Source: a virus
Strand: one strand, 5' to 3'
IMG/VR virus record: IMGVR_UViG_3300032286_001377
Location: 51,552 to 115,551 of that record
Length of the DNA: 64,000 nucleotides
Shown here: one piece after another, positions 1 through 64,000 of the stretch
Layout: each line of letters begins with the position of its first letter
Numbering within the stretch: position 1 is the first letter of the stretch
Notes under the pieces: generated by a model
Database searches by the model: none
Seen by the model: only the letters and a program-made list of their open reading frames with translations
Told to the model about the DNA's origin: nothing
Made by a program: the position numbers and the translations under genes

Positions 1-3000
1 AAAATCCATTACCATAAATATTGGACCAAGAAGACCTTAGATCTGATTCAGTTGTATACAATGCTGTCAAATCTTGACCCATATATTCTTTCTTCCAATC
101 AAACCAGCTACGCTTATTTGAAATATTAATAGTTTTCCAGAAGCTGCCACTTGAAACCGGTAATTCCCATACATCAAACTTTGAAATATCTGGATCTAAA
201 TTACCAACTCTAATTGAAGTAGAGTTATTCATCTTTACAGAAAAAATTGGATATATAGCTTTAAGAGGTAAATTAACTGGCTTAAAAAGCGTAGAAGTTT
301 TAGGGCCTATAAAATCATTACTGTTTTTAGTGTTTCCATCAGCATCGATAGCACACACGGAAATAAATATATTGCTAGGACCACGATCTATATATTCTAG
401 ATATAACATTGTTTTACCTAAAATCTCTTTTTTAGAAACATCGTAAAATCCGTATATTAAACCTTCTTTTTCCAATTTATTAGATACACTTAAAGTTCCA
501 TACCTAGCATCAATTTCTGATCTAAATTTTATATTAATTGAATCTATAGAATTTAATATATCAGAAGAAGTTGGAAATCCAAAATGCGCACCACTAGAAT
601 CACATAAAAGAAGTATACCATCAGTAATATCAACTGTATTAGTATTACTTGGATATAGTCTATTAGCAAGATTCTTTAATCTAAATCCAGAACTAAGTTT
701 GTTAACTTTAACATGCGCACCAGTTGTAGCATAATAAGAAACTGATGTATTAGCACTAATAATGAGACCATTATTACTTAAAGAAATAGTTGAAGTAGAC
801 AAAGATTTGCCCGCATCATTCACCAATACAACTGATCCAGAAGTATATGTTAACTTTACTCTTTTATTTCTATTTGTGAAATCAAAAGATGAATCATATT
901 TAAAAGATAACTCGTATGAACCATTACTATAGTCTGCCTTATCAAGAGATATAGGAGAACTTAAAGTTGGACGCAAAACCTGTCCATTAGGAAATGGAGA
1001 CCCTCTATCTATATTCCCCTGATAATCACAACCTATATATAGATCGGTAATATATGAACTTGTTGATGGTAAGTTGCTAGTAGAATATTCTTTTGTAAAT
1101 GGAGTAGAAACATTTATTCCTCTAAACGTATCCGTAACAGTCACCTTAGCTAAAGCCCATATATCATATGTGTCAACAACAGTAGTCGGAACATTAGATC
1201 CTGGAGTAGTAACAGTTTCCAATAGTTCACCATCAACTTGAATAGATGCAATAGAAAAACCTTCGGCATAACCGTAACCAGGTAAGCCTTTACCTCTAAT
1301 CTCTATCCACATATAGCGAGCTTTGTCGGCATTTATTCCATTTAGAGAAAGCTCCACCTGACCATTAACAGCCTCTCTGTTTGGTGCAAAGTTAGTTGTT
1401 TTAAAAATATCTTGATAATTTAAATCAGAATATCCATATTGATTAATAGAAAAGTCTTTCCAAGCGACAGCACTACTTGCTTTGATGATTATTTTATGAA
1501 CTTTTTTAATCTTAGAAGGAACTTTAAAGAAAATAAAATCTTCAGCTTGATTAGGGCCGTTAAATCCAGAAAAACTTATTTTCTTATAAGTCTTAGTTCC
1601 TATCTCCGACACTAATCCAATAGTATCAGTTGCATTAATGTACTTAACTACACTTGCAGTGCTTGGATTTCCGGCAGCCCATGCTTTAAGATCATTATAT
1701 CTACTAAGATTAGAAATCTTTAATTTTTTCCAAAAGAATGCCAAAAATGATTTAGTTTCGCTATCGACTGTTCCATCCAAATATCTTTGATTACCACTTA
1801 CCTGAAACTGTTTAACTGCAGCTGCAGTCTTCGCTCCATATAAGCCATCAATTTTCACACTAATACCCAACGCTGCAGCTACAGTATACTGAATATATTT
1901 AACATACTCGTGAGACATTCCAGACTTCCAAAGTCTTGCATCTTTGTGTATATCAATATCTCCAGAATACAAATACGCATTAAAAGAGCTCTTAGAAGAG
2001 GTTGCTTTCAACTTCAAATCATCAATTGTTGAAATAAAATCTTCACAATTAATTGTCGTTCTTACATAGTGAGTACTAGAAGTTGGAGGAGTCGTAACAT
2101 AGGTGACCGTTTTCCTTTTAGCTGTACCCTTCACTACCATATCAAAGTTTAAGTTAACCTTCGCATCAAGGAATGGGCTTTCCTCACTACCTACAGAGTA
2201 TGAATAACTGCTATATAAATCAAAAGGATATGATTTAAAAGAACTTAAAATGTTTAATTTATCATTTAAAACTTTTGTATTAGAAGAACTTATCGTCTTA
2301 TCAATAATAGCATACGGACCAATCCCATCAGGAATAGTTAAAGTAGGTGACTCCTTCGTTGTATATGCGAATGGTTTAATGTTATTATCATCAATTTTGA
2401 AAAGATAATAAGAACTAGCAATATTATCATTCTCACTAGAAAAATTAGAAGTGTCAATTTTAGTAGCATTAGATATCTCTACATCTGGATTAGTGACTTC
2501 AATAAAAAATTCTACCTTAGAAGTATTGAACCCAAAAACTTTATCTTTATGATGCTCTGGAAGTACAGACGACAATCCATTTTTATAAAAAGAATCTAAA
2601 GAATTAACAGATATCAAGTCTATACCAAGTTGATCCATATTAGGAATATCTTTAAAATATTTAGATTTTTCATCTGCAAGAAGTACATCTTGACTCATAA
2701 CCCAAGATGAATTCCAATCAGAAACATAATTAAAAAGAGAACTTTTAATATCTTTAACTCTACTCGCACTTATTCTACAGTAAGCTGCATAAGAAGCTAT
2801 ATTATACAATAGCTTAAATGGACCTTCAACTATGCCTGGATAAATGTTTGCTCCAAAAGTAATACTAGAATCAGTAGACCCAACATTCTCGTCAACAACA
2901 ATATCAGTTCCATCTATATTGTATATATCATTACAATAAGATAAAAGAGGAAAAGTTATAGCAATTATATTGCCCTTTACAAGCTCAGAGGCATTAGGTG

Positions 3001-4624
3001 ACATAACAGGAATTATCAATCCAAGACTGGATGTCGAACTAGAACTAGTTCCACCTTTTATAAAAGAGTTACCGGCAGGATATCCAGTAAATTTCATATA
3101 ACTTTTATATGTATTTGAACTAATAAATTTATTAGATCCAAAAATTCCATAATAATCTTTTTCAAATAAATCAGGATCCGATCTAAGATCCCATCCACCA
3201 TTTTTATTCGGATCAATTAAAACACTTGAGTCATTAATTTCCGTATAAGAACAGCGAGTAAGTGTTTTATTCAAATTTATATTAACACCGAGCAGCCCGG
3301 GATCAGCCCCATTCGATAGATCTAATAGTATTGTGCCATTATTTTTAGTGAATTCATGAATCTTTCTAGCTTGGGCAGATGTTATATTTGAAATAGGTGA
3401 CCAAACAACAAAATCAAATTCATTTAAATTTAAATCATCAGAGTCTATATCCAATTTCCAATAGCTTGCTTTTTTCTTATCCGGATTGGGACCAGATTCA
3501 TTGATTGGATTTATAAATCTATATTGTGTTAAATTAAATGGAGAATTATTTAATCTGTTAAAAACATATGGATTACAAGTAACATTCGTTTCGCCTGATT
3601 TTGAACTATATAAAACAGCAACCTTGAAAGTTTTGGCAATTATATTATGAATAGAATCGTATTCTGAACTATTATTTATTTCATTTAAATTAATAGAATT
3701 CTTAGTTCTAGCAATAAGTCTCCAGTTAAAAACCTCAAAATTTCGATTATCATCTAAACCTTTTGCTGGAGTAACTATTTGATACCCATTTTCTACTCTT
3801 TGACCAGAGATTAAATCAGAATATTTTTGATTAATTTTTTTAACAGCAAACTTGTTATCATTTCTATAATTAGGATCTATAACAAAAGCTTCTTCTGGAA
3901 CATCCTGAAATAATTGAACAGAATTAATTGACTCCTGATAATTTATTTGCATATTAAAAGAGTTACCCCTAGCATCGCATTCAACCTTATCGTAGATAAG
4001 TTTTAATCCACTAGGAGCAGTGCCATCTAAAAGAACAATTATCCTACATGGGAGTTCAGGTCTATTATAATTGATGCTAGTTTTAAATGGTTCTAAAAGT
4101 ATTCTATATTTCCTTCTACCAGTATTAGAATCAACATAGTCGTTACCATTTCTATCTACAACTTTTATCTTAATATTATTAAACTTTTCAGGAGTTTCAT
4201 ATTGCTTTAAAGAAGTAAAGGTAAACGCATAGGATACTACGGTGAAAAATCTACTTATATAATAATTATGAACAAAATCGTTTGGATTTACAGAACCAAT
4301 ATCTACTGCTCCAGTTGTAGTTGCTTTACTCATAAAAATATTTGAAATACTAACATTATCACTATTAAAAGTATAGCTACCATCAAGCGTTCTAAGAAAT
4401 CCAAGCTCGTCCGCATAAGCCAAAAATGCTTCATTGTCAGACTGAACAAATGTACTTCTATTTTCTAAAATAGTTTCTGATAAATCAACCATAACAACAT
4501 TATTGGATGGAGAAATTTCTTTAGTAGAAAACCAAGATAAACCGATAGATCCACTTGGTACCGTATTACCAATTTTAAAAGCTTTTTCTTTTAAACCTGA
4601 TGTTATGTTTACAAATTTTTCCAT
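1..4624 (-). CDS. Giant distal tail protein with peptidoglycan-binding domain (3' end outside window)
   Basis: The frame opens at ATG 4624, one base after the TAA of the upstream gene, and stays open to the left edge (about 1541 codons visible), so the C-terminus is missing. Around residues 915-965 (about 1880-1730) a peptidoglycan-binding_1-type repeat is readable, with the motif KIDGLYGAKTAAAVKQFQ, the usual D-G-x-x-G-x-x-T-x-x-A-V-x-x-F-Q signature. About residues 1030-1140 read like a beta-sandwich carbohydrate-binding (discoidin-like) segment, but that is only an impression. The N-terminal half is Ser/Asn-rich and I do not recognise it. Its place at the end of the baseplate/adhesin block suggests a peripheral baseplate or fibre protein that contacts the cell wall. 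The gene and the peptidoglycan-binding motif are clear; the overall role is inferred. Confidence 0.8.
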   Translation of the reverse strand, partial: MEKFVNITSGLKEKAFKIGNTVPSGSIGLSWFSTKEISPSNNVVMVDLSETILENRSTFVQSDNEAFLAYADELGFLRTLDGSYTFNSDNVSISNIFMSKATTTGAVDIGSVNPNDFVHNYYISRFFTVVSYAFTFTSLKQYETPEKFNNIKIKVVDRNGNDYVDSNTGRRKYRILLEPFKTSINYNRPELPCRIIVLLDGTAPSGLKLIYDKVECDARGNSFNMQINYQESINSVQLFQDVPEEAFVIDPNYRNDNKFAVKKINQKYSDLISGQRVENGYQIVTPAKGLDDNRNFEVFNWRLIARTKNSINLNEINNSSEYDSIHNIIAKTFKVAVLYSSKSGETNVTCNPYVFNRLNNSPFNLTQYRFINPINESGPNPDKKKASYWKLDIDSDDLNLNEFDFVVWSPISNITSAQARKIHEFTKNNGTILLDLSNGADPGLLGVNINLNKTLTRCSYTEINDSSVLIDPNKNGGWDLRSDPDLFEKDYYGIFGSNKFISSNTYKSYMKFTGYPAGNSFIKGGTSSSSTSSLGLIIPVMSPNASELVKGNIIAITFPLLSYCNDIYNIDGTDIVVDENVGSTDSSITFGANIYPGIVEGPFKLLYNIASYAAYCRISASRVKDIKSSLFNYVSDWNSSWVMSQDVLLADEKSKYFKDIPNMDQLGIDLISVNSLDSFYKNGLSSVLPEHHKDKVFGFNTSKVEFFIEVTNPDVEISNATKIDTSNFSSENDNIASSYYLFKIDDNNIKPFAYTTKESPTLTIPDGIGPYAIIDKTISSSNTKVLNDKLNILSSFKSYPFDLYSSYSYSVGSEESPFLDAKVNLNFDMVVKGTAKRKTVTYVTTPPTSSTHYVRTTINCEDFISTIDDLKLKATSSKSSFNAYLYSGDIDIHKDARLWKSGMSHEYVKYIQYTVAAALGISVKIDGLYGAKTAAAVKQFQVSGNQRYLDGTVDSETKSFLAFFWKKLKISNLSRYNDLKAWAAGNPSTASVVKYINATDTIGLVSEIGTKTYKKISFSGFNGPNQAEDFIFFKVPSKIKKVHKIIIKASSAVAWKDFSINQYGYSDLNYQDIFKTTNFAPNREAVNGQVELSLNGINADKARYMWIEIRGKGLPGYGYAEGFSIASIQVDGELLETVTTPGSNVPTTVVDTYDIWALAKVTVTDTFRGINVSTPFTKEYSTSNLPSTSSYITDLYIGCDYQGNIDRGSPFPNGQVLRPTLSSPISLDKADYSNGSYELSFKYDSSFDFTNRNKRVKLTYTSGSVVLVNDAGKSLSTSTISLSNNGLIISANTSVSYYATTGAHVKVNKLSSGFRLKNLANRLYPSNTNTVDITDGILLLCDSSGAHFGFPTSSDILNSIDSINIKFRSEIDARYGTLSVSNKLEKEGLIYGFYDVSKKEILGKTMLYLEYIDRGPSNIFISVCAIDADGNTKNSNDFIGPKTSTLFKPVNLPLKAIYPIFSVKMNNSTSIRVGNLDPDISKFDVWELPVSSGSFWKTINISNKRSWFDWKKEYMGQDLTALYTTESDLRSSWSNIYGNGF

Positions 4625-4625
4625 T

Positions 4626-7600
4626 TTATTCTTCCCCAGAATCTGGACGTATATTGCTGTAATTAACTATATAATTTGGAGTAGTTCCAAAGAGTCCCAT
4701 CTGATACTGTTGTAGTCTATTTAAAGGAACCCAAGATGGAGGAATCCAATTTGGAGTACTGTTAACCGAGTAAACATCAATGCTATTATAATGCTTAACA
4801 ACAAAATTTGGAGTAGCAATAGGATTAGAATTCAACTGCGTTGCTGGCATAAAAGCCGAAGGCAATGCTGAAGCTTCGTTCGCATAGTGTATATTGTCAT
4901 ATTTTTCATTCCAATAAGCTATATCACCAGTTATAGTAATGTTAGAAGCCAAAACAGTTTCCCCTAATGCAGCCAGTTTTGTCTGTATCTGGTTTGCTGT
5001 TTCATTTATTTCAACGGAAACAAACCATATTCCTGGATCACTTGCATCGCTATAGCTATTTATAGTTTCAAAAATATTAAAATATCCATTTGAGTCAGTT
5101 TGAGTATACGAGTAGCTTGCAGTGTTGAAAAGGTCATAGAGAGTTCTAGCTTTTCTATATTTGATAGCAACAGAAGCCAATAGTGGATTATCTTTCCAAT
5201 AAATTTTTCCAACTATTGCAAGCTTGCTAATTCCATCTGTATCTACAGTAAATCTAAGTGGAGCCGCTTTAACTTTAAGATCAAAGGTTTTATCACGTAT
5301 AATCTTATATGTTAACTGCTGAGAATAGCCTTGAGTCATACTATTGGCCGAGCTATTAGGAGTGCTGTTGGATAGCCCATTGGGTGTAGCAGAGCCGATT
5401 CCAGAAATATTAATTGTTCCACTAGAAGTTGTTGACAATATAGAACCATTATATCTAACAGTTGTTTTAGCAAAACCATTATCATTAGTTGTCACATAAG
5501 GATCTGCTACCAAAATATCATTGCCACTAATATAGAAAGTTTGACCTGGTTTTAAGTTTCCATTTGTATCATAAGAGATAATAGATAGGTACATTAAATC
5601 ATTAGAGGAATCAGTAATAAAATTGGGAGACAGATAAGCGGAGATTGAACTGAAATTGAACTCATCTTTGGTAAGATAAACATATCCTTCACTAATTGGT
5701 GAGTCAATCTGACTTAAATTCAATCCACTATCAATAAAGTTATCCTTATATGAATTCTCATAAGTCACATAATAATATGAATTAGTTGAAGGCGTTGTAC
5801 TAAAGTACGCTTTGGACTGGTAGTCATCTATTGAACTATTATAAACATCATTCTCAACGTAGAATGCATCATTCACATAATAAACAACTTCATATTCTCT
5901 ATCTACAACAGATGGAGTTGCCTGACTAAAAGGCGAAATAACATTCGTACTGGAAGATAAGTTGCTAAATAACCGCTTACCAGTATATACATCAGTGACT
6001 GAAGCATTCTTGATATTTTGGTAAGACAGATAAAGAGAATTACTCTTTCGACCCAAAACTGTTTCCGTATTATAGAATGATCCATTACCTGGAGTAGATG
6101 AGTCCTCGAATACAAGATTTCTATACTCCTTACCTCCAACATTAGCGATAATGGGTGCACCTTTTCTTGGAGAATTTGGTAGAGTTAAATCAAAGAATCT
6201 TCCATTATATGTTGCTGTCTCAGGATTAACATAAATGTATTGATCTTTTTCCTTAATATAAATCCAACCAGCATTAACGCCTAATCTATAATCATTTCGT
6301 CTAACTTCATCTGCTTCTGAATATATATCAACTTCAACATTATTTAAGTCACTATCACCCAAACTAGGAACTATACCATCTACCAGATATTCTTTAACTA
6401 TTTTAATTTCTTGATCAGTTAAAACTCTTCTCCATATTGCCACGGCAGCCAATTCCATATCAGCATATCCTGAGTTGTTATAATACTGAGAGCCAATAGT
6501 CAGAGGAGTGTTACTGCTTAAAGTCCCTATAGTTGAGTCTGTAGCAGGGACGCCCATTGTTGTATTAGCGTAAACATAGGTAGTGTCTTTTGAAACATTT
6601 CTTATACCAGTATGTGCCATTAGTGACCCAGCAACATAACCTGGGTTAGATGCCCCTCCAGAACCACCTGCGCCTGATACGAAGTTTAGAGCAGCTACGC
6701 CAGTGTTTGCTTTAGAGAGGTAGTATCCACCAGTCGGATCCCACTTCATAATAAAGCGTTGATCTGTTGCAGGCACTGACCAAGATCTTGCTACAGCCAT
6801 AAGTGTAAATGAATCATTTAAACCGAAGTTCACAAGGTCATTATTGGGAATAATAAAATAATCTGCCGCACCAGCGTCTGCGCCAAAAATCCAAACAGAT
6901 CTACCACCATTAGCCTTAGATGGCATAACTACCATTCTACGACCAGTAGTTCCTCTATTCATAGTTACTAATTGGCCGGTATTGCAAGTAAAACTAACCT
7001 GTGCCGGATAAGTGATTGAATCAAAGTCAACATCTAAAACTGGATTACCAGCAAAAGAATCTGTATTCCAAATTTTTGCCCGATAATACTTTCCCTCAGG
7101 TCCAGCTAAGCCCGTATTAGAAGCTGCTATATAATTAAACGCAGCGTTCGAACGCAAAGACAATGCCGTACCACCAGGGTTAGCTGTTACAACAGTATCA
7201 AAAAGTGTCCAGTTTACGCCATCTAATGAAGTATAAAATTTCACGGTATGCTGGAAAGTTGTATTGTTTATTGTGAGGGTAGCGCCAAACCACGCCTTAG
7301 TTCCAATTGGAATATTATGACCCTTAGTGGCGTAAACTAAACGAGAAGTTGTATCCGCACTAGAGGTGTAAGAGAAAAACATATTAGGACCAGGGGGTGT
7401 GCCTCCATTAAATCCTATTGAGTAGTTAGTAACCGAACTATCTACGCCCGATTGTCTCTTTCCTATAAGAGCTTTAGGACTAGCTACATATGTCTCAAAA
7501 GGTCTAATCTGCACGGCTAATGCAATATTGCCAGTAATATCAGTAGACGACCCCACTGCTGATGGTATTGTGGCACCATTAGTGCCAGCTGAGATACTAG

Positions 7601-10600
7601 GTTGATAGAAATACCCTTTGTCCTCAACATCCAATAAGGTTGGATCAGTGTTAATCACATTGGTGCCATTAATCGTTACGACACTCTTATATATTGAATC
7701 TTCATTGAACTCAATTGTCCAATCTTTTTGCTTAGAAAAATCTGCATCAAAGACGGTAGGACCACCAATTCCGCCACGAATAATGACTCTATACAAAGAG
7801 CCATTAATTACACCGGCACCGCTGTCACGAGATCCAATTTCCAAATTACCCGTTGATGCAGGTAACGAAACTGTTGGATTTAAAGTTGTTGTTCCAACTA
7901 ATATCCAAGAATTCGGCTCTAAATCTTGACTTGAATAATTAGCATAAAAATTAACAATACCTGTACTTCTAACTCTAGTAATTTTTATCCACTGAGTTTT
8001 TCCAGCGATGATAGCTCCACTATATGTATCTATCTCTGACCAAAAACTTCCAGTCCAATATCCAAATTTAACCTTACTAGGATCTGGATTAGCAAGAAGG
8101 ACCCTATATGCTCCACTCTTTGAGAGAATGCTAACATCTGAAGTTAATGTATTTAAGTTTAATTTGAAAACTATTTCAATATCACCAGTAACATCAAGTC
8201 CATTATGATCATAAACACCTGCATAGTTGGATGTAATTCCAGGAAGATTAAGTGCACCATTTCGAATATGTGCTGAGCCAACATAAGACATAGAGCCAAC
8301 CTGTGCGTCTAATACTGTGCCACCAGTACCAAGGTTGCTTATCATCTGAGCATTAAATGAAGCCGACTTAGCGTCTAGGTAGAGGACCGCATCTTTAAGT
8401 GGCGTAACCTTATGGCTCAATGAATTAGGATCTGCGGCAAAAGCTGTATTCAAATCAGAAACAATTGCATCATTGCTATAGGTAAAAGAATCTATATAGT
8501 TAGGTGTAGTATTGAATTTAACCGAATCTACAATATAAGGAGTTGCAGCAGCTAGACCAAATGAGTTTCTATTTAAAGTAACTGTTTCTAAAAATTTATC
8601 TTCCAACAAGAATGAATTATTATATTCTTCCTCGTTCTTAAATACTCTATTATTTTCGTCCAAGAAACCATAGAAGGTATTAGGTGCGGTTTCTGCTTCA
8701 AAATGTTCATAATTAGTTCTAACAAAAGGATATAAAACGCTATCTTTTGTATAGACATCAATATAATAAGGAGTAGATGAGAAGTTGATAGTAGCTTGAT
8801 CAAAATAATCAGGACTTGCACTAACAGCTCCAGATAGATTACGAGGCTGCCATAAAATATTTGGAGAAGAAGGCACCAAATAGGTATCATCACTAATCGG
8901 ATCTGTCGAATAGCCACCAGTAGCCTCAACATTTGAAGAGCTACCATATGTAGGATATGATTTAATTTTATTAGGAGAAATAAATAAATACTGCGGAGTC
9001 GCCTTTTGATGCTTTAAAACTGTTTGCTTAACAAGTTCTTCTATTTGAATAAGCGCATTAGAAACTCCGCCAACATTTAAAGTATTTGGAGTATTTAAAG
9101 CAATAGTGCCTTTATAAGTGTCAGAATTAAAAGACGCCTGCTTAGTTACGTAAACATTTGAACCTAAATACAGACCCGCATTATATCTATCCAGATTAGG
9201 GGTAGACAAAGTCATCGTTGTACCAATTGTTGGATTAGATTTCCATATAGGTGTAGAACGACTAAAGTCTATCTTATAATTACCAACTGAAAGATTAGTA
9301 TATGTTGGACTAACGCCTGTTGTAGTTAATGACCTTCCAAAAATAACATTAATTGAAGCGGCCTCTGCAATATTAATGCTATTCTGCTTAGAAGTCCTTG
9401 TTGAATTGTAGTATCTCTGATTGAAAACCTTATCCCTGAATTCTAATTCAGCCAAAGTCATCCCTTGCTGATCAAATATTGGGATATAAGTGTACTCAGG
9501 GCTTGTTGGACTATTGGAAAGAAATTGATTACCTACAATAAAATCACTTCTATTATTATAGTTTAAATTTGCATAGAATGTAGATGGTGTAGCATAGTTG
9601 CCGTGGTTAGGCATGCTGATCTCATACACGACACCTGCTTGAACCTTTGACGAATCATAATCTGCAACTGTAGCAAGATAATTGAAATACCAAGTATAAT
9701 CTACTACTACTGGAGCATAAATTGTATTCGTGCTAATTGCTTTAAATCCAGAAATTTTAATGTTTCCAGAAAAAGAAACGGTTGAAGCTTCAGCTGGATA
9801 TATGTCCACCATCGCATCATCAAAGTCTCCAACTCCAGGCTGATAAAATGAACCCAATGGACTTGAAGCCTCATCATATACAGCTGGAATTCGAGAAACG
9901 CCCTCGCCATTTAACCCGGCATAATCCCAAAGTCCTTCATCCCACTTTACATAGCCAATGTTAGATGGATATTTAAAGTTGAGATCTTCAACTAACTGTC
10001 TGAACTGCTGGGTGGGTTGTCCTGCATCAGTGAAATATGGTGTAGAGTTTTCAATATCTGATATCTCTAATATTTCTGGAGTCGCACCTGAGTAATCTGA
10101 ATTTGGAGTAGCGCCATATGCTCTCCAAATGTCTAACTCTCGCCGCAGAGTACGCTTAAGAGCCTCATTTGATACCCCCGGCATATTTTTAGTTACATCT
10201 AAAATCCTTTTCTTATAATTAGAGTTAGATTCTAAATAAAGTCTTGGCAAGCTGACTCTTGCGCCAAACTCGTCAAAGTCATTAAAAATATTAATTGCTT
10301 CTTGGGTATATGAAATATCATTGACTTTAAGAGATGAAAACTGACGAAGAGTAAAAAGCTGTCTATCAACAGGACTATAATAGAAAGAATAATCGGTTGA
10401 TCTACCATCCATTAGATCTGCGAAAGATCCAACCCTGGCAAGCTGGACACTATCTCCTGATATTAAATTTATATTTTGAGGCACATTATATGCAACAAAC
10501 ATCCACGCAGTCATATCTTCATCTGCGCTAGCTATAAAAGAATCAATTGAATTTAATTCAACATCTGACTGATAATCGTCAAGACTTTCTTGTAGAATTG

Positions 10601-11300
10601 CAGTCAAAAACTTTCCACCAACAGACTGTGGAATAGCTAAAGAAGGAGTAGCAGGTTCGACAGAATCTTCAAAGATAGAAGTCCAGCTCGGAAATCTTTT
10701 TAATACGCTTCTAACAGAAGAGGAAATAACAGGTGAAACTGGATCATAAATTCCAACTTCTAAATAGAACAATAAACCAACTGAACTTAAATCAACATCT
10801 TGAGTAAAAATCTCTAGTTCAATCTTAACAAACGGTTTTGCATTCTTGATAAAAACAATATTAGAATCTGAAGAAACAGAAGATCTTAACCAGGGTCCAG
10901 CACTTGAATCGGATTCATAAAAGCTTATAGTAAAAGAAGGAACAATCACACCTGGAAGATTAGTGAAAGTATGACGATATGTAAGAATATCTATCCTGGA
11001 AGTAGTGTCAATAAATCTTCTCAATGAAGGAGTAGCTGGTTCGTAAATAACCTCACCAACATCTGTCTTATGAGTAACATTAGAACTATACGGAGTTGCA
11101 TGAATTCCAGTGTAAGACGGTGAAGTTACTTCAGTCCCAACATATGTTCTATCCCCTATAAGATTAAGACCATAAGCTGATCTGCTATAGGAATAGTTTT
11201 TAAATTGTGAATTTGAATATAGGTTAATAGGATTACTAGTCCAAATATTATTTGATTTACTAAAATCTGAACTTTTAAGCAGTAATAAATATTGCTTCAT
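4626..11300 (-). CDS. Giant tail/baseplate-peripheral protein with three LamG-like domains
   Basis: This 2224-residue protein has ATG 11300 preceded by AAAGGAT. Residues about 100-400 resemble a baseplate-attached minor tail protein, including LPRLYLESNSNYKKRILDV followed by an RRELDIW helix. Three concanavalin A-like/LamG jelly-roll domains follow at roughly residues 965-1215, 1237-1440 and 1467-1645. They carry recurring phrases such as LPGITSNYAGV, VTGDIEIVFKL and SLYRVIIRGGIGG, which are typical of phage carbohydrate-binding cassettes. The C-terminal 400 residues look like Ig/carboxypeptidase-regulatory-type beta folds (TDSNGYFNIFETI). An unusual density of [A/S/T/N]-T-P-[N/S/Y] tetrapeptides runs through all regions, at least 20 copies. 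Probable role: a long fibre or adhesin on the baseplate that binds cell-surface glycans. Domain types are fairly sure; position in the virion is inferred from gene order. Confidence 0.8.
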   Translation of the reverse strand: MKQYLLLLKSSDFSKSNNIWTSNPINLYSNSQFKNYSYSRSAYGLNLIGDRTYVGTEVTSPSYTGIHATPYSSNVTHKTDVGEVIYEPATPSLRRFIDTTSRIDILTYRHTFTNLPGVIVPSFTISFYESDSSAGPWLRSSVSSDSNIVFIKNAKPFVKIELEIFTQDVDLSSVGLLFYLEVGIYDPVSPVISSSVRSVLKRFPSWTSIFEDSVEPATPSLAIPQSVGGKFLTAILQESLDDYQSDVELNSIDSFIASADEDMTAWMFVAYNVPQNINLISGDSVQLARVGSFADLMDGRSTDYSFYYSPVDRQLFTLRQFSSLKVNDISYTQEAINIFNDFDEFGARVSLPRLYLESNSNYKKRILDVTKNMPGVSNEALKRTLRRELDIWRAYGATPNSDYSGATPEILEISDIENSTPYFTDAGQPTQQFRQLVEDLNFKYPSNIGYVKWDEGLWDYAGLNGEGVSRIPAVYDEASSPLGSFYQPGVGDFDDAMVDIYPAEASTVSFSGNIKISGFKAISTNTIYAPVVVDYTWYFNYLATVADYDSSKVQAGVVYEISMPNHGNYATPSTFYANLNYNNRSDFIVGNQFLSNSPTSPEYTYIPIFDQQGMTLAELEFRDKVFNQRYYNSTRTSKQNSINIAEAASINVIFGRSLTTTGVSPTYTNLSVGNYKIDFSRSTPIWKSNPTIGTTMTLSTPNLDRYNAGLYLGSNVYVTKQASFNSDTYKGTIALNTPNTLNVGGVSNALIQIEELVKQTVLKHQKATPQYLFISPNKIKSYPTYGSSSNVEATGGYSTDPISDDTYLVPSSPNILWQPRNLSGAVSASPDYFDQATINFSSTPYYIDVYTKDSVLYPFVRTNYEHFEAETAPNTFYGFLDENNRVFKNEEEYNNSFLLEDKFLETVTLNRNSFGLAAATPYIVDSVKFNTTPNYIDSFTYSNDAIVSDLNTAFAADPNSLSHKVTPLKDAVLYLDAKSASFNAQMISNLGTGGTVLDAQVGSMSYVGSAHIRNGALNLPGITSNYAGVYDHNGLDVTGDIEIVFKLNLNTLTSDVSILSKSGAYRVLLANPDPSKVKFGYWTGSFWSEIDTYSGAIIAGKTQWIKITRVRSTGIVNFYANYSSQDLEPNSWILVGTTTLNPTVSLPASTGNLEIGSRDSGAGVINGSLYRVIIRGGIGGPTVFDADFSKQKDWTIEFNEDSIYKSVVTINGTNVINTDPTLLDVEDKGYFYQPSISAGTNGATIPSAVGSSTDITGNIALAVQIRPFETYVASPKALIGKRQSGVDSSVTNYSIGFNGGTPPGPNMFFSYTSSADTTSRLVYATKGHNIPIGTKAWFGATLTINNTTFQHTVKFYTSLDGVNWTLFDTVVTANPGGTALSLRSNAAFNYIAASNTGLAGPEGKYYRAKIWNTDSFAGNPVLDVDFDSITYPAQVSFTCNTGQLVTMNRGTTGRRMVVMPSKANGGRSVWIFGADAGAADYFIIPNNDLVNFGLNDSFTLMAVARSWSVPATDQRFIMKWDPTGGYYLSKANTGVAALNFVSGAGGSGGASNPGYVAGSLMAHTGIRNVSKDTTYVYANTTMGVPATDSTIGTLSSNTPLTIGSQYYNNSGYADMELAAVAIWRRVLTDQEIKIVKEYLVDGIVPSLGDSDLNNVEVDIYSEADEVRRNDYRLGVNAGWIYIKEKDQYIYVNPETATYNGRFFDLTLPNSPRKGAPIIANVGGKEYRNLVFEDSSTPGNGSFYNTETVLGRKSNSLYLSYQNIKNASVTDVYTGKRLFSNLSSSTNVISPFSQATPSVVDREYEVVYYVNDAFYVENDVYNSSIDDYQSKAYFSTTPSTNSYYYVTYENSYKDNFIDSGLNLSQIDSPISEGYVYLTKDEFNFSSISAYLSPNFITDSSNDLMYLSIISYDTNGNLKPGQTFYISGNDILVADPYVTTNDNGFAKTTVRYNGSILSTTSSGTINISGIGSATPNGLSNSTPNSSANSMTQGYSQQLTYKIIRDKTFDLKVKAAPLRFTVDTDGISKLAIVGKIYWKDNPLLASVAIKYRKARTLYDLFNTASYSYTQTDSNGYFNIFETINSYSDASDPGIWFVSVEINETANQIQTKLAALGETVLASNITITGDIAYWNEKYDNIHYANEASALPSAFMPATQLNSNPIATPNFVVKHYNSIDVYSVNSTPNWIPPSWVPLNRLQQYQMGLFGTTPNYIVNYSNIRPDSGEE

Positions 11301-11315
11301 CTATAATCCTTTAAA

Positions 11316-12527
11316 TTAATCTAACCAAATTGAATACTCTGAAGTAACACCTTGCTCAGGGTGAATGTACATTAAATGTTGAGATGGACGACTCATTGAA
11401 TTAAAATACTCTTGAGCATACGTATTATAACTTTCTGGGGACCCAGAAACTCTCAAAACAGTAGTACCAATAGACATTTTAAAACTCTGATGATAGTGAC
11501 CCATGAAAACATCATCAAAATGCTCGGGGATGGCACCATCTTTCCATCCAAAGATTCTTTTATAGTAACCACTGACAGAGCTAGGATGAGGTAATTGATC
11601 CCCATGGATTAAAAGTGTTTTATAATTACCTATCGCATCCACTGCATACCAATTTCTTTCTCCTCTTCCATCAGGAATGTTGAAAGTTATTCTAGGTTCT
11701 TTTGTGAAAATTAAATTGACAATCTTATATAAGAGCCTATCCATATTAGTTTCAGGATCATACTGTCGCCTATTTCTTCCACCTACTGAACCATGGTTGC
11801 CAATCACCCCAGTAACATGAACATGTTCGAAGTTCTCTAACGCAGTACTTAAAAAGTTGCCTAATATTTCAGGACCATTAACACCAACTTGACGATACAA
11901 GCCAGAATCAATAAGATGACTCTGACCAGGAAAAATTTCTTCACCCTCAACAATATCGCCTAACAGCCAAACATGTAAATCATTTACAGGATGATGAGCT
12001 CTTTGAATCTCAGTGATCTCTAATAATTTTTCAGTATATTGCTCAATTCTCTGGGCAGCTACTTCAGAATTGTAATCAGGAGTAACTTTCCCCAGTTGCC
12101 AATCAGCAAAAACTGCAACAGCTGTCTCTGAAGCTTTTGAACTTTTTGGAAAAGAAGGTCTTTTAATCTTAGGCAGATCAAAATTACTAAACGCATCAAA
12201 CGCTGCACGATACACTGCAAAAGAAGCTTCTGTATTTACGTTCTTATAACGATCTGCCAATCTGCCAAGTCTTTTATTCTCTGCTCTAAGAAAATCAACA
12301 GTAGAAACTTCTTTAATATCCGCTTCAACTAGATCTTCTTGATCAATTTCATCAGCCCACTTTTCTAGAACATAGGCCCTATCTTCGTTAGACGCACCTT
12401 CTTCAATTGAGGAAAGTGAATCTAATAAATCACCAACACCATCTAAACCCTCGACTATTTTTCTAGCTTCCACCATATTTGGGGCGCGAACAATTGATTT
12501 CTGTACAATAGTGTACATCTTAGTCAT
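11316..12527 (-). CDS. Calcineurin-like metallophosphoesterase
   Basis: The 403-aa protein has ATG 12527 with AGGTGA upstream. All the metallophosphoesterase motifs can be followed: FADWQLGK near residue 140 (the D-x-H/Q metal ligand position), GDIVEG near 190, GNHG near 241, LIHGD near 306 and GHYHQ near 341. The last two supply the His ligands. Members of this fold hydrolyse phosphomono- or diesters, including nucleic acids, at a dinuclear metal centre. The usual GDxxD has Glu at its last position (GDIVE) and GNH[DE] is GNHG, so the metal site may be modified. The N-terminal 130 residues are helical and acidic with no motif I know. It sits between baseplate J and the giant adhesins, an odd place for an enzyme. 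It could be virion-associated or merely co-transcribed. Substrate unknown. Confidence 0.85.
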   Translation of the reverse strand: MTKMYTIVQKSIVRAPNMVEARKIVEGLDGVGDLLDSLSSIEEGASNEDRAYVLEKWADEIDQEDLVEADIKEVSTVDFLRAENKRLGRLADRYKNVNTEASFAVYRAAFDAFSNFDLPKIKRPSFPKSSKASETAVAVFADWQLGKVTPDYNSEVAAQRIEQYTEKLLEITEIQRAHHPVNDLHVWLLGDIVEGEEIFPGQSHLIDSGLYRQVGVNGPEILGNFLSTALENFEHVHVTGVIGNHGSVGGRNRRQYDPETNMDRLLYKIVNLIFTKEPRITFNIPDGRGERNWYAVDAIGNYKTLLIHGDQLPHPSSVSGYYKRIFGWKDGAIPEHFDDVFMGHYHQSFKMSIGTTVLRVSGSPESYNTYAQEYFNSMSRPSQHLMYIHPEQGVTSEYSIWLD

Positions 12528-12541
12528 AATTCACCTATCTA

Positions 12542-13711
12542 TCAGTAGTTAGATGTACCTATTATAACAGCATAAATGTTAACATTTCCAGCTGCAGCAT
12601 AACGTTTTACAGTATTTAAATCAAAATCTTTAAGTGGCAGCTCTCCGCCATCTGCGTTGAAGCCGCTTATAGTAACATTTCTAATTAGATCAGAAGAAAG
12701 CTTTATCTGTTGTTCGATAGTGGCAATAGAAACAACATCTCCAATTGATAAAGAATTTAGATATCTTTTAACAAAAAGTTCCGCTTGTCTTCTTACTCCA
12801 GTTATCATATTGGTTGTATTTCCACTTGGAACAGTAATAGTAGCTGAAAGGTTTATCGACACCTTTTCAGCTATGCGAACATTAAATCTCACACCAACTG
12901 GCTTAACTGCATAAATAGCAGAAAGTATTGCTTCTGGCAAAGGGCGGAGAGCAACAGAAGCTTCCGGCACAACAATAATATCGCAAGAGCCTATACCATA
13001 GCTTGCTTCTCTAATCCTAACATCTCTTACGCCCTTAACTGCCAGGGCAGCAAAGCGAATAGATTCTGCAGTTCCTGCTGATTTAGATTTAAGTGAAGCG
13101 ATAATTCTTCTGCGATAGTTTGAATCAGACTCAGAATTAGGGTCAGCATAAATTTCTTTTGGATTTGAACAGAAAACTACAACAGCAGATGGCCCAATAT
13201 AATTATGTTTAGTTAAACTGCCAACTGGAGCAACGTAAGAATTATCGGTAAAATTAGGCTCAACCCTTCCATAAGCCTTAAGCGTACCTGCTGTTATAAC
13301 AATGGGTCCAGAAAGCTTAAAACTGTATTGCCTTATTGTGAAAGCTGAAACATCAGTATATATTAAAGTATCTTTTGGAATAGTTATATCTGTACTATGA
13401 ACTTTATCTAGAAAAAATTCAATATTATAAGATTGTCTCTCTTGAGAAACTACAGATGTAACAGATTTTCTTGGTATGCCATAAAGATCTCCAATTAAAT
13501 CTAAATTTCTACCCATTGCAGTACTAAGATTATTTTGATTAATAGAATATCTCAGAGCCTCATATAGGTCAGAAACTTCTGAACTAAATGCTTCTGCAAA
13601 AGCTCTAGCAATAGAACCAGGATGAGTAGCAGTGATGCCTGCATTTTTTTCTAGATTATTAAGAACAGAAACTAAAACATCTGACTTACTTTTAACTCCA
13701 TAGACTGGCAA
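12542..13711 (-). CDS. Baseplate J-like (gp47/gp6-type) wedge protein
   Basis: This 389-aa protein starts at TTG 13711, with GGAG 7 nt upstream; no ATG near the conserved N-terminus fits better. The N-terminal pattern (HPGSIARAFAEAF, then AMGRNLDLIGDLYGI) and the central pattern (SDSNYRRRIIASLKSKSAGT, then VKGVRDVRI) are characteristic of the Baseplate_J family, which forms the wedge around the hub in contractile tails. The gene directly follows the gp25-like gene with a 1-nt gap, the order normally seen in myophage baseplate operons. Length is normal for the family. The function is assigned from the family with good confidence; the TTG start is a reading from the Shine-Dalgarno position. Confidence 0.92.
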   Translation of the reverse strand: MPVYGVKSKSDVLVSVLNNLEKNAGITATHPGSIARAFAEAFSSEVSDLYEALRYSINQNNLSTAMGRNLDLIGDLYGIPRKSVTSVVSQERQSYNIEFFLDKVHSTDITIPKDTLIYTDVSAFTIRQYSFKLSGPIVITAGTLKAYGRVEPNFTDNSYVAPVGSLTKHNYIGPSAVVVFCSNPKEIYADPNSESDSNYRRRIIASLKSKSAGTAESIRFAALAVKGVRDVRIREASYGIGSCDIIVVPEASVALRPLPEAILSAIYAVKPVGVRFNVRIAEKVSINLSATITVPSGNTTNMITGVRRQAELFVKRYLNSLSIGDVVSIATIEQQIKLSSDLIRNVTISGFNADGGELPLKDFDLNTVKRYAAAGNVNIYAVIIGTSNY

Positions 13712-13712
13712 T

Positions 13713-14093
13713 TTAGTCTCCTAATGTTTGTGTTACAGAAAGTGTTATGGGCTGATCTATATCAGATATAACATGAACGTCGAATCTAATAGTATCCCTA
13801 CTTGTAGGAATTGCATCAATTCTAATATCCCTGCCTTTAAACAATCCTTCTCTTTGAAGGCCTGTTCTAATTAATCTTTTTCCAAATTCGCCAGTCTCTG
13901 GAGTTTGTGGCATCCCATATAATAACGAAAGATCAATACCAAGCTGAGGATAAATGTAGAAATCGCCAGGTTCAGTCATGAGCCTTAAATACACCTGCTG
14001 AATATCTGACTGAAGCGATGAATTAACCATTGCGATATCCATGTTTCCATTTATTACAATATCACCAGTTAATGTAAAGTATAAATCACTCAT
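13713..14093 (-). CDS. gp25-like baseplate wedge protein
   Basis: A GPW/gp25-like protein. The conserved run GDIVINGNMDIAMV, a Q-x-V-x-x-R-L-x-T-E-P-G stretch (QQVYLRLMTEPGDF) and YPQLGIDLSLLYG match the small lysozyme-like fold found in T4 gp25, an early wedge component that binds sheath and hub. I place the start at ATG 14093 (MSDLYFTLTG, 126 aa) and not at the upstream ATG 14129, because AAAGGA lies just before 14093 and the shorter form overlaps the previous gene by only 8 nt. The leading residues of the longer form (MIRHMRRLQRKL) look like out-of-frame translation of the neighbour. It is coupled to the upstream spike-associated gene and to baseplate J downstream. Confidence 0.9.
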   Translation of the reverse strand: MSDLYFTLTGDIVINGNMDIAMVNSSLQSDIQQVYLRLMTEPGDFYIYPQLGIDLSLLYGMPQTPETGEFGKRLIRTGLQREGLFKGRDIRIDAIPTSRDTIRFDVHVISDIDQPITLSVTQTLGD

Positions 14094-14721
14094 TAGTTTC
14101 CTTTGAAGCCTGCGCATGTGCCTGATCAAAACTTAAACCTTGTCTTAAATGCTTCACAATAAGAGCGATATGCAACTCGGAATAAGAAGATGCATAAGCT
14201 TCCAGAAGACCAATCTCTTCAAAGCTTAAATCTGATATATCATAATCGGACACATATTTTTGTTGAGGAATAGTTTCTCTTGTAGAGAATTTGTTCTCAG
14301 CTAATATAGTAATTGGTTTCTGTTTTTCTTCCCGTTCAATCATACTTACAGTATCAAGATAGTAAGATGCTCCGTTTTGTGCGGTATGAATATCTTTCAA
14401 ATTTATTTTAACTAAAGTAGGCTCAGAAAAAGAAGAAGCTGAATAATTAAAATAATAGCTATTCCACTTCAATCCATCTTCTTTGCAACTGAATTTAATT
14501 GTATCCGCAAAAAAAGATATACTTTTGGACTTCGCACTAATAACAATACCAATACCTGGAGTAGCAAAAATTTCAATATCACCTTGATCATTTAGTCTCA
14601 TAAAAGATTCATTATCAGGATGATTAAATCCAACTTCTCTTTCCGAAAATTTTCTTCTTTTGGAAAGTTCTTTCTCTACAGGTATTTCTCTTCTAAAAAC
14701 TGCATTTTTGTTAACATCCAT
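14086..14721 (-). CDS. Baseplate-associated protein, unrecognised (possible spike or hub accessory)
   Basis: This 211-aa protein begins at ATG 14721, which overlaps the stop of the gpV-like gene as TGATG, so translation is coupled. Residues 40-75 (LNDQGDIEIFATPGIGIVIS, then SKSISFFADTIKF) alternate hydrophobic residues in short strands, as in a small beta-helix or OB-associated spike segment. The C-terminal third is acidic and helical, with SDLSFEEIGLLEAYASSYSE and a final KHLRQGLSFDQAHAQA helix. I do not recognise a family. Its position between a gpV/gp5-like OB protein and gp25 fits a central-spike extension or baseplate hub adaptor, but that rests on gene order alone. Confidence 0.7.
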   Translation of the reverse strand: MDVNKNAVFRREIPVEKELSKRRKFSEREVGFNHPDNESFMRLNDQGDIEIFATPGIGIVISAKSKSISFFADTIKFSCKEDGLKWNSYYFNYSASSFSEPTLVKINLKDIHTAQNGASYYLDTVSMIEREEKQKPITILAENKFSTRETIPQQKYVSDYDISDLSFEEIGLLEAYASSYSELHIALIVKHLRQGLSFDQAHAQASKETNE

Positions 14722-15089
14722 CAGTGCACCATAAATCTAGGAATTCCAGTACGCATAATTGAATTATGGAAACTGTTTGTTCTTGTATCAGAATCGTCAA
14801 AATAATTTAAAACATATGGATTAGATTCATTATTGTCTCGAAATCCAACTAAACACCGTGTACCTATGGTTGGAGAAACGACTTGTACACCCCTTATAGA
14901 TGGGCACGGTACTGAACGAATTACATTACCGGGAGAGTTAGTGAATTGTTCATCTAATATTATGGTGGCTAAATTAGTAGAACTGTCATATCCCATTATT
15001 GTGCCAGGTCTAGTTTTTGAAGACTTATATAGAGAGTTATCTATCTGCTCTTGTATTTTTTTATCAAACTTTGGATAATTAACTGGCAT
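14721..15089 (-). CDS. gpV/gp5-OB-like baseplate spike protein
   Basis: A 122-aa protein with GGAGAG before ATG 15089. The segment GTIMGYDSSTNLATIIL followed by a proline/valine-rich loop and SPTIGTRCLVGFRDNNESNPYVL follows the OB-fold pattern of the N-terminal domain of phage baseplate V/gp5 proteins (strand, G-D/R-x-V-x-V-G-F, then N-P-Y-V-L). These proteins cap the tail tube and carry the membrane-piercing spike. This one is short and has no C-terminal beta-helix, so the needle may be provided by the downstream coupled gene. Fifty-seven bases separate it from the tail lysin gene. The fold call is moderately confident. Confidence 0.72.
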   Translation of the reverse strand: MPVNYPKFDKKIQEQIDNSLYKSSKTRPGTIMGYDSSTNLATIILDEQFTNSPGNVIRSVPCPSIRGVQVVSPTIGTRCLVGFRDNNESNPYVLNYFDDSDTRTNSFHNSIMRTGIPRFMVH

Positions 15090-15145
15090 TATGCTCTCCT
15101 AACTTTACGTAATTGTGTATGAAATAAACGATTTACTAACATTAT

Positions 15146-17551
15146 TTAAACCCTGAATTCTTCACCTTCAAGCCATCTAGCCGCATATGGAGCTGCCTTA
15201 GAGTTTTTGCCTGAGGTCTGAAACATTTTTAAAACCCAATCTTTAAGTTGCTGCTCTGTTTTACCTAAAGATACATATAGATCTCTTGCTATTGAAAACT
15301 TAATATTACTAAGAAATCCATAAGTTGGACCTCCACCATAATCGCCCCATGGCTTAAATACATATCCAGTCTCAGCAGTTAGGCCTAATTTAGTTCCGCT
15401 AAAAATGGTACCGCCAGTAGCTACAGTATAGGTTATATAAGCTTGGTTAATGGGTATCCACATTCTTGAATCAAAAAGAGACCATCGATCACCCTTAGAA
15501 AGTGCCTTAGCTTTAGGTAATGCTTTGGCATTAAAATTACTTAAGTCTACATCATCTTTATCCCAATCCTTATAGCCTATTTGCCAACCAGCCATTTGAG
15601 TCTGACTAGGAAGAGGAATGAAAAATGTATGCCCACCATTGGCCCCAGGAAGGAGATTGCATTGAAACATTCCACCAGACCAGTCACCAGTGACATCTGA
15701 CACATTGCAGGCACGAGGTTGCAAGCCGCCCTCTCTAGTAGCAATAGAGCAGAATATGGCAGCCGCCTCATCAGACATGACAGTAAGCCTCAGAAGAGCA
15801 AAAACTTCTTCTCTAGACAACTTGCCATTAGGTTCAGTTGAATAACCTTTACTAAACTTAGCATCACTTAAATCTGTTGGGGTTACAAATTCTCCAGTCA
15901 CGCCGGAAGAAATGGTAGTAGAAGTGGGAGAAGTACGATTTGTATTAGGTGGATAGAAAGGGCTATTACTTCTAGTTTCCCTATGATATGTAGCAAAATC
16001 TAAACCTGCGGGATCAGAAGTGGTATCGGATGGAGTAGGTGTCACCGTATCTACGGGAACATCTGGTTCACCAGAATCCACAATACTGCCTGCAGGAGGT
16101 GTCACTGCAGTAATGTTGCTTCTCTGCCTAGATGCACTATCCTCATTTTTATCTGGAGCACGATTTACGGTAGTGCGAGTACCGGCTCCTCCCATTTGTC
16201 CACCTGGACCAGTATATATCCCTGATCTGACTCCACTGAAACTCATATGAATGTGAGTTCTATGAACCTCATCTGCAGAAAAGTTTGCATACTTGATAGC
16301 AGGATACATAGTTTTCATTTTACAGGTGTCTGGTTCAAAACCTTTAGTTTGAATTCCAAACTCTTGAGCTAAGTCTATCGATATAGCAAAATGATCAGGG
16401 ATTAAATGAATAGGAGCATCCGAAAAGGCTTCCATTAACGTAGTTAGGGCAATTAGATACCTATTTCTATTTCCGCCCTCTTTCCCTAAAATTACTCTAT
16501 TAGGAGAATTTGAACTATTAAGTGGACCAATAACATCTATATCAAATGCCCTACCGAGAGCATGATCAGTTATTGTGCCACCTTCTGTTAGTGATGAAAG
16601 ATTTGGACCTTGTGTATTCTGATTCTCTCCACGTTCCCAACCAAATCCGCCACGAATCTCTATTTTACTATTAAGATACAACATAAGCTCAATCATCGCC
16701 GGACAAATATATGCTTTTTGACTAGGTTGATCAATCAACTCTTTTGACACTTTGTTGCTTCCGGTAATCCCAGGATAATTACTCCCAGTTGTATCTAAAT
16801 CATTAAATTTATTATTAATGTCAAAATTATAACCATATGTAAGAACACTAGAACTATAAGTTGTGTTTAAATTTTTTAAAGTCATCGACCTATCTAAAAG
16901 CCAACCTTTTTCCTCTGGAGATAATGTTGATTCTACTGTAATCACCCTTGAGCCAGCGCTAGGATTAGAAGAATCTCCAGTATAAGTACCAGGGTTAGTG
17001 CCAGCACTATTGCCTGCGCCATTATCAATATTGCCACTAGGCTGACCAGGAACTCCACCAGGTGGTTCATCAGGATAAGATAACTTAATGCTATAATCAG
17101 CTGAAATGCTTTCAGCAGCATTTAAAACAAAATCGGAAGCGGCTTTTTTACCAGCAACACTGTCAACATAATGCCGAGCTGTAGCAGACCCTCCTTTAAG
17201 TTCTGTTTTACCAATTCCATCTTCTGGATTATCAATCTTGTATGTATCGTTTGTAGTGTTTGCTGCAGCAGATACTGTTCCTAAAACGTTATTTAAAGAT
17301 GGTATCAAAGTAGAGTTATAAAAATTTTGACTATAAACCGGACTTCTATAAAGAACATCTCCAGACATCGCACGAGATAAACTGGTTGAAGAAAGAGTTT
17401 TCTCTCTGCTTATCTTGTTCCCATATTCCTTAGAATAATAAGAAGTATTACGTATTACTACTTCACCTGCAGGATAATAGCTTCCGTGAATGGAATTTGC
17501 AATAGTCGCAAAATCAGAAACTGTCTCATTATTAAAATTAAAATTAGACAT
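15146..17551 (-). CDS. Two-domain tail lysin: M15-type D,D-peptidase plus lysozyme-like domain
   Basis: This 801-aa protein starts at ATG 17551 after AAAGGT. The first 220 residues are Ser/Asn/Gly-rich with a PGQPSG linker. Residues about 325-440 form a VanY/M15-like zinc peptidase: TDHALGRAFDIDV near 328-340 gives the H-x(6)-D ligand pair, and HRTHIHMSF near 431-439 gives the HxH. A Pro/Thr/Ser linker (about 470-540) separates it from a lysozyme-like domain with IATREGG near 600 (candidate catalytic Glu) and GDWSGGMFQCNL near 620-630. Together they would cut both peptide and glycan bonds of peptidoglycan during DNA injection. It lies between the giant hub protein and the spike gene, the usual place for a structural lysin. 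The peptidase motif is strong; the lysozyme call is moderate. Confidence 0.85.
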   Translation of the reverse strand: MSNFNFNNETVSDFATIANSIHGSYYPAGEVVIRNTSYYSKEYGNKISREKTLSSTSLSRAMSGDVLYRSPVYSQNFYNSTLIPSLNNVLGTVSAAANTTNDTYKIDNPEDGIGKTELKGGSATARHYVDSVAGKKAASDFVLNAAESISADYSIKLSYPDEPPGGVPGQPSGNIDNGAGNSAGTNPGTYTGDSSNPSAGSRVITVESTLSPEEKGWLLDRSMTLKNLNTTYSSSVLTYGYNFDINNKFNDLDTTGSNYPGITGSNKVSKELIDQPSQKAYICPAMIELMLYLNSKIEIRGGFGWERGENQNTQGPNLSSLTEGGTITDHALGRAFDIDVIGPLNSSNSPNRVILGKEGGNRNRYLIALTTLMEAFSDAPIHLIPDHFAISIDLAQEFGIQTKGFEPDTCKMKTMYPAIKYANFSADEVHRTHIHMSFSGVRSGIYTGPGGQMGGAGTRTTVNRAPDKNEDSASRQRSNITAVTPPAGSIVDSGEPDVPVDTVTPTPSDTTSDPAGLDFATYHRETRSNSPFYPPNTNRTSPTSTTISSGVTGEFVTPTDLSDAKFSKGYSTEPNGKLSREEVFALLRLTVMSDEAAAIFCSIATREGGLQPRACNVSDVTGDWSGGMFQCNLLPGANGGHTFFIPLPSQTQMAGWQIGYKDWDKDDVDLSNFNAKALPKAKALSKGDRWSLFDSRMWIPINQAYITYTVATGGTIFSGTKLGLTAETGYVFKPWGDYGGGPTYGFLSNIKFSIARDLYVSLGKTEQQLKDWVLKMFQTSGKNSKAAPYAARWLEGEEFRV

Positions 17552-17563
17552 AAAATTTACCTT

Positions 17564-20500
17564 TTAATTAGATACTGATGTCGGCATTGGTAGAGAATCA
17601 TTGGCATCAATAACGGAAGATGACTCTTTTTGTAAATCTTTCACAAAGACTTTTGCTAAGTTGTTGACAACTAACTCCCAATTTAAAGTAACGGGATGTC
17701 CATCAGGGAAATATTCATCCCAACTTACCCTAGGCCATTCGGATGCTTTGTCATATATTTCTTCTAGTACTTTAAAATAAACAAATCTAGAATAAAGTTT
17801 CCTTTGATCATCTGTAAGTAAATATAGACTATCCGCATCATTTTGAATATTAAAATATTCGTCATTAATTATTGACTCTACGCTTTCAAAAATTGAATCA
17901 AACTTTGTGAAGAAAGCTGATTTGTCATAGATGTCATTTTTTAGCTTGTCTTTAATTGATTCAAGAGCTGTCAAATTAGATCTAAACAAATTAGCAACGT
18001 ACGACAAAATATTGTCAATTTTTTCTTGAGGCAAATAATAAAATATGGTTGCCATAACACGTGATCCAGTTACATCGCCCTCATTTTCCCTGTCTCCACT
18101 ACCAAAAATATCTAGCTGATAATTTTGAATTGTATTAAGTTGACTTCCGGCTTCGAAATCTTGTTCAAGTACAGCTTTTCCGCCAATTGCATTGGAGCCT
18201 TCAGTTCTAGTCTGATTTATTCTTAAAACAATTAATTTATTTTCTAAAGCTTTCTTTACGAAAACTTTTGCTTTACCACCAGGAGTAGAAATATCTAAGA
18301 AGCTCAAATTTGTTGGATTTGTACTACTAGGATAATCAACTGTACCTTGTATTGTATTTGTTTCTGCTGCGTTAATACCATCAAAGCGAACTCTAAAATT
18401 TACCCCAGATATAATATCCGTGACATCGATTGTGTCACCGTCTAAAACTGAGTTAACTTGACAGATAACTCTGAATTGCCATTCAAAACCAGCTTTTTCT
18501 GGACCAAGACCAGATAACTTAAGAACCTGCGCATGAACTAGTGCTGACTCATAACTAATGTGTCTGTAGATATCATTAATAGCTACCTCATTCCAACCAA
18601 GGCTCTTAAATAGATCGTCACTTCTAATAAATGAATTCCCTTCTGGAGTTCTAGCTTTTACTCTTGTTCCAAGAATTCCAGGGAGAAGCGCCTTACTATG
18701 ATGCTGGCCTACCACCATTCCTTGATTATAGGACAATCCAGCGTCCATAGGCTGACCGTTCTTATTGAGATATTGTACATAACACCCATGTTGGTCAAGC
18801 ACATTATCTCTCACCCATTTCCAACCCTTCCAAACAAGTTGACCAATTCCAGGAAGCACTTGAGCCATAATGGCAAAAGTTGGAACTCCACCACCCTCTT
18901 CTTGACCTGCAGCATTGAGAAGTGAGCTATTGACGCCTGGAGCAATCATTGCTGTTTGATTTGCCATTATGTCTTTAACAAGGGCTGACGAACCATGGGT
19001 AAATTGGAATCCGCCAACAATTTGAGTAGTTAATATTTCACCTAATCTATCAACAGAAATATTTCCGCCAAAAGATAAACCTGAATTAGCATTTCTAATA
19101 TTGTCAATATAAATTCTGGCGTCATTTCTAACATTCTGAACGTGCATCCAAGACTGCATCCAGGATGTCATAAACCATCTTGCAGGATCATTAACAGTAA
19201 CTAAAGCATTAGGTGTAATAGAGGTAATGAATCCAAGTTCAGGAGTGAAATGATGAATGACTTGTTCTACTTCAAAAATCCCATACATTCTTTCATACAC
19301 ATCAGAAAGATACACTAAGTCGTGAGGCCTAATGTCACCATTCCCTATAACTAATAGCTCTCCACCATAAATATCTTTAATTGATTCCTTAAGGTGCGAT
19401 AATGCAACTCTTCTAGCACTCAGTTCATCTGGAGCACCTTGAATAGCTTTTGCTACACCTCTAAAGGTTTCCATCGGATGCATAAGTGGATGTAAAAACC
19501 CAGTAAAACCAGATCCAACTATATTATCAAAATAAAGACCAGTTTCTACTGTTTTTTCAACCTGCCTTTCAGCAGGCGCGCCTTTATCTAAAGCTACTGT
19601 CACTGGATATTTTCCATCAGATACGGCTGTTATTTGTGTCGCCACATTATTTAAATTTTCTTGAATCTGATTAGATAAAATATGAGAAAAAGAACTGATG
19701 TAATGAATTCTTTGAAATGGCTCTCTAATTTCAACTACTGGCTCACCGTATTCGCGAGTGAAAGGATTATCTACAGCTCTTAGAAGTGTTCCTGGTCGAC
19801 CAAGAGAATAATAAATAGAATCATTTAATGCTTTGTTTAAAATATTTGCTTGCTTTTTAAAGTTTCCAACTTCAGACAATGCATAACCCAACTGTTGCAT
19901 CGTTGTTTTGAACATTGATATTAAACCAGAAAGTGCATCACCGACAGCAGAAACGATTGGACCAATGGTTCTTGATGCAAATTCGGAAACATCTGAAACT
20001 ACTTCAGAAAAATAAGTATTAGAACTATTACCCTCCCCTCTAGTGCTGACTAATAGTTGCAAAAACTTTGCTTTCTTACTTGGCTTTGCATAGTCTGAAT
20101 TGGGATCAATATACGCTCTAAATACTTTATCTACAGGCTTAAAAGACCATCCGTCATCAGCGCTAAACCAACCGGCTTTCTTATCTGGCTTCAAAACCAA
20201 CCATGCTCGCGCATATGGGTCTTCCCACAGTCTCTGCCTAAATAATCCAACCATTAAAAGGAATAACTGTTTTGGTGTTTTAATATTCTTTTTTAATATA
20301 TCTGAAACATCAATAACCGCATTATCGTCTTTATTTGAAGCTTCTATACTAAAATGTAAAACACTTAAAACACTTTCTCCAGCAAAAAAACTTTCATAAA
20401 TTTTAGCTAAATTTTTAGAAAAAATATTATTAAAATAAGATAAGAGACCACCTTCATCCAAGGGTGCGTCTATATAATTTTTTCTCATAAATTCAATGGC

Positions 20501-23500
20501 TTCTGAATAATCTTTACTAGGATTAGAAGAACTAGAGCCACCGCCACCACCATAGTCTGAGCCAAATAATATCGCAAATTCATCTTGGGCGCTATTATTT
20601 CCTGCCCCAAAGTACTTAAATGGATCATTAACATCTTGACCAGATATCATGTTACTAAATTCTGGTGGAAATTCTTCTTCTAAATCTGGATCTAATCCAT
20701 AAACATCAAAAAATATTCTTTTAACACTTTCATAGTTATGATATTCAGCCCTGAAATAGTCCCATATATCTTGCGCTTCTCTATTTGTTCTACCATTACC
20801 GGCAATAACGCTAACGCTAGTGTCAAAATTTTCGTCAAAATAACTTCTTGCCTGAATACTAACAATATCTGAAGGATCATAAACGGCAGAGAAGGACGTT
20901 CTTACATCCTCTGCTTCTCTCCTCTTTTTAAGCTCTTCTGATGTCAGAGATGCAGTATCTTTATCTATTGCTAGTTGAAAATAACTTTTACCATCTTTAA
21001 CATTTAAAGCATTTCCGCCAAACGCAAGAGCATCTATCGCAGATTGAAATTCTGAATTATAGGGAGCATACCAATCAAAAACACTATTTGATTTACCTAT
21101 TGCATTAACTACATCTATTGCTTCGCTGCCTATTTCTCTAGCAATATAATCTTGTCCCTCATTGATTTTAAAATTTCCAAACCCAACTATATACATACTT
21201 TCACTTTCCGCTACAGTATCCAACTGATCTTCAGTAGCGGCATTTTGTAATTTAAACTTATTAATAGGAAGAACTGTAGTGCTTATGACTCCGACTGGAA
21301 TATCATCTGGAACAAATGAGAACATACATTCTTGAGGTATAGGTGCAGTCCTATATCCTGAATCTAGCTCTGCAAAAAATTTAATTCTATTAAAACCATT
21401 GACATTAAATGTCGCCTCATCTGCTTGTAACATTGGGAAATTCAATGCATCAAGTGTAGAATCACTTTTCTCTAAAAGTCTTTTTGCTTCAGCAGAGGTA
21501 TAAGTTATAACACTTAAATAGAACGCTGCATCGGGGGAGACTAAAGCCGATAATTCATTGCCATCAATGTAGTTTGCATCAGAATTAGGAATAACGGCTT
21601 GAATATCTGAAGTGAGATTTTCTTTACCCCACATGAAATATGCTGGCTTGCAAACAACAGCTCTACCATTGTTAGGGTTATAGACAAGAACTTTACGTTT
21701 TTTATAATCTTCTGCAGTACCGTATAGATTAGTGAATCCATATTCTGATTTAAATTTACTTAGTGTGGCATCGTCTGCTTCGCCAGAAGGATTGTATGGC
21801 CATTTCATAGCAATGTAGAATTGTTCATCTTCAGGAGTTTCTGGAGCGCCCCACTCTCGATATGTTAGCTCTCCATAATTGTCTTTTTGATATTCAAAAC
21901 TAAATGAATCTGGATCATCATTAATCTGTTGAATAGATATATTACCACTTAAACCACCTTCAGACGTAAGACCTATCTGTGGTAGTGGCATAATAATTTT
22001 TTGATCCTCAATTTGAATAATGCCCTCTATCTGATCATAGAGCGGAGAAAAATCCAATGGTGAATCAAAGTTCACAGTACCCTCTATATCCCCTCCGACA
22101 GAGGGCATCAGTGAGAACTTAGTTTTTGCATAGAAGTCTAACTCTAAATTAATAACATCATCTAAACCATGATAAGTATTAGCGTTAACCCCCTCTTGCA
22201 ACACTACCCACCCCTGCCTCATTTTAACTGTGCTGGAGTTCTCTAATTTATATTTTTCAGTTACCGTAAAAAATGGAAAACCATACCTTGGTGGCAAATT
22301 GCCTATCTGCTTGTGTAAAGTCTTTTGACTTTCCATAGTAGATTCTGTAAAGAAGGCCTCACTATTTGAAGCTTTCATGTCCCTAGTTATAATTGGAAGG
22401 TGAGGGCCAATGCCAACCATACCTTTGCTAACTGGAAGTCTTGCAGATATTTTTGCTCCAGATTCTAAATCAAAATATTGATAAGCCTGTGGAGAATAAA
22501 AGTTAATTAATCTACCAGTAAAAAATTTAGTAGGAGAATAAATACCAGTAGATTCTGTTATCGCTTTTGAAACAGTTTGAAATGATTCATTAGGTTCAAA
22601 TGACTGAAAGAACTTCGCGTAATCTGCCAAAGGATTACTATCCTTATTTATTGTTTCTAAAATAGTATTTAGAACTTCATCTGGCCCTAGAGGTCTTGGC
22701 CCTGAAGAGGTTCCATCTTCTCTAGCTTTTTTCTCTCCAGAAAAACCAGTAGTCACTGGAACTACACCTGAAGTGTAAAGCCAATGTGGTTTACCATAGA
22801 ATACGGTAGACCTATCCTCAAATGGGCGTACCGCAACAATATAATTAGGAAGTAATCTTGCACAAATTTGGAACATATCCCAAACAGTTCTCATATATGT
22901 TTGTGCCCTAAATGATACCTCGTCAAATCCTGGAAGATCATCATCAGCATTAGGTGCAAGTATGCCCATTGTTTTAAAAATACTAGTTCCACCACGACCG
23001 CTCAACACTCCAAGTAGGCCAAGACCAGCAAGTGCGCCAGCAGCTGGGCCAGCTAAAGCTGCAGTTATGCCAGTCATACCAATACCTATCGCACCCTGAA
23101 CAAGGCCCGACCTGCCCTGAGCTTGAATTAGCTTATTGGATGCTGTTAAGTTTTCAATTGTTTCTTTGGCTGAAGAATCATTTTGCTGATACTTTTCCAT
23201 CAACTTATTATAGGTTATATCGGTTAACCTACCGAGATATCCTTCAGTTCTATCATTATATGATTCTTCGGGAACTAAAGATGATGCCGTAGACCAGCCA
23301 TCATCAATATCCCCTCCCATGAACTGTGCAATTCCGAGACCGTTTCCAGCATAGATGTTTCTCTTAAATATCTCAAGATCTGTTTGAGCGCTGAAGTTAG
23401 CCCACAATTGTCCAATAAGAGGAACAATGCCACCTCTTAAATTTGAAGAAAATCCCTCTGGTACAGACTGGCCACCACCAATATAGGTGAATGCTGCGCC

Positions 23501-26500
23501 AACTTTTTCTCTAATCCCGGCATTTTTGGCTGCTTCATCAGGATTTAATGGCTCATAAAGAACATTTCCAAAGTGTTTAATGCCAAACTTGTTTTCAGAA
23601 AAAATAGTTCCCCTAGTTGCATGAGCGAAAGCTTCTCTAGTTCTAGACGAACCCATAGACAGCAGTCTAACCATTAGATCTCTTGGCTCAGACATATACA
23701 TTCCAGTGTCTACGCCACCATCTATTTTTCCACTATCGCCTTTTTGCTTAGTTGAGTTAATCACGGCACCAAGTTCAATCGCATCAGATTGAGCTGTAAC
23801 TGTAACTATTTCTCCCTGCTCAACATTTGTAATAACACCATTAAATAATGTCTGCAGGGAGTTAGGATTAGCTCCGTATCCACCCCTTAAGTGAACTCGT
23901 ACTCCAGGCTTTAGTCTAATGTTAGCTATATCAACAATGTACTCATTTCTTAATCCAGATAAAACATTTCTGGACATATTAATAGCTCGCTCTACGATAC
24001 CTTGAAGCCCCTCAGATAAACTTAGTGAGTCAGTATTCATAGAATCGCCATCTGTAGAAAATATCGATGATGATTCTTTTTTTGTTAATTTAGAATAAAG
24101 ATTAGAAAGTCTAAATATTAAAGTGTCACCCAAAAGGTCTTCAGAAGATACTACAGAAAAATCTATAATAGATTGTAATCCATAGAAATTATCAAACATT
24201 TTAACGCCAGCAAAATATCCACCCTCATCAATAAGCCACAACATATAAGTAGGGAAAGCTCTAATCATTCTTCCAGATATATCCCTATATCTAGTATCTA
24301 CTAACATTGTCTCCCAATGAGTATATGCATTCTTGTTATGCGGTTTCTGATATCCTGACAAAGGAGTCACTCCACCAACTCCGGTAGTAGACTGTGTTGT
24401 GCCTTTATCTGGGGTTTGGGTATCTTCAATAAGATTAGCTTTAAGCTTATAACTAGATGTATTTGACCCACTGGTTACATTATCTCCAGCCAATGTTAAA
24501 TAGAATCTTCCAGTAGTCTTATCAATATATCCAAAATGAGTACCCAATGCTGTATGCATAATGGCGGGCATTCTGTTCGGTGATTCATTATTGGGATCAG
24601 AAGAAGGAATGATAAATATCTGCTTATGGAAATCTACCTCATCAGGATGAAAACTCACCTCATCCTCAACAGCAACCACTTGTTCGTTGCTATCATATAT
24701 TTGCTGATTATACTTACCTTCTAATGCGGCCTCTATTGAAGATAGCATCGCATAGTCATTAGGAGACACGTTTCCTACTTGATATGACGCAGGATTGACT
24801 TCCAGCATAAAAAAGGGATCATCCTCACCATTAGCTGGGTCTAAAGATATAAAATCAGTTAAAAGTTTTAGTTCAGTATCTTTATTGGCTTTACTTTCTT
24901 CTCTATTTATAATTTTATAAAAAATTCTAACAAAATCTTTTTTAGATATATTTTCAACTTTAAGATAATCAACCATCTGATCCAATAAATCAGCATTACT
25001 TCGAAGTGTGGCGGAATCGTTCGGATCTATATTATAAAGTCTTATAAAATCTAAAATTTTATTTGAGATTTGGCTTTCTTTTGCAGCCCTAGCAGGGCCG
25101 TCCATTCCATCCATTCCAGTCAAACTTGGATCTTCAAAATAATAATCTTGAATTTTTGGAGTCTGATCAGTAATGTTATTGATAACATCATTGTCAAACA
25201 TTTCAAAACTTCTAAAGTAGAAATCTGGATCTAGACATCCTACAGTTTCACCTACGTCATTTTTAATAAAAAGTGGAAAATCCGGATAAGCATTAAACGA
25301 TCCCCAGAGCTGCTTTATTCTTAAGAATGGATTCTTCTTAGTTCCAAATTCTTCAACCAATTGCGCCTGTTGTCTGCTACTTAATTCTTCTCTCTTTTGT
25401 TGGAAGATATCAAAATCTATCAAAGTAAGCTCAACATCATATATATGAGGAAAATTAGGCTTAGTGCTTACATTATAAGTGAGCGGCATTACATACTTAA
25501 TACCAGCTAAAGCTGTTATAATATTTTTAATCCCTAGAAATCCAATAACACCGGAGGCGTGTTCTAATCTAGCTAAGCCAGAGATGTGATCAAAAAGACT
25601 TCTAAATTTGATTAACTCTTTTTCGCCAACAACAGTCATTGATATATTTATAAAGCTATCTTTACCGCCAATATGCTGATAGGTTGGCTCATCTTGCATC
25701 TGGACTTGTAGCTTAACAAGATTATTTGCCAAAGAAACAGTAACACCATTAATAATTACTGCCTCTGGATCAAGATCCATTCTCACCATTGGAACTTCCC
25801 ACTCATTAAATTGGAAAGCCCCTGTTCGTGCTCTTGCAGCTTCCATTAGCGATTGAATTGGTCCACTCTGGAAGAATCTCTGATATATAGCTACATTAAA
25901 TGCGCGTGAAACTTCACCTTTGACCGTATCTCTATCTGGATATTTGCCATTTCTATAATATTGATCATTATATTGCTTATCTACTAGATAATTTAGATAC
26001 TCCTGAGGATTATTGGAAATAGCTTGGAAACCTCTTTTAATTGAATTTAAAGAAGTACTATCAATAAACTTTCCTTGAAAGCGATATAATTTTGTTTGCG
26101 GATACTGAGTTGTATCCGAATTTTTATTCTTTAACCACTCTTTTTCTTCATCAGTTAAAGTATTCTCTCCAATAAAATTAGCAATCAAGAAATCGTAAGA
26201 CTTATCTTCCATTGATTGAGAGTTAGATCCGGCGGTAATCATGTTTATTTCATCTAATATAATCTTATTAATAGATTTTGAATAAGAATTATTCAATGAA
26301 ATATCAATAGTTTCCGCCAATGAAATACCATAAGAAGCTGTTTGATTAATATCAATACCGATAGAATTCAGCAACCCCTCCCATGCAGACTGTCCAAGAT
26401 CGGTAAACATCTTTTCTTGCTCAGTTCTAAATGAAGAGGTACTAGGAAGAAATAGTTTAGTCTGAGATTCGGCGGGTGCAAATAAAGTTAGGTGATTGCC

Positions 26501-28588
26501 ATCTTTCCATTGATCAATAATATTTGTGGTAAGTGTTCCAGAAATTACATCATCTGAAGCATTAGTTGTTGGAGCAGGTGGCGGCGGAGGAATATAGGCA
26601 GTATCTCCAGGACCAAGCGCTCCCACAGGGCGATACTCAAAACCATTATAAACAACCTGATTAGAACTTAAATTGGCATCTTCGATAGTAGTTTGACCAG
26701 TTTGATCAATCTCCTTTACATCAGAAGTTTTTAATAAAAATTCTTCATTAACATATTGATTAAGCTGACCAGCTGCCTTACCCATATATTGTCTATATTT
26801 ACCCCAATGTATAGCCTGATTAAAATCAGATATCATCGGTAGAAATGGTTTGTGATTATAGTTAAGCAATTCTAGATCTACTGAAAGTGCAAAAGGGAAA
26901 TTTGGTATAGTTGAAATAGTCATATTGGCTAAACCGACTGCTGTAATACCATGCACCGAGTTAAGATAATGGCTCTTTACCGGAAGAATTGGCGAATATT
27001 TAAAGGCTGCAATGAGACCTCTTAAAGATGATAAAAATTTATCAACTTTTTCTTCTGAATCGCCATTCATTTTAAAATCAATTTTGAATTCTTCATTTAA
27101 TTTCAACGTAGCTGCATTATCTATTGATATTCCCCAAATCTCTTCGTAGTTAGGGAAAAATAATCTCATTCTAATTGTAGTTTCACGATATCCAGAATTA
27201 AACTTTGGACTATTCTTTTGACGAATAGCTCCAGGCATCATCGATCCAGCTTTAAAAGATGAGTTTACATCTATGGATACTGGAGGAACATAGAAATTAG
27301 CGGCTCCTAATCTTAGATGAAATATATCCGGATTTTCTGGAGAAATATTTGGTCTAAAAGGAGACTTTCTAAGAACTTCTTCTATTCTTTTTGATGTCTG
27401 CATACCTCTAAAAGCCAAGGTAAAAGAAGCTTTTCCATCGGCACCAACGCCGAATGCCCTTTCTAAAGAATCAAGAAAAGCTTCCTCATTATTAACTATA
27501 TCCTCCTGTCCACCACCTTTTCCATAATTTGAATAATCTCCAACTAAAGCTAGCGCATCAAAAATAAAAGTAACTAAACTTGGAAAATAATAATTTAGAT
27601 TGGCAAAGAAGATAGAATCTCTTTTTAAAAAAGTTATAATTTCATTAAGCAGTAAAAGCCATGGTGTGTCAGCAGTTTCTGAAATTGAATCAGCTGCAGA
27701 TTTTTTTATAGTAGCAAGATTTGCTGTTCGCCTTTTTCCATAACTAGCAATATCTGCTGCATACCCGGCGAGCGTTAATATTCCTATTTCTTCCATTTTC
27801 TGAAAAAGAGAATTTGTAGAAGCATTGCTTAATCCACCCGCTTCGGCAGGATTGATTACTGCTGCATTAACTTTTTGAAATACTCTGAAAAAAGAATTAG
27901 TCTGAGCTGCTGTGGGATCTCCATTAGGGAATGCTGTTGCATAAATATCATAAAAGTAACTTCTATCTACTGAATCATATTTAGAACCAAATGATTTTGC
28001 ATAGAAGGCGAGAACATTTGCTTCACCGACAATACTAGGAGTAAGATCAACCGAACTAGTTACTGGATTCTCAGATTGAGCAACTACTTCTTGAGTAATA
28101 AGTTCATCTATATTGAATTCAACGAATTTACTACCGAGATAGTAGTCTCTCCAAATTTTCAACCGCAAAGATGCTCTAACGCCATACACTCCAATTGATG
28201 CACTATCGGTGAAGATATAGCGATTGTTATAAAAGTCAGACCTTACTTCAGCTAAGGTAGATGGAGTAATGTTTCTATTATAAGAAGTCTTTACTTTTGA
28301 AATATAAGCAGAAATTATAGCTGGAGATATAATTGGATCACTAACAAATACTGATAAGCAGGCGTTAATAGCATCTACTGCGAACGCATCATTTTCATCG
28401 AGCTGAATAACCTCACTCCCGGTAAACCCATAAAGATCGGGGATATCAGAGGTACCATTAATGAATGATAAAAGATCAGATTCCTTATATGGAACATCCA
28501 GCATATAGAGCGCGAATACTTTATTATACAGAATATCCGCGCTGACAAAGTTAACTAGGAAACCTTTTGTAGTGTTATTTATCGACAT
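17564..28588 (-). CDS. 3674-aa hub-like giant tail protein with C-terminal SNase-like domain
   Basis: One uninterrupted frame of about 400 kDa, starting at ATG 28588 after AAGGT. Residues about 420-620 look hub-like (LRLGAANFYVPPVSIDV and a long beta-rich stretch). A PPPPPAP linker lies near 666, and a partly similar beta module is at about 960-1100. Near 1556-1600, RLKPGVRVHLRGGYG and LFNGVITNVEQGEIVTVTAQ resemble the gp27/gp44-type hub fold. A long Ala/Gly-rich hydrophobic segment lies near 1830-1863. A further hub-type element (GNGDIRPHDLVYLSDVYERM) is near 3076. Residues about 3369-3515 match a staphylococcal-nuclease domain: VLDGDTIDV, RVRFDGINAAE and RVMATIFYY align with the SNase DGDT, R35/E43 and R87 positions. 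Position between the tape-measure candidates and the lysin suggests a fused baseplate hub. SNase similarity is clear by eye; whether it is active is unknown. Confidence 0.85.
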   Translation of the reverse strand: MSINNTTKGFLVNFVSADILYNKVFALYMLDVPYKESDLLSFINGTSDIPDLYGFTGSEVIQLDENDAFAVDAINACLSVFVSDPIISPAIISAYISKVKTSYNRNITPSTLAEVRSDFYNNRYIFTDSASIGVYGVRASLRLKIWRDYYLGSKFVEFNIDELITQEVVAQSENPVTSSVDLTPSIVGEANVLAFYAKSFGSKYDSVDRSYFYDIYATAFPNGDPTAAQTNSFFRVFQKVNAAVINPAEAGGLSNASTNSLFQKMEEIGILTLAGYAADIASYGKRRTANLATIKKSAADSISETADTPWLLLLNEIITFLKRDSIFFANLNYYFPSLVTFIFDALALVGDYSNYGKGGGQEDIVNNEEAFLDSLERAFGVGADGKASFTLAFRGMQTSKRIEEVLRKSPFRPNISPENPDIFHLRLGAANFYVPPVSIDVNSSFKAGSMMPGAIRQKNSPKFNSGYRETTIRMRLFFPNYEEIWGISIDNAATLKLNEEFKIDFKMNGDSEEKVDKFLSSLRGLIAAFKYSPILPVKSHYLNSVHGITAVGLANMTISTIPNFPFALSVDLELLNYNHKPFLPMISDFNQAIHWGKYRQYMGKAAGQLNQYVNEEFLLKTSDVKEIDQTGQTTIEDANLSSNQVVYNGFEYRPVGALGPGDTAYIPPPPPAPTTNASDDVISGTLTTNIIDQWKDGNHLTLFAPAESQTKLFLPSTSSFRTEQEKMFTDLGQSAWEGLLNSIGIDINQTASYGISLAETIDISLNNSYSKSINKIILDEINMITAGSNSQSMEDKSYDFLIANFIGENTLTDEEKEWLKNKNSDTTQYPQTKLYRFQGKFIDSTSLNSIKRGFQAISNNPQEYLNYLVDKQYNDQYYRNGKYPDRDTVKGEVSRAFNVAIYQRFFQSGPIQSLMEAARARTGAFQFNEWEVPMVRMDLDPEAVIINGVTVSLANNLVKLQVQMQDEPTYQHIGGKDSFINISMTVVGEKELIKFRSLFDHISGLARLEHASGVIGFLGIKNIITALAGIKYVMPLTYNVSTKPNFPHIYDVELTLIDFDIFQQKREELSSRQQAQLVEEFGTKKNPFLRIKQLWGSFNAYPDFPLFIKNDVGETVGCLDPDFYFRSFEMFDNDVINNITDQTPKIQDYYFEDPSLTGMDGMDGPARAAKESQISNKILDFIRLYNIDPNDSATLRSNADLLDQMVDYLKVENISKKDFVRIFYKIINREESKANKDTELKLLTDFISLDPANGEDDPFFMLEVNPASYQVGNVSPNDYAMLSSIEAALEGKYNQQIYDSNEQVVAVEDEVSFHPDEVDFHKQIFIIPSSDPNNESPNRMPAIMHTALGTHFGYIDKTTGRFYLTLAGDNVTSGSNTSSYKLKANLIEDTQTPDKGTTQSTTGVGGVTPLSGYQKPHNKNAYTHWETMLVDTRYRDISGRMIRAFPTYMLWLIDEGGYFAGVKMFDNFYGLQSIIDFSVVSSEDLLGDTLIFRLSNLYSKLTKKESSSIFSTDGDSMNTDSLSLSEGLQGIVERAINMSRNVLSGLRNEYIVDIANIRLKPGVRVHLRGGYGANPNSLQTLFNGVITNVEQGEIVTVTAQSDAIELGAVINSTKQKGDSGKIDGGVDTGMYMSEPRDLMVRLLSMGSSRTREAFAHATRGTIFSENKFGIKHFGNVLYEPLNPDEAAKNAGIREKVGAAFTYIGGGQSVPEGFSSNLRGGIVPLIGQLWANFSAQTDLEIFKRNIYAGNGLGIAQFMGGDIDDGWSTASSLVPEESYNDRTEGYLGRLTDITYNKLMEKYQQNDSSAKETIENLTASNKLIQAQGRSGLVQGAIGIGMTGITAALAGPAAGALAGLGLLGVLSGRGGTSIFKTMGILAPNADDDLPGFDEVSFRAQTYMRTVWDMFQICARLLPNYIVAVRPFEDRSTVFYGKPHWLYTSGVVPVTTGFSGEKKAREDGTSSGPRPLGPDEVLNTILETINKDSNPLADYAKFFQSFEPNESFQTVSKAITESTGIYSPTKFFTGRLINFYSPQAYQYFDLESGAKISARLPVSKGMVGIGPHLPIITRDMKASNSEAFFTESTMESQKTLHKQIGNLPPRYGFPFFTVTEKYKLENSSTVKMRQGWVVLQEGVNANTYHGLDDVINLELDFYAKTKFSLMPSVGGDIEGTVNFDSPLDFSPLYDQIEGIIQIEDQKIIMPLPQIGLTSEGGLSGNISIQQINDDPDSFSFEYQKDNYGELTYREWGAPETPEDEQFYIAMKWPYNPSGEADDATLSKFKSEYGFTNLYGTAEDYKKRKVLVYNPNNGRAVVCKPAYFMWGKENLTSDIQAVIPNSDANYIDGNELSALVSPDAAFYLSVITYTSAEAKRLLEKSDSTLDALNFPMLQADEATFNVNGFNRIKFFAELDSGYRTAPIPQECMFSFVPDDIPVGVISTTVLPINKFKLQNAATEDQLDTVAESESMYIVGFGNFKINEGQDYIAREIGSEAIDVVNAIGKSNSVFDWYAPYNSEFQSAIDALAFGGNALNVKDGKSYFQLAIDKDTASLTSEELKKRREAEDVRTSFSAVYDPSDIVSIQARSYFDENFDTSVSVIAGNGRTNREAQDIWDYFRAEYHNYESVKRIFFDVYGLDPDLEEEFPPEFSNMISGQDVNDPFKYFGAGNNSAQDEFAILFGSDYGGGGGSSSSNPSKDYSEAIEFMRKNYIDAPLDEGGLLSYFNNIFSKNLAKIYESFFAGESVLSVLHFSIEASNKDDNAVIDVSDILKKNIKTPKQLFLLMVGLFRQRLWEDPYARAWLVLKPDKKAGWFSADDGWSFKPVDKVFRAYIDPNSDYAKPSKKAKFLQLLVSTRGEGNSSNTYFSEVVSDVSEFASRTIGPIVSAVGDALSGLISMFKTTMQQLGYALSEVGNFKKQANILNKALNDSIYYSLGRPGTLLRAVDNPFTREYGEPVVEIREPFQRIHYISSFSHILSNQIQENLNNVATQITAVSDGKYPVTVALDKGAPAERQVEKTVETGLYFDNIVGSGFTGFLHPLMHPMETFRGVAKAIQGAPDELSARRVALSHLKESIKDIYGGELLVIGNGDIRPHDLVYLSDVYERMYGIFEVEQVIHHFTPELGFITSITPNALVTVNDPARWFMTSWMQSWMHVQNVRNDARIYIDNIRNANSGLSFGGNISVDRLGEILTTQIVGGFQFTHGSSALVKDIMANQTAMIAPGVNSSLLNAAGQEEGGGVPTFAIMAQVLPGIGQLVWKGWKWVRDNVLDQHGCYVQYLNKNGQPMDAGLSYNQGMVVGQHHSKALLPGILGTRVKARTPEGNSFIRSDDLFKSLGWNEVAINDIYRHISYESALVHAQVLKLSGLGPEKAGFEWQFRVICQVNSVLDGDTIDVTDIISGVNFRVRFDGINAAETNTIQGTVDYPSSTNPTNLSFLDISTPGGKAKVFVKKALENKLIVLRINQTRTEGSNAIGGKAVLEQDFEAGSQLNTIQNYQLDIFGSGDRENEGDVTGSRVMATIFYYLPQEKIDNILSYVANLFRSNLTALESIKDKLKNDIYDKSAFFTKFDSIFESVESIINDEYFNIQNDADSLYLLTDDQRKLYSRFVYFKVLEEIYDKASEWPRVSWDEYFPDGHPVTLNWELVVNNLAKVFVKDLQKESSSVIDANDSLPMPTSVSN

Positions 28589-28596
28589 TAGTTACC

Positions 28597-29037
28597 TTAA
28601 AATAATGAGTTATTTCTAATAATGTTAGATAATCTATCACTAGAGGAATTTTCAGAAGTAATAGAACTGTAATTATTCATTATACTATATTTGTTATTTG
28701 AAGTAAATGATTTATTAGAAAAAGAATGACTATTATTTGAAATATGTTTATCACTAAATCTAGCTATCTGATTTTTCTTTGAATCATATCCAACATTCTT
28801 AAACTGCAAAATAGTACTTGAACTGGCATGATAGCCTTCTAATGATCCTCTAGGAACTTTTTTTGTTTGCTTAGATGCTTGACCGCGAGATTCAGCTAAA
28901 ACTTGCTTATTCGTCATCTTGGATGAAGAGATTTTCGCAGAATACTTTTGAGAATCAGCGTTACGAGAAGATGTATCTTTTGGTGTTTTACCGGCTTCGC
29001 TTAAAGATTTATTCTGATCAACAATATTACCAATCAT
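28597..29037 (-). CDS. Small basic, low-complexity virion-region protein, unknown
   Basis: A 146-aa frame rich in Ser, Asn and Lys (for example SFSNKSFTSNNKYSIMNNYS) with no predicted hydrophobic core and no motif I recognise. It lies between the 1661-aa and 3674-aa giants with gaps of 12 and 8 nt, in the same orientation, so it is probably translated from the same message. The ribosome site before ATG 29037 is weak (TTGGAAT). The composition suggests a disordered protein that could bind DNA or act as a linker or chaperone for the giant hub, but nothing in the sequence shows that. It is kept as a gene because of the tight packing and consistent strand. Confidence 0.65.
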   Translation of the reverse strand: MIGNIVDQNKSLSEAGKTPKDTSSRNADSQKYSAKISSSKMTNKQVLAESRGQASKQTKKVPRGSLEGYHASSSTILQFKNVGYDSKKNQIARFSDKHISNNSHSFSNKSFTSNNKYSIMNNYSSITSENSSSDRLSNIIRNNSLF

Positions 29038-29049
29038 CTAATTCCAATC

Positions 29050-32000
29050 TCAATAAGACGACGCCAAAGAACCATAAGGATTACGGCCAACATCAGCAAT
29101 CCTGTTATACATAGTAGTGGAAATATTACCGTTAACGAGTCCACCAGCTTGTTTGTTAAATTCTGAAACTGATTTCCTATCACCATATAAAGATACATTA
29201 TAATTTATACCAGGATTATACCCACCCATATCTGGAGATCCAAGATTCGGGATCCTAGTTGGCATCCCACCTTCATAGGCTGAACCTCCAGGCAATAACG
29301 GTGGACCAGACATGTCATCATGAGTCCTATTCTTATAGGCCTTATATGCAAAGCTACCAACTATTAAAGCTGACATGCCAATAAGTCCTTTCTTCATTCC
29401 AGGACTACTAATTAAATCAAAATATTTGCCACCTTCTTGAATATCCTTAAGGGCAAATCTTTTATATTTTGCGGGAGTAAACATAGTTGGAACTGCGGAC
29501 TCCCCTATGCCAACAGATTCAATCATTTCTTTTTCAATACGAGCAAGATCTGGAGCACCGACTGTTTGCGCTAAGTCTGAAATAGTCCCTTGCGCATCAA
29601 GCCTCTGAGATACACTAGCTAAATCTTCCGCTACATCAGAAAAAGGAGATTTGATCCCTTCTGCAGAAAGTCTTTCGTATTCAAGCCTAGCTCTTACAAC
29701 ATCCGCTTGCTGAACAGCTTGTTGACGGGCGGCATTATCAGTTATCTCAGAACTTCTTTCCGAAAGAGCCTTCAATGTATTTGACTGAAGATCCGTCAAA
29801 GTAGTACCAGAACCTGGAGCTATCAATGCGTCAGCAACATCTTTAAGATTGTCAGCTTTAAGTTTATTAGCTGGACCGTGACCCATAATTGACAAAACAC
29901 TTTGTGCATTGGCTTGATCCAAACTACGAAGATGATCCAATCTTCGCAACTGCCTATTTGCCATAATATCAAAATGTGTCGCAGCCGCCGTATCACTCAT
30001 GGAATCAACGCCTACTGCTTCTGCGACAAACCTTAACGCACCAATATCAAAACCGGCCTCTGCACCAAGTTTATCCAAAGCGTTAAAAAGACCTTTCTTT
30101 TCAACACCTGAAACCTGAGAAGCTGCATGGATATCACCAAGAACATTTTCTCCAATCTGATTTATCTTAGCAGTCCAGTTATACAACTCTAAAGCCGAAC
30201 CCTCCTTCAGAACCTTAGATGTCATTGCTGAAACGGTAGCTAGATCTTGTCCGTGCTTCTGAACAATATACCTAGCTAAAGAATCTTCTGCCACAGATGA
30301 CTGGGCTAATGCAAGCACTGGATTAGATTTTAGGCCAGTAAGCCCCTTTTTTCTTATAGTATCTAAATATACATCAGTCTGCCTTGCCAGATAATCTAGT
30401 TTAGATAAACTAGCAAAAGCGTGATCTCTAGAGAGAGCAACATTTTTCATTAAAACATCTTCTATTTGTTTATCATCTCCAACTAAAGCCTTTTTGTACT
30501 GCTGCAACTCTGCTTCAATATCGGCCCTAGCTGCTACAGCTTGAAAAGCGCCAGAAGAAGTGCCTTGCATAGCATCTTCCATTCCGGCAATAATATCTTC
30601 CAAAAGCCGTTGTCTATCTCCAGCGTTCATTTTATTCTTAAGAAGAAATTCGTCAATCCCGGCAATGGTGTTCTGATTTGTGGAACCAATAGCTCTAGTA
30701 AAGCCAATTCTCCTTCCAAGAGAAGAGATTGCAGCTTCGCCAATCGTATTCAAACTCACGGCAGATTTTGTGCCAGCTGTTTTATATAAATCAAGAATCG
30801 CCTTACTAACTTTAGTTTCATCCAAAACTCCCATATTGTTAGTAAGATATTGTTGAACTCCAAGATTGACAGTTTTAGAAGTAGACAAGTTAACTGTTAA
30901 GTCAATGCCTTCTTCCTGAGCAATCAGACCTGCACTATAATTTATATTCTCTGGATTTAAAAGATAGTCACGCACAGATTGGCTAGCATTCTCCAGAAAG
31001 GCAGAATACTGATCCAGTGTTGACCCAACAATCCCAGATCTATTAACATACATTCCAAGGTTGCCGGAATTTTGTTCTATTTTTTTCAAAGTCATTTTAT
31101 CTAACGCCGAAGCAATCAATGCGCTAGATTCTCTACTGTCGGAATGATTCGCCAAGACCTCTAGCATAGAGTTGAAATCAGTAGCGGAACTAAGGCTTGA
31201 TCTTAATTCATTGCTGATATTAGGTGATGCAAGTAAGCTTTGAATATCTTCTGACATATCAAACTTCGCACCAGACTCTAAAAATGCCTTATATACACCT
31301 CTTTGAGTATACTCTGGTATAATTTTTTTTCCAGATTTATCAACCAAATCTGTTAACATCAAAGTAGAACTACCCGACTCAGCGAACCTGGCCATTCCTT
31401 CTCTAGTTAAAGTGTATGAATTTCCAACTCTTTCAGATACTGCCACAATAGCTGACTCAATTTCATCTGGATTTTTTATTCGGAGAGTTCTATTTCCTTT
31501 TGTTGGAGTGAATTCTATAACATCTTGCAACTGTGCGAATTTTGCTGCATCAGCGCCAGTAATATTATTTTGAGCATTTTCTTGCATGATGGCTGCTAAT
31601 GCATTTTTAAACCTATCATTACCAAACATACTTTTGATTGATTCTTGGTCCATATTCATTCTCATAAAAATAAATTCTTCTGGACCTGATGGTTGACGGA
31701 AAGATAGAAATCCAAGTCTTTTCATTCCAGCGCTATCTTCAAATGTAACAGTTCTTGCTATACCTTTATCGTCTAGGTCGAATCCACCAAGAGAGTGATG
31801 GAATTGACCAACAGCTATATTAGGAATAAACATTGTATGACCTTTAATTCTAAACTTTAGAGCATCTGTGGACATCCTGTTTCCGCCACTTCCAAATAAA
31901 TCTAAAGTCTCAAAACCATATGAACCATTTCTGCTATTTCCTAAAAGATACCCTGCATCCGTGGTGCCCATCAGTCCTCTTTCGGTATTGATGGCAAACC

Positions 32001-34035
32001 TATGTGTCTCAGGAAGTGCTGGCTCAAAAAAGGACACACCGTTACCATATCCTTTTTCTTTGAAAGCCATAGTAGCAGTTGCTGTATGTAGCAAACTCAT
32101 CAAATATGGAGAATCCTTTGGACTGGCTCCAGAGTGGAGCATGTCCATAATAGATTGGGCAAACTCTTTATTTCTAGCTCCAGAAAGTCTCTTGCTCACT
32201 GGAAGAGATTCAATATCAGCGGATGCCTGATATTCTAACATTTTTCTTAACTTTTCCGGAACAATTCCACTTTCAATCGACTCTCTGAATTGTTGAACAA
32301 CCTCATCTTGATTTCGTTTAATTATATCTATGCTTCCAGGATCAGTGAAAAGTTGAGCATTAAAAGCTGCAGCAACGGGATCTACATAAACAGTTTCATT
32401 TTTTCTACCAATACCACTTAATATAAGACTTTCTATATCACCAGCTATTCCAGATTCACCCTTTACGGAATGTCTGCTTATAACCATTGCGTAACCTTCA
32501 AGATTTGGATCAAATTTACTATCTAATCCAAAAGCGTTTTTGATATTAAGAAACCTATCCACTGCTCCAGTATAAGTTCTTCCTCTGCCAGTCACCTGAG
32601 AATAATCGCCAGATGAAAGTCTGGCTATTTTATCATCTAACTCACTCATTATCGCTAGAGCTTTTTGCTTTTTGTGCGCATCAGAAGTAGATCCAAGCTG
32701 TGTGGCTATATCCTTTTTTTGAGCTCTTAATTGAGCTATGTATGTATTTAAGAATTTTTTATTCATTATATCTGCACCATCGAAAGACTTTTCAATACTC
32801 TCAAAAAGACCTTCAATAGCTGCAGAACGAGTAGCAGATCTGCTAGGATCAGAAACAGCAAAACCTGCTTTTAAATGCTCTTTAAGTTCCTTGCCTAAAA
32901 ATTTGTTTCCAGTACCACCAGGAAAATTAGTTATTGCTTGTTGAAGTTCAGATGTCTCAGATTGAGTAAGTGCATTTTCGGTAAAACTACCTAAAATACC
33001 TCTAACCTCTTTATCTGCGTTCATGCTCTTATAATAGGCTTGCAAAGCTTTATTGCCATCAAAATTATAATGTCTTCCATGAGCAAACTTTTTCAAAATT
33101 TCATATTCAGGATCAACAAATAAAGTTATATCCGATAACCTGCCTGATTGACCTAGTTTTGATTTAGTGCTTTTAGAAAATTTTTTAACCAAATCAGAGA
33201 GTTCATCTCCGGCCAAAGATATCTCTCTTGGGGCCAAATATGCTCTTTGTCTCTTTCCTATTTTTTCTACCATTTTAGCCAAAGCTTCACCAGTTCTTTC
33301 GCCAGTTGAACTAGGCCCCAGAGCATCAAGAAGATCTCCTTCATCATAAAATCCGTGACCGGTCATTGATAAAATAAGATTTGTTTGATATGTATCTAAA
33401 GATTTTCCACCATTAACTAAACTCAATATTCTCGCACCTTCATCGTCTGGCATAACAATTCCATCAACCATTCCAGATTGTTGCATTCTTTGAATTTGAG
33501 CAATTAACTCTGATGGAGAACCCTTCTTCTCCATTGTGTAAAGTCTTAGTTCAAGGTCTGAAAGATCTCCAACATTTATATTCGCTTTTCTTAAAACTTC
33601 TAAGTCATCAGAAGAAAGACTCCGCAGCTTTGTATGCATGTCTTCAAATATATTTCTTGCCGCACCATAGTTATCTGAAGATCGCGATGCTCTTTCCATG
33701 GCTTTACTTAAAGAGTCTGGAACGAAAGAAGTTCTCTTTCCAAAAACTTTTACATCAGCGATAGCCATCTGATTCACCTCATCGACGGCGTCTTCCATTG
33801 TATCCATTTTTTGACCTGTTGTGGCTATAACAAATTTAATCTTAGAACCAGGATCTGTTGACTCTGGTTCCAGTTTAATAAGACCACCTCTACCGTATGG
33901 AGTAAGTTTAAGTGCAGCTTCTGCTGCAGACATCCTTTTAGCTAAAGTATCATAAACTGTATTCACATTAAAAACAGGATTACTCAACCGTTCTCTTTTG
34001 CGAAATTCTCTAATAACATCTTTAATATCTCTCAT
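29050..34035 (-). CDS. Giant virion protein in the tape-measure position (1661 aa)
   Basis: The ATG at 34035 overlaps the stop of the 2213-aa gene by four bases (ATGA), with GGAGT just upstream, so the two giants are translationally coupled. The protein is mostly helical with Ala/Lys/Glu/Ser-rich stretches, for example residues 1150-1500. A mixed alpha/beta region lies at about 640-820 (GLMGTTDAGYLLGN, IKGHTMFIPNIAVGQFHHSL). Near residues 1546-1567 one hydrophobic helix (KKGLIGMSALIVGSFAYKAY) could span a membrane. After it the C-terminus is Gly/Pro-rich. No enzymatic motif was certain. Its place after the tail-assembly-chaperone candidates and the helical content suggest a tape-measure or ejected inner-tail protein, perhaps sharing this role with its neighbour. 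This is inference from order. Confidence 0.75.
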   Translation of the reverse strand: MRDIKDVIREFRKRERLSNPVFNVNTVYDTLAKRMSAAEAALKLTPYGRGGLIKLEPESTDPGSKIKFVIATTGQKMDTMEDAVDEVNQMAIADVKVFGKRTSFVPDSLSKAMERASRSSDNYGAARNIFEDMHTKLRSLSSDDLEVLRKANINVGDLSDLELRLYTMEKKGSPSELIAQIQRMQQSGMVDGIVMPDDEGARILSLVNGGKSLDTYQTNLILSMTGHGFYDEGDLLDALGPSSTGERTGEALAKMVEKIGKRQRAYLAPREISLAGDELSDLVKKFSKSTKSKLGQSGRLSDITLFVDPEYEILKKFAHGRHYNFDGNKALQAYYKSMNADKEVRGILGSFTENALTQSETSELQQAITNFPGGTGNKFLGKELKEHLKAGFAVSDPSRSATRSAAIEGLFESIEKSFDGADIMNKKFLNTYIAQLRAQKKDIATQLGSTSDAHKKQKALAIMSELDDKIARLSSGDYSQVTGRGRTYTGAVDRFLNIKNAFGLDSKFDPNLEGYAMVISRHSVKGESGIAGDIESLILSGIGRKNETVYVDPVAAAFNAQLFTDPGSIDIIKRNQDEVVQQFRESIESGIVPEKLRKMLEYQASADIESLPVSKRLSGARNKEFAQSIMDMLHSGASPKDSPYLMSLLHTATATMAFKEKGYGNGVSFFEPALPETHRFAINTERGLMGTTDAGYLLGNSRNGSYGFETLDLFGSGGNRMSTDALKFRIKGHTMFIPNIAVGQFHHSLGGFDLDDKGIARTVTFEDSAGMKRLGFLSFRQPSGPEEFIFMRMNMDQESIKSMFGNDRFKNALAAIMQENAQNNITGADAAKFAQLQDVIEFTPTKGNRTLRIKNPDEIESAIVAVSERVGNSYTLTREGMARFAESGSSTLMLTDLVDKSGKKIIPEYTQRGVYKAFLESGAKFDMSEDIQSLLASPNISNELRSSLSSATDFNSMLEVLANHSDSRESSALIASALDKMTLKKIEQNSGNLGMYVNRSGIVGSTLDQYSAFLENASQSVRDYLLNPENINYSAGLIAQEEGIDLTVNLSTSKTVNLGVQQYLTNNMGVLDETKVSKAILDLYKTAGTKSAVSLNTIGEAAISSLGRRIGFTRAIGSTNQNTIAGIDEFLLKNKMNAGDRQRLLEDIIAGMEDAMQGTSSGAFQAVAARADIEAELQQYKKALVGDDKQIEDVLMKNVALSRDHAFASLSKLDYLARQTDVYLDTIRKKGLTGLKSNPVLALAQSSVAEDSLARYIVQKHGQDLATVSAMTSKVLKEGSALELYNWTAKINQIGENVLGDIHAASQVSGVEKKGLFNALDKLGAEAGFDIGALRFVAEAVGVDSMSDTAAATHFDIMANRQLRRLDHLRSLDQANAQSVLSIMGHGPANKLKADNLKDVADALIAPGSGTTLTDLQSNTLKALSERSSEITDNAARQQAVQQADVVRARLEYERLSAEGIKSPFSDVAEDLASVSQRLDAQGTISDLAQTVGAPDLARIEKEMIESVGIGESAVPTMFTPAKYKRFALKDIQEGGKYFDLISSPGMKKGLIGMSALIVGSFAYKAYKNRTHDDMSGPPLLPGGSAYEGGMPTRIPNLGSPDMGGYNPGINYNVSLYGDRKSVSEFNKQAGGLVNGNISTTMYNRIADVGRNPYGSLASSY

Positions 34036-37000
34036 CGCACTCCAGCAGAAACGCTAATTTGTTGCGAGCCGAATGGAGTACTCACAGGCGTAATGGTTCC
34101 AGTAACCCCGGTTCCAGCCATCAGTCTTTCCAATCTAGCCCTAATATCTCCTCTACTACTAGTACCAAAGAAATCTGGATAACTGGCATTTGCGAGATTT
34201 GCTTCCTTGATTTGCTGCGGATAATATCCCATTTGAGACATATCCAATCCCATATGCTGGCCTGTTTTAATTTTGACTTGATCTAAGTTAGTATTAGGAT
34301 TCCAGCCTTCCCAATCTTCACTGGGGAGTTCATGACTAGTAAAGTATTCATCCAAATCAGGAAGTTTTTCAACATCCATACCCCAAGCTGCTTCGTACAT
34401 TCTTCTCTCAAGTCTTCCAGCGGTTGAAAGTATTTTTCCTCTTTCCTGAACTGGTGCGTCCATCATTGCCTTAAAATGTTCTCTTTTACGTTTTGGTAAA
34501 GCGAATGATAGATTTTCAACATTAGGATTATCAATATTTGCACCATACATGGTACGTCTAGCAGCAGATCTAAACTGAGTGGCAGCTGCCATATCACCAG
34601 AAGCTGAAGCCATATTAGCAAGTCGGGTGTTCTTAACATAACTTAAGATATCAGAATATTCCTCAAGAGCTAATTCTTCTTTCCTTTTCTTTGGAATATA
34701 TCTTTCTCCAGAAATAAACTCCTGAACCTTTCCGCCAGTTGATGACAAAGCACCCGCTGCACCTCCGACAACAGTACCAAAAAGTTTTGCTCTTGGAGTT
34801 CTACCGAAAAAGGCACCCGTTGTTGCTAACGCTGCAGATGCAAGAAGTGGATTCCTTTGAGTACTTTCTTGCAACATTGGTTTAATGTAACTTTCTACCG
34901 GATTCTGCCATTGCGGGAAAGTAGTTCCATAAACGTTGCTTCTCTCCCAATCCTCTAAGGCCGTTCTTTTTCCAATAGCTTTTGTTAAGATAAAGTTATC
35001 GGAGTGAGCTAGCATCTCCCCAATTCTTCCCATCCCAAATTTAATTGGATGCATCGCAGCTTCTTCTGGGCTTGAATACTTATATTTATATTCAGAAAAA
35101 TCATGACGTACAGTCGTATCTTCAGCTTGCTGTCTAATTGTAGCAACTTCGACTTTTTCCTCTGGAGTTAAAGCCTTTTTATTTATTAAAGAATTAACTC
35201 GTTTGAACTGCTGCGAATATGGTGCAACATCACCAAGAATATTTAACTGATCTATTAATCCATATCTTCCAGTTTCATCTGGATGTAATTTATTAAATCT
35301 TTCATAAGCTACACCAGGAAGTCTTAATTCGCCTTCTTGAACTTTAGTAAAAGGGTCTCCAGTTCTAAAGTTCATATAATACTCTGCGCCAGGAAGCCAT
35401 GGATTTTCTTTACCCATCCTATTTTGAATAGGATTTAAGTAATCTACACCAGTTCTATCTTTTGGAATAAATCTTCTAACTATTTCAGAAAATTCAATAT
35501 TACCAATACCTTCAGATCCGCCAATTGGAACGTCACCTAAACCACCAAGATTTAAATCCCAGAATGCTCTAGATGAGCCATAAGCTTTACTAGCAGACTG
35601 TAAGACTGCTCTTTGTGGATCTAAATCAGATTTTCCAAAACCCAAACTTTCACGAGCAGATCCGAAAGCAAAACCATAAATACCTAACATTTCTTGAGCG
35701 CGATATCCTGCTTCGGTTGCTTGAAATTCACTTCTTCCCGGCATGAGGGGGGTTCCGGAAGGTACAATTCTAGGATTCATAACCTTAGAAACTTTAGGTG
35801 GACCATAGGCTAGTTGTGAATATCCAGAGTTTATGTCTGAAATCTTATTTCTTGTCATGCCTCTTGCCATAAACGTGCTACCGGCACGTGATGCCATATC
35901 ACTATTGTATTGTCCTTGGTATCCGCCACCGCCAAATCCAGACGATCCACCACCAAAGCCAAATCCACCTCCATATCCACCACCTCCATATCCGCCACCG
36001 CCGCCATATCCTCCGACTTGCGTGCTAGATGTATACGCAGTAGCATCATATGCTCCAAACTGACCTGCAGGAGCATAAGAAGCTAATCCTGCTGTTAATT
36101 CTTCTCCGTGCATGATCTTTTGTGGTTTTAGTATTCTTCCTAATGTAGCATTTGCGATAGGCACGAGGGGTCCAAATGGGCCAGAAAAATATTCTCCAGT
36201 TACAGGATATGGTCTATCTTCATAATGCTTGCGTTCAAATCTATAAGGATCTAATGGTCTCAATGGAGAAATATCATTATCGAACAAGAATTTTTCAGCC
36301 GGACTACCATATGTATCGCTGGTAAACATGGCTCCACCTTGAAGTTTTCGATACCAAGATGGGCGATAATACATAATCTTTCCGCCCTTAAAAGGAGTAT
36401 TTCCCAATGGCCAGAAGCGACCTTGCCGAATTGGAACCTCTCCCTCAACTAACTGTTCTCTTTTTTCCTGATAGCTCATTCCACCAGGAATAAGTCCAGC
36501 TGCAGCAGCGTGAGCTTCCACTCCAACCTTTGCAGCGGTGCCAAGAACAAGTGGAGAATATACCCTTTCTCCATTTTCATCTTTTTCATTGACCATTCCT
36601 CCCATTGTTCTGTCTATTGTCATAGCTGCGGTACCTGCCGCATATAATGGGAGAACTCTCTTTCCAGCCATTCCTCTAGCGAATAAATCTAGAGGACCAT
36701 TAAACTTGGATACATCTAACTGCATACCTAAAGTTCCGAAGTACCTGTTTAATCTTTCTACACCCTGAGACGCTGGAACGCTAGCTAATGAAAATGATTC
36801 TGGATCAGAATAAGTTGTAAGCCCTAACGCACTCTTTATTGCGCCCTGTGGATTTCTTCCAAATACTGTACCAAAGGTTGGAACTAAAGTAGTATATTGT
36901 CCAGACCCTAATGGATCAGTAGTCATGCTATCTGGCCTATATGGAGCCGTTCCAAATGCTCTTTTAGCTGGCGTTAAAAGAGGCGAAAATCTTTTTCGAA

Positions 37001-40000
37001 TCGATCCACCAATTTGAGCTATATCACCCTTAATGAATGGGTCATACAAACTTTTTGCACCGGGCGCTGAACTCAAACCCATAGCCTGAGTAATAGCTAG
37101 ACGGGCACTTTGAATGTTAGAGTCCCCCTGCTTATAGCTCATATAAGAACTAAGATTGAAAAGAGTACCCAACCCAGCAGCTTGTGCTTCAGTTCTCTGA
37201 GCTGGACTAATCGCACCAGACTTAACAAGATCATCTACTGCTGTCTGAATCTTTATAAAGATTTCATCTTTATTAACACTACCAGAAGTTAACTGATTTG
37301 ATTGAGCAATATATCTAAAAATTTCATTTTTTAATTCATCATATTTAGTAGAAATAGTAGGAGATTTTTGAGCCATCATCGAAACAGCACTTAGGTCAGC
37401 CTCATCCATTAGTCTACTCATTCTGGAAGCTGAAGAAAGAATTGGTGTTGGATCTTGCCCTGACGATCTCAATTGCCTAGCTAACTGAGACTGAGTTTTT
37501 TCAATTTGCCTACCAAAATCAATTAAATCCTGATGACTCTGTATCTCAGAAACGCCTTTGCCTCTAAAAGTAAATAAATCTGGAGTCTTATCTTCAAGCT
37601 CTTTCATCAACTTAACTGGCATCCCGGCTTCAGATAGTGTTCTATCTCTTAATGACGAATACGCCCTTATTAAATCAGCCTCCTGGAATCCAGAGATTAT
37701 ATTATTAGATCTATCTACAAGAGAAATAGATCCATCCGGCATCGTGGTCAACCGTCCCGAAGTTTTAGCAGCACCTCTCGCTCCTGGTATTGCAATTTCT
37801 TCTCCAGCCAACAATCTTGACATAACTTCAGGATTATATGGATCATAATTTCTTCTTCTAAATCGAGATAACTGACCAAAAATAGAATTAGGCTGATCTG
37901 AACTAACCGCCATTCTATCTCTAATCTTCAACATCCTATCTTGACCAGAAGGACTTAGTATTCTATTCAAAAAATTAGAATTTAATTCCTCCCTAATCTG
38001 CTCAGGATTCGCACCCTGCAGATCAGAGGCATAACGTGTATGCCTGGTCAGTAAATCCATAGCATTAGTCGGCAATGCGCGATAAGAACCCTTAAGAGTT
38101 TCACTAACTAACTCTCCAGTATTTTCATCAGTCCTAAAAGCAGTAACAGCGCCTTTCAATCCTTTAGTTCTATTGAACATATAGAAGTCAGGACGCACTG
38201 CCCCTTCTTCCAAAAATGGTTGCACAGATCTGGAAGAAATATATTGAACAGATGGTCTTCTATACATCTCTTTAAAAGAATTGTATCCAACAAGATCTGT
38301 TGGATTAAAACCTAAAATAGGAATCTTAAACTCTGATGCTAAAAAGTTACCAATACTAGACGCCGTTGACCTAAGAGCAGTGAAGTCAAGTATTTCACCA
38401 CGACCGCTCTTATAGACGCCATCTAATCTACTTAAGCCTATTGACTTTGAAACAGGGTCCTGAATAGCCATTCTTCCAGCAAGCTGTCGAATGATGGCCT
38501 GGTCTTCATCGGGAATATGTTTGAACATTCCACGATCTTGCGCCTCGTCAATTGTAACTTGCTGTAATCCAAAAAGATTTTGACCACCACTAAAAACACC
38601 TGATGTCATCTTCTTATTCTTAATCAAGAATGCACGCAAATCAGTAAAATTACTAGGATCTATACCACGATTTCTAAGCTGATCAAGAACCATATCATTG
38701 GTAACCATTTGACCATTTTGATGCGTCAGTTTAATACCTAATGTTTCAGCAGTTTTTCTCTGCATGAACTCTAGCTTTGCGTCGGTTGGCTCGCCAATGA
38801 AATCTTGATAAAGAGCTTTCTTTGGCTTTAAAATCCCGCCTGCAGCTTGATGCAGATCTTCTCTTTGGAACTTATTCCAAGAATTTGCAATACGATTATT
38901 TAAACGCTTTTGAAACTCCGTACTAGTGAAAGCATTTCTTGATCTTTCTATTGCATCAGCTAAAGCATCAGCGTTAAAGTTTGGATTCTCTACAAGATTT
39001 TTACTACCTTTTATTTGACTATATCTTTTGATTATCTGACCAAAAAAATCTTCAGATTCAGACTTAGCTGTCGAACCCTGCTCTAATATCTGAGCTTTTC
39101 CAATAGAAACAATCTTAGTCATATCGCTAGTTGACCCAGGTATAGATACCTCTAAATGCGCAATAAATCGTTCCGCGTCACGCTTATTGATACCTTTATT
39201 AATTAACTGTTTTTCAAGTAAATCTTTATAGGCGTCCGTTTGCATGCCATTATTAAATTGGCTCTTAGCAAATGTTTCAGAACCAGGGCCTCCACCACCA
39301 AGTATTCTAATATCTTTAGCTAAATTAGACAATCTTGATGAGTGCTGAGACTGAATCTTTTTAATAGATTCCGCTAAAGCATTCTGCCCATTATTGCCAG
39401 TAAAAATTCTAGAATTATCAATAACCTTCTTAAATGCCATAGGACTTTGCATGGCATCATAAGCCTCACCAAGGCCCTTAAATTCCTTTACGCCGACTGA
39501 TATAGCAGAACTGGTACCCCTGAAGGCGGGAATGAGGTCTATTGCTGAACCGTATTTTTGCTGTCCATCAGAATATCCTGTAAAAAGATTTTTAAATTGA
39601 GTCTTCCTCAACTCCGCTTTAGAGGAGTTGGTCAACAAAGCCTTCTCTTGAGCCTTATCCCACCCCGCCCTCAGGTTATGCAAGGTTTGAACAAAACCTG
39701 ATTCTTGCGTTCTAAATTCAGTAGCGGCAGCATTGAAAGCGCCAGATGTTTGAGCACCTTTTTTCAAAAGTTTATTTGTCAGAGAAGCAAAATCGTGACC
39801 AACTTCAGCGAGAACTTCAGATACGTTAACAAAATTCTGATGGAGCTTTTGCCTAGCCGGTGTTAAACTTCTAATATCAGACTCTGCATACTTGAGTGTA
39901 TGAATAGAACTTTTTAAAGTAGTTCCCGCCGCGCCTGCTGCCTCAAATGGAAGAATCATTGTAGTCATGGACTTTACTGATTCAGTAGTAAAGTCAGCAA

Positions 40001-40673
40001 CAACATCTACAGGATTATACCATTTTGTTTTAGGCTTTCCCTCTTCACGCTTACCAAAAACGGGATCTACAATAGCTTTTTGGCCAATATAAAAAGCCGG
40101 TAACTCATACGGCATTCTTCTTCCAGCTCTAACTAACCTTTGCTGAAGTTCATCCCTATATTGCCAAACTGCTGTTGGTGAACCAAATCCACTTTTATTG
40201 CCAGCTAATCGACGTTCTTCTTTGGTTAAAAATCCAAAACCAAATCTTTCACTAGATACACCATCATATCCTGTTGTTAATTTATCCGTACCATAAACTA
40301 ACTTGCTATATGGATTGCTCTCACCATCAACATATCTACTTACGCCTTCAAGTTCATCAAGGTGTCTGCGAATTTGCTTTCCAGTTTGCACTGCTCTAGT
40401 AACAACATCTGGAGCAGTCTTGTTCGCAACTTTTTCTTCTGCAAACTTGACTAACTTAAGACCGCCCTCTTTTACCACCTTAGAGAGTACTGCTGCGACA
40501 GCCATTGTTGCCGCCGATGTAGCAACAAAGCGCATAAGGGGATGGTCGTTTAGAGCTCTTGATATAAAACCAGAATTAGGTGCATCGCCCTCATCTTCGC
40601 CCTCCTGTATAGGGACATCGCGAGACATGACGCCATTACCTAAATTATATAAAGGTCCAGGATCTCTTATCAA
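34032..40673 (-). CDS. Giant virion protein, candidate tape measure (2213 aa)
   Basis: First large gene after the two tail-assembly-chaperone candidates, the classical tape-measure position. I use the TTG start at 40673 (AGGAT upstream, 13-nt gap to the previous gene); an in-frame ATG at residue 16 after AGGTAAT is an alternative. Residues 48-65 (MRFVATSAATMAVAAVLS) form one hydrophobic helix and residues about 1944-1975 (LLASAALATTGAFFG, then KLFGTVVGGAAGALSS) a second one. A glycine-rich stretch of YGGGGYGGG type lies near 1551-1590. The rest is long helical segments broken by Pro-rich, possibly beta, regions. Tape measures set tail length and often carry membrane-active segments released on infection. 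The function is inferred from position, size and helices; no catalytic domain was recognised. Confidence 0.78.
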   Translation of the reverse strand: MIRDPGPLYNLGNGVMSRDVPIQEGEDEGDAPNSGFISRALNDHPLMRFVATSAATMAVAAVLSKVVKEGGLKLVKFAEEKVANKTAPDVVTRAVQTGKQIRRHLDELEGVSRYVDGESNPYSKLVYGTDKLTTGYDGVSSERFGFGFLTKEERRLAGNKSGFGSPTAVWQYRDELQQRLVRAGRRMPYELPAFYIGQKAIVDPVFGKREEGKPKTKWYNPVDVVADFTTESVKSMTTMILPFEAAGAAGTTLKSSIHTLKYAESDIRSLTPARQKLHQNFVNVSEVLAEVGHDFASLTNKLLKKGAQTSGAFNAAATEFRTQESGFVQTLHNLRAGWDKAQEKALLTNSSKAELRKTQFKNLFTGYSDGQQKYGSAIDLIPAFRGTSSAISVGVKEFKGLGEAYDAMQSPMAFKKVIDNSRIFTGNNGQNALAESIKKIQSQHSSRLSNLAKDIRILGGGGPGSETFAKSQFNNGMQTDAYKDLLEKQLINKGINKRDAERFIAHLEVSIPGSTSDMTKIVSIGKAQILEQGSTAKSESEDFFGQIIKRYSQIKGSKNLVENPNFNADALADAIERSRNAFTSTEFQKRLNNRIANSWNKFQREDLHQAAGGILKPKKALYQDFIGEPTDAKLEFMQRKTAETLGIKLTHQNGQMVTNDMVLDQLRNRGIDPSNFTDLRAFLIKNKKMTSGVFSGGQNLFGLQQVTIDEAQDRGMFKHIPDEDQAIIRQLAGRMAIQDPVSKSIGLSRLDGVYKSGRGEILDFTALRSTASSIGNFLASEFKIPILGFNPTDLVGYNSFKEMYRRPSVQYISSRSVQPFLEEGAVRPDFYMFNRTKGLKGAVTAFRTDENTGELVSETLKGSYRALPTNAMDLLTRHTRYASDLQGANPEQIREELNSNFLNRILSPSGQDRMLKIRDRMAVSSDQPNSIFGQLSRFRRRNYDPYNPEVMSRLLAGEEIAIPGARGAAKTSGRLTTMPDGSISLVDRSNNIISGFQEADLIRAYSSLRDRTLSEAGMPVKLMKELEDKTPDLFTFRGKGVSEIQSHQDLIDFGRQIEKTQSQLARQLRSSGQDPTPILSSASRMSRLMDEADLSAVSMMAQKSPTISTKYDELKNEIFRYIAQSNQLTSGSVNKDEIFIKIQTAVDDLVKSGAISPAQRTEAQAAGLGTLFNLSSYMSYKQGDSNIQSARLAITQAMGLSSAPGAKSLYDPFIKGDIAQIGGSIRKRFSPLLTPAKRAFGTAPYRPDSMTTDPLGSGQYTTLVPTFGTVFGRNPQGAIKSALGLTTYSDPESFSLASVPASQGVERLNRYFGTLGMQLDVSKFNGPLDLFARGMAGKRVLPLYAAGTAAMTIDRTMGGMVNEKDENGERVYSPLVLGTAAKVGVEAHAAAAGLIPGGMSYQEKREQLVEGEVPIRQGRFWPLGNTPFKGGKIMYYRPSWYRKLQGGAMFTSDTYGSPAEKFLFDNDISPLRPLDPYRFERKHYEDRPYPVTGEYFSGPFGPLVPIANATLGRILKPQKIMHGEELTAGLASYAPAGQFGAYDATAYTSSTQVGGYGGGGGYGGGGYGGGFGFGGGSSGFGGGGYQGQYNSDMASRAGSTFMARGMTRNKISDINSGYSQLAYGPPKVSKVMNPRIVPSGTPLMPGRSEFQATEAGYRAQEMLGIYGFAFGSARESLGFGKSDLDPQRAVLQSASKAYGSSRAFWDLNLGGLGDVPIGGSEGIGNIEFSEIVRRFIPKDRTGVDYLNPIQNRMGKENPWLPGAEYYMNFRTGDPFTKVQEGELRLPGVAYERFNKLHPDETGRYGLIDQLNILGDVAPYSQQFKRVNSLINKKALTPEEKVEVATIRQQAEDTTVRHDFSEYKYKYSSPEEAAMHPIKFGMGRIGEMLAHSDNFILTKAIGKRTALEDWERSNVYGTTFPQWQNPVESYIKPMLQESTQRNPLLASAALATTGAFFGRTPRAKLFGTVVGGAAGALSSTGGKVQEFISGERYIPKKRKEELALEEYSDILSYVKNTRLANMASASGDMAAATQFRSAARRTMYGANIDNPNVENLSFALPKRKREHFKAMMDAPVQERGKILSTAGRLERRMYEAAWGMDVEKLPDLDEYFTSHELPSEDWEGWNPNTNLDQVKIKTGQHMGLDMSQMGYYPQQIKEANLANASYPDFFGTSSRGDIRARLERLMAGTGVTGTITPVSTPFGSQQISVSAGVR

Positions 40674-40686
40674 TTTAAAATCCTAT

Positions 40687-41316
40687 CTATTTCATTCCCC
40701 ATAGTTTTTGAGCGATTGGGTCCTCATATGCTGCTTCGCCTTCTTTCTTAGAAAGGTTATGCCGAGCTGCTCGTACCTTCTCTTTTTCTTCTTCTTCTTC
40801 AGGATCAATTAACTGCAAAGTAAGATCAGTGGACTGAATGCCATTAATTCCCTGTTTAATTTCTATAATCTTTTCTGCAAGAGCGACTTTTTCAGCCAGT
40901 TCACTAAAAGTCATATTCTCTAAATCCTCTGGAGAATAAGAAGCAATAGCTGCCAACACAAAAGCCTTCATAATATTTTTAACTTCAGATGCTTCAGCTC
41001 TTTTTAAGTCTAATGTTTGCTTAGCAATCTTTGCTGAAGTTATTCCAGATAAATCTAAAATATCTTGAGCAAGCGAGGAAACATTGCCGGGTGGAATTTT
41101 ATATATATCAAAATCTTCTGGATAGATAATTCCAAAAGATAAAATTAAATCTTCTAAATCGGCAGAAGAGGAATCATCTAGATCTTGATATGACAATACC
41201 TGACTATATTCTTTAAAGGTCAACTCTCTAAAAATAAGAGTAATATTCTTTATATCTACAGAATATATATTTCCATACTTTTTCTTAAAATTAAAAATTA
41301 ATTCAGAATCAATCAT
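40687..41316 (-). CDS. Tail assembly chaperone candidate 2
   Basis: A 209-aa protein immediately before the giant tape-measure candidate. Its core (ITLIFRELTFKEYSQVLSYQ, then LILSFGIIYPEDF, then AQDILDLSGI) parallels that of the upstream 176-aa protein (ITFDKHVVWRVLSRLEYKQI, LCILYPKL, QEVLEASGF), so the two look like paralogues. The C-terminus is strongly charged with an EEEEEKEK run and ends in AQKLWGMK. Many phages make two chaperone forms here by ribosomal frameshifting; in this phage they appear as separate genes with a 2-nt gap. The predicted role is to coat the tape measure while the tail tube polymerises. Family assignment rests on position and the internal parallel, not on a known motif. 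Confidence 0.68.
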   Translation of the reverse strand: MIDSELIFNFKKKYGNIYSVDIKNITLIFRELTFKEYSQVLSYQDLDDSSSADLEDLILSFGIIYPEDFDIYKIPPGNVSSLAQDILDLSGITSAKIAKQTLDLKRAEASEVKNIMKAFVLAAIASYSPEDLENMTFSELAEKVALAEKIIEIKQGINGIQSTDLTLQLIDPEEEEEKEKVRAARHNLSKKEGEAAYEDPIAQKLWGMK

Positions 41317-41318
41317 TT

Positions 41319-41849
41319 CTACAATTGTCTTACCTCAAGAGCTACGAAACCTGAAGCCTCTAAAACCTCTTGCGAAATCAAAGAAGGTAGGCCAGCCATG
41401 GCTCCCGATAAAGATCCACCATCAAGCTTGGGGTAAAGAATGCACAACTCCGCAATAGCTTCTTCGTTCCACATGTTTGCTTCAGCAGAACTCAACTGTC
41501 CACCCTGAATAAGCTGTTCCATCTTCTTAACAATCTGCTTATATTCCAATCTTGACAAGACTCTCCATACCACATGCTTATCAAATGTGATTGAAGTAAC
41601 ATATACGTCCTCATACTGCTGCTTCCATGCCTTAATCATTCCAGCCGTAGGACCACCATCCCATATTAATTCATCATCATCTAGATCTTCAACAGACTGT
41701 GCTTGATCGTCATCAAAATCACTGTCATCGCCAACCTGCACCTCTACAGTGCCATCATCTGACATTGTAAAACTAGCAATGTCGTCATACTCTAACTTAT
41801 CTGCAGCCTCAGGAGTATCTACTACTGAAACTTTTCTTTGATTAGCCAT
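41319..41849 (-). CDS. Tail assembly chaperone candidate 1
   Basis: A 176-aa protein with GGAG eight bases before ATG 41849. The N-terminal 70 residues are very acidic and probably disordered (DDSDFDDDQAQSVEDLDDDE). The folded part carries VVWRVLSRLEYKQIVKKMEQ and AELCILYPKLDGG, followed by LISQEVLEASGF, matching segment by segment the next gene's product. It sits between the tube genes and the giant tape-measure candidate, as tail chaperones do. A short AT-rich gap (41850-41905) precedes it, with a TATAAT-like box, so it may head its own transcript. Function is inferred from context and paralogy. Confidence 0.68.
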   Translation of the reverse strand: MANQRKVSVVDTPEAADKLEYDDIASFTMSDDGTVEVQVGDDSDFDDDQAQSVEDLDDDELIWDGGPTAGMIKAWKQQYEDVYVTSITFDKHVVWRVLSRLEYKQIVKKMEQLIQGGQLSSAEANMWNEEAIAELCILYPKLDGGSLSGAMAGLPSLISQEVLEASGFVALEVRQL

Positions 41850-41905
41850 TATTATCTCCTAAAATATTTTTTTATTATACATGATATCAAAAACACATAA
41901 TTTAA

Positions 41906-42823
41906 TCAACTCTTAAACCCAGTAACAGTAGAGCCAGTGCTTGTATTGGTCGGCGCATCACTATCTGAATTATTTCTTGCTTGCAAACTCTTAACAAAAC
42001 CAAGATCTGCTTGACTATAATAGTAGTCTCTAGCGATGAATTGATAACTCTCAGCTAATGGCTGTCCACCAGGGGTGTAAGCTGTAGCCATACTCATCAA
42101 CTGCACTTGTTGCAATATTATTTTCATTGGACTAACAATATTATCAACCCTAACACTGCGCTCGTTTACGTCAGAATAGATCATTCTATCCAAATCGTCT
42201 GTTATCACATAAGACTCTGATTTAAGTGAATTAAAAGGAGTAAGTGCAGTTTCTTCAACTCCATACAAGATCACAAAATTAAAAGGCGGATGCGCACTAA
42301 ATATATTTTTTTCTCCACCAGATCCTGCTGGATCTAAAGTAATTCTATCTAATTGGTTATATGCCCAGTATTTTTGTATATTCTTTTCATCATCAGTAGA
42401 GCCGTATTGTGACCCCAACTTAGAAACTATTGACTGATCACTACTTCTATCAGATGGATTAGTAGCCCTAGCTTTTGCTGCTCTTTCTAAAAAGTCTGTC
42501 ATTCTTCTGGGATATCTACTAAAAATAGTGAATTCTCCAGAAATTAATCTTGTACCATACATGATGGCATCATAATTGTACGACCAAAATCCATAAAGTG
42601 GTTGCTTCTCTTGTTTAATCGTATAAGCAAACGAAGCTAAATCTAATTCATCTTCTGGATTAAAAAGTCCATCTATAAACACCTTAACATCTTCACCACT
42701 AAAATAATAGTCATAATAATTACTAAAACGAGTATCGTTATCAGATGCTGTGCCAGCCCATTTAAGATCTATGTCTTTATCTAATGGATTGAAAATAGGG
42801 GGAGTAGGTTTTTTATTAGCCAT
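41906..42823 (-). CDS. Divergent tail-tube-like virion protein (third paralogue)
   Basis: This 305-aa protein shares the skeleton of the two tube-like proteins upstream: YYFSGEDVKVFIDG, FAYTIKQEKQPLYGF, then GTRLISGEFTIFSR. These correspond to their FSGxD, (S)YSxxREKxPxxxxG and GxRxIAGSLIFTVF motifs. It is more diverged and longer, with a C-terminal half containing HPPFNFVILYG, the counterpart of the PPFDIxxxFxNEYG box. It follows the second paralogue with a 1-nt gap and no clear ribosome site, so translation is probably coupled. It could be a baseplate-proximal tube initiator or a tube-baseplate adaptor. Homology is visible in the sequence; the specific role is inferred. Confidence 0.72.
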   Translation of the reverse strand: MANKKPTPPIFNPLDKDIDLKWAGTASDNDTRFSNYYDYYFSGEDVKVFIDGLFNPEDELDLASFAYTIKQEKQPLYGFWSYNYDAIMYGTRLISGEFTIFSRYPRRMTDFLERAAKARATNPSDRSSDQSIVSKLGSQYGSTDDEKNIQKYWAYNQLDRITLDPAGSGGEKNIFSAHPPFNFVILYGVEETALTPFNSLKSESYVITDDLDRMIYSDVNERSVRVDNIVSPMKIILQQVQLMSMATAYTPGGQPLAESYQFIARDYYYSQADLGFVKSLQARNNSDSDAPTNTSTGSTVTGFKS

Positions 42824-42824
42824 G

Positions 42825-43571
42825 TTACGGTTTTACAATCTCATCCACAGTATTGAACTGATAAAGCTTAGCAAGATTTGTCATAACCTTATCTCCAAAT
42901 ACATTCTGCATGTTTTTAGATATTTGTATATTTCTATCTTTTAACGCAGGATCCAAAGTAGAAGAATCAGCGTCTTTGCCTGGATCCATTTTCACCATCG
43001 GCTGTATTCCTCTTGCCATATACGTATATGTTTGTTCTGTTATTAAGTCATCAATAGATATTGTTTGACCTTCATCGACAATTGTTACTCCAAAAATTTT
43101 CATCTTTGAACCTTGACCATATTCATTGAAAAAGCTAACAACGATATCAAAAGGAGGCAACATGTCGGCAAGCGGTGCAAAGAAGCCATTTTTCTTTGCT
43201 AGGTAATCTTGATATTGAGATATCCTATAGAATACATATTCATTAAAAACAGTAAAAATTAAACTGCCAGCAATAGTTCTTCCACCCTTAATAAAACCAC
43301 GAGGATTCACATGGCCTAAAGTTCGAACAGGAGAATTCTCTCTGTGAATAGAATAAGACAAAGTTTGAAGTTCGCCCAATACCAGTGTCTCTCCAGTACC
43401 AGTCATCTTTCCATCTTGTCCAAAATTTGGAATAATAATTGTAGCTACCGCATCAACACCAGAAAATGAAATATTCTTTAAAGCGTAAGCTGGATTATAG
43501 TTACCCTTTTCCTCAACTTGTTCAGGGGGAGGAATTGTTTGAGTAGGTTTACCAATGAAAATCTTTGCCAT
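42825..43571 (-). CDS. Tail-tube-like virion protein (second paralogue)
   Basis: A 248-aa protein with AGGTGA upstream of ATG 43571. It aligns well by eye with the 224-aa tube protein before it: FSGVDAVATI, LSYSIHRENSPVRTLGHVNP, GGRTIAGSLIFTVF, PPFDIVVSFFNEYGQ, ISIDDLITEQTYTYMARGIQ. It has longer N- and C-terminal tails. A terminator hairpin lies between the two genes, so this copy is probably made at a lower level, by readthrough. That fits a minor component such as a tube cap, initiator or tail-tip ring rather than the main tube. Paralogy is certain; the division of labour is inferred. Confidence 0.8.
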   Translation of the reverse strand: MAKIFIGKPTQTIPPPEQVEEKGNYNPAYALKNISFSGVDAVATIIIPNFGQDGKMTGTGETLVLGELQTLSYSIHRENSPVRTLGHVNPRGFIKGGRTIAGSLIFTVFNEYVFYRISQYQDYLAKKNGFFAPLADMLPPFDIVVSFFNEYGQGSKMKIFGVTIVDEGQTISIDDLITEQTYTYMARGIQPMVKMDPGKDADSSTLDPALKDRNIQISKNMQNVFGDKVMTNLAKLYQFNTVDEIVKP

Positions 43572-43582
43572 ATTTCACCTAT

Positions 43583-43625
43583 AAAAAATAATACGCACGA
43601 GAGCATTTGCCCCCGTGCGTATTAT
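43583..43625 (-). terminator. Intrinsic terminator of the main tail tube gene
   Basis: ATAATACGCACG (43588-43599) and CGTGCGTATTAT (43614-43625) make a perfect 12-bp stem, followed on the minus strand by TTTTTT. It lies 20 nt past the stop of the tube gene and just before the second tube-like gene, which must then be expressed by readthrough. Confidence 0.88.
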
Positions 43626-43644
43626 AGTAACGATTAAGCTAGTA

Positions 43645-44319
43645 TTATGGTCTAATTATCTCAGGATTTAGACCAGCTGGCTGAATATTGGTAAGATTGG
43701 CTCCAGCCTGAACATCAAGCAAGGAGTCAGTATTGATGGTATACATTGGGCCAAGTTCTCTGGCTACATATGTCATTGTCTCTTCGATAACAATGTCATC
43801 CATCGAAGCGCCAGAGCCTTCATTCAAAAGCTCTACGCCATAGATGGAACGTACTGCAGACTGACCATATTCGTTCACAAAAGTTATTGTGATATCGAAT
43901 GGTGGAATCTGGTCAGCGTAGTACGGAACCTTCTTAGAAACACTCACGCCATCAGTATTTACATCGGCTATACCGCGAGACTTGAACGTGGTATCGCCAG
44001 GTAGGGCGTTATGTGATCTGGTGTAGAACCATTGCTGAGTATCGCCACTCTGGTGATTCACTTCCAACATCTTATAAAGTGCTGGACGATCAAATACGGT
44101 GAAGATGAGAGATCCAGCTATACCACGCTTACCTCTTGAGAAGGAACGAGGATTAGGTGAACCCATTGTGTAGATAGGGGCCTTTTCTCTTGTTACAGAG
44201 AAAGTAATTCCAGAAAGCGCACCAATCGATACACCACCAAAGGTAGCTACGATATCGGCTCCTGAAAATGTAGTATAAGTATTAAGATACTTATTTACTG
44301 GTGAATAGTCATCTGCCAT
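43645..44319 (-). CDS. Major tail tube protein candidate
   Basis: A 224-aa protein with a strong GGAGGG site before ATG 44319. It directly follows the tail sheath gene and is followed by an intrinsic terminator, the arrangement expected for the abundant main tube. Motifs shared with its two downstream paralogues are FSGADIVATFGGVSIG, SVTREKAPIYTMGSPNPRSF, GKRGIAGSLIFTVF and PPFDITITFVNEYGQ, and the C-terminus has the box DDIVIEETMTYVARELGP. This motif set is familiar from virion structural proteins of large myoviruses. The tube lines the channel for DNA and is surrounded by the sheath. The assignment is by family pattern and gene order. Confidence 0.82.
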   Translation of the reverse strand: MADDYSPVNKYLNTYTTFSGADIVATFGGVSIGALSGITFSVTREKAPIYTMGSPNPRSFSRGKRGIAGSLIFTVFDRPALYKMLEVNHQSGDTQQWFYTRSHNALPGDTTFKSRGIADVNTDGVSVSKKVPYYADQIPPFDITITFVNEYGQSAVRSIYGVELLNEGSGASMDDIVIEETMTYVARELGPMYTINTDSLLDVQAGANLTNIQPAGLNPEIIRP

Positions 44320-44347
44320 TTTTATTTACCCTCCAATCGGTATTAAA

Positions 44348-45619
44348 TTACAATGTAATGGCGACCTGGACTTCGATTGTCTTAAGTTCGAAGGCAGGAG
44401 TTAAAACGAGGTCAATTATTGCCTTGTTTTGTGATGGCACATATGTGACATTAAAGTCACTGCCAAGCAGGGCTCCTAATAATTGCATTCCTCTCAGACC
44501 AGAAGTAATTGCAGTCTCCATTGAGTTACGAATCTCAATCGTTGAAGGCTGACCAATGTACTTCTGGCACTGCTGACGGACTACTAAAGTAGCCTCATCA
44601 ACAATTCGCTTAGTAGAAAGTCTAGTATAGTCAGAGGTAGACTGACCGAAAGTAAGACCTTCGCCAAAGACTGGAATCTTGTTAAAGTTAACGATGACAG
44701 TATTGACGCCCTTATTTGAAAGATCTGTCTGCTGGGTTCTAGTTGGAGCATAGCGGATCTGATCAACGTTATAGAGCGGCTTGTTAACAATTGAAGTATA
44801 GGAAGGAAGTCTGCTCATAGTGGCGGCCAAGAAGGCAGCACCATTTGTATATCCAAAACTATTAGAAGGAGTTGCGCTATTACCATTAACATAGTTAACA
44901 GGCATAACTTCACCAGCAACAATGGTGACATAAGGACCAACTGTAGCCCACACAGAGTTGCCATCTCTTACTGGAAGGTTAGGCAAAGCCAGATGAGTAG
45001 AGACCTGAGTAGGAGTCATTCTATCGGAAACATTAGCAACGTTGATATATGGCTTAATTCCCATAACTGCTATGCAAGGGTTGGTGCTCTCTGCAATAGC
45101 CTTTGTTGCAACAGCTGTCTTGTATGCCCAGTTATTAAGCGCGACAGAAGTATTGTCTGCATGGAAACCTAATTCTAGGTTATCGTTAGCAGGTGTAGCT
45201 GGACTTTCCCACTCTACCGGACTGCCACCACGACCCCATGGAATAATGATGTCAGGAATAGCGGCTTCAGCTGCTGCGAAAGCGGCGTTGAAGATATCTC
45301 CACCAGCGCTGACGCTAGTGAGTCCACCGGTTAAGTGAGCGAAAACAGTGTCACTAGGAAGCGGCACCAAGAACACTCTCTCCGCACCAGCGATTACCAG
45401 CTCAAGAAAAGCTCTATGAAGATCTGAACTAGCGCCAAAAGCGCTAATTACATCAGCCTCATTAGTAGCTCTTACAACGTCGAGATCTGCGATCCCTCCG
45501 GTATTATTAGCAGTAGACCGCTTAGCGATAGCCACGATACGAGGACCAACAGGAGCATCCTGTCTAGATACCGTATAAAAACGATCTTTAATTATTGTTG
45601 TTACTCCAGGTATAGCCAT
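44348..45619 (-). CDS. Tail sheath protein
   Basis: A 423-aa protein with a full GGAGG Shine-Dalgarno about 12 nt before ATG 45619. It begins MAIPGVTTIIKDRF and continues with repeated strand-loop units typical of the contractile sheath (GPRIVAIAKRST, then DVVRATNEADVISAFGASSD, then AGAERVFLVPLPS). The C-terminal third (DEATLVVRQQCQKYIGQPS, then TAITSGLRGMQLLGALLG) is the conserved domain that locks onto the tube. The sheath surrounds the tube and contracts on infection. It is shorter than T4 gp18 and nearer to the minimal sheaths. A second, much larger sheath-like protein is encoded just upstream. Confidence in the fold is high. Confidence 0.9.
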   Translation of the reverse strand: MAIPGVTTIIKDRFYTVSRQDAPVGPRIVAIAKRSTANNTGGIADLDVVRATNEADVISAFGASSDLHRAFLELVIAGAERVFLVPLPSDTVFAHLTGGLTSVSAGGDIFNAAFAAAEAAIPDIIIPWGRGGSPVEWESPATPANDNLELGFHADNTSVALNNWAYKTAVATKAIAESTNPCIAVMGIKPYINVANVSDRMTPTQVSTHLALPNLPVRDGNSVWATVGPYVTIVAGEVMPVNYVNGNSATPSNSFGYTNGAAFLAATMSRLPSYTSIVNKPLYNVDQIRYAPTRTQQTDLSNKGVNTVIVNFNKIPVFGEGLTFGQSTSDYTRLSTKRIVDEATLVVRQQCQKYIGQPSTIEIRNSMETAITSGLRGMQLLGALLGSDFNVTYVPSQNKAIIDLVLTPAFELKTIEVQVAITL

Positions 45620-45663
45620 GTTATTTTAGGACCTCCGACTATGGAATCTATTAAGGAATCTTT

Positions 45664-45694
45664 GTTTATAGTAACTATAAAGTTATAAAAACAA
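45664..45694 (-). promoter_or_regulatory. Possible promoter before the tail sheath gene
   Basis: In the 119-bp gap before the sheath gene, minus-strand TTGTTT (45689-45694) and TATAAA (45665-45670) are 18 nt apart. TACTATAAAC, a distant copy of the late-promoter motif, covers the second box, and TTTATAG/CTATAAA forms a 7-bp inverted repeat at 45665-45681. High AT content makes chance matches likely. Confidence 0.35.
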
Positions 45695-45738
45695 CTATAG
45701 TGTACTTTTATCGAATTAAATATATATAAGATAATATA

Positions 45739-46590
45739 TCAACTGTTTGGTGTTGCTGTCTGATTCAAGTCAACTATGTCAATAGTAATGCCTTCATAAT
45801 TGGGAGTAGCTAAAGAAGTAAGTAATTCTTTTTCATAAGCCATCCAAGTTCTTGCATCAACAGCGATCTGATTTATTCTTTCATTTCTAATTGCAAATGT
45901 CTTTTCAGTAGTCAACATATAAGTAATGACTCTTTTATGGACATCTTTATTTTCTCTACTGACCTCAGAATCAGAGAGTCTTCTTGAATAGACTAACTCT
46001 GAAGCCCCAGCGGCTTTGAAAATTGGGGTATATTCAATCATGAAATCCTCAAAAGCTTCAGCGATCTGATCACAGAGCACAGCGGCATCAAGATCATCTC
46101 TAGTTGTTGTTGTGTCACTATCCTGAAACACTCCAACTTTAGACATAATAGAAAAAGATACTATATTTTGAAACTTTTGACCATATATAGTAACAGAATT
46201 AGATAGTATGTTTTGTCTCATTCTTGGCTTTGGCTCAATAGTATGAGCCTTTCTAAGTTCAAGAGAATATCCAATAATTACAGGAAATTCATCTAATCCA
46301 CTAAAACGAGGAGATTGAGTAATCTGATCCAAGCCTAAATTAGAAGTATTTGTATCAGGATATGTATAAATCGTTTCTTTATTCGCACCTAGGGGGAAAA
46401 TTGGAATGGCAGGAAAACTCTCTTCCCACAGCTTTTTTACTAAGGCAATGAACTCTAGATAGGTAAGATTGCCAGAATAAATTTCTTCAACGCCATTATG
46501 ATCCAGCCTTCTATAACCTGGAGATTGAAGCGGTTCACCAAATCTTGTGTTATTACTTAAAATTGGAAAATTTCTATTTATAAAAGACAT
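45739..46590 (-). CDS. Candidate tail terminator / tail completion protein
   Basis: A 283-aa protein with GGAGT before ATG 46590, lying between the two sheath genes. It has a mixed alpha/beta core (LTYLEFIALVKKLWEESFP, VTIYGQKFQNIVSFSIMSKV, DQIAEAFEDFMIEYTPIF) and ends in two copies of the recurrent ATPN motif (SLATPNYEGI and NQTATPNS). I do not recognise a family with certainty. Proteins at this place, between head-closure and tube genes, are often tail terminators or tail-completion proteins that cap the tube and sheath; the pattern of a long helix flanked by strands is compatible. This remains a guess from order. Confidence 0.6.
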   Translation of the reverse strand: MSFINRNFPILSNNTRFGEPLQSPGYRRLDHNGVEEIYSGNLTYLEFIALVKKLWEESFPAIPIFPLGANKETIYTYPDTNTSNLGLDQITQSPRFSGLDEFPVIIGYSLELRKAHTIEPKPRMRQNILSNSVTIYGQKFQNIVSFSIMSKVGVFQDSDTTTTRDDLDAAVLCDQIAEAFEDFMIEYTPIFKAAGASELVYSRRLSDSEVSRENKDVHKRVITYMLTTEKTFAIRNERINQIAVDARTWMAYEKELLTSLATPNYEGITIDIVDLNQTATPNS

Positions 46591-46592
46591 TG

Positions 46593-49500
46593 TTAAACTC
46601 CAGGTCCAGTAGATATTGCAAAATTAATTTGTCTTAATCCAAGTGCTGCTAAAAGTTCAATATGAAAAATTAGTTTCCCTGATGTTTCTTGACTAACCTC
46701 AACATTAAAAGCAAAATCTAAAATTATATTATTTTGTCTTAAAGAATTTAGATAATCCCTAACCCTAGATACAACTTTATCATATCCAAATTTCCCAATT
46801 GCCTCATAAGAGAATCCTCTGACCTCACTAACAACTCTTGCAACTAATCTCATTTGAGATGCTTTTGATAAGGTTGATAAACTGCTAGCCATCGTGTTTT
46901 CATTGCTAACATAGACTTCAAAAGGAACGGATCTTCTAGTCTTCTTTCCTCTATAAACAGTATTGATTCCCAATGAATCAAGTCTGTTCATTTCTATCTG
47001 AGCAAGATCGGCACCAAAGACTGCCGTAGCTCCTTTTACTCTAGTTCTAATCAATCCCATATTCATTGGAGCAGCTGATAGCATCCCAGCAAAAGCTGCA
47101 GCCATCGAAGATGGATATGAACGCTTTAATTGCGCATGCTGATATATAACTTCTCCATATATTGGAATTACAAACCTTCCAATATCAGAAGTAATATTTC
47201 CATCAAGAGGACTATATTGTGTGAACTTATTAACAAAAAGTGGATTAGAAGCTAACTCTTCAACATCAGAAGAAGATATTCCATTAGACCTAGAACCAAT
47301 AACTCCAAGCTGCACGTAGCCAGTATCATTATGGAAACTACTAAGATAATTAGCTAGCTGTGTAATAAAGTCAACCCCACCCGTAGCTAAAATTGAGGCT
47401 TCTAGTGGAACAACATAATCGACAAAATCTAATTCACCAATCACTGAATACGTCGCAGCCAAACGTTGATAGTATTTTTGATAGAAAGTATAACTAGCAG
47501 GTGTCGCAGCTGCTAAGTCAAATAAAATAGTAGAAGAAATCCTATCAGCTGGTTTATAAACATACTCAGACATAGGCGCAACTGCACAAATAATAATATC
47601 TCTTGCACCAGCCTCATACGCATCAAATACACCACGTAGAAGAGGACTATCTAAATCGGCTCCAAGCAAATCGATTGCACTTTGAACAGACCTAATCCTA
47701 ACCGGATCATTAAGCCCAATCCCATCAGCGTGCCCCAGTAAAAGCACCGTGCTAGTATTAGACTGATTTAACTCTTGATAAAGAGGTTTGTAATTAATTA
47801 CGGCAGACTTGTTCGACCCAGCAATGCTGGGAGACAAGGTGGCTACCGAGCCTTTAACCTGAAATTGTGAGACAATATTAATATCAGTTAGATCGGTAGT
47901 TGTTTGTGCAATAATTGAATAGTTTGCTTCAAAAAAAGTTGTTGGAACTGTATAATTTAAAGTAAATTCGTATTTATTTGTTCTCTCAATAAGAGATGTG
48001 GCCCTAGATGAAGGAGCTATTGCCGCAGAACCCCTTAGAGTCCAAGTATTATTGTATTGATCAACATAAGAAGTCTTACCAAAACTATATTGATACGGAG
48101 CAAAATCTGCAACAGTTGGTCCATCAATTCCATTTCTAATAATCGCCCTATACATTTTGCCATTCATAAAATATTGAGTAGCGTTGTTGAAGCCACCTAT
48201 TTCCACTTGTGCTGTTCCAGGAAATAGACTAAGCGAATATGTGCCAATGGCGTCAGTTAAAAGAGTCCATGATACAGGCTCATCGGTCTGATCCTGCGCA
48301 TAATAAAACTTTACCCTATACCCACCAGTTGAGTCCCTGGATGCAAGTGTGGCCTTAATCCAATATGTTCTACCATCAATGAAAGTGTTAGCCATAGTTC
48401 CAGCTGGAATTGCTGCTGAGAATAGATTCTGTCCATCATAAGATAAAAATAGTCTTATAACACTTGACTCCATAGCTAATAAATAAGATCTTAAAGGAGT
48501 AGCATTATAATACTTTCCTATAAAAGTTTGATTAGTAGTTGGATTTGTCCAATCTGTTAGAGAAGCTCTAACTACTAATTCAAGATCTCTATTTCTTTCA
48601 ATTCGTGCGACTGTGCCAAGTGTATTTACTGTAAGGTTGTTTCCAGAATTTTCAATAAAAGAAGTTGCAAATTGTATCTGCCTAGTAAAATTGACATCAA
48701 GAACTTTAGTGCCACTACTAAATGCGTTTCGTGCAATTACCCGATAAAATCTTCCTGAAGACGCATATCCGTTAGCTTGTTCCGAATAGGCGCCAATGAC
48801 AAAAGGCGTATCACTATTGTATAGTGTGCCAGATGTTCCAGGAATAGCGCCGCCAACATTGGTCCATGTTGTTGGTTCTACTTCTTGATCTGCTGCATAG
48901 TCGAAAAACCACTGTCCAGAAGATGAATTCCTTCGATACCTGAACCAATAAGTCTTCCCATTCACAAATGGAGATACTGTTGCTCCCCAGTTTGGCGTTA
49001 AAATTGTACTATTATCAATAGTATAACTGGCAAACATTTTTCCAGCTGTGTCGATACCTAAAAGGTATGATCTACTAGGACCGGTATTTGTGTATTTTCC
49101 AACAAAACACTGATTAGAAGCATTAACGTATTTATCTAATGTAGCCCTTATAGTTACCTCAAAATCAGATAAATCCAAATAGCTTAGACTTGGAGCGGTA
49201 GCATTATCGGTAACGGACCATCCACCAGCAACTGTGACGCCTGTCCGAGTACCATATGTTGTCCCATCAACAATTTTAGCTATTGAACCGGAAACTGTAA
49301 CAGTTTTTCCTGTCGACTCCGAGAAAGATGATGATCCGATAGTCTTTGAGGTAAAGTCAATATCAACTATCTCTGCACCATCGATGCCGTTTCTTACTAT
49401 TGCTCTATAAAATTTTCCTGAACTAAAGTTTGAAGAACCAGAAAAAGCTGAACCAACTTCAACTGGTGCAGTTGCATTATAAATTGATGTTATAAAACCT

Positions 49501-50186
49501 AGAGCAGCAGGTTGAGCACCAAGATCATTCCATGTGGTAGGTTCTGTCTCACTGTCTGGTGCATAATAAAATTTTACCTGACATCCTCCAGAATTATTAT
49601 TTATATCTAAAGTAACCTTTAACCAATAGGCAACTCCGTCACCAAGAGGTATGAGTGGAGTACATGATCTACTTTGTGCTGATGCAACAGATCCAGTTGG
49701 CCACCACTCAAAAATGTGAATGCCATTAGTTTGTACACTCCACCTGAATTTCCTATTAGGATCAGATTGAGTCGCAGCAATTAGGCAATTGCTAATAGAA
49801 GAAGGAGTCCAGTCATCTAAGGCTACCCTACAAACAAGCTCTATATCACCAGCAACATTTAACGCAGTAGAATGTGGGACTGACACATAATTTCCAGTCA
49901 CTCCAGGAAGACTCAAGAATTTAATACCTTCAGCACCATTGATATCAAGAAAATTTGAATCTGGCGCAGAAATATAACTACCAGAAATACCAGGTAAAAC
50001 TGCGTATGAATCCTGCTTAATAAATGAAAATGGTCCATCAACAATAGGACCATTCCCGTTATCGCCTCTTACTACAGAAAAATAAATATCCGAAGCCTCT
50101 GTGCCGCCAGTTGGATCGTAAACTTGACTATCTGATGTAAATATAAACTTAAATTTTGCTGTTTGACCTTTATTTAAAATTAACAT
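46593..50186 (-). CDS. Sheath-like protein with inserted LamG (lectin-like) cassette
   Basis: I use ATG 50186 (1197 aa), one base after the TGA of the preceding gene; the longer TTG-initiated form from 50210 is less likely. Residues 1-50 begin an Ig-like strand set (ILNKGQTAKFKF, SDIYFSVVRG). Between about residues 55 and 700 sit LamG/concanavalin A-like units: a truncated stub (VLPGISGSYISAPDS), then three fuller copies around 85-285, 330-500 and 525-700, each ending YRAIVRNGIDG or similar. The Ig-like sequence then resumes (YEFTLNYTVPTTFFEANYSI). Residues about 775-1197 are sheath-like, including VRIRSVQSAIDLLGADLDS and LRQNNIILDFAFNVEV near the end. It may form a decorated sheath, sheath terminator or neck ring able to bind glycans. 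The domain order is seen; the role is inferred. Confidence 0.82.
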   Translation of the reverse strand: MLILNKGQTAKFKFIFTSDSQVYDPTGGTEASDIYFSVVRGDNGNGPIVDGPFSFIKQDSYAVLPGISGSYISAPDSNFLDINGAEGIKFLSLPGVTGNYVSVPHSTALNVAGDIELVCRVALDDWTPSSISNCLIAATQSDPNRKFRWSVQTNGIHIFEWWPTGSVASAQSRSCTPLIPLGDGVAYWLKVTLDINNNSGGCQVKFYYAPDSETEPTTWNDLGAQPAALGFITSIYNATAPVEVGSAFSGSSNFSSGKFYRAIVRNGIDGAEIVDIDFTSKTIGSSSFSESTGKTVTVSGSIAKIVDGTTYGTRTGVTVAGGWSVTDNATAPSLSYLDLSDFEVTIRATLDKYVNASNQCFVGKYTNTGPSRSYLLGIDTAGKMFASYTIDNSTILTPNWGATVSPFVNGKTYWFRYRRNSSSGQWFFDYAADQEVEPTTWTNVGGAIPGTSGTLYNSDTPFVIGAYSEQANGYASSGRFYRVIARNAFSSGTKVLDVNFTRQIQFATSFIENSGNNLTVNTLGTVARIERNRDLELVVRASLTDWTNPTTNQTFIGKYYNATPLRSYLLAMESSVIRLFLSYDGQNLFSAAIPAGTMANTFIDGRTYWIKATLASRDSTGGYRVKFYYAQDQTDEPVSWTLLTDAIGTYSLSLFPGTAQVEIGGFNNATQYFMNGKMYRAIIRNGIDGPTVADFAPYQYSFGKTSYVDQYNNTWTLRGSAAIAPSSRATSLIERTNKYEFTLNYTVPTTFFEANYSIIAQTTTDLTDINIVSQFQVKGSVATLSPSIAGSNKSAVINYKPLYQELNQSNTSTVLLLGHADGIGLNDPVRIRSVQSAIDLLGADLDSPLLRGVFDAYEAGARDIIICAVAPMSEYVYKPADRISSTILFDLAAATPASYTFYQKYYQRLAATYSVIGELDFVDYVVPLEASILATGGVDFITQLANYLSSFHNDTGYVQLGVIGSRSNGISSSDVEELASNPLFVNKFTQYSPLDGNITSDIGRFVIPIYGEVIYQHAQLKRSYPSSMAAAFAGMLSAAPMNMGLIRTRVKGATAVFGADLAQIEMNRLDSLGINTVYRGKKTRRSVPFEVYVSNENTMASSLSTLSKASQMRLVARVVSEVRGFSYEAIGKFGYDKVVSRVRDYLNSLRQNNIILDFAFNVEVSQETSGKLIFHIELLAALGLRQINFAISTGPGV

Positions 50187-50187
50187 A

Positions 50188-50559
50188 TCACTTCTCTCTT
50201 GATGCGCCAACAGTCCAAAAAACTATTTTTCCCAACTTACCTCTAACCGCAGAAACAGCATTAATTCTATACATTGTATAATTTTTATGATTTTTCATAG
50301 AATAATTTTCATATATCCTATCCCCTTCTTTAGGGTAAATCTCTGCTTCAAAATAATAAACAGCATCATATTTAGTAATAAGACCATCTGCTTGCTCTTT
50401 TGTAGAAAGTGTATTAGCTATACCAGATTGGCCAACCTGTCTTGTGGTAACTCTTTCCAAAGAATTTGAATGATTTCCATTTGCTAACACCCTCTGAATA
50501 TGAACATCGTGACCCCAATCACGCATAATTTTCCTAAAAGATCTTTTCGCATCAATCAT
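50188..50559 (-). CDS. Head closure / head-tail joining candidate
   Basis: A 123-aa protein overlapping the end of the upstream connector gene by 8 nt. It starts MIDAKRSFRKIMRDWGHDV and continues with a small beta-barrel-like pattern (YYFEAEIYPKEGDRIYEN, MYRINAVSAVRGKLGKIVFW), as in SPP1 gp16-type head-closure proteins, where the loop enters the DNA channel. It precedes the sheath-like gene. The order connector, closure, tail genes is standard. The family is not certain; I infer it from size, strand pattern and position. Confidence 0.65.
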   Translation of the reverse strand: MIDAKRSFRKIMRDWGHDVHIQRVLANGNHSNSLERVTTRQVGQSGIANTLSTKEQADGLITKYDAVYYFEAEIYPKEGDRIYENYSMKNHKNYTMYRINAVSAVRGKLGKIVFWTVGASREK

Positions 50560-51454
50560 ACTTTCTCAGACCTCTTCTCGGCATCGGGTCATCTTTTACT
50601 GTTGACTTTCTACCAGGACCATAAATGTCTCTATCGGAAAGATAAACAATTCTTCCAGTTTCAGGATCAACGACTTTTCCAGAAAAGTTTCCACTTGGAA
50701 GACCTTTTGGTTGCATTGAAGTTGGTCCAACTTTCTTTGAAAGCATTTCTTTTCTCATGGCCGCAGCAATCTGACACCAAGTCGTGGCATTATCTCTTGA
50801 TACAGAATTTCTAGGTATTGACTTATTAGTGACACTAAAGTCTCCAAGATTTAATGACATTTCATCATCTCCACCAAATCCATATGTGCGACTCAACTCA
50901 CATGCAGTGGCAGATTTAATGTATTCAAGAACATTAAAAGAAAGATTTGATCCATCTTCATCATCTAATAAGCTATAGATATCTTTTACTTCTAAAGAGT
51001 AATTATACACTATTTCCGCTATCTCAAGCGGAGATGCATCGGGGAAATATGCTAATAAGGACTCTGGATCAATATAAAGTGGTGATATATCCGCAGCAAA
51101 AACTATTGTTTCATCGCTACCTAAAAGTACAGTAGGATGATACTCAGTTTGAGTAGAAGAAACGTAAAGCTTCTGCTCAATGAGAATTAATTTTGCCGTT
51201 GGACCTTCGTAATAAGTGCCAGTAAATTTTATTGAGTATGTATCTGGAACTGTTGGGGTAAAAATGTAATAATAAACAGAAGAGGTTACAGATATTATCT
51301 GATTTTGATCAATAGTTAAAGATGTCCCGTCAGATTTTTTGATCTCTAAACTTATAGCATTAATCGCAATATCTACGTCATTTCCATTGGAATCAATATC
51401 TTTAAATTTTACTGTTAATTTAACAGAATCATTTACAACTACATTTTCCGACAT
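50552..51454 (-). CDS. Head-tail connector/adaptor candidate with N-terminal Ig-like domain
   Basis: A 300-aa protein with AGGGG before ATG 51454. Residues 1-105 form an Ig-like domain (VKLTVKFKDIDSNGNDVDI, YYYIFTPTVPDTYSIKFTG) related in pattern to the split Ig-like domain of the sheath-like protein. Residues about 130-235 are helical (LLAYFPDASPLEIAEIVYNY, VLEYIKSATACELSRTYG), like connector proteins that form a ring below the portal. The C-terminal 70 residues are basic and Pro/Gly-rich (GRIVYLSDRDIYGPGR) and probably extended. The Ig-like fusion would put an exposed domain at the neck. The connector role is inferred from position and the helical part. Confidence 0.65.
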   Translation of the reverse strand: MSENVVVNDSVKLTVKFKDIDSNGNDVDIAINAISLEIKKSDGTSLTIDQNQIISVTSSVYYYIFTPTVPDTYSIKFTGTYYEGPTAKLILIEQKLYVSSTQTEYHPTVLLGSDETIVFAADISPLYIDPESLLAYFPDASPLEIAEIVYNYSLEVKDIYSLLDDEDGSNLSFNVLEYIKSATACELSRTYGFGGDDEMSLNLGDFSVTNKSIPRNSVSRDNATTWCQIAAAMRKEMLSKKVGPTSMQPKGLPSGNFSGKVVDPETGRIVYLSDRDIYGPGRKSTVKDDPMPRRGLRKYD

Positions 51455-51466
51455 AAATTCCCCTTA

Positions 51467-51796
51467 TTAAACGTTTGATATTATAGTAATAGACAAAGAA
51501 CCAGCTGGTCCAAAGTCGGCTCCATTATTCATATCAATCACCGCATGAGCACCGTCTTTATCTATAGTTATACTTGCATTACCTATCGAATATGGATCAT
51601 CTTTTAATGAGGAAAGCGCATAAGCGGCAATGTTGAAAAGATCAGTCGTAGAGGTGCCAAACGCTGGAATATTAACTAATTCTAAAGTTGATACAGTCTC
51701 TGAGTTAACAACCAATTCCTCAGAGATAACAATAACTATACCATTATAAGTTACAAGAGGCTGGTTATACTTAATGATATCGTTATAAAATTTCAT
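51467..51796 (-). CDS. Small virion-region protein, unknown (109 aa)
   Basis: A 109-aa protein starting at ATG 51796, two bases after the stop of the upstream gene, so probably translated by coupling. The sequence alternates short strands (LVTYNGIVIVISEELVV, ASITIDKDGAHAVIDM) with one helix (TTDLFNIAAYALSSL). I do not recognise a family. It lies in the head-neck region between an Ig-like protein and the connector candidate. It could be a minor head or neck component, but nothing proves this. Confidence 0.6.
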   Translation of the reverse strand: MKFYNDIIKYNQPLVTYNGIVIVISEELVVNSETVSTLELVNIPAFGTSTTDLFNIAAYALSSLKDDPYSIGNASITIDKDGAHAVIDMNNGADFGPAGSLSITIISNV

Positions 51797-51798
51797 TA

Positions 51799-52014
51799 TT
51801 AAAATGTACCACCATCAATTGTTCCATTAGCAAATCTATCCGCAACGGTAATGTGAGTCCCAGATGGATTAGCCCCAAGCTCAGTCTCGATTGCTTCGAT
51901 TGCATCATTGGCATTAGTGTGTTGCAAATTGTGCGGAACAACAACAGAGTCTAAAAGATCGCTGGCTTCTGGATTGTTAAAATTGTCTATTGAGTTAGGA
52001 TAATTTGTAGGCAT
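51799..52014 (-). CDS. Small conserved-looking virion protein (71 aa)
   Basis: ATG 52014 overlaps the TGA of the preceding gene (TGATG). The sequence starts MPTNYPNSIDNFNNPEASD, with QHTNANDAIEAIETELG in the middle. This phrase is recurrent in actinobacteriophage and other phage virion proteins, usually near the N-terminus of a fibre or head-associated protein, where it precedes a trimerising domain. Here it stands alone and the protein ends soon after, at TIDGGTF, so it may be a short fibre stub or a truncated fibre. Gene status is well supported by coupling on both sides; function is unknown. Confidence 0.65.
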   Translation of the reverse strand: MPTNYPNSIDNFNNPEASDLLDSVVVPHNLQHTNANDAIEAIETELGANPSGTHITVADRFANGTIDGGTF

Positions 52015-52787
52015 CAGATTCCAACCTCGGCAGAAACTATAACTTTATATTTGTAACCAGATTCAAAATAATCCTTACCGTCTATATAATAGACTGGAGT
52101 CGCTTCTATCGACGGAAAATCAATATAAACTATAGGCCTCCAAGAATGCATAGAGATCTGAGTCTCAACTTTTTCCCAACGGGCTGGAGTCTTTTGAATT
52201 TTTTTTCGAAGTACCTTGAAATATTGAGAAGTCATAAAGTTTGATGCTGGTCTAACATTGAAACTAATTATTACTCTTCCATTATTTTCATCTTGATTTA
52301 TATAAAATTCTCCAGAACTAGGAGAGACTGATTCAATATAAAAGTTAGGATTTTTTGCTAAAATTTGATATCCGGTTTCGATGCCCGATCTTACAGATTT
52401 ATCCTCAATAAGTACTTCATTAACAATTGTACCTTTTTGCCCCTCCAGTTGAGTTGGGGTAGCAGATTCGACAGCTGAAGTAAATTTAATTTTCTCTTCA
52501 TCAACAACATAGCCTGAAGAGTCAACTATATTAACTGCCCTAATAACATAACTAGTGTTACTTGCTAAAATAGCGTTCCAGTATAGAGTTAATGTACGAT
52601 TAATCTGATTATAATCAGTTAATGTTTGGATTGTTTTAAACGGAGAAGATATTTGCGAAGGAGTTGCAGAATCGGTTTGAACTATAAAATTAGCATTAAC
52701 GAGGGACGATATCTTAACCGTTCGTCCAAATTTTATGACAACAGTGTTAGTGCTAACTATTGCATTATCGATAAGATATAAAGCCAT
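52014..52787 (-). CDS. Ig-like virion protein, unit head after the capsid terminator
   Basis: A 257-aa protein with GGAG before ATG 52787. The first ~110 residues follow the bacterial Ig-like (Big_5/SbsA-type) pattern, with TVVIKFGRTVKISSL, LTLYWNAILASNTSYVIRAV and SSGYVVDEEKIKFTSA. A second beta domain follows (FYINQDENNGRVIISFNVRP). Three copies of the S/E-A-T-P motif occur, at residue ~40, ~110 and ~235. It is the first gene after the major capsid terminator and carries the putative late-promoter motif 17 nt before its start. Role: an exposed head or neck protein is plausible; I cannot name it further. Confidence 0.7.
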   Translation of the reverse strand: MALYLIDNAIVSTNTVVIKFGRTVKISSLVNANFIVQTDSATPSQISSPFKTIQTLTDYNQINRTLTLYWNAILASNTSYVIRAVNIVDSSGYVVDEEKIKFTSAVESATPTQLEGQKGTIVNEVLIEDKSVRSGIETGYQILAKNPNFYIESVSPSSGEFYINQDENNGRVIISFNVRPASNFMTSQYFKVLRKKIQKTPARWEKVETQISMHSWRPIVYIDFPSIEATPVYYIDGKDYFESGYKYKVIVSAEVGI

Positions 52788-52804
52788 TTGATCTCCAAAC
52801 TAAT

Positions 52805-52820
52805 AACTATATAAATAGTA
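52805..52820 (-). promoter_or_regulatory. Putative late-promoter motif after the capsid terminator
   Basis: Minus-strand TACTATTTATATAGTT, identical in all 16 bases to the copy before the portal gene, and 17 nt before ATG 52787. It lies just downstream of the major capsid terminator, so a new promoter here would restart transcription for the neck and tail genes. Confidence 0.55.
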
Positions 52821-52842
52821 ATTAGACTTAATAGAAAGCAAA

Positions 52843-52872
52843 AGGGACGGCAGAATTGCTTCTACCGTCCCT
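52843..52872 (-). terminator. Intrinsic terminator of the major capsid gene
   Basis: AGGGACGGCAGAA and TTCTACCGTCCCT pair over 12 of 13 positions with a 4-nt loop, followed on the minus strand by a TTTTGCTTT tract. It lies about 50 nt past the capsid stop and just before the promoter motif at 52805-52820. Confidence 0.85.
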
Positions 52873-52923
52873 TCGCTTCAGGGTGTTAATCGTAACTATA
52901 ACGCCCTAAGGTTTTGCTATTGA

Positions 52924-53997
52924 TCAGAGGCCACCAGCGGTTGCTTCGTTTGTAAGCTGAACTTCGTAGTTACGAACCAGTCTAACATTCTTAGCCACAG
53001 TAATACCTTCACCATCACCTAGCATGACGATGTCATACCGCTCCTTCATCTTCAGCTGACGGATATCACGGCTAGGATCATCAAACTGATCTGTGCTCAT
53101 GTCATCCTTCACAAGAAGACTGCCAACCTCATTGCGGTCGATAAGGAATACGTCAGACTTAGCGGCTAGTTCAAAACCTGTTCCACTCTTAGCAGTAAAG
53201 CTTACGAATGGAGAAACTAGAACGTTAAGACCCATAGGTGCAGTAGCATTTAGTACTCCATCCTTTGAAGTTGGACGGAGACCCCAGCTAACATTAGCTG
53301 AAGCGCCTTCTGCATGGAAGATTGCGTCCTTAAGGAAGAGTGACCACATTAGTGGGTGAAGTATGAAATCGGTGGGGACATGGTTTTCAGCCATTAGTAC
53401 AGCTGCCATATCCACGATGTCATCCCATGTGATGGTCTTGTTAAATGCACCGGTTAGATCACGGCCGGTAGTGTCATCATAGCTGCCACTGTCATTGTCA
53501 TAAACAATGCTAGCAGCATCCTTGAAGCGTGAAAGAGCGATCTGCTCCTTAAGACGAGCCATTGCCCGCCCAGCAGCACGTACGTGCATGCCAACAATGT
53601 CCCAAAGGGAGTCAGCAATTACTTCTTCAGTGAAAGCTAACTTTACACCTTTCTTAGAGACCTTGCCTTCAATTTGCTTTGCAAAGGCGAGTGCCTGTTC
53701 TGGATATTCTTGTCCTTCGGGAATCTCTGCTGCTTGAATTGCATTGACTGCTGGGAACTCCAATGAGCGCCCCTTGCCGAGGCGAACCACTGAGAGAAGA
53801 GGAGTCACCAGTAATTGTGGCTCAGCCGCTTCTCTTAGAGTGCGTGAAATAACCTTGGGGAACAGCGCTGCTGCATCAGGTGATGCAAAAGCTTCTTTAA
53901 TTGTTACCCGGTTATCTACGTCGATGTACCCGTCCTCAGTCAGTGCAGTCTCCCAAGCAGGGAGACCCGAGAGGAGCTCTTGGATTGTTTTACTCAT
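52924..53997 (-). CDS. Major capsid protein (HK97-fold candidate)
   Basis: A 357-aa protein with a strong CAGGAGG site before ATG 53997. The pattern of an N-terminal helical arm, a central VTPLLSVVRLGKGRSLEFP strand region, a SFVSFTAKS-like beta element and a C-terminal DIRQLKMKERYDIVMLGDG domain with RNYEVQL near the end fits HK97-type capsid proteins. It follows the protease-scaffold and head-decoration genes, and a strong intrinsic terminator sits directly downstream, as expected for the most abundant protein. Base composition is visibly richer in G and C than in most neighbours, as is common for highly expressed capsid genes. Cleavage by the upstream protease near the N-terminus is possible but not shown. 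Confidence 0.88.
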   Translation of the reverse strand: MSKTIQELLSGLPAWETALTEDGYIDVDNRVTIKEAFASPDAAALFPKVISRTLREAAEPQLLVTPLLSVVRLGKGRSLEFPAVNAIQAAEIPEGQEYPEQALAFAKQIEGKVSKKGVKLAFTEEVIADSLWDIVGMHVRAAGRAMARLKEQIALSRFKDAASIVYDNDSGSYDDTTGRDLTGAFNKTITWDDIVDMAAVLMAENHVPTDFILHPLMWSLFLKDAIFHAEGASANVSWGLRPTSKDGVLNATAPMGLNVLVSPFVSFTAKSGTGFELAAKSDVFLIDRNEVGSLLVKDDMSTDQFDDPSRDIRQLKMKERYDIVMLGDGEGITVAKNVRLVRNYEVQLTNEATAGGL

Positions 53998-54031
53998 CTT
54001 AGGATTAATCCTCCTGTGTTATATTTGTTTA

Positions 54032-54802
54032 TCAGAGTGTGAGATTGACACGGAATGCGCCAATAACATTTGTTACGTCCAGGTTTGCACGAATACCAAG
54101 CTTGCCGCTGTAGGTACCGGTACGGGTTAGCTCATATACAGTCTTCAATGCACCTGGATCTGAAGGAAGCTGCATGTAGCTGAGTAAACCATCATCGAAA
54201 TTGGTAGCGAACTTCTCAACTTCAATGACCTTGCCAACCTGAATCCACGGATATGTGCCAGCATCGCTTGTGCTAAGTGCTACTGGACGACCCATGTTGT
54301 CGGCGCGGACTAGACTTCCAACGGCTACGTCAGCATTAATGCCGTTAACCATTGGATACTCTACGTATCCGTGAGTGATGAAACCAGCACCCTGGGAAGT
54401 GCCCTTATCAAAAGGACGGTAGAGATCATACTGTGCACAACCAATCGGCACTGAGTAGGCGGGAACGCCAGGGTTAACCTGATCTGTTGCGCCAGAAGAA
54501 TATGCCGGTGTAGCACCATTCATGGGATCCCATCCGGTAGCGTTACCGTTGTCGCCCCAAACCTTAGCAGTGCCGGTACCATTAGCTGGAACGATACGAG
54601 CATCGCCACTAGCGTCTGCATAGACAGAAAGAATGGTACCCTTTGGAATTACGATTTCAAAACGATCATCTTCACTGTCAAGATACCAGGTTGGAAGACC
54701 TGGGTGAGGCAGGAGGTAGGCGCTGGGGGCTGTACCCTCAGAGACTACAAACCGACCTGCACCAGTTTTTGTCCCAACTTTACGAAATTTTGCTAAACTC
54801 AT
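54032..54802 (-). CDS. Candidate capsid decoration / head protein
   Basis: A 256-aa protein with an AAGGAGAT site before ATG 54802. It begins MSLAKFRKVGTKTGAGRFVV and is beta-rich (RFEIVIPKGTILSVYADAS, VGKVIEVEKFATNFDDGLLS, ending GAFRVNLTL). It lies between the protease-scaffold and major capsid genes, the usual place for a capsid decoration protein in phages with HK97-fold heads. It has no domain that I can name with certainty. Its codon and base usage resemble the major capsid gene, suggesting high expression. GATPAYSSGAT in the middle is another copy of the recurrent T-P motif. Confidence 0.72.
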   Translation of the reverse strand: MSLAKFRKVGTKTGAGRFVVSEGTAPSAYLLPHPGLPTWYLDSEDDRFEIVIPKGTILSVYADASGDARIVPANGTGTAKVWGDNGNATGWDPMNGATPAYSSGATDQVNPGVPAYSVPIGCAQYDLYRPFDKGTSQGAGFITHGYVEYPMVNGINADVAVGSLVRADNMGRPVALSTSDAGTYPWIQVGKVIEVEKFATNFDDGLLSYMQLPSDPGALKTVYELTRTGTYSGKLGIRANLDVTNVIGAFRVNLTL

Positions 54803-54820
54803 TTGTTATCTCCTTAAATT

Positions 54821-55540
54821 TCAGAGTTTACGTCTGCCCATTAGGGCATCTACTAGAACTTGCTCGAGAGAATCAACCGGAGAAACCACTGCCTCTTCTT
54901 CGACCTTATCGATTGTTACTACATTCTCTTCCCCATTATTAGTTTCTGCCTCAGATGTAATCTCTGGCATAGAACTAAAATCAGAAATTCTCTTACCAGT
55001 CTTGGCAGGCATCTTTGCTAGATCTCTTAAAGAATCAGCTAAAGATGAGGCTGTACGAGTAACGTGTTCAGCTAAAAGCTTTTCACGATCTTCAACAGTC
55101 TCAATACCAAGACCAATCTTAGTGTCTATAACTCTTTCAACTAGAGTCATATGTAGTGCACTTTTAAGTCTAGTATTTTCTTCTTCAAGAAGAGCAATTC
55201 TTGCCATAAGTTCAGTAGCATCATGCTCAGGGCTTTCTTCAACCTTGAGATCACTGTGCTCCTGCGCTTCTTCTTGAACATCATCCTCAGTAGAGGATGA
55301 CTCTACTAACTCTTCAGCATTTTCGGACTCTACATCTTCCTGTACATCCGCCTCTTCTGAATTGTCAGTTGAGCTCTCTTCGACTTCCTCTTCGGAAGCC
55401 ACTTCTTCTGAAACTACTACTTCCTCTGTAGAATCTTCAGACTCTTCAGCATTAGCAGCGGCTGCAGCGATATTTGATAGATCTTCACTAAGGCCTGCAG
55501 CCACAGCTAGAATATCCTCATCCTTATTGACATCGTCCAT
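54821..55540 (-). CDS. Putative scaffold-only product from an internal start
   Basis: Inside the protease-scaffold gene, in the same frame, an ATG at 55540 (codon 290, MDDVNKDEDIL) is preceded by AAGGAGAAT with GGAG ending 9 nt before the start. This is a better ribosome site than the one for the full-length gene. Translation from here would give a 239-aa acidic scaffold without the protease, as for lambda Nu3 inside C. The site is seen directly; its use is inferred. No separate promoter was found. Confidence 0.5.
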   Translation of the reverse strand: MDDVNKDEDILAVAAGLSEDLSNIAAAAANAEESEDSTEEVVVSEEVASEEEVEESSTDNSEEADVQEDVESENAEELVESSSTEDDVQEEAQEHSDLKVEESPEHDATELMARIALLEEENTRLKSALHMTLVERVIDTKIGLGIETVEDREKLLAEHVTRTASSLADSLRDLAKMPAKTGKRISDFSSMPEITSEAETNNGEENVVTIDKVEEEAVVSPVDSLEQVLVDALMGRRKL

Positions 55541-56407
55541 ATTTTGATTCTCCTTGGAATTAATAATGTCAGAATCTTCATTAGATAGTAATGAATCAGT
55601 CTTATGAATGTCACTTTCGCTCTCATGTAGAGCCAAAGCGCTCAGGAAAGCGCCCTTCAAATGAAGATAAGTTGGCTTAGATTCTTTTTTCTTCATATCC
55701 TTAAGAACAGACGTATTGTCCTCTACTGAGGTAATATCTTCCGTTTCCATATGAAGTATAAATGCAGCGCTTTTTGCAACCCAATCGCTATGAGCAATTT
55801 CAGAACCGCCATCACTAGCTAATTTGGTTGACCTAACACCAGACTTGCTATCTGCTGGTAGATTTACAAAAGAATATTCTTTGAAAGAAATATCCTGCAT
55901 ATCTATATATGCGACTTTACCTTTGTAAACTTTTCCACGCTTATACTTAGCCATCTTTGGTCTACCAGAGCCATCTTCTTGAGCAAGATCTTCTCCAGAT
56001 ATAGAACAAACGGCTTTTCCAGCCCTTCCTCCAACTGAACCAGTCAAATATCTTTTATCTAAAACTTTTTGCGCGGCAACTGGATCAGTAATAGCAACTT
56101 GGAGTCGAACAAAAGATGAACCATCTGGATCTTTGTCCATTTTTGCGGCAATCACTCTGCCAATAGCTTCTGAATTAAGATCATGATTTAGTATAATTGG
56201 CTTAGGATAAGGCTCAACCCAAGATTGGAGAGCTTTCTCAAGCTCAGTAGCAGTATAATGATTATAATTTGATGTCAACCCTTCATGGATTGCGGCAATC
56301 TCGATAATAAGTCCGTGCTTGGAATTAAAAGATTCAGAAAAATCAATATTTGACTCAGTAAAATCAGGTAGTAGTACTGTAAAGCTCTCTACGAAATCTA
56401 ATGACAT
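54821..56407 (-). CDS. Prohead protease fused to scaffold
   Basis: A 528-aa protein. The N-terminal ~210 residues are the protease: ILNHDL (His75) and YLTGSVGGRAG (Ser124) fit the His/Ser positions of the assemblin/HK97-type head maturation proteases, preceded by a helix-strand core. Residues about 215-290 form a linker. Residues about 290-420 are extremely acidic (long EE/ED/SE runs) and then a helical scaffold follows (ATELMARIALLEEENTRLKS). The C-terminus ends DALMGRRKL. Fusing protease and scaffold is known in other phages (lambda C/Nu3). An internal start at 55540 could give scaffold alone. It sits between the glycosyltransferase and decoration genes. ATG 56407 has AAAGGAT upstream. Confidence 0.86.
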   Translation of the reverse strand: MSLDFVESFTVLLPDFTESNIDFSESFNSKHGLIIEIAAIHEGLTSNYNHYTATELEKALQSWVEPYPKPIILNHDLNSEAIGRVIAAKMDKDPDGSSFVRLQVAITDPVAAQKVLDKRYLTGSVGGRAGKAVCSISGEDLAQEDGSGRPKMAKYKRGKVYKGKVAYIDMQDISFKEYSFVNLPADSKSGVRSTKLASDGGSEIAHSDWVAKSAAFILHMETEDITSVEDNTSVLKDMKKKESKPTYLHLKGAFLSALALHESESDIHKTDSLLSNEDSDIINSKENQNMDDVNKDEDILAVAAGLSEDLSNIAAAAANAEESEDSTEEVVVSEEVASEEEVEESSTDNSEEADVQEDVESENAEELVESSSTEDDVQEEAQEHSDLKVEESPEHDATELMARIALLEEENTRLKSALHMTLVERVIDTKIGLGIETVEDREKLLAEHVTRTASSLADSLRDLAKMPAKTGKRISDFSSMPEITSEAETNNGEENVVTIDKVEEEAVVSPVDSLEQVLVDALMGRRKL

Positions 56408-56440
56408 TTTTTAATCCTTTAATTAAATTTAATCTCATGA

Positions 56441-56449
56441 ATAATAGTA
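56441..56449 (-). promoter_or_regulatory. Weaker copy of the TACTATTAT motif before the protease gene
   Basis: Minus-strand TACTATTAT, 33 nt before ATG 56407, in the 92-bp gap between the glycosyltransferase and protease-scaffold genes. It overlaps the end of a 9-bp inverted repeat (AAATTTGTT/AACAAATTT, 56449-56478). A promoter is possible. Confidence 0.35.
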
Positions 56450-56478
56450 AATTTGTTTTTATAACATTGAACAAATTT
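56449..56478. repeat. 9-bp inverted repeat in the protease upstream gap
   Basis: AAATTTGTT and AACAAATTT separated by 12 nt. There is no GC-rich stem or U-tract, so it is a poor terminator; it could be an operator or a minor pause site. Nothing else is seen in this gap except the motif at 56441-56449. Confidence 0.35.
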
Positions 56479-56499
56479 ATATGAATTTATAATGGATTA

Positions 56500-57279
56500 T
56501 TAAGCCTCAAGTAATTGAGGATTATAATCTTTATGGCGAGGATCTCCCTCACTCAAAAATCTTGTATACATATTTTGTGACATGATATGAGGAGCATAAA
56601 TGTATGAAGCAGAAAAAAGCTTAAACCCCTGCTTCAAGCACTCGTGCGACCAACCGACATCTTCACCTTGTTCGTGAACAATATAGTCAACATTTTGATA
56701 CACTTTTTTAGACATCATCTTAGCGGCCATAATCACATCACTTTGGAAATAGCTGCCAATTGGATAGCGCTGTTCGCGATAAGCTTTGTTGCTCCCATCC
56801 TTACGCCAAGACATGACACTTGGATACATGTCATAGATAGGTGTCATAAACATAAGTGGACTAACCGCATCAGCGCCAGACTTAATATGTGCAATTAAAA
56901 GTTCAAGAGTATTTGGATTTTCCAAAAGAATATCAGAATCTAAACTAAAATAAAAATCTGGTTCAACTTCTCTTGCAGTTTGAAGAAGGGAATTTCGCAA
57001 TGAAACCATATTTTGATATTTTGACAAAGTCCACTGCCGAGTATTTTCCTCATGTTGAAAATGAGGGATATCACTTCTTATCTTAATATTAAAATAAGGA
57101 ATTTCTTTACTTATATTTTTCCATACTTTTAGAATCTCAATAGTTGAAGTATCATCGGGAGAAACTTCAAAAACAAAACCTATATCAGATAGATCAATAG
57201 ATTGAGCTAGAATATCTCTAATCCAATGATGAATAATCCATTCACGCTTATAAAGCGGACAACCTAATAATATCTTCAT
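56500..57279 (-). CDS. GT-A-fold glycosyltransferase
   Basis: A 259-aa protein whose ATG overlaps the stop of the previous gene (ATGA). The N-terminal MKILLGCPLYKREWIIHHWI is the first strand and nucleotide-sugar loop, SLDSDILLENP near residues 111-121 is the metal-binding DxD motif, and EQGEDVGWSHECLKQGF near 204-220 matches the acidic catalytic-base/acceptor region of GT2-like enzymes. Such enzymes transfer a sugar from a nucleotide donor to a protein, lipid or glycan. It has no signal peptide or membrane segment, so it acts in the cytoplasm. It sits between portal and protease genes in the head operon, an uncommon location. Possible targets are virion proteins, the host surface or phage DNA. 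The enzyme class is strong; the acceptor is unknown. Confidence 0.82.
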   Translation of the reverse strand: MKILLGCPLYKREWIIHHWIRDILAQSIDLSDIGFVFEVSPDDTSTIEILKVWKNISKEIPYFNIKIRSDIPHFQHEENTRQWTLSKYQNMVSLRNSLLQTAREVEPDFYFSLDSDILLENPNTLELLIAHIKSGADAVSPLMFMTPIYDMYPSVMSWRKDGSNKAYREQRYPIGSYFQSDVIMAAKMMSKKVYQNVDYIVHEQGEDVGWSHECLKQGFKLFSASYIYAPHIMSQNMYTRFLSEGDPRHKDYNPQLLEA

Positions 57280-57545
57280 ACTTCAACTACTTGCTCCTCA
57301 GTAGTTTTTGTAGACTTTACTTTTGTCTTTGGAGTTGAATCATTCTTCTCAAAAGAATCTATTGATTCAATTTTAGAAGCAAGCGTGTTAACATGATCAA
57401 TTAACTCATTTAGTAGTTCCGCTAAAATATCTAAAGAAAGTCGGGTCTGACCATTATTGACCGCATTATTAAATGCTAAGTGTGCATCATCTGTCCGCGT
57501 ATTGCTAATCAAATTTTCATTAGATAACTTAAACTTAAGTGACAT
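57276..57545 (-). CDS. Small helical protein, unknown (89 aa)
   Basis: Starts at ATG 57545, one base after the portal stop (TGA, A, ATG), with AAAGGAAT upstream. The middle is a helix with heptad-like hydrophobics (LSLDILAELLNELIDHVNTLASKI), and the C-terminus is a Lys/Thr/Glu-rich tail (KTKVKSTKTTEEQ). I do not recognise a family. Tight coupling to the portal suggests a small head-associated or assembly factor, which is inference. Confidence 0.65.
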   Translation of the reverse strand: MSLKFKLSNENLISNTRTDDAHLAFNNAVNNGQTRLSLDILAELLNELIDHVNTLASKIESIDSFEKNDSTPKTKVKSTKTTEEQVVEV

Positions 57546-57546
57546 T

Positions 57547-59211
57547 TCATTCCTTTACATCATTTTCTTTTGTATAGACAACAGTATAGTCTTTTTCTAA
57601 AAGATTTTCAACAGCATGGAGTAGATTATTATCAGATCTCTTAATGTCAGGAGAGTTCTTTCTGCCCTGCTGATTCGCAGGACGAGTAGCATTTCCTACT
57701 CCTCTTCTGTTGTTTGGAAGATTTCTTTGACCAGCTGGAGCAGATTGCTGCTTATCGCCATTCTTAGCGACATCATTCATCTGCGTTTGCTGATCTACTT
57801 TAATCATTTGCTTTGCTTGAATTTCCGACTGTGCAGCACTGATATCAATCTGAACTCTGCCCTGAATTGCTGCAAAAAGTTCTTTATCATCAAAATCTGG
57901 ATCTAGACCAAGTTCAATTCTTGCCTCAGGTAAAGTAATAACAGAATTAGTATACTTTTGAATAACATGAGTTTCTTTCTTAACCTGAGTATCAACATCA
58001 ATCTCATTGAACTTAAAGTAGCATCTATCAGAAATGGAATCCTCAAGTGGATTGGTAACAGGATCAAATCCACCCTCCAATAAAAGCTCATTCAATATAT
58101 GAACTCTCACCATTTCAGAAAACATTTTTTGATACTGCTTCACTTTGTCGTAGAGTGCAGTATCCAATCTATCTGTAACAGATCTGTTGCCTCCGTTCAT
58201 AACCATCCCAAGATGGTGAGGAGCGACACCTAAACCAACAGCGACTCTTTCTTTAAAATGTTCCAAATAAGACGACGCATCAAGACCAGCTTTGCCTGAG
58301 TTTACAACATCAATATTATGACGATGAGGAAGTATTAAACCGCCCTCCGCTCGCATATTTTCAATCTCCATCGCTGCATTCGTGATCTCATCAGGTTCTG
58401 CTGGCTGTTCCGGAGTTCCAATCGTATATTTGTATAATGGAAAAAGTTCTCTATGTACAAGATTTTGGATATCTTCTTCCATCTGACGAAGAGCTATAAC
58501 ATCATCTAATACTGAACTTAAAAATGGTGTACCAAATGCTCTGCCAGTTTTTTTATCAGAATAAAAATGAACAACTCTATCCGCATTCCAGACTGGATCT
58601 TTTTCTGAAGGAGAATAAGTCGCCGGATCAGTCATCTGCTGATAAGACTTAGGTCTATTAAATTTATCTCGCAATATTCTTACTTGCTCAGTTGGAATAA
58701 GATAATAACCGACAACAGGCATGACACCATTGATCGACTCTAGTTTTGACGGAAAAAACTGAGAGATATCACCACGAGCTTTAACTATAAACGCATTTGC
58801 GAATTTAAATAACTGATCAGATACCTCAGTTAAAAAATCTAGAAAAGGCCTCTTCATTGCCATTTCCATAAAGTCTATTCTTTGATAGAGATAAGATACA
58901 GCTTCAGGATTTTCTCCAACTATCTTCCAACCCTCTTTCCAAAAGAGTTCACGATACTTAGATAAAGCTTGCTTGACATAAGAATCAGTATCAGCAGCCT
59001 GCATAATGCGGTCAAAATCAAAAGGAGAAGGTTCAAAGGTAGCTCTAGTATTATAATAGTACGTTGACCCCTGAAAACCAAGGGCCAACGCAGCTACCTT
59101 CATAATTTTATTTATAGAACTAATCTCTTCAGGATCTAAAGCTTTAGCTACTATTGTTTGATTAGGATTGTCAACTTGCCTAAAAGGTATAAAATCTGAA
59201 AATTTGGCCAT
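57547..59211 (-). CDS. Portal protein
   Basis: A 554-aa protein with GGAG before ATG 59211. The order of motifs is that of HK97-type portals: an N-terminal wing, DSYVKQALSKYRELFWKEGW, then LIPTEQVRILRDKFNRP, VVHFYSDKKTGRAFGTPFLS, and a long helix (EHFKERVAVGLGVAPHHLGM) followed by RSVTDRLDTALYDKVKQY. The last ~70 residues are Gln/Asn/Arg-rich and probably disordered. The portal is the dodecamer through which DNA enters and leaves and which starts head assembly. It is the first large gene of the head module and carries the putative late-promoter motif 17 nt before its start. No terminase gene is visible in the window. Confidence 0.93.
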   Translation of the reverse strand: MAKFSDFIPFRQVDNPNQTIVAKALDPEEISSINKIMKVAALALGFQGSTYYYNTRATFEPSPFDFDRIMQAADTDSYVKQALSKYRELFWKEGWKIVGENPEAVSYLYQRIDFMEMAMKRPFLDFLTEVSDQLFKFANAFIVKARGDISQFFPSKLESINGVMPVVGYYLIPTEQVRILRDKFNRPKSYQQMTDPATYSPSEKDPVWNADRVVHFYSDKKTGRAFGTPFLSSVLDDVIALRQMEEDIQNLVHRELFPLYKYTIGTPEQPAEPDEITNAAMEIENMRAEGGLILPHRHNIDVVNSGKAGLDASSYLEHFKERVAVGLGVAPHHLGMVMNGGNRSVTDRLDTALYDKVKQYQKMFSEMVRVHILNELLLEGGFDPVTNPLEDSISDRCYFKFNEIDVDTQVKKETHVIQKYTNSVITLPEARIELGLDPDFDDKELFAAIQGRVQIDISAAQSEIQAKQMIKVDQQTQMNDVAKNGDKQQSAPAGQRNLPNNRRGVGNATRPANQQGRKNSPDIKRSDNNLLHAVENLLEKDYTVVYTKENDVKE

Positions 59212-59228
59212 CGTTTACTCCATATAAA

Positions 59229-59244
59229 AACTATATAAATAGTA
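59229..59244 (-). promoter_or_regulatory. Putative late-promoter motif before the portal gene
   Basis: On the minus strand TACTATTTATATAGTT lies 17 nt before ATG 59211. The same 16 bases occur at the same distance before the 52787 gene. TATTTATA/TATATAG is -10-like; no -35 was convincing. It lies next to a 14-bp palindrome. A role as promoter or translational operator is inferred. Confidence 0.55.
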
Positions 59245-59256
59245 GCTTTAAAGCTA
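59243..59256. repeat. 14-bp perfect palindrome between the 63-aa and portal genes
   Basis: TAGCTTTAAAGCTA is its own reverse complement. It adjoins, and overlaps by two bases, the putative promoter motif of the portal gene. It could be an operator or a dimeric-protein site; chance is possible in AT-rich DNA. Confidence 0.5.
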
Positions 59257-59272
59257 AATTTTTATAAGTTAA

Positions 59273-59464
59273 TCAGTTCTTCTGAAGATCTGCTTTGTTA
59301 AAAGCATTCTTGATAATAAGATCTTTAACTGCTTCAAGCCAAAAAACTGTCTCAGCTTCATTGAAGTCACTCTTGTACTGCAAGTTCTGATCAGAAATCT
59401 TAATTGTAACAGTAAACTCTTTTGGCTCTTCGCTAGCTTCTGTTTCTACATTTACATCTGACAT
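59273..59464 (-). CDS. Small protein of unknown function (63 aa)
   Basis: A 63-aa frame with AAGGAG before ATG 59464; its start directly abuts the stop of the upstream 54-aa gene. The sequence has an acidic N-terminus (VETEASEEPKEFTVTIKIS) and a helical C-terminus (FWLEAVKDLIIKNAFNKADL). No family is recognised. It precedes the portal gene and belongs to the same minus-strand set. A palindrome and a promoter-like motif follow it. Confidence 0.6.
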   Translation of the reverse strand: MSDVNVETEASEEPKEFTVTIKISDQNLQYKSDFNEAETVFWLEAVKDLIIKNAFNKADLQKN

Positions 59465-59629
59465 TTAATTCTCCTTAGATAAATTTTTTATTTCTTCTTC
59501 TAGATTTTCAATTCTAGAAGTTAACTGTTTAATCATTGTCTCTTTAACAACAACTTCATTGGTCAAAAGCGTTATTTTTTGACTATAGCTTTGAATCAAT
59601 AAATTAATATCAATATCTTCTTGTTCCAT
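59465..59629 (-). CDS. Small coiled-coil protein (54 aa)
   Basis: I choose ATG 59629 (MEQEDIDINLLIQ) because AGGGGT lies 4 nt upstream; the longer reading from 59653 has no ribosome site. The product has heptad-like spacing of Leu/Ile (SQKITLLTNEVVVKETMIKQ, LTSRIENLEEEIKNLSKE) and is almost certainly a coiled coil. It is the first minus-strand gene after the divergent intergenic region and abuts the 63-aa gene. Its role is unknown; small coiled coils of this type are common near phage head genes. Confidence 0.6.
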   Translation of the reverse strand: MEQEDIDINLLIQSYSQKITLLTNEVVVKETMIKQLTSRIENLEEEIKNLSKEN

Positions 59630-59667
59630 GATACCCCTAATTAATTGTACCATATTTAATTATGATT

Positions 59668-59678
59668 TACTATTATAT
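59668..59678 (+). promoter_or_regulatory. Putative late-promoter-like motif before the plus-strand gene
   Basis: TACTATTATAT lies 19 nt before the start of the lone plus-strand gene. It matches, on the plus strand, the motif seen before several minus-strand genes. TATTAT is close to a -10 box, and no -35 box is convincing. The nearby ATAGTA makes a 6-bp inverted repeat with TACTAT (59668-59685). Confidence 0.45.
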
Positions 59679-59697
59679 CATAGTACGGAGGTAGAAA

Positions 59698-60411
59698 ATG
59701 CTCAAAGATCATTCAAGTATGGAATTACAAATCGGATATTTTCATAAAATTATAGGAATCGATGATACAAAAGGATTTTTTGGTTTTTCAAAACTTATAC
59801 AGCTACAAACAGATGATCGAAATCCATTTGAAGTTGCAAAAAGATGTGATGGAGGAAAATTTGGACCTTATGGATTTCATACTTGGAATGAACTAAGTGG
59901 AGAATGTTCTTGTGGATTGAACGAAATGCCAGATATTCATTTTGGACACCATGTAATAACAATGGAAAATTTAAAATCAGTTAGTCCAATAATAACATTT
60001 TATCCACATATAATGATTCTATATTTTGAACTTAATAATGAATTAGATGAAGAATTAAGTTGTAAAAATCCACATAGTGACTGTTGTAGGACTTTGCAGG
60101 AACTGTTTAGGCTTATAATTGAATGGCACTATGCCTATGAAATATATGGAAGCCGAGAAGAAGTAGCTATAGCTTGCCATAACGTAATTACAGATGAACT
60201 AATACCTGAAAATATTCAAAATTGGATTTTACAAACTGTCCCACCACAAAAGGTAGAACGATTTTTAATGGGAGATCAACAAGCTCGAAATAGACAAGAT
60301 ATAGAATTAATTCCAGATCTTTCTATTGAATTTGACAATTGGTTAGAAGATAAGATGCTTACTAGAGTAGAACTTGGAACTTTTGAAGAAAAGTTCAATT
60401 TTCCAACTTAG
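59698..60411 (+). CDS. Lone plus-strand Cys/His-rich protein of unknown function
   Basis: A 237-aa protein and the only plus-strand gene in the window. ATG 59698 follows GGAGG at the correct distance. Residues 50-72 contain Cys50, His61, Cys70 and Cys72 (RCDGGKFGPYGFHTW, then GECSCG), a possible zinc site; further Cys and His residues lie at 122-130 (SCKNPHSDCC). No DNA-binding or catalytic motif is certain. Its last 17 bp run convergently into the 3' end of the tail-fibre gene. A divergent promoter region separates it from the head genes. Such an isolated gene could be a regulator or host-interaction protein, or a transferred accessory gene. I do not recognise it. Confidence 0.75.
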   Translation: MLKDHSSMELQIGYFHKIIGIDDTKGFFGFSKLIQLQTDDRNPFEVAKRCDGGKFGPYGFHTWNELSGECSCGLNEMPDIHFGHHVITMENLKSVSPIITFYPHIMILYFELNNELDEELSCKNPHSDCCRTLQELFRLIIEWHYAYEIYGSREEVAIACHNVITDELIPENIQNWILQTVPPQKVERFLMGDQQARNRQDIELIPDLSIEFDNWLEDKMLTRVELGTFEEKFNFPT

Positions 60412-62494
60412 AAATTCTATGACTAAGATCTCTAACAATTGCAACTAGTGGTGCAATAAGTTTATCGTAGTTGACCGTTTCAGGAATTAGAATTGACTTA
60501 TCATTCTCGTCTTCAATTAAGTAAACAAATCTTTCATCTACTTCTAAAGCTTGTTCTGCTATAAACCCAATATTAACTATATCTTTAATGTCATTTTTGT
60601 ATTTAAAAGTTACAGGTTCAAGTTCTAATACCTTATAACATTCCTCAAGCGGAAGAGGGTAAACGTCTTTTTTATAGCGAATAGATGAACTTACCTTAGT
60701 GAATAGTCCACTAGAGTCAACGTGCACTGCAGTTGCTGATGCTGGGTTATTCCACGCATAGACAGATCTAAGAGGAACAAGATTCCCAAATGTAGCCCCA
60801 GTTGTACTAAGTTCTATCTGAGGAGAACCAGTATTTATCCTCGCAACAAAACCATTTGCTGCGCTAAGTGTAAAGTTTATTCCCGCATCATATGAAGTTG
60901 TGCTAGTCGTAAAATACAGCGTAGAGGATCCTAGTCCTACTGAATCACTTATTCTGACAACATTACTAAGATTTCTATCTATACTGATACCGGAAATTGT
61001 TCCAGTAATTTCTACATCAGAAGCTCTAACTGTACCTGGAAGTGATGAATTTAATGAAACAGTATCTAAAGAAAACGGTGCTGCTCTTCTTGCTGTTAAA
61101 GTATTAACTGTATACGCTCCAGTTGCACTGCTTGCAATTGCAAATTGATTAGCTGCAGGAACATGAGTAATTGTAGCATTAATCTTCGCATATGTTACAC
61201 TTCGTGTTGGATCTATACCGTATATACTAACTATTTGACCTACCGACCATCCATGATTAGATGCCAAAGTGTATCTTACATAACCTGCTGAGGGTGTTGC
61301 GGAAGATATTGAGTTGACTATGATCGCAGTAGTTCTTGTATTTGAACTAGGTGCACCGGATATTATGTTTCCACTTGGATCAATGTGAAGAGATCCCGCA
61401 TCCTGCCCTCCAACGTGAATTGCTCCAGTATTGTTAAGAACAAATGGTGCTGTAGCTTTATTTGCTGCAGTCGCTCCGACCCATACTTCACCAGTATTAT
61501 CTACATGGAAAGAAGTAACATCATTTCCACCGATATCAACCTGTCCATTAGATTGAACAATAAACTCTCCAGCACCTAATGACGTTCCAATATTAATTGC
61601 ACCATTATTATTGATAAAAAGTCTTGTACCGGTTGTATCACCTATCTGAACAATTCCGGTATTGGATATCTTAAATAGATTTGGGGATGTACCAATTTGG
61701 ACTGCTCCGTCACTTGCAACTTGAAATGGTCCAGTACCTGGAGATGTTCCGATATTAATTGCACCTTGATTGCTGATGAATAATCTGGTAGATCCAGTGT
61801 CTCCAATTTCAACATTACCATCACTTAATACTTGAAATTTATTAGGTGCAGTCCCGATATCAATAGTTCCTCTAACAATTGCGTTTGAAAACTCGGCGTT
61901 ACCATTACCATCGATTTGCCATCCAGAGCTACCAGCAGAATAATTAGAAGATTTCAATATTGAATTAATACCATTTAAAGTAATTGTATGTGCACCAATC
62001 GTTCCAGCTGTAATTTTAGAAGCAGTTAAGCTGCTAATATACTGCTCTGTTATTAGAGGTGTATCTTGATCAGTCTGTTGAAGAACAGTCCAAGGACCAG
62101 CGTTTCCCGTCGTATCAATAGCTCTTACTCTACCCCAATACGCCCTAACTATTGAATCTGTAGAGTTAGCAACAGAGATCGTAAAAACATTAGCTGCGGA
62201 AAAACCAGAAGAAATAGGTGTACCAGTACCAGAACTATTGTCATATAATTCATACTGGTAACGATCTAGATCGGCGTCACTATTGTAATCAAAAACAAAC
62301 ATTACTTTTTCAAAGTTTGCTAAAAGATGAAAATTTGTAATCCCATTAGGGATAGTAGAATCCTGTGGAACAGTAAATCTTACAGAATCAGAATATTCAG
62401 ATACAACGTTAATATCGGCATTCTTTGCACGCACAGTAACAAGATACTCTTTGCCGGGTCTTAAATTGTCTAATTTTTTTTTAATAATTGCCAT
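60395..62494 (-). CDS. Tail fibre with fibronectin-like N-terminus and C-terminal S74 chaperone
   Basis: A 699-aa protein. Residues 1-85 are fibronectin type III-like (LRPGKEYLVTVRAKNADINV). Residues about 170-380 are a beta-helix-like repeat region built on F-x-V-x-x-x-G-x-V-x-I-G units (IGTSPGTGPFQVASDGAVQI, LFINNNGAINIGTSLGAG). The C-terminus (SSIRYKKDV near residue 600, then IGFIAEQALEV) is the Peptidase_S74 intramolecular chaperone, which trimerises the fibre and normally cleaves itself off; the Ser and Lys of SIRYKKD are the expected catalytic pair. A receptor-binding fibre is the likely role. The gene overlaps the plus-strand gene by 17 bp at its 3' end. Domain types are clear. Confidence 0.87.
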   Translation of the reverse strand: MAIIKKKLDNLRPGKEYLVTVRAKNADINVVSEYSDSVRFTVPQDSTIPNGITNFHLLANFEKVMFVFDYNSDADLDRYQYELYDNSSGTGTPISSGFSAANVFTISVANSTDSIVRAYWGRVRAIDTTGNAGPWTVLQQTDQDTPLITEQYISSLTASKITAGTIGAHTITLNGINSILKSSNYSAGSSGWQIDGNGNAEFSNAIVRGTIDIGTAPNKFQVLSDGNVEIGDTGSTRLFISNQGAINIGTSPGTGPFQVASDGAVQIGTSPNLFKISNTGIVQIGDTTGTRLFINNNGAINIGTSLGAGEFIVQSNGQVDIGGNDVTSFHVDNTGEVWVGATAANKATAPFVLNNTGAIHVGGQDAGSLHIDPSGNIISGAPSSNTRTTAIIVNSISSATPSAGYVRYTLASNHGWSVGQIVSIYGIDPTRSVTYAKINATITHVPAANQFAIASSATGAYTVNTLTARRAAPFSLDTVSLNSSLPGTVRASDVEITGTISGISIDRNLSNVVRISDSVGLGSSTLYFTTSTTSYDAGINFTLSAANGFVARINTGSPQIELSTTGATFGNLVPLRSVYAWNNPASATAVHVDSSGLFTKVSSSIRYKKDVYPLPLEECYKVLELEPVTFKYKNDIKDIVNIGFIAEQALEVDERFVYLIEDENDKSILIPETVNYDKLIAPLVAIVRDLSHRISKLEN

Positions 62495-62559
62495 AATATT
62501 TCCAATACAATAATTTAAAAACCAAGCTAATAGTTATCTATATTTGTTTAAATTTTAAT

Positions 62560-62568
62560 ATAATAGTA
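62560..62568 (-). promoter_or_regulatory. TACTATTAT motif before the S74 fibre gene
   Basis: Minus-strand TACTATTAT in the 117-bp AT-rich gap between the two fibre genes, 65 nt before ATG 62494. The gap holds no other gene. A TTGATA box is near but its spacing is too short for a usual -35. Confidence 0.35.
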
Positions 62569-62611
62569 TTCAACTATCAATTAGATTTATATAAAGATAT
62601 AACAAACATAA

Positions 62612-64000
62612 TTATACTAATTCTGCTTTAAAACCAAGATAAGCTCCAGCAGTGTTAGCATAAAAATTAGTAGCACTACCGACAGTTAACGTGGCGCCAG
62701 TGGTAATTCCGATGTAAGCACTATTCGTCCATGCAGTAACAATACTGGGAACACTAGTCGCCACAGTCCCACTACCGGCAGCATTTGTCACTGCATAATC
62801 TCCAGCTGTTCCGGTAGTCTCTAATGGGCTAACTGGAGTATCTCGCATAGTTACAGGAAAATGAACCGGTACACGAGCTGTAGTTGTTGTTGGAGTAGCT
62901 CCACTACCAAATACTCCAGAAGAAACACCTGGTGCCATACGATAATAATATCTTTGACACCGACCAAGCTGCACATCATAAGGAAGAATTTCAAATGGCG
63001 TGGCAACAGACCCTTGTTCAAGTTGAAATCCCCAAAAATCAAAAGTTCCAGATTGCTGCCCAAGAGAGGCCGTACGTGTAGCGTATGTAGATCCAGCGTC
63101 CATCCAGAATATGACGCCGAGATAATCATCACCATTAGTTCCGAGAGTTTTACCACTGATTGAAGGTATAGTTACTGTGATAGATTTACGAACCCACGAA
63201 GTTGTCAGGGCAACAAGTTGCGAACCTATTGAATCCACTGTGGTTGAAGGAGTGCCTCCGTTTCCGAATGACTGCCCAAACTCCACAGCGATATTCTTTG
63301 ACGCATCAGCTTTAGCCCAGAAGGACAGTGTCACTGTCTGATTAGCAAATGTTCTGACACTTTCGATAGGGAAGAGGAACGATCCACGATTGGAAGCTCC
63401 TGCCACCGACGTGACCACTGCACGTAAATAATACGTCGGTTCATAACCGGCAATAGCATTACCGAGGGCAAACGACTGCCGCGTAATGGAACTAGTCGTT
63501 CCAGCATTCGATGACCGTACCCGATCTGCGGAATAGTCACTACCTCCAGCAAAGGCGCCAGCGCCTCGCTGCCACACCCTCAAGTCACCATTGGGAATTA
63601 CATTTTTAAATGAATCTCCAGAAGTAAAAGTAACACTTTCGCTTACTGAACTTGTTGTTATAGTCATTCCACTACCGGCAACAAACGTAACAGTGTCATT
63701 AGCAGTATTAGATGCCACGTTACTTTGTCCAGAAACTGCAATAATTCCGTAAGCACTAGAGACTGGGCCTGTTGGACCAGTTGGGCCGGTCACAGTTGAG
63801 GGTGCACCGGTAGCACCGGTAGGACCAGTAGTACCGGTTGGGCCAGTAACTGTCGAAGGAGCGCCAGTAGCACCAGTGGGACCTGTTGGACCAGTGGCAA
63901 GTGGGCCTGTTGGACCAGTTGGGCCGGTCACAGTTGAGGGTGCACCGGTAGCACCGGTAGGACCAGTAGTACCGGTTGGGCCAGTAACTGTCGAAGGAGC
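62612..64000 (-). CDS. Collagen-like GPT-repeat tail fibre (5' end outside window)
   Basis: The frame ends with TAA at 62612 and stays open to the right edge, so the start lies outside. At the upstream end is a collagen-like region of G-P-T, G-A-P and G-T-T triplets ([20 protein letters not shown]), typical of phage fibre shafts. After it comes a coil/beta neck ([20 protein letters not shown]) and a C-terminal carbohydrate-binding-like domain ending in [20 protein letters not shown], a phrase common to many phage receptor-binding proteins, then a GFKAELV end. A 138-bp DNA repeat lies in the collagen region. The fibre probably binds host glycans. The ATG at 63931 inside the repeat is not the true start. 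Confidence 0.85.
63764..64000. repeat. 138-bp tandem repeat in the collagen-like region
   Basis: Bases 63764-63901 form one 138-bp (46-codon) unit and 63902-64000 begin a second. The 99 bases visible of the second copy match the first base for base, by direct reading. The unit encodes collagen-like G-P-T/G-A-P triplets and lies in frame, so copy number can change without loss of frame. The third copy, if any, is outside the window. Confidence 0.9.

Follow-up and report, generated by a model that had tools for sequence, protein, structure and literature searches.

A staphylococcal nuclease domain with conserved catalytic residues at the C terminus of a giant predicted phage baseplate hub protein

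Phage tail hubs are known to carry cell-wall-cutting enzymes. The DNA analyzed here, a 64,000-nucleotide stretch of the viral record IMGVR_UViG_3300032286_001377 (positions 51,552 to 115,551; hereafter, the window), encodes a giant predicted hub protein that ends in a staphylococcal nuclease (SNase)-like domain, which raises the question of what a nuclease fold is doing on the hub of a tail. An arrangement of this kind has a precedent. Hardies, Thomas, and Serwer (2007; PMC2147016) assigned gp147 of phage 0305phi8-36 as a homologue of T4 gp27, reported an N-terminal SNase-related domain in the BtI1 homologue of gp147, wrote of its use that it was "not obvious why," and suggested intragenomic transfer from stand-alone genes as the source of the domain. 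When the literature on virion or tail nucleases was searched, this paper was the only relevant match. That tail hubs offered no earlier case, as the preliminary description of this DNA implied, does not hold, since the BtI1 hub SNase was already in the 2007 paper and the hubs of Acinetobacter phage vB_AbaM_ME3 (ME3), Bacillus phage vB_BauM_KLEB27-3 (KLEB27-3), and prophage-plasmids carry one too.

The features that bear on the identity of the giant protein are the following.

17564..28588, minus strand: giant predicted baseplate hub protein, an intact ORF of 3674 aa
26774..27322, minus strand: conserved N-proximal hub block, residues 423-605 (homology to hub relatives)
23522..24307, minus strand: conserved hub block, residues 1428-1689 (29-33% identity to hub homologues)
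19139..19744, minus strand: gp27/gp44-type hub core domain, residues 2949-3150 (Foldseek of a predicted structure)
18491..18790, minus strand: highly conserved linker between the hub core and the SNase domain, LNKNGQPMDAGLSYNQGMVVG... (alignment)
12542..14129, minus strand: baseplate wedge genes downstream of the hub, for a 389-aa baseplate wedge protein (phrog_6, E 6.5e-41) and a 138-aa wedge-like protein (phrog_120, E 2.9e-5)
44348..45619, minus strand: tail sheath (phrog_16991, E 9e-25)

The ORF shares five blocks, in the same order, with the hubs of KLEB27-3, phage MTATph1, and Bacillus/Paenibacillus prophage-plasmids (residues 423-605, 926-1069, 1428-1689, 1886-1936, and 2952-3146), and part of this set is also common to ME3 gp37, an annotated baseplate hub. 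The comparison of collinearity, made with annotated hubs of the 0305phi8-36-like group, covered those of KLEB27-3, MTATph1, the prophage-plasmids, and ME3. The whole protein matches phrog_20474 (E 2e-119), and the predicted structure of the hub core (residues 2949-3150, modeled with 34 sequences) gave 31 Foldseek matches in the PDB at E<=1e-3, including T4 gp27, Mu gp44, VgrG, and the PVC/AFP hubs. The presence of a tail sheath gene indicates that the tail is contractile. Based on the collinear blocks, the matches of the core fold, and the sheath and wedge genes, the 3674-aa ORF is, by sequence and predicted structure, a gp27-type baseplate hub of a contractile tail, and we infer that the protein is located in the virion.

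Other genes in the window include an exonuclease (phrog_284, E 7.7e-44) at 11316-12527, within the run of baseplate genes, and two adjoining paralogues of ~240 aa at 42825-44319, directly beside the tail sheath gene, which match phrog_9206 ("major head protein") and are perhaps tail tube proteins. Six relatives (L020, L039, L042, L043, L047, and L055; 0-11.3 kb) have the giant hub gene split into two to five overlapping ORFs, with differing break points, and L020 encodes the SNase part on its own, in a 520-aa ORF that starts just past the hub core.

The identity of the C-terminal domain was analyzed with sequence profiles and a predicted structure. The preliminary description had named the Pfam SNase family as the profile with which to check it, and PF00565 gave no match at E<=1 to either the window protein or any of ten relatives. 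PHROG family phrog_452 ("endonuclease"), to which the phage's own Pfam-positive stand-alone SNase belongs (E 1.4e-38), matched the 408-aa C terminus of the hub (E 9e-6) and 23 of 32 relatives. An independent SNase HMM, which combined stand-alone SNases of phages with the domains of KLEB27-3, MTATph1, and ME3 and contained no member of the window's hub family, matched the window protein at 2.4e-7 and its relatives, in the same place, at values down to 1e-11 (L060). With HHalign, the window-type SNase scored 3e-8 in the comparison with stand-alone SNases and 2e-12 in that with N-terminal hub SNases. Because these more sensitive profiles agree, the miss with PF00565 was not taken as a refutation.

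An AlphaFold model of the C terminus had a mean pLDDT of 68, with values of up to about 93 in the strands of the SNase core, and the top 50 Foldseek matches of this model in the PDB were all SNase or Tudor-SN structures (probability 0.99-1.00, E 1.2e-3 to 6.4e-3). The model thus contains the SNase OB-fold that the domain had been expected to adopt, and the Arg/Glu pair is kept in the sequence. The TM score to the target was about 0.5, as the insert described below lengthens the chain, and the best BFVD match was an uncultured-phage "Baseplate hub protein" with 38% identity. A tblastn search of cultured phages with the C terminus gave no match. The PF00565 result, together with the absence of any match when PDB sequences were searched with the C-terminal profile, might be taken to mean that short motifs resemble those of SNases by chance and that there is no true SNase domain. 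The independent HMM, the HHalign scores, the uniform Foldseek result, and the conserved catalytic residues refute this reading, which in our judgment has practically no chance of being correct. These profile- and model-based results confirm that the hub C terminus is a real SNase domain and, with the hub blocks and core fold, bear out the earlier proposal that a giant baseplate hub has an SNase domain fused to it.

The module and its parts were located as follows.

17639..18490, minus strand: SNase (thermonuclease-like) module, residues about 3367-3650, with an internal insert (profiles, predicted structure)
18431..18442, minus strand: DGDT motif, residues 3383-3386, equivalent to SNase D19-G20-D21-T22 (alignment)
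18362..18388, minus strand: RFDGINAAE, residues 3401-3409, with the R35 and E43 equivalents (alignment)
18059..18061, minus strand: R3510, equivalent to SNase Arg87 (alignment)
17738..18031, minus strand: helical insert of ~98 aa, residues 3520-3617 (alignment and high-pLDDT helices in the model)
17639..17704, minus strand: SNase C-terminal motif DGxPxTLNWELVxNNLAxVY, residues about 3629-3650 (alignment)

The three stretches on which the domain was originally recognized lie where they had been placed, with VLDGDTIDV at residue 3381 (window 18422-18448), RVRFDGINAAE at residue 3399 (window 18362-18394), and RVMATIFYY at residue 3510 (window 18035-18061). The DGDT loop and the Arg35/Glu43/Arg87 set read from them are also kept: by alignment, D21 corresponds to D3385, R35 to R3401 (the second Arg of RVRF), E43 to E3409, and R87 to R3510. 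The Ca2+ ligand position D40 is occupied by Asn (N3406) and the T41 position by Ala. The helical insert splits the fold: it follows the Arg87 strand and precedes the C-terminal SNase helix, whose motif, DGHPVTLNWELVVNNLAKVF (about residues 3629-3648), resembles the DG..N..LV..GLA.VY end of SNases. Since the helix is found past the ~100-aa insert, the module spans about 17639-18490; the location first given, residues about 3369-3515, was right, but the domain extends beyond it to about residue 3650. The window SNase therefore resembles staphylococcal nuclease (PF00565; phrog_452), including the phage's stand-alone SNase, in its fold and in D21, R35, E43, and R87, but differs from it in the fusion to a hub, the Asn in place of D40, and the ~100-aa helical insert before the last helix.

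Conservation of the catalytic residues was followed across the window's hub family in IMG/VR, which comprised 59 loci, 42 of them distinct when the window is included. D19, D21, T22, R35, E43, and R87 are invariant in 31 of 31 non-degenerate relatives (31 of the 42 distinct sequences). Across these relatives 25 of the 181 domain columns are invariant, and by a simple column count, which ignores relatedness, the chance of four preset columns all being invariant is 2.9e-4. In matched pairs, mean identity is 40% over the first half of the domain and 72% over the flank; that a domain evolving faster than its flank has kept its active site suggests that catalysis, and not just the fold, is under selection. 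Position 40 is N in 25 and D in 6 of the 31 relatives, and most Pfam-positive stand-alone phage SNases also have Asn there. Because this position is variable within the SNase family, the Asn at D40 in the window SNase is not disqualifying, and we keep it as a caution regarding activity.

The other 11 of the 42 sequences (L026, L030, L032-L039, and L043) differ at four sites, with T22 replaced by E, D40 by I, E43 by S/T, and R87 by K/D. In a tree built from the hub sequence with the SNase domain excluded, these degenerate copies form one clade (support 100) that requires a single change, which points to a single origin of an apparently dead SNase copy. Joint loss of T22, D40, E43, and R87 is expected if catalysis, not the fold, was dropped, and the retention of the degenerate copy in one clade indicates that the domain can persist without activity. 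Judged from these sequence comparisons, the window hub SNase is probably catalytically active.

In a wider scan, a hub-core alignment of KLEB27-3-like sequences recovered 48 more hubs, many of which have an SNase at the N terminus, in some cases with very large insertions. Among 10 less-inserted, divergent N-terminal hub SNases, only 7 of the 414 columns in the alignment are invariant, namely D19, G20, D21, T22, R35, E43, and R87, and 13 N-terminal hub SNases, including those of the large-insert kind, keep D19, D21, T22, R35, E43, and R87. The place of the SNase on homologous hubs is N-terminal (Bacillus, Moorella, and many uncultured phages), internal (ME3), or C-terminal (the window), which argues that its activity, and not one structural position, is what has been retained.

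These patterns bear on the possibility that the SNase OB-fold is a structural scaffold or adaptor in the hub, not a working nuclease. OB folds are common in hub/spike complexes, the clade of 11 keeps the fold after the loss of T22, D40, E43, and R87, and the N-terminal hub SNase of L103 (residues about 10-180) looks degenerate, with DGGT, Lys for R35, and no E43. A scaffold would, however, explain neither the loss of the catalytic residues as a block nor their invariance, which holds for all six in 31 of 31 other relatives despite the fast evolution of the domain and extends to the divergent N-terminal hub SNases, where no other positions are invariant. We consider a purely structural role unlikely.

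The distribution of other enzymes on these hubs was also analyzed. The window hub ORF gave no Pfam match to a peptidoglycan hydrolase, and a search of the window record for four hydrolase families (glucosaminidase, lysozyme-like, SLT, and M23) found none. If a tail-associated lysin is defined by a peptidoglycan-hydrolase domain in the hub, the window hub falls outside this class; it is like the tail-associated lysin hubs (0305phi8-36 gp147, T4 gp27/gp5) in bearing a putative entry enzyme on the tail hub, but theirs degrade peptidoglycan, whereas its own has a nuclease fold. An SNase was not seen in 20 hubs of the wider scan and three plasmid hubs. A hydrolase match is present in the hub frame of 13 of these 20 SNase-less hubs (glucosaminidase in 8, lysozyme-like in 4, and a weak SLT in 1), and matches to glucosaminidase, lysozyme-like, SLT, or M23 families occur in 0 of 17 N-terminal-SNase hubs and 0 of 12 window-family records, all of these counts ignoring relatedness. 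Exceptions to this exclusivity are ME3, which has an SNase and M23, and MTATph1, which has a weak VanY match. Where SNase hubs are encoded on plasmids of Cytobacillus and B. velezensis, the hydrolases have genes of their own, adjoining that of the hub.

SNase hubs occur in phages of both Gram-positive and Gram-negative hosts. The finding that the hub has either an SNase or peptidoglycan hydrolases in most relatives, and that several SNase-hub phages infect Gram-positive hosts (Bacillus, Moorella), would fit a domain retargeted to an envelope polymer, such as teichoic acid or another phosphodiester-linked glycan. Against this, the Acinetobacter phage ME3 has an SNase without a teichoic-acid host, and we know of no SNase-fold enzyme with an envelope-polymer substrate, so retargeting of this kind appears very unlikely.

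SNases are generally Ca2+-dependent and need Ca2+ above cytosolic levels, which argues for action outside the cytosol. The explanation that we prefer, and to which we give slightly better than an even chance, is that the hub SNase is a catalytically competent virion phosphodiesterase that would perform Ca2+-driven hydrolysis of nucleic acid at the tail tip during entry, as an interchangeable module. In this proposal, the C-terminal SNase-fold phosphodiesterase would be carried on the hub as part of the virion and would stay quiescent during assembly in the low-Ca2+ cytosol, so that the phage's own genome is spared. It would act at the tip of the tail while the phage attaches and penetrates the envelope, with external or periplasmic Ca2+ driving hydrolysis of extracellular DNA, or of DNA or RNA at or in the envelope, and would be exchanged as an entry-enzyme module like the peptidoglycan hydrolases on related hubs. 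The metal dependence, substrate, timing, and role assigned here to the hub SNase are what we infer. Several points count against this explanation. Besides the Asn at position 40, the persistence of a degenerate copy in one clade, and the exceptions to the SNase/hydrolase exclusivity, an unshielded nuclease located where the tube opens could put the phage genome at risk as it enters, and the phage also encodes a stand-alone SNase, beside which a nuclease on the hub could be superfluous.

This stand-alone SNase (G000:28591-28851; L001:1498-1860) lies outside the window, near glycosyltransferase-like genes, and has the GINAAE motif as in the hub domain. Stand-alone SNases, as open frames of 113-162 aa, are found in 32 of 49 contigs of this family, and many of the remaining contigs are short. 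These enzymes bear on a further possibility, in line with the preliminary description: on injection, the hub SNase domain might be released into, or otherwise get to, the host cytosol and there degrade DNA of the host or of competing phages, for take-over, nucleotide salvage, or superinfection exclusion. In favor of this, the hub sits at the front end of the tail, SNases cleave nonspecifically, and the stand-alone SNase, presumably for intracellular use, is encoded by the same phage. That enzyme would, however, already serve the cytosol, the hub normally stays in the envelope, and cytosolic Ca2+ is generally below what SNases need; we regard cytosolic action as quite unlikely.

Compared with known systems, the BtI1 hub, a homologue of Bacillus thuringiensis phage 0305phi8-36 gp147, belongs with the window protein to one broad family of gp27-type hubs and, like it, has a fused SNase. 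The BtI1 domain is N-terminal and was noted without analysis, whereas that of the window is C-terminal, split by an insert, and part of a 3674-aa hub, and its catalytic residues have here been followed across relatives. ME3 gp37 is likewise a hub homologue (phrog_8809) with an SNase, detected at Pfam level (E 4.7e-14), but its SNase lies within the protein (1126-1241), with an M23 peptidase after it, whereas the window hub has no recognized peptidase. KLEB27-3 gp035 and the prophage-plasmid hubs, annotated as "nuclease" in Cytobacillus pN497-ZHONG and B. velezensis pAD3, are hub homologues whose SNase keeps D19, D21, T22, R35, E43, and R87 as in the window; theirs is N-terminal, unlike that of the window, and several have peptidoglycan hydrolases encoded next door. 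From its sequence, the window domain is a C-terminal variant of the hub SNase first seen in 2007, now found to be widespread and constrained. New here, relative to the 2007 report, are the C-terminal placement, the evidence for catalysis, the breadth of occurrence, and the one coordinated loss.

In the literature that we searched, a tail-hub nuclease is mentioned once in passing, and no study of one was found. The conserved catalytic residues, their one joint loss, and the occurrence of hub SNases in phages of both Gram-positive and Gram-negative hosts make an entry-time nuclease a testable claim, and the cultured relatives KLEB27-3 and ME3 make the experiment feasible. More broadly, and tentatively enough that we think it somewhat likelier to be wrong than right, tail-tip nucleases may be a widespread, functionally maintained class of entry enzyme, in which, on the hubs of a large group of phages with contractile tails, an active SNase takes the place of a tail lysozyme, sits at differing ends of the protein, and uses extracellular Ca2+ to clear nucleic acid or another phosphodiester polymer. 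If true, this would add a class of phage entry enzyme and raise the question of how a phage protects its own DNA.

The origin of the hub domain was considered with an SNase-domain tree, in which C-terminal, N-terminal, and stand-alone placements gave p-AU values of 0.23-0.26. These values favor neither relocation within the hub nor repeated capture, and this sequence tree would neither support nor reject transfer from stand-alone genes. Scans of GTDB genomes with the C terminus and the hub core gave no confirmed host or prophage of the window lineage. In the Moorella phage MTATph1 (OR602862), a second, weak SNase match (E 0.003) is present at 29046-29180, in another giant protein.

Follow-up and report, generated by a model that had tools for sequence, protein, structure and literature searches.

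The window (the 64-kb stretch of DNA analysed here, part of a 115,551-base virus record) encodes two tail-sheath paralogues, one of which, sheath-1, carries a cassette of three LamG-like units nested in a loop of its Ig-like domain. We propose, with moderate confidence in the explanation as a whole, that this second sheath paralogue forms a head-proximal, low-copy ring on the tail and displays LamG-like host-binding domains. The sheath-1 gene starts with an ATG at 50186, stays open throughout to a stop at 46593 and directly adjoins the neighbouring genes on both sides. Its product divides into the following parts, described with reference to the insert-free relative L001, to a second cassette-bearing contig, L197, and to a 2092-aa protein of the same genome.

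46593..50186, minus strand: sheath-1, 1197 aa, with a split Ig-like domain, a LamG-like cassette and a predicted tail-sheath core.
50013..50186, minus strand: Ig-like domain, part 1 (residues 1-58), aligning with L001 residues 1-58; strands at 9-18, 35-40 and 48-54 in the L001 model.
47991..50012, minus strand: inserted cassette (residues 59-732), shared with L197 and lacking in L001 and some 100 further relatives.
49227..49913, minus strand: LamG-like unit A (residues 92-320); units B and C and the 2092-aa protein are homologous to it.
48594..49226, minus strand: LamG-like unit B (residues 321-531), homologous to units A and C.
47991..48599, minus strand: LamG-like unit C (residues 530-732), homologous to units A and B.
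47856..47990, minus strand: Ig-like domain, part 2 (residues ~733-777), aligning with L001 residues 68-112.
47763..47855, minus strand: predicted flexible linker (residues ~778-808), with pLDDT <50 at the equivalent L001 residues 117-144.
46596..47762, minus strand: predicted tail-sheath core (residues ~809-1197), with Z ~30 against solved sheaths.

Relatives of sheath-1 were collected by scanning viral contigs with its C-terminal 453 residues, which yielded 26, and by wider scans that gave 108 distinct proteins, mostly of 525-560 aa. The closest insert-free relative (L001:5448-7040, 531 aa) is 66% identical in the C-terminal sheath part, and its residues 1-112 form a single contiguous Ig-like domain. 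In a pairwise alignment, window residues 1-58 correspond to L001 residues 1-58 and window residues 733-1197 to L001 residues 68-531. A profile built from 35 insert-free relatives (residue numbering in this search is ORF-based, +12) matches the window protein twice, at profile positions 1-61 and 64-531, with the cassette between the two matches and two profile positions missing at the junction. This comparison with insert-free homologues bears out the sequence-only reading that an Ig-like domain is split by an insert, while both boundaries required correction, the cut from about residue 50 to about residue 58 (GPFSFIKQ) and the resumption from about residue 700 to about residue 733 (IERTNKYEF). 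In an AlphaFold2 model of L001 (mean pLDDT 82), the insertion site is the loop between strands 48-54 and 66-71. The inserted cassette comprises ~670 residues, or ~70 kDa per subunit. Across the 108 distinct relatives and a separate cassette scan, it was found in sheath-1 of only two contigs, the window record and L197, which led us to reject the idea that it is common to all relatives. No match to the cassette was detected elsewhere in 28 of the 29 whole records of relatives searched, many of them fragments, and the cassette junctions carry no direct repeats beyond two short, imperfect ones.

Structure models clearly assign the C-terminal part of sheath-1 to the tail-sheath fold. Residues 801-1184 of the window model match 6j0n_V with a Z score of 30.1 and an rmsd of 3.3 over 327 residues, many sheaths score Z >25, and the core of the insert-free L001 protein likewise reaches Z ~30 and an rmsd of ~3 over >300 residues against solved sheaths. 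Foldseek also links the core to the phage 812 sheath (1.9e-14). At the sequence level, relatives of sheath-1 match the sheath families phrog_279 (3.7e-8) and phrog_23 (2.7e-5), together with Phage_sheath_1 at 8.5e-5, which is below the curated cut-off. The 1197-aa protein itself has no sheath-family match in Pfam or PHROGs; the sole strong match in these collections is phrog_5313 (function unknown; 1.2e-39), over the middle part. Sequence searches with the core gave no match in the PDB, nor did tblastn in any phage record. The earlier description of the C-terminal half as sheath-like is thus supported by the models of both the window protein and L001; the contrary case, a C-terminal part without a sheath fold, was examined by the same structure comparison and not found. 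The full-length model of the 1197-aa protein is good for the sheath core only, and the geometry of the cassette cannot be derived from it.

The cassette consists of three full units of ~200 aa each, with 31-35% mutual identity, and a short additional copy of the unit start lies in front of them. We consider it highly probable that these units are LamG-like. With the cassette region of the model, where pLDDT is mostly <80, Foldseek retrieved a concanavalin A-like lectin in BFVD (1.7e-18) and the laminin LG structure 5ik4 (7.1e-6), and a cassette profile matched neurexin LamG domains in the PDB weakly (best E 0.14). The cassette units have no match above the cut-off of Pfam Laminin_G_3 (PF13385), and the label is therefore kept at "LamG-like". 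Other units of the 2092-aa protein and of a 2224-aa adhesin do pass this cut-off, at 39.8 and 34.2 bits; comparing them with the cassette units did not establish homology. The proposed LamG-type cassette within the Ig-like domain is hence recovered as three repeat units, labelled through remote evidence and not through a direct Pfam match.

Within the same genome, the nearest units are found in the 2092-aa protein outside the window, with 36-47% identity and DNA patches that are 75-85% identical. This protein (record positions 37536-43247; locus labels L028-L034 and L205, contig G000) contains many cassette-type units, those nearest to the cassette at record positions 38724-43247, and is closer to the cassette than the 2224-aa adhesin. 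The cassette had been described as being of the same type as the LamG units of this adhesin, which is true at a remote level only (27% identity). A recent copy from the adhesin was rejected, given that no DNA-level match to it was detected. Copying of the cassette between genes within the genome is possible on sequence grounds, as an event that was not recent.

Sheath-1 belongs to a compact tail module, which comprises the following further genes.

50188..50559, minus strand: head-tail joining-like gene directly upstream of sheath-1, with weak matches (phrog_38102, E 5e-4; PF25138, E 0.089).
45739..46590, minus strand: virion structural protein (phrog_20284, 6e-12) between the sheath genes, in the position and presumptive role of a tail terminator; a similar-sized gene lies between the sheaths in relatives.
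44348..45619, minus strand: sheath-2, the compact second sheath, 423 aa (phrog_16991 tail sheath, 9e-25; hhalign to sheath-1, E 3e-4).
43645..44319, minus strand: tail-tube-like protein (phrog_9206, 7e-51; PHROG label 'major head protein'), in the tube-gene position as in Bacillus phage KLEB27-3.
42825..43571, minus strand: second tail-tube-like protein (phrog_9206, 1e-43).

The gene order is thus head-tail joining-like gene, sheath-1, gene in terminator position, sheath-2 and tube-like genes. Together with a Baseplate_J gene at 12542-13711 of the window, the two sheath genes show that the phage has a contractile tail. The earlier suggestion of a second sheath besides the one at 44348-45619 is strengthened by 181 loci that contain both sheath genes, 620-1040 bases apart. 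In IMG/VR loci with one sheath gene, the contig ends within ~1.1 kb of that gene, and two sheath paralogues are present wherever the contig reaches far enough (108 distinct relatives), remote cultured phages excepted. Sheath-1 and sheath-2 give no useful BLASTP match and are related at the profile level only. The 'major head protein' label on the tandem genes at 42825-44319 is probably wrong, since the capsid gene lies at 52924-53997 and the tube genes of KLEB27-3 occupy the same position. Kinship of the sheath-1 Ig-like domain with the Ig-like start of the gene at 50552-51454 was considered and not supported, and no prophage relatives were confirmed in bacterial genomes.

Several other genes in the window are predicted to encode structural or surface-related functions. 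The product of 60395-62494, a gene to the head side of the capsid gene, ends in a Peptidase_S74 intramolecular chaperone, also matches Phage_Tail_Tip and is probably a tail spike or fibre. The gene at 62612-63931 combines a collagen-like start with a weak match to the carbohydrate-binding family CBM_4_9, both below cut-off, and the gene at 56500-57279, which adjoins structural genes, weakly matches the Anp1 glycosyltransferase family (E 0.0019, likewise below cut-off). A 3674-aa protein encoded at 17564-28588 strongly matches phrog_20474 (labelled endolysin; 2e-119), has a weak endonuclease match near its end and resembles a giant tape-measure protein or one of the tail-lysin type.

In the explanation that we favour, the sheath-1 core would assemble into the sheath wall, as its modelled fold suggests, and the Ig-like domain sits before the core on the flexible linker. 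In this domain, the loop that follows the third long strand has received the string of three LamG-like jelly rolls. Upon incorporation, these units would project from the tail as secondary host-binding domains, with weak multivalent binding of surface glycans as the most likely mode, and six subunits per ring would display 18 LamG-like domains. Host binding is supported by the relatives of the units in named phages, which belong to tail-fibre and minor tail proteins encoded by phages of Arthrobacter and Streptomyces. Two considerations incline us towards a low-copy, head-proximal ring: the sheath-1 gene is flanked by the head-tail joining-like gene and by the one in terminator position, and an insert of this size in each subunit would crowd a full-length sheath.

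Alternatively, sheath-1 and sheath-2 could co-assemble along the whole tail, in which case LamG-like domains would stud the entire shaft. The conservation and adjacency of both sheath genes across the group fit such an arrangement, as does the two-component tail sheath reported for Pseudomonas phage PaBG, both proteins of which are in the structural proteome (as summarised in PMC7412058, citing Kurochkina et al. 2018). However, the PaBG paralogues are 38% identical whereas those of the window are very diverged (hhalign E 3e-4), and a ~70-kDa insert in every ring would probably be crowded; we regard co-assembly as rather doubtful. It is less probable still, and in our view unlikely, that the LamG-like domains are structural and mediate protein contacts between rings or to the collar or tail appendages, with no host binding. 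LamG domains also bind proteins and mediate protein contacts. Virion stabilisation has furthermore been proposed for the extra domains of phage sheaths (Evseev et al. 2022, PMC9230969). A structural role is, however, at odds with the occurrence of related units in fibre-like and tail proteins and with the absence of the insert from most sheath-1 relatives, which implies that it is dispensable for assembly.

The cassette scan recovered one more contig, L197, a separately assembled phage contig with the same cassette in the same gene and with the same junctions (81.5% identity over 872 residues). This rules out an assembly or frameshift artefact. Between the window and L197, pN of the cassette is 0.125 and pS 0.586, and all three units are alike in this respect; the low pN relative to pS indicates that the cassette is under purifying selection. 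Its GC3 (0.228) equals that of the sheath core (0.221). Judging from these comparisons, we take the cassette-bearing sheath-1 to be a stable allele. The lower conservation of the cassette than of its flanks (79% versus 88-91% identity between the window and L197) would suit an assembly error or a tolerated, useless insert, an explanation rendered very improbable by the shared junctions, the open frame of 1197 codons, the low pN/pS in each unit and the matching GC3.

The loop that holds the LamG-like cassette is one of three insert sites in total in the sheath-1 Ig region. In 11 representatives of another clade, the same loop carries an insert of ~60-100 aa, and these proteins have a further insert in the linker between Ig-like domain and core. 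Six representatives have the linker insert only, and in four an insert of 90 aa lies in the first Ig hairpin. Each insert group forms one well-supported clade in the core tree, with the window protein placed elsewhere, beside L001. Given these separate clades, the cassette loop received inserts on at least two independent occasions, or took in different cargo. We therefore view the sheath-1 Ig region, as far as sequence comparison reveals, as a recurrent landing platform for added domains. Small beta-rich inserts are found in the sheath-1 genes of L012, L017, L093, L101, L141, L144, L156, L171 and L188. Some small inserts weakly resemble the E1_FCCH beta-barrel (PF16190; E 0.005-0.05, 14-17 bits, short of the 29.5-bit cut-off), and some weakly match pieces of phage virion proteins (PHROG 7e-5). 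L017 and L018 both lie in the 216-kb record IMGVR_UViG_3300043446_004437, where the same sheath-1 gene is found near both ends (ranges 1-8280 and 202314-215657), pointing to a terminal repeat or to circular overlap.

Multi-domain (type 2 and type 3) phage tail sheaths also consist of a core with added Ig-like domains, for which roles in adsorption or stability have been proposed (Evseev et al. 2022, PMC9230969). Sheath-1 resembles them in combining a sheath core with an Ig-like addition, and differs in that its Ig-like domain lies at the N-terminus, joined to the core by a linker, and is interrupted by the triple LamG-like cassette; a text search of that article found no lectin domain. The possession of two sheath genes recalls PaBG, although the window paralogues are related at the profile level only and one of them carries added domains. 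Judged by the major capsid protein, the cultured phages most closely related are Bacillus phage KLEB27-3 and Moorella phage MTATph1 (41-42%), which share the order sheath, one gene, sheath, tube and have two annotated sheaths. In MTATph1 the first sheath is short and the second long, and the shared order need not mean one-to-one orthology with sheath-1 and sheath-2. The cassette search did not match the KLEB27-3 and MTATph1 records. Two BFVD matches, A7KUR1 (530 aa) and A7KUR3 (717 aa), may be two sheaths of Bacillus phage 0305phi8-36.

Extracellular contractile injection systems of the AFP and PVC types likewise use multiple sheath proteins per particle (PMC8894135), and comparison of sheath-1 with chains from AFP and PVC baseplate entries gives Z 28-30. 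As ordinary phage sheaths reach the same level (Z 29-30), this likeness implies no special kinship, and the AFP/PVC sheaths, unlike sheath-1, are ~350-390 aa long and without lectin domains. Accessory modules away from the tail tip are also known from lactococcal siphophages of the 936 group, which carry carbohydrate-binding modules on the major tail protein of the shaft and on the neck, with host binding shown for two (PMC6669499); this precedent favours the host-binding role proposed for sheath-1. The 936 modules differ in belonging to a non-contractile tail, in having a BppA-like fold and in being added C-terminally by a frameshift instead of being nested in a sheath Ig loop. A non-exhaustive literature search found no paper with both 'LamG' and 'tail sheath'. 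What is new here is the combination: one sheath of a paralogous pair has a LamG-like cassette nested in its Ig-like domain, and the loop concerned accepts other inserts as well.

Contractile sheaths commonly bear extra domains. The sheath-1 family provides a natural series, in which a single sheath paralogue occurs without an insert, with a small domain or with a triple LamG-like cassette at one loop, in addition to two other sites, and comparisons along this series can put the adhesion hypothesis to the test. It further records the two-sheath arrangement for a large group of uncultured phages, and indicates that a loop of a sheath-attached Ig-like domain tolerates ~670 residues. In the phage studied here, the cassette probably gives the tail extra sticky patches. 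More tentatively, and with less confidence than in the ring proposed for this phage, sheath-1 might serve across the group as an exchangeable display ring, in which the core anchors the protein in the tail and the Ig loops accept differing host-binding cassettes, whether small and beta-rich or triple LamG-like, so that binding could change without alteration of the tail tip or the main contractile sheath.
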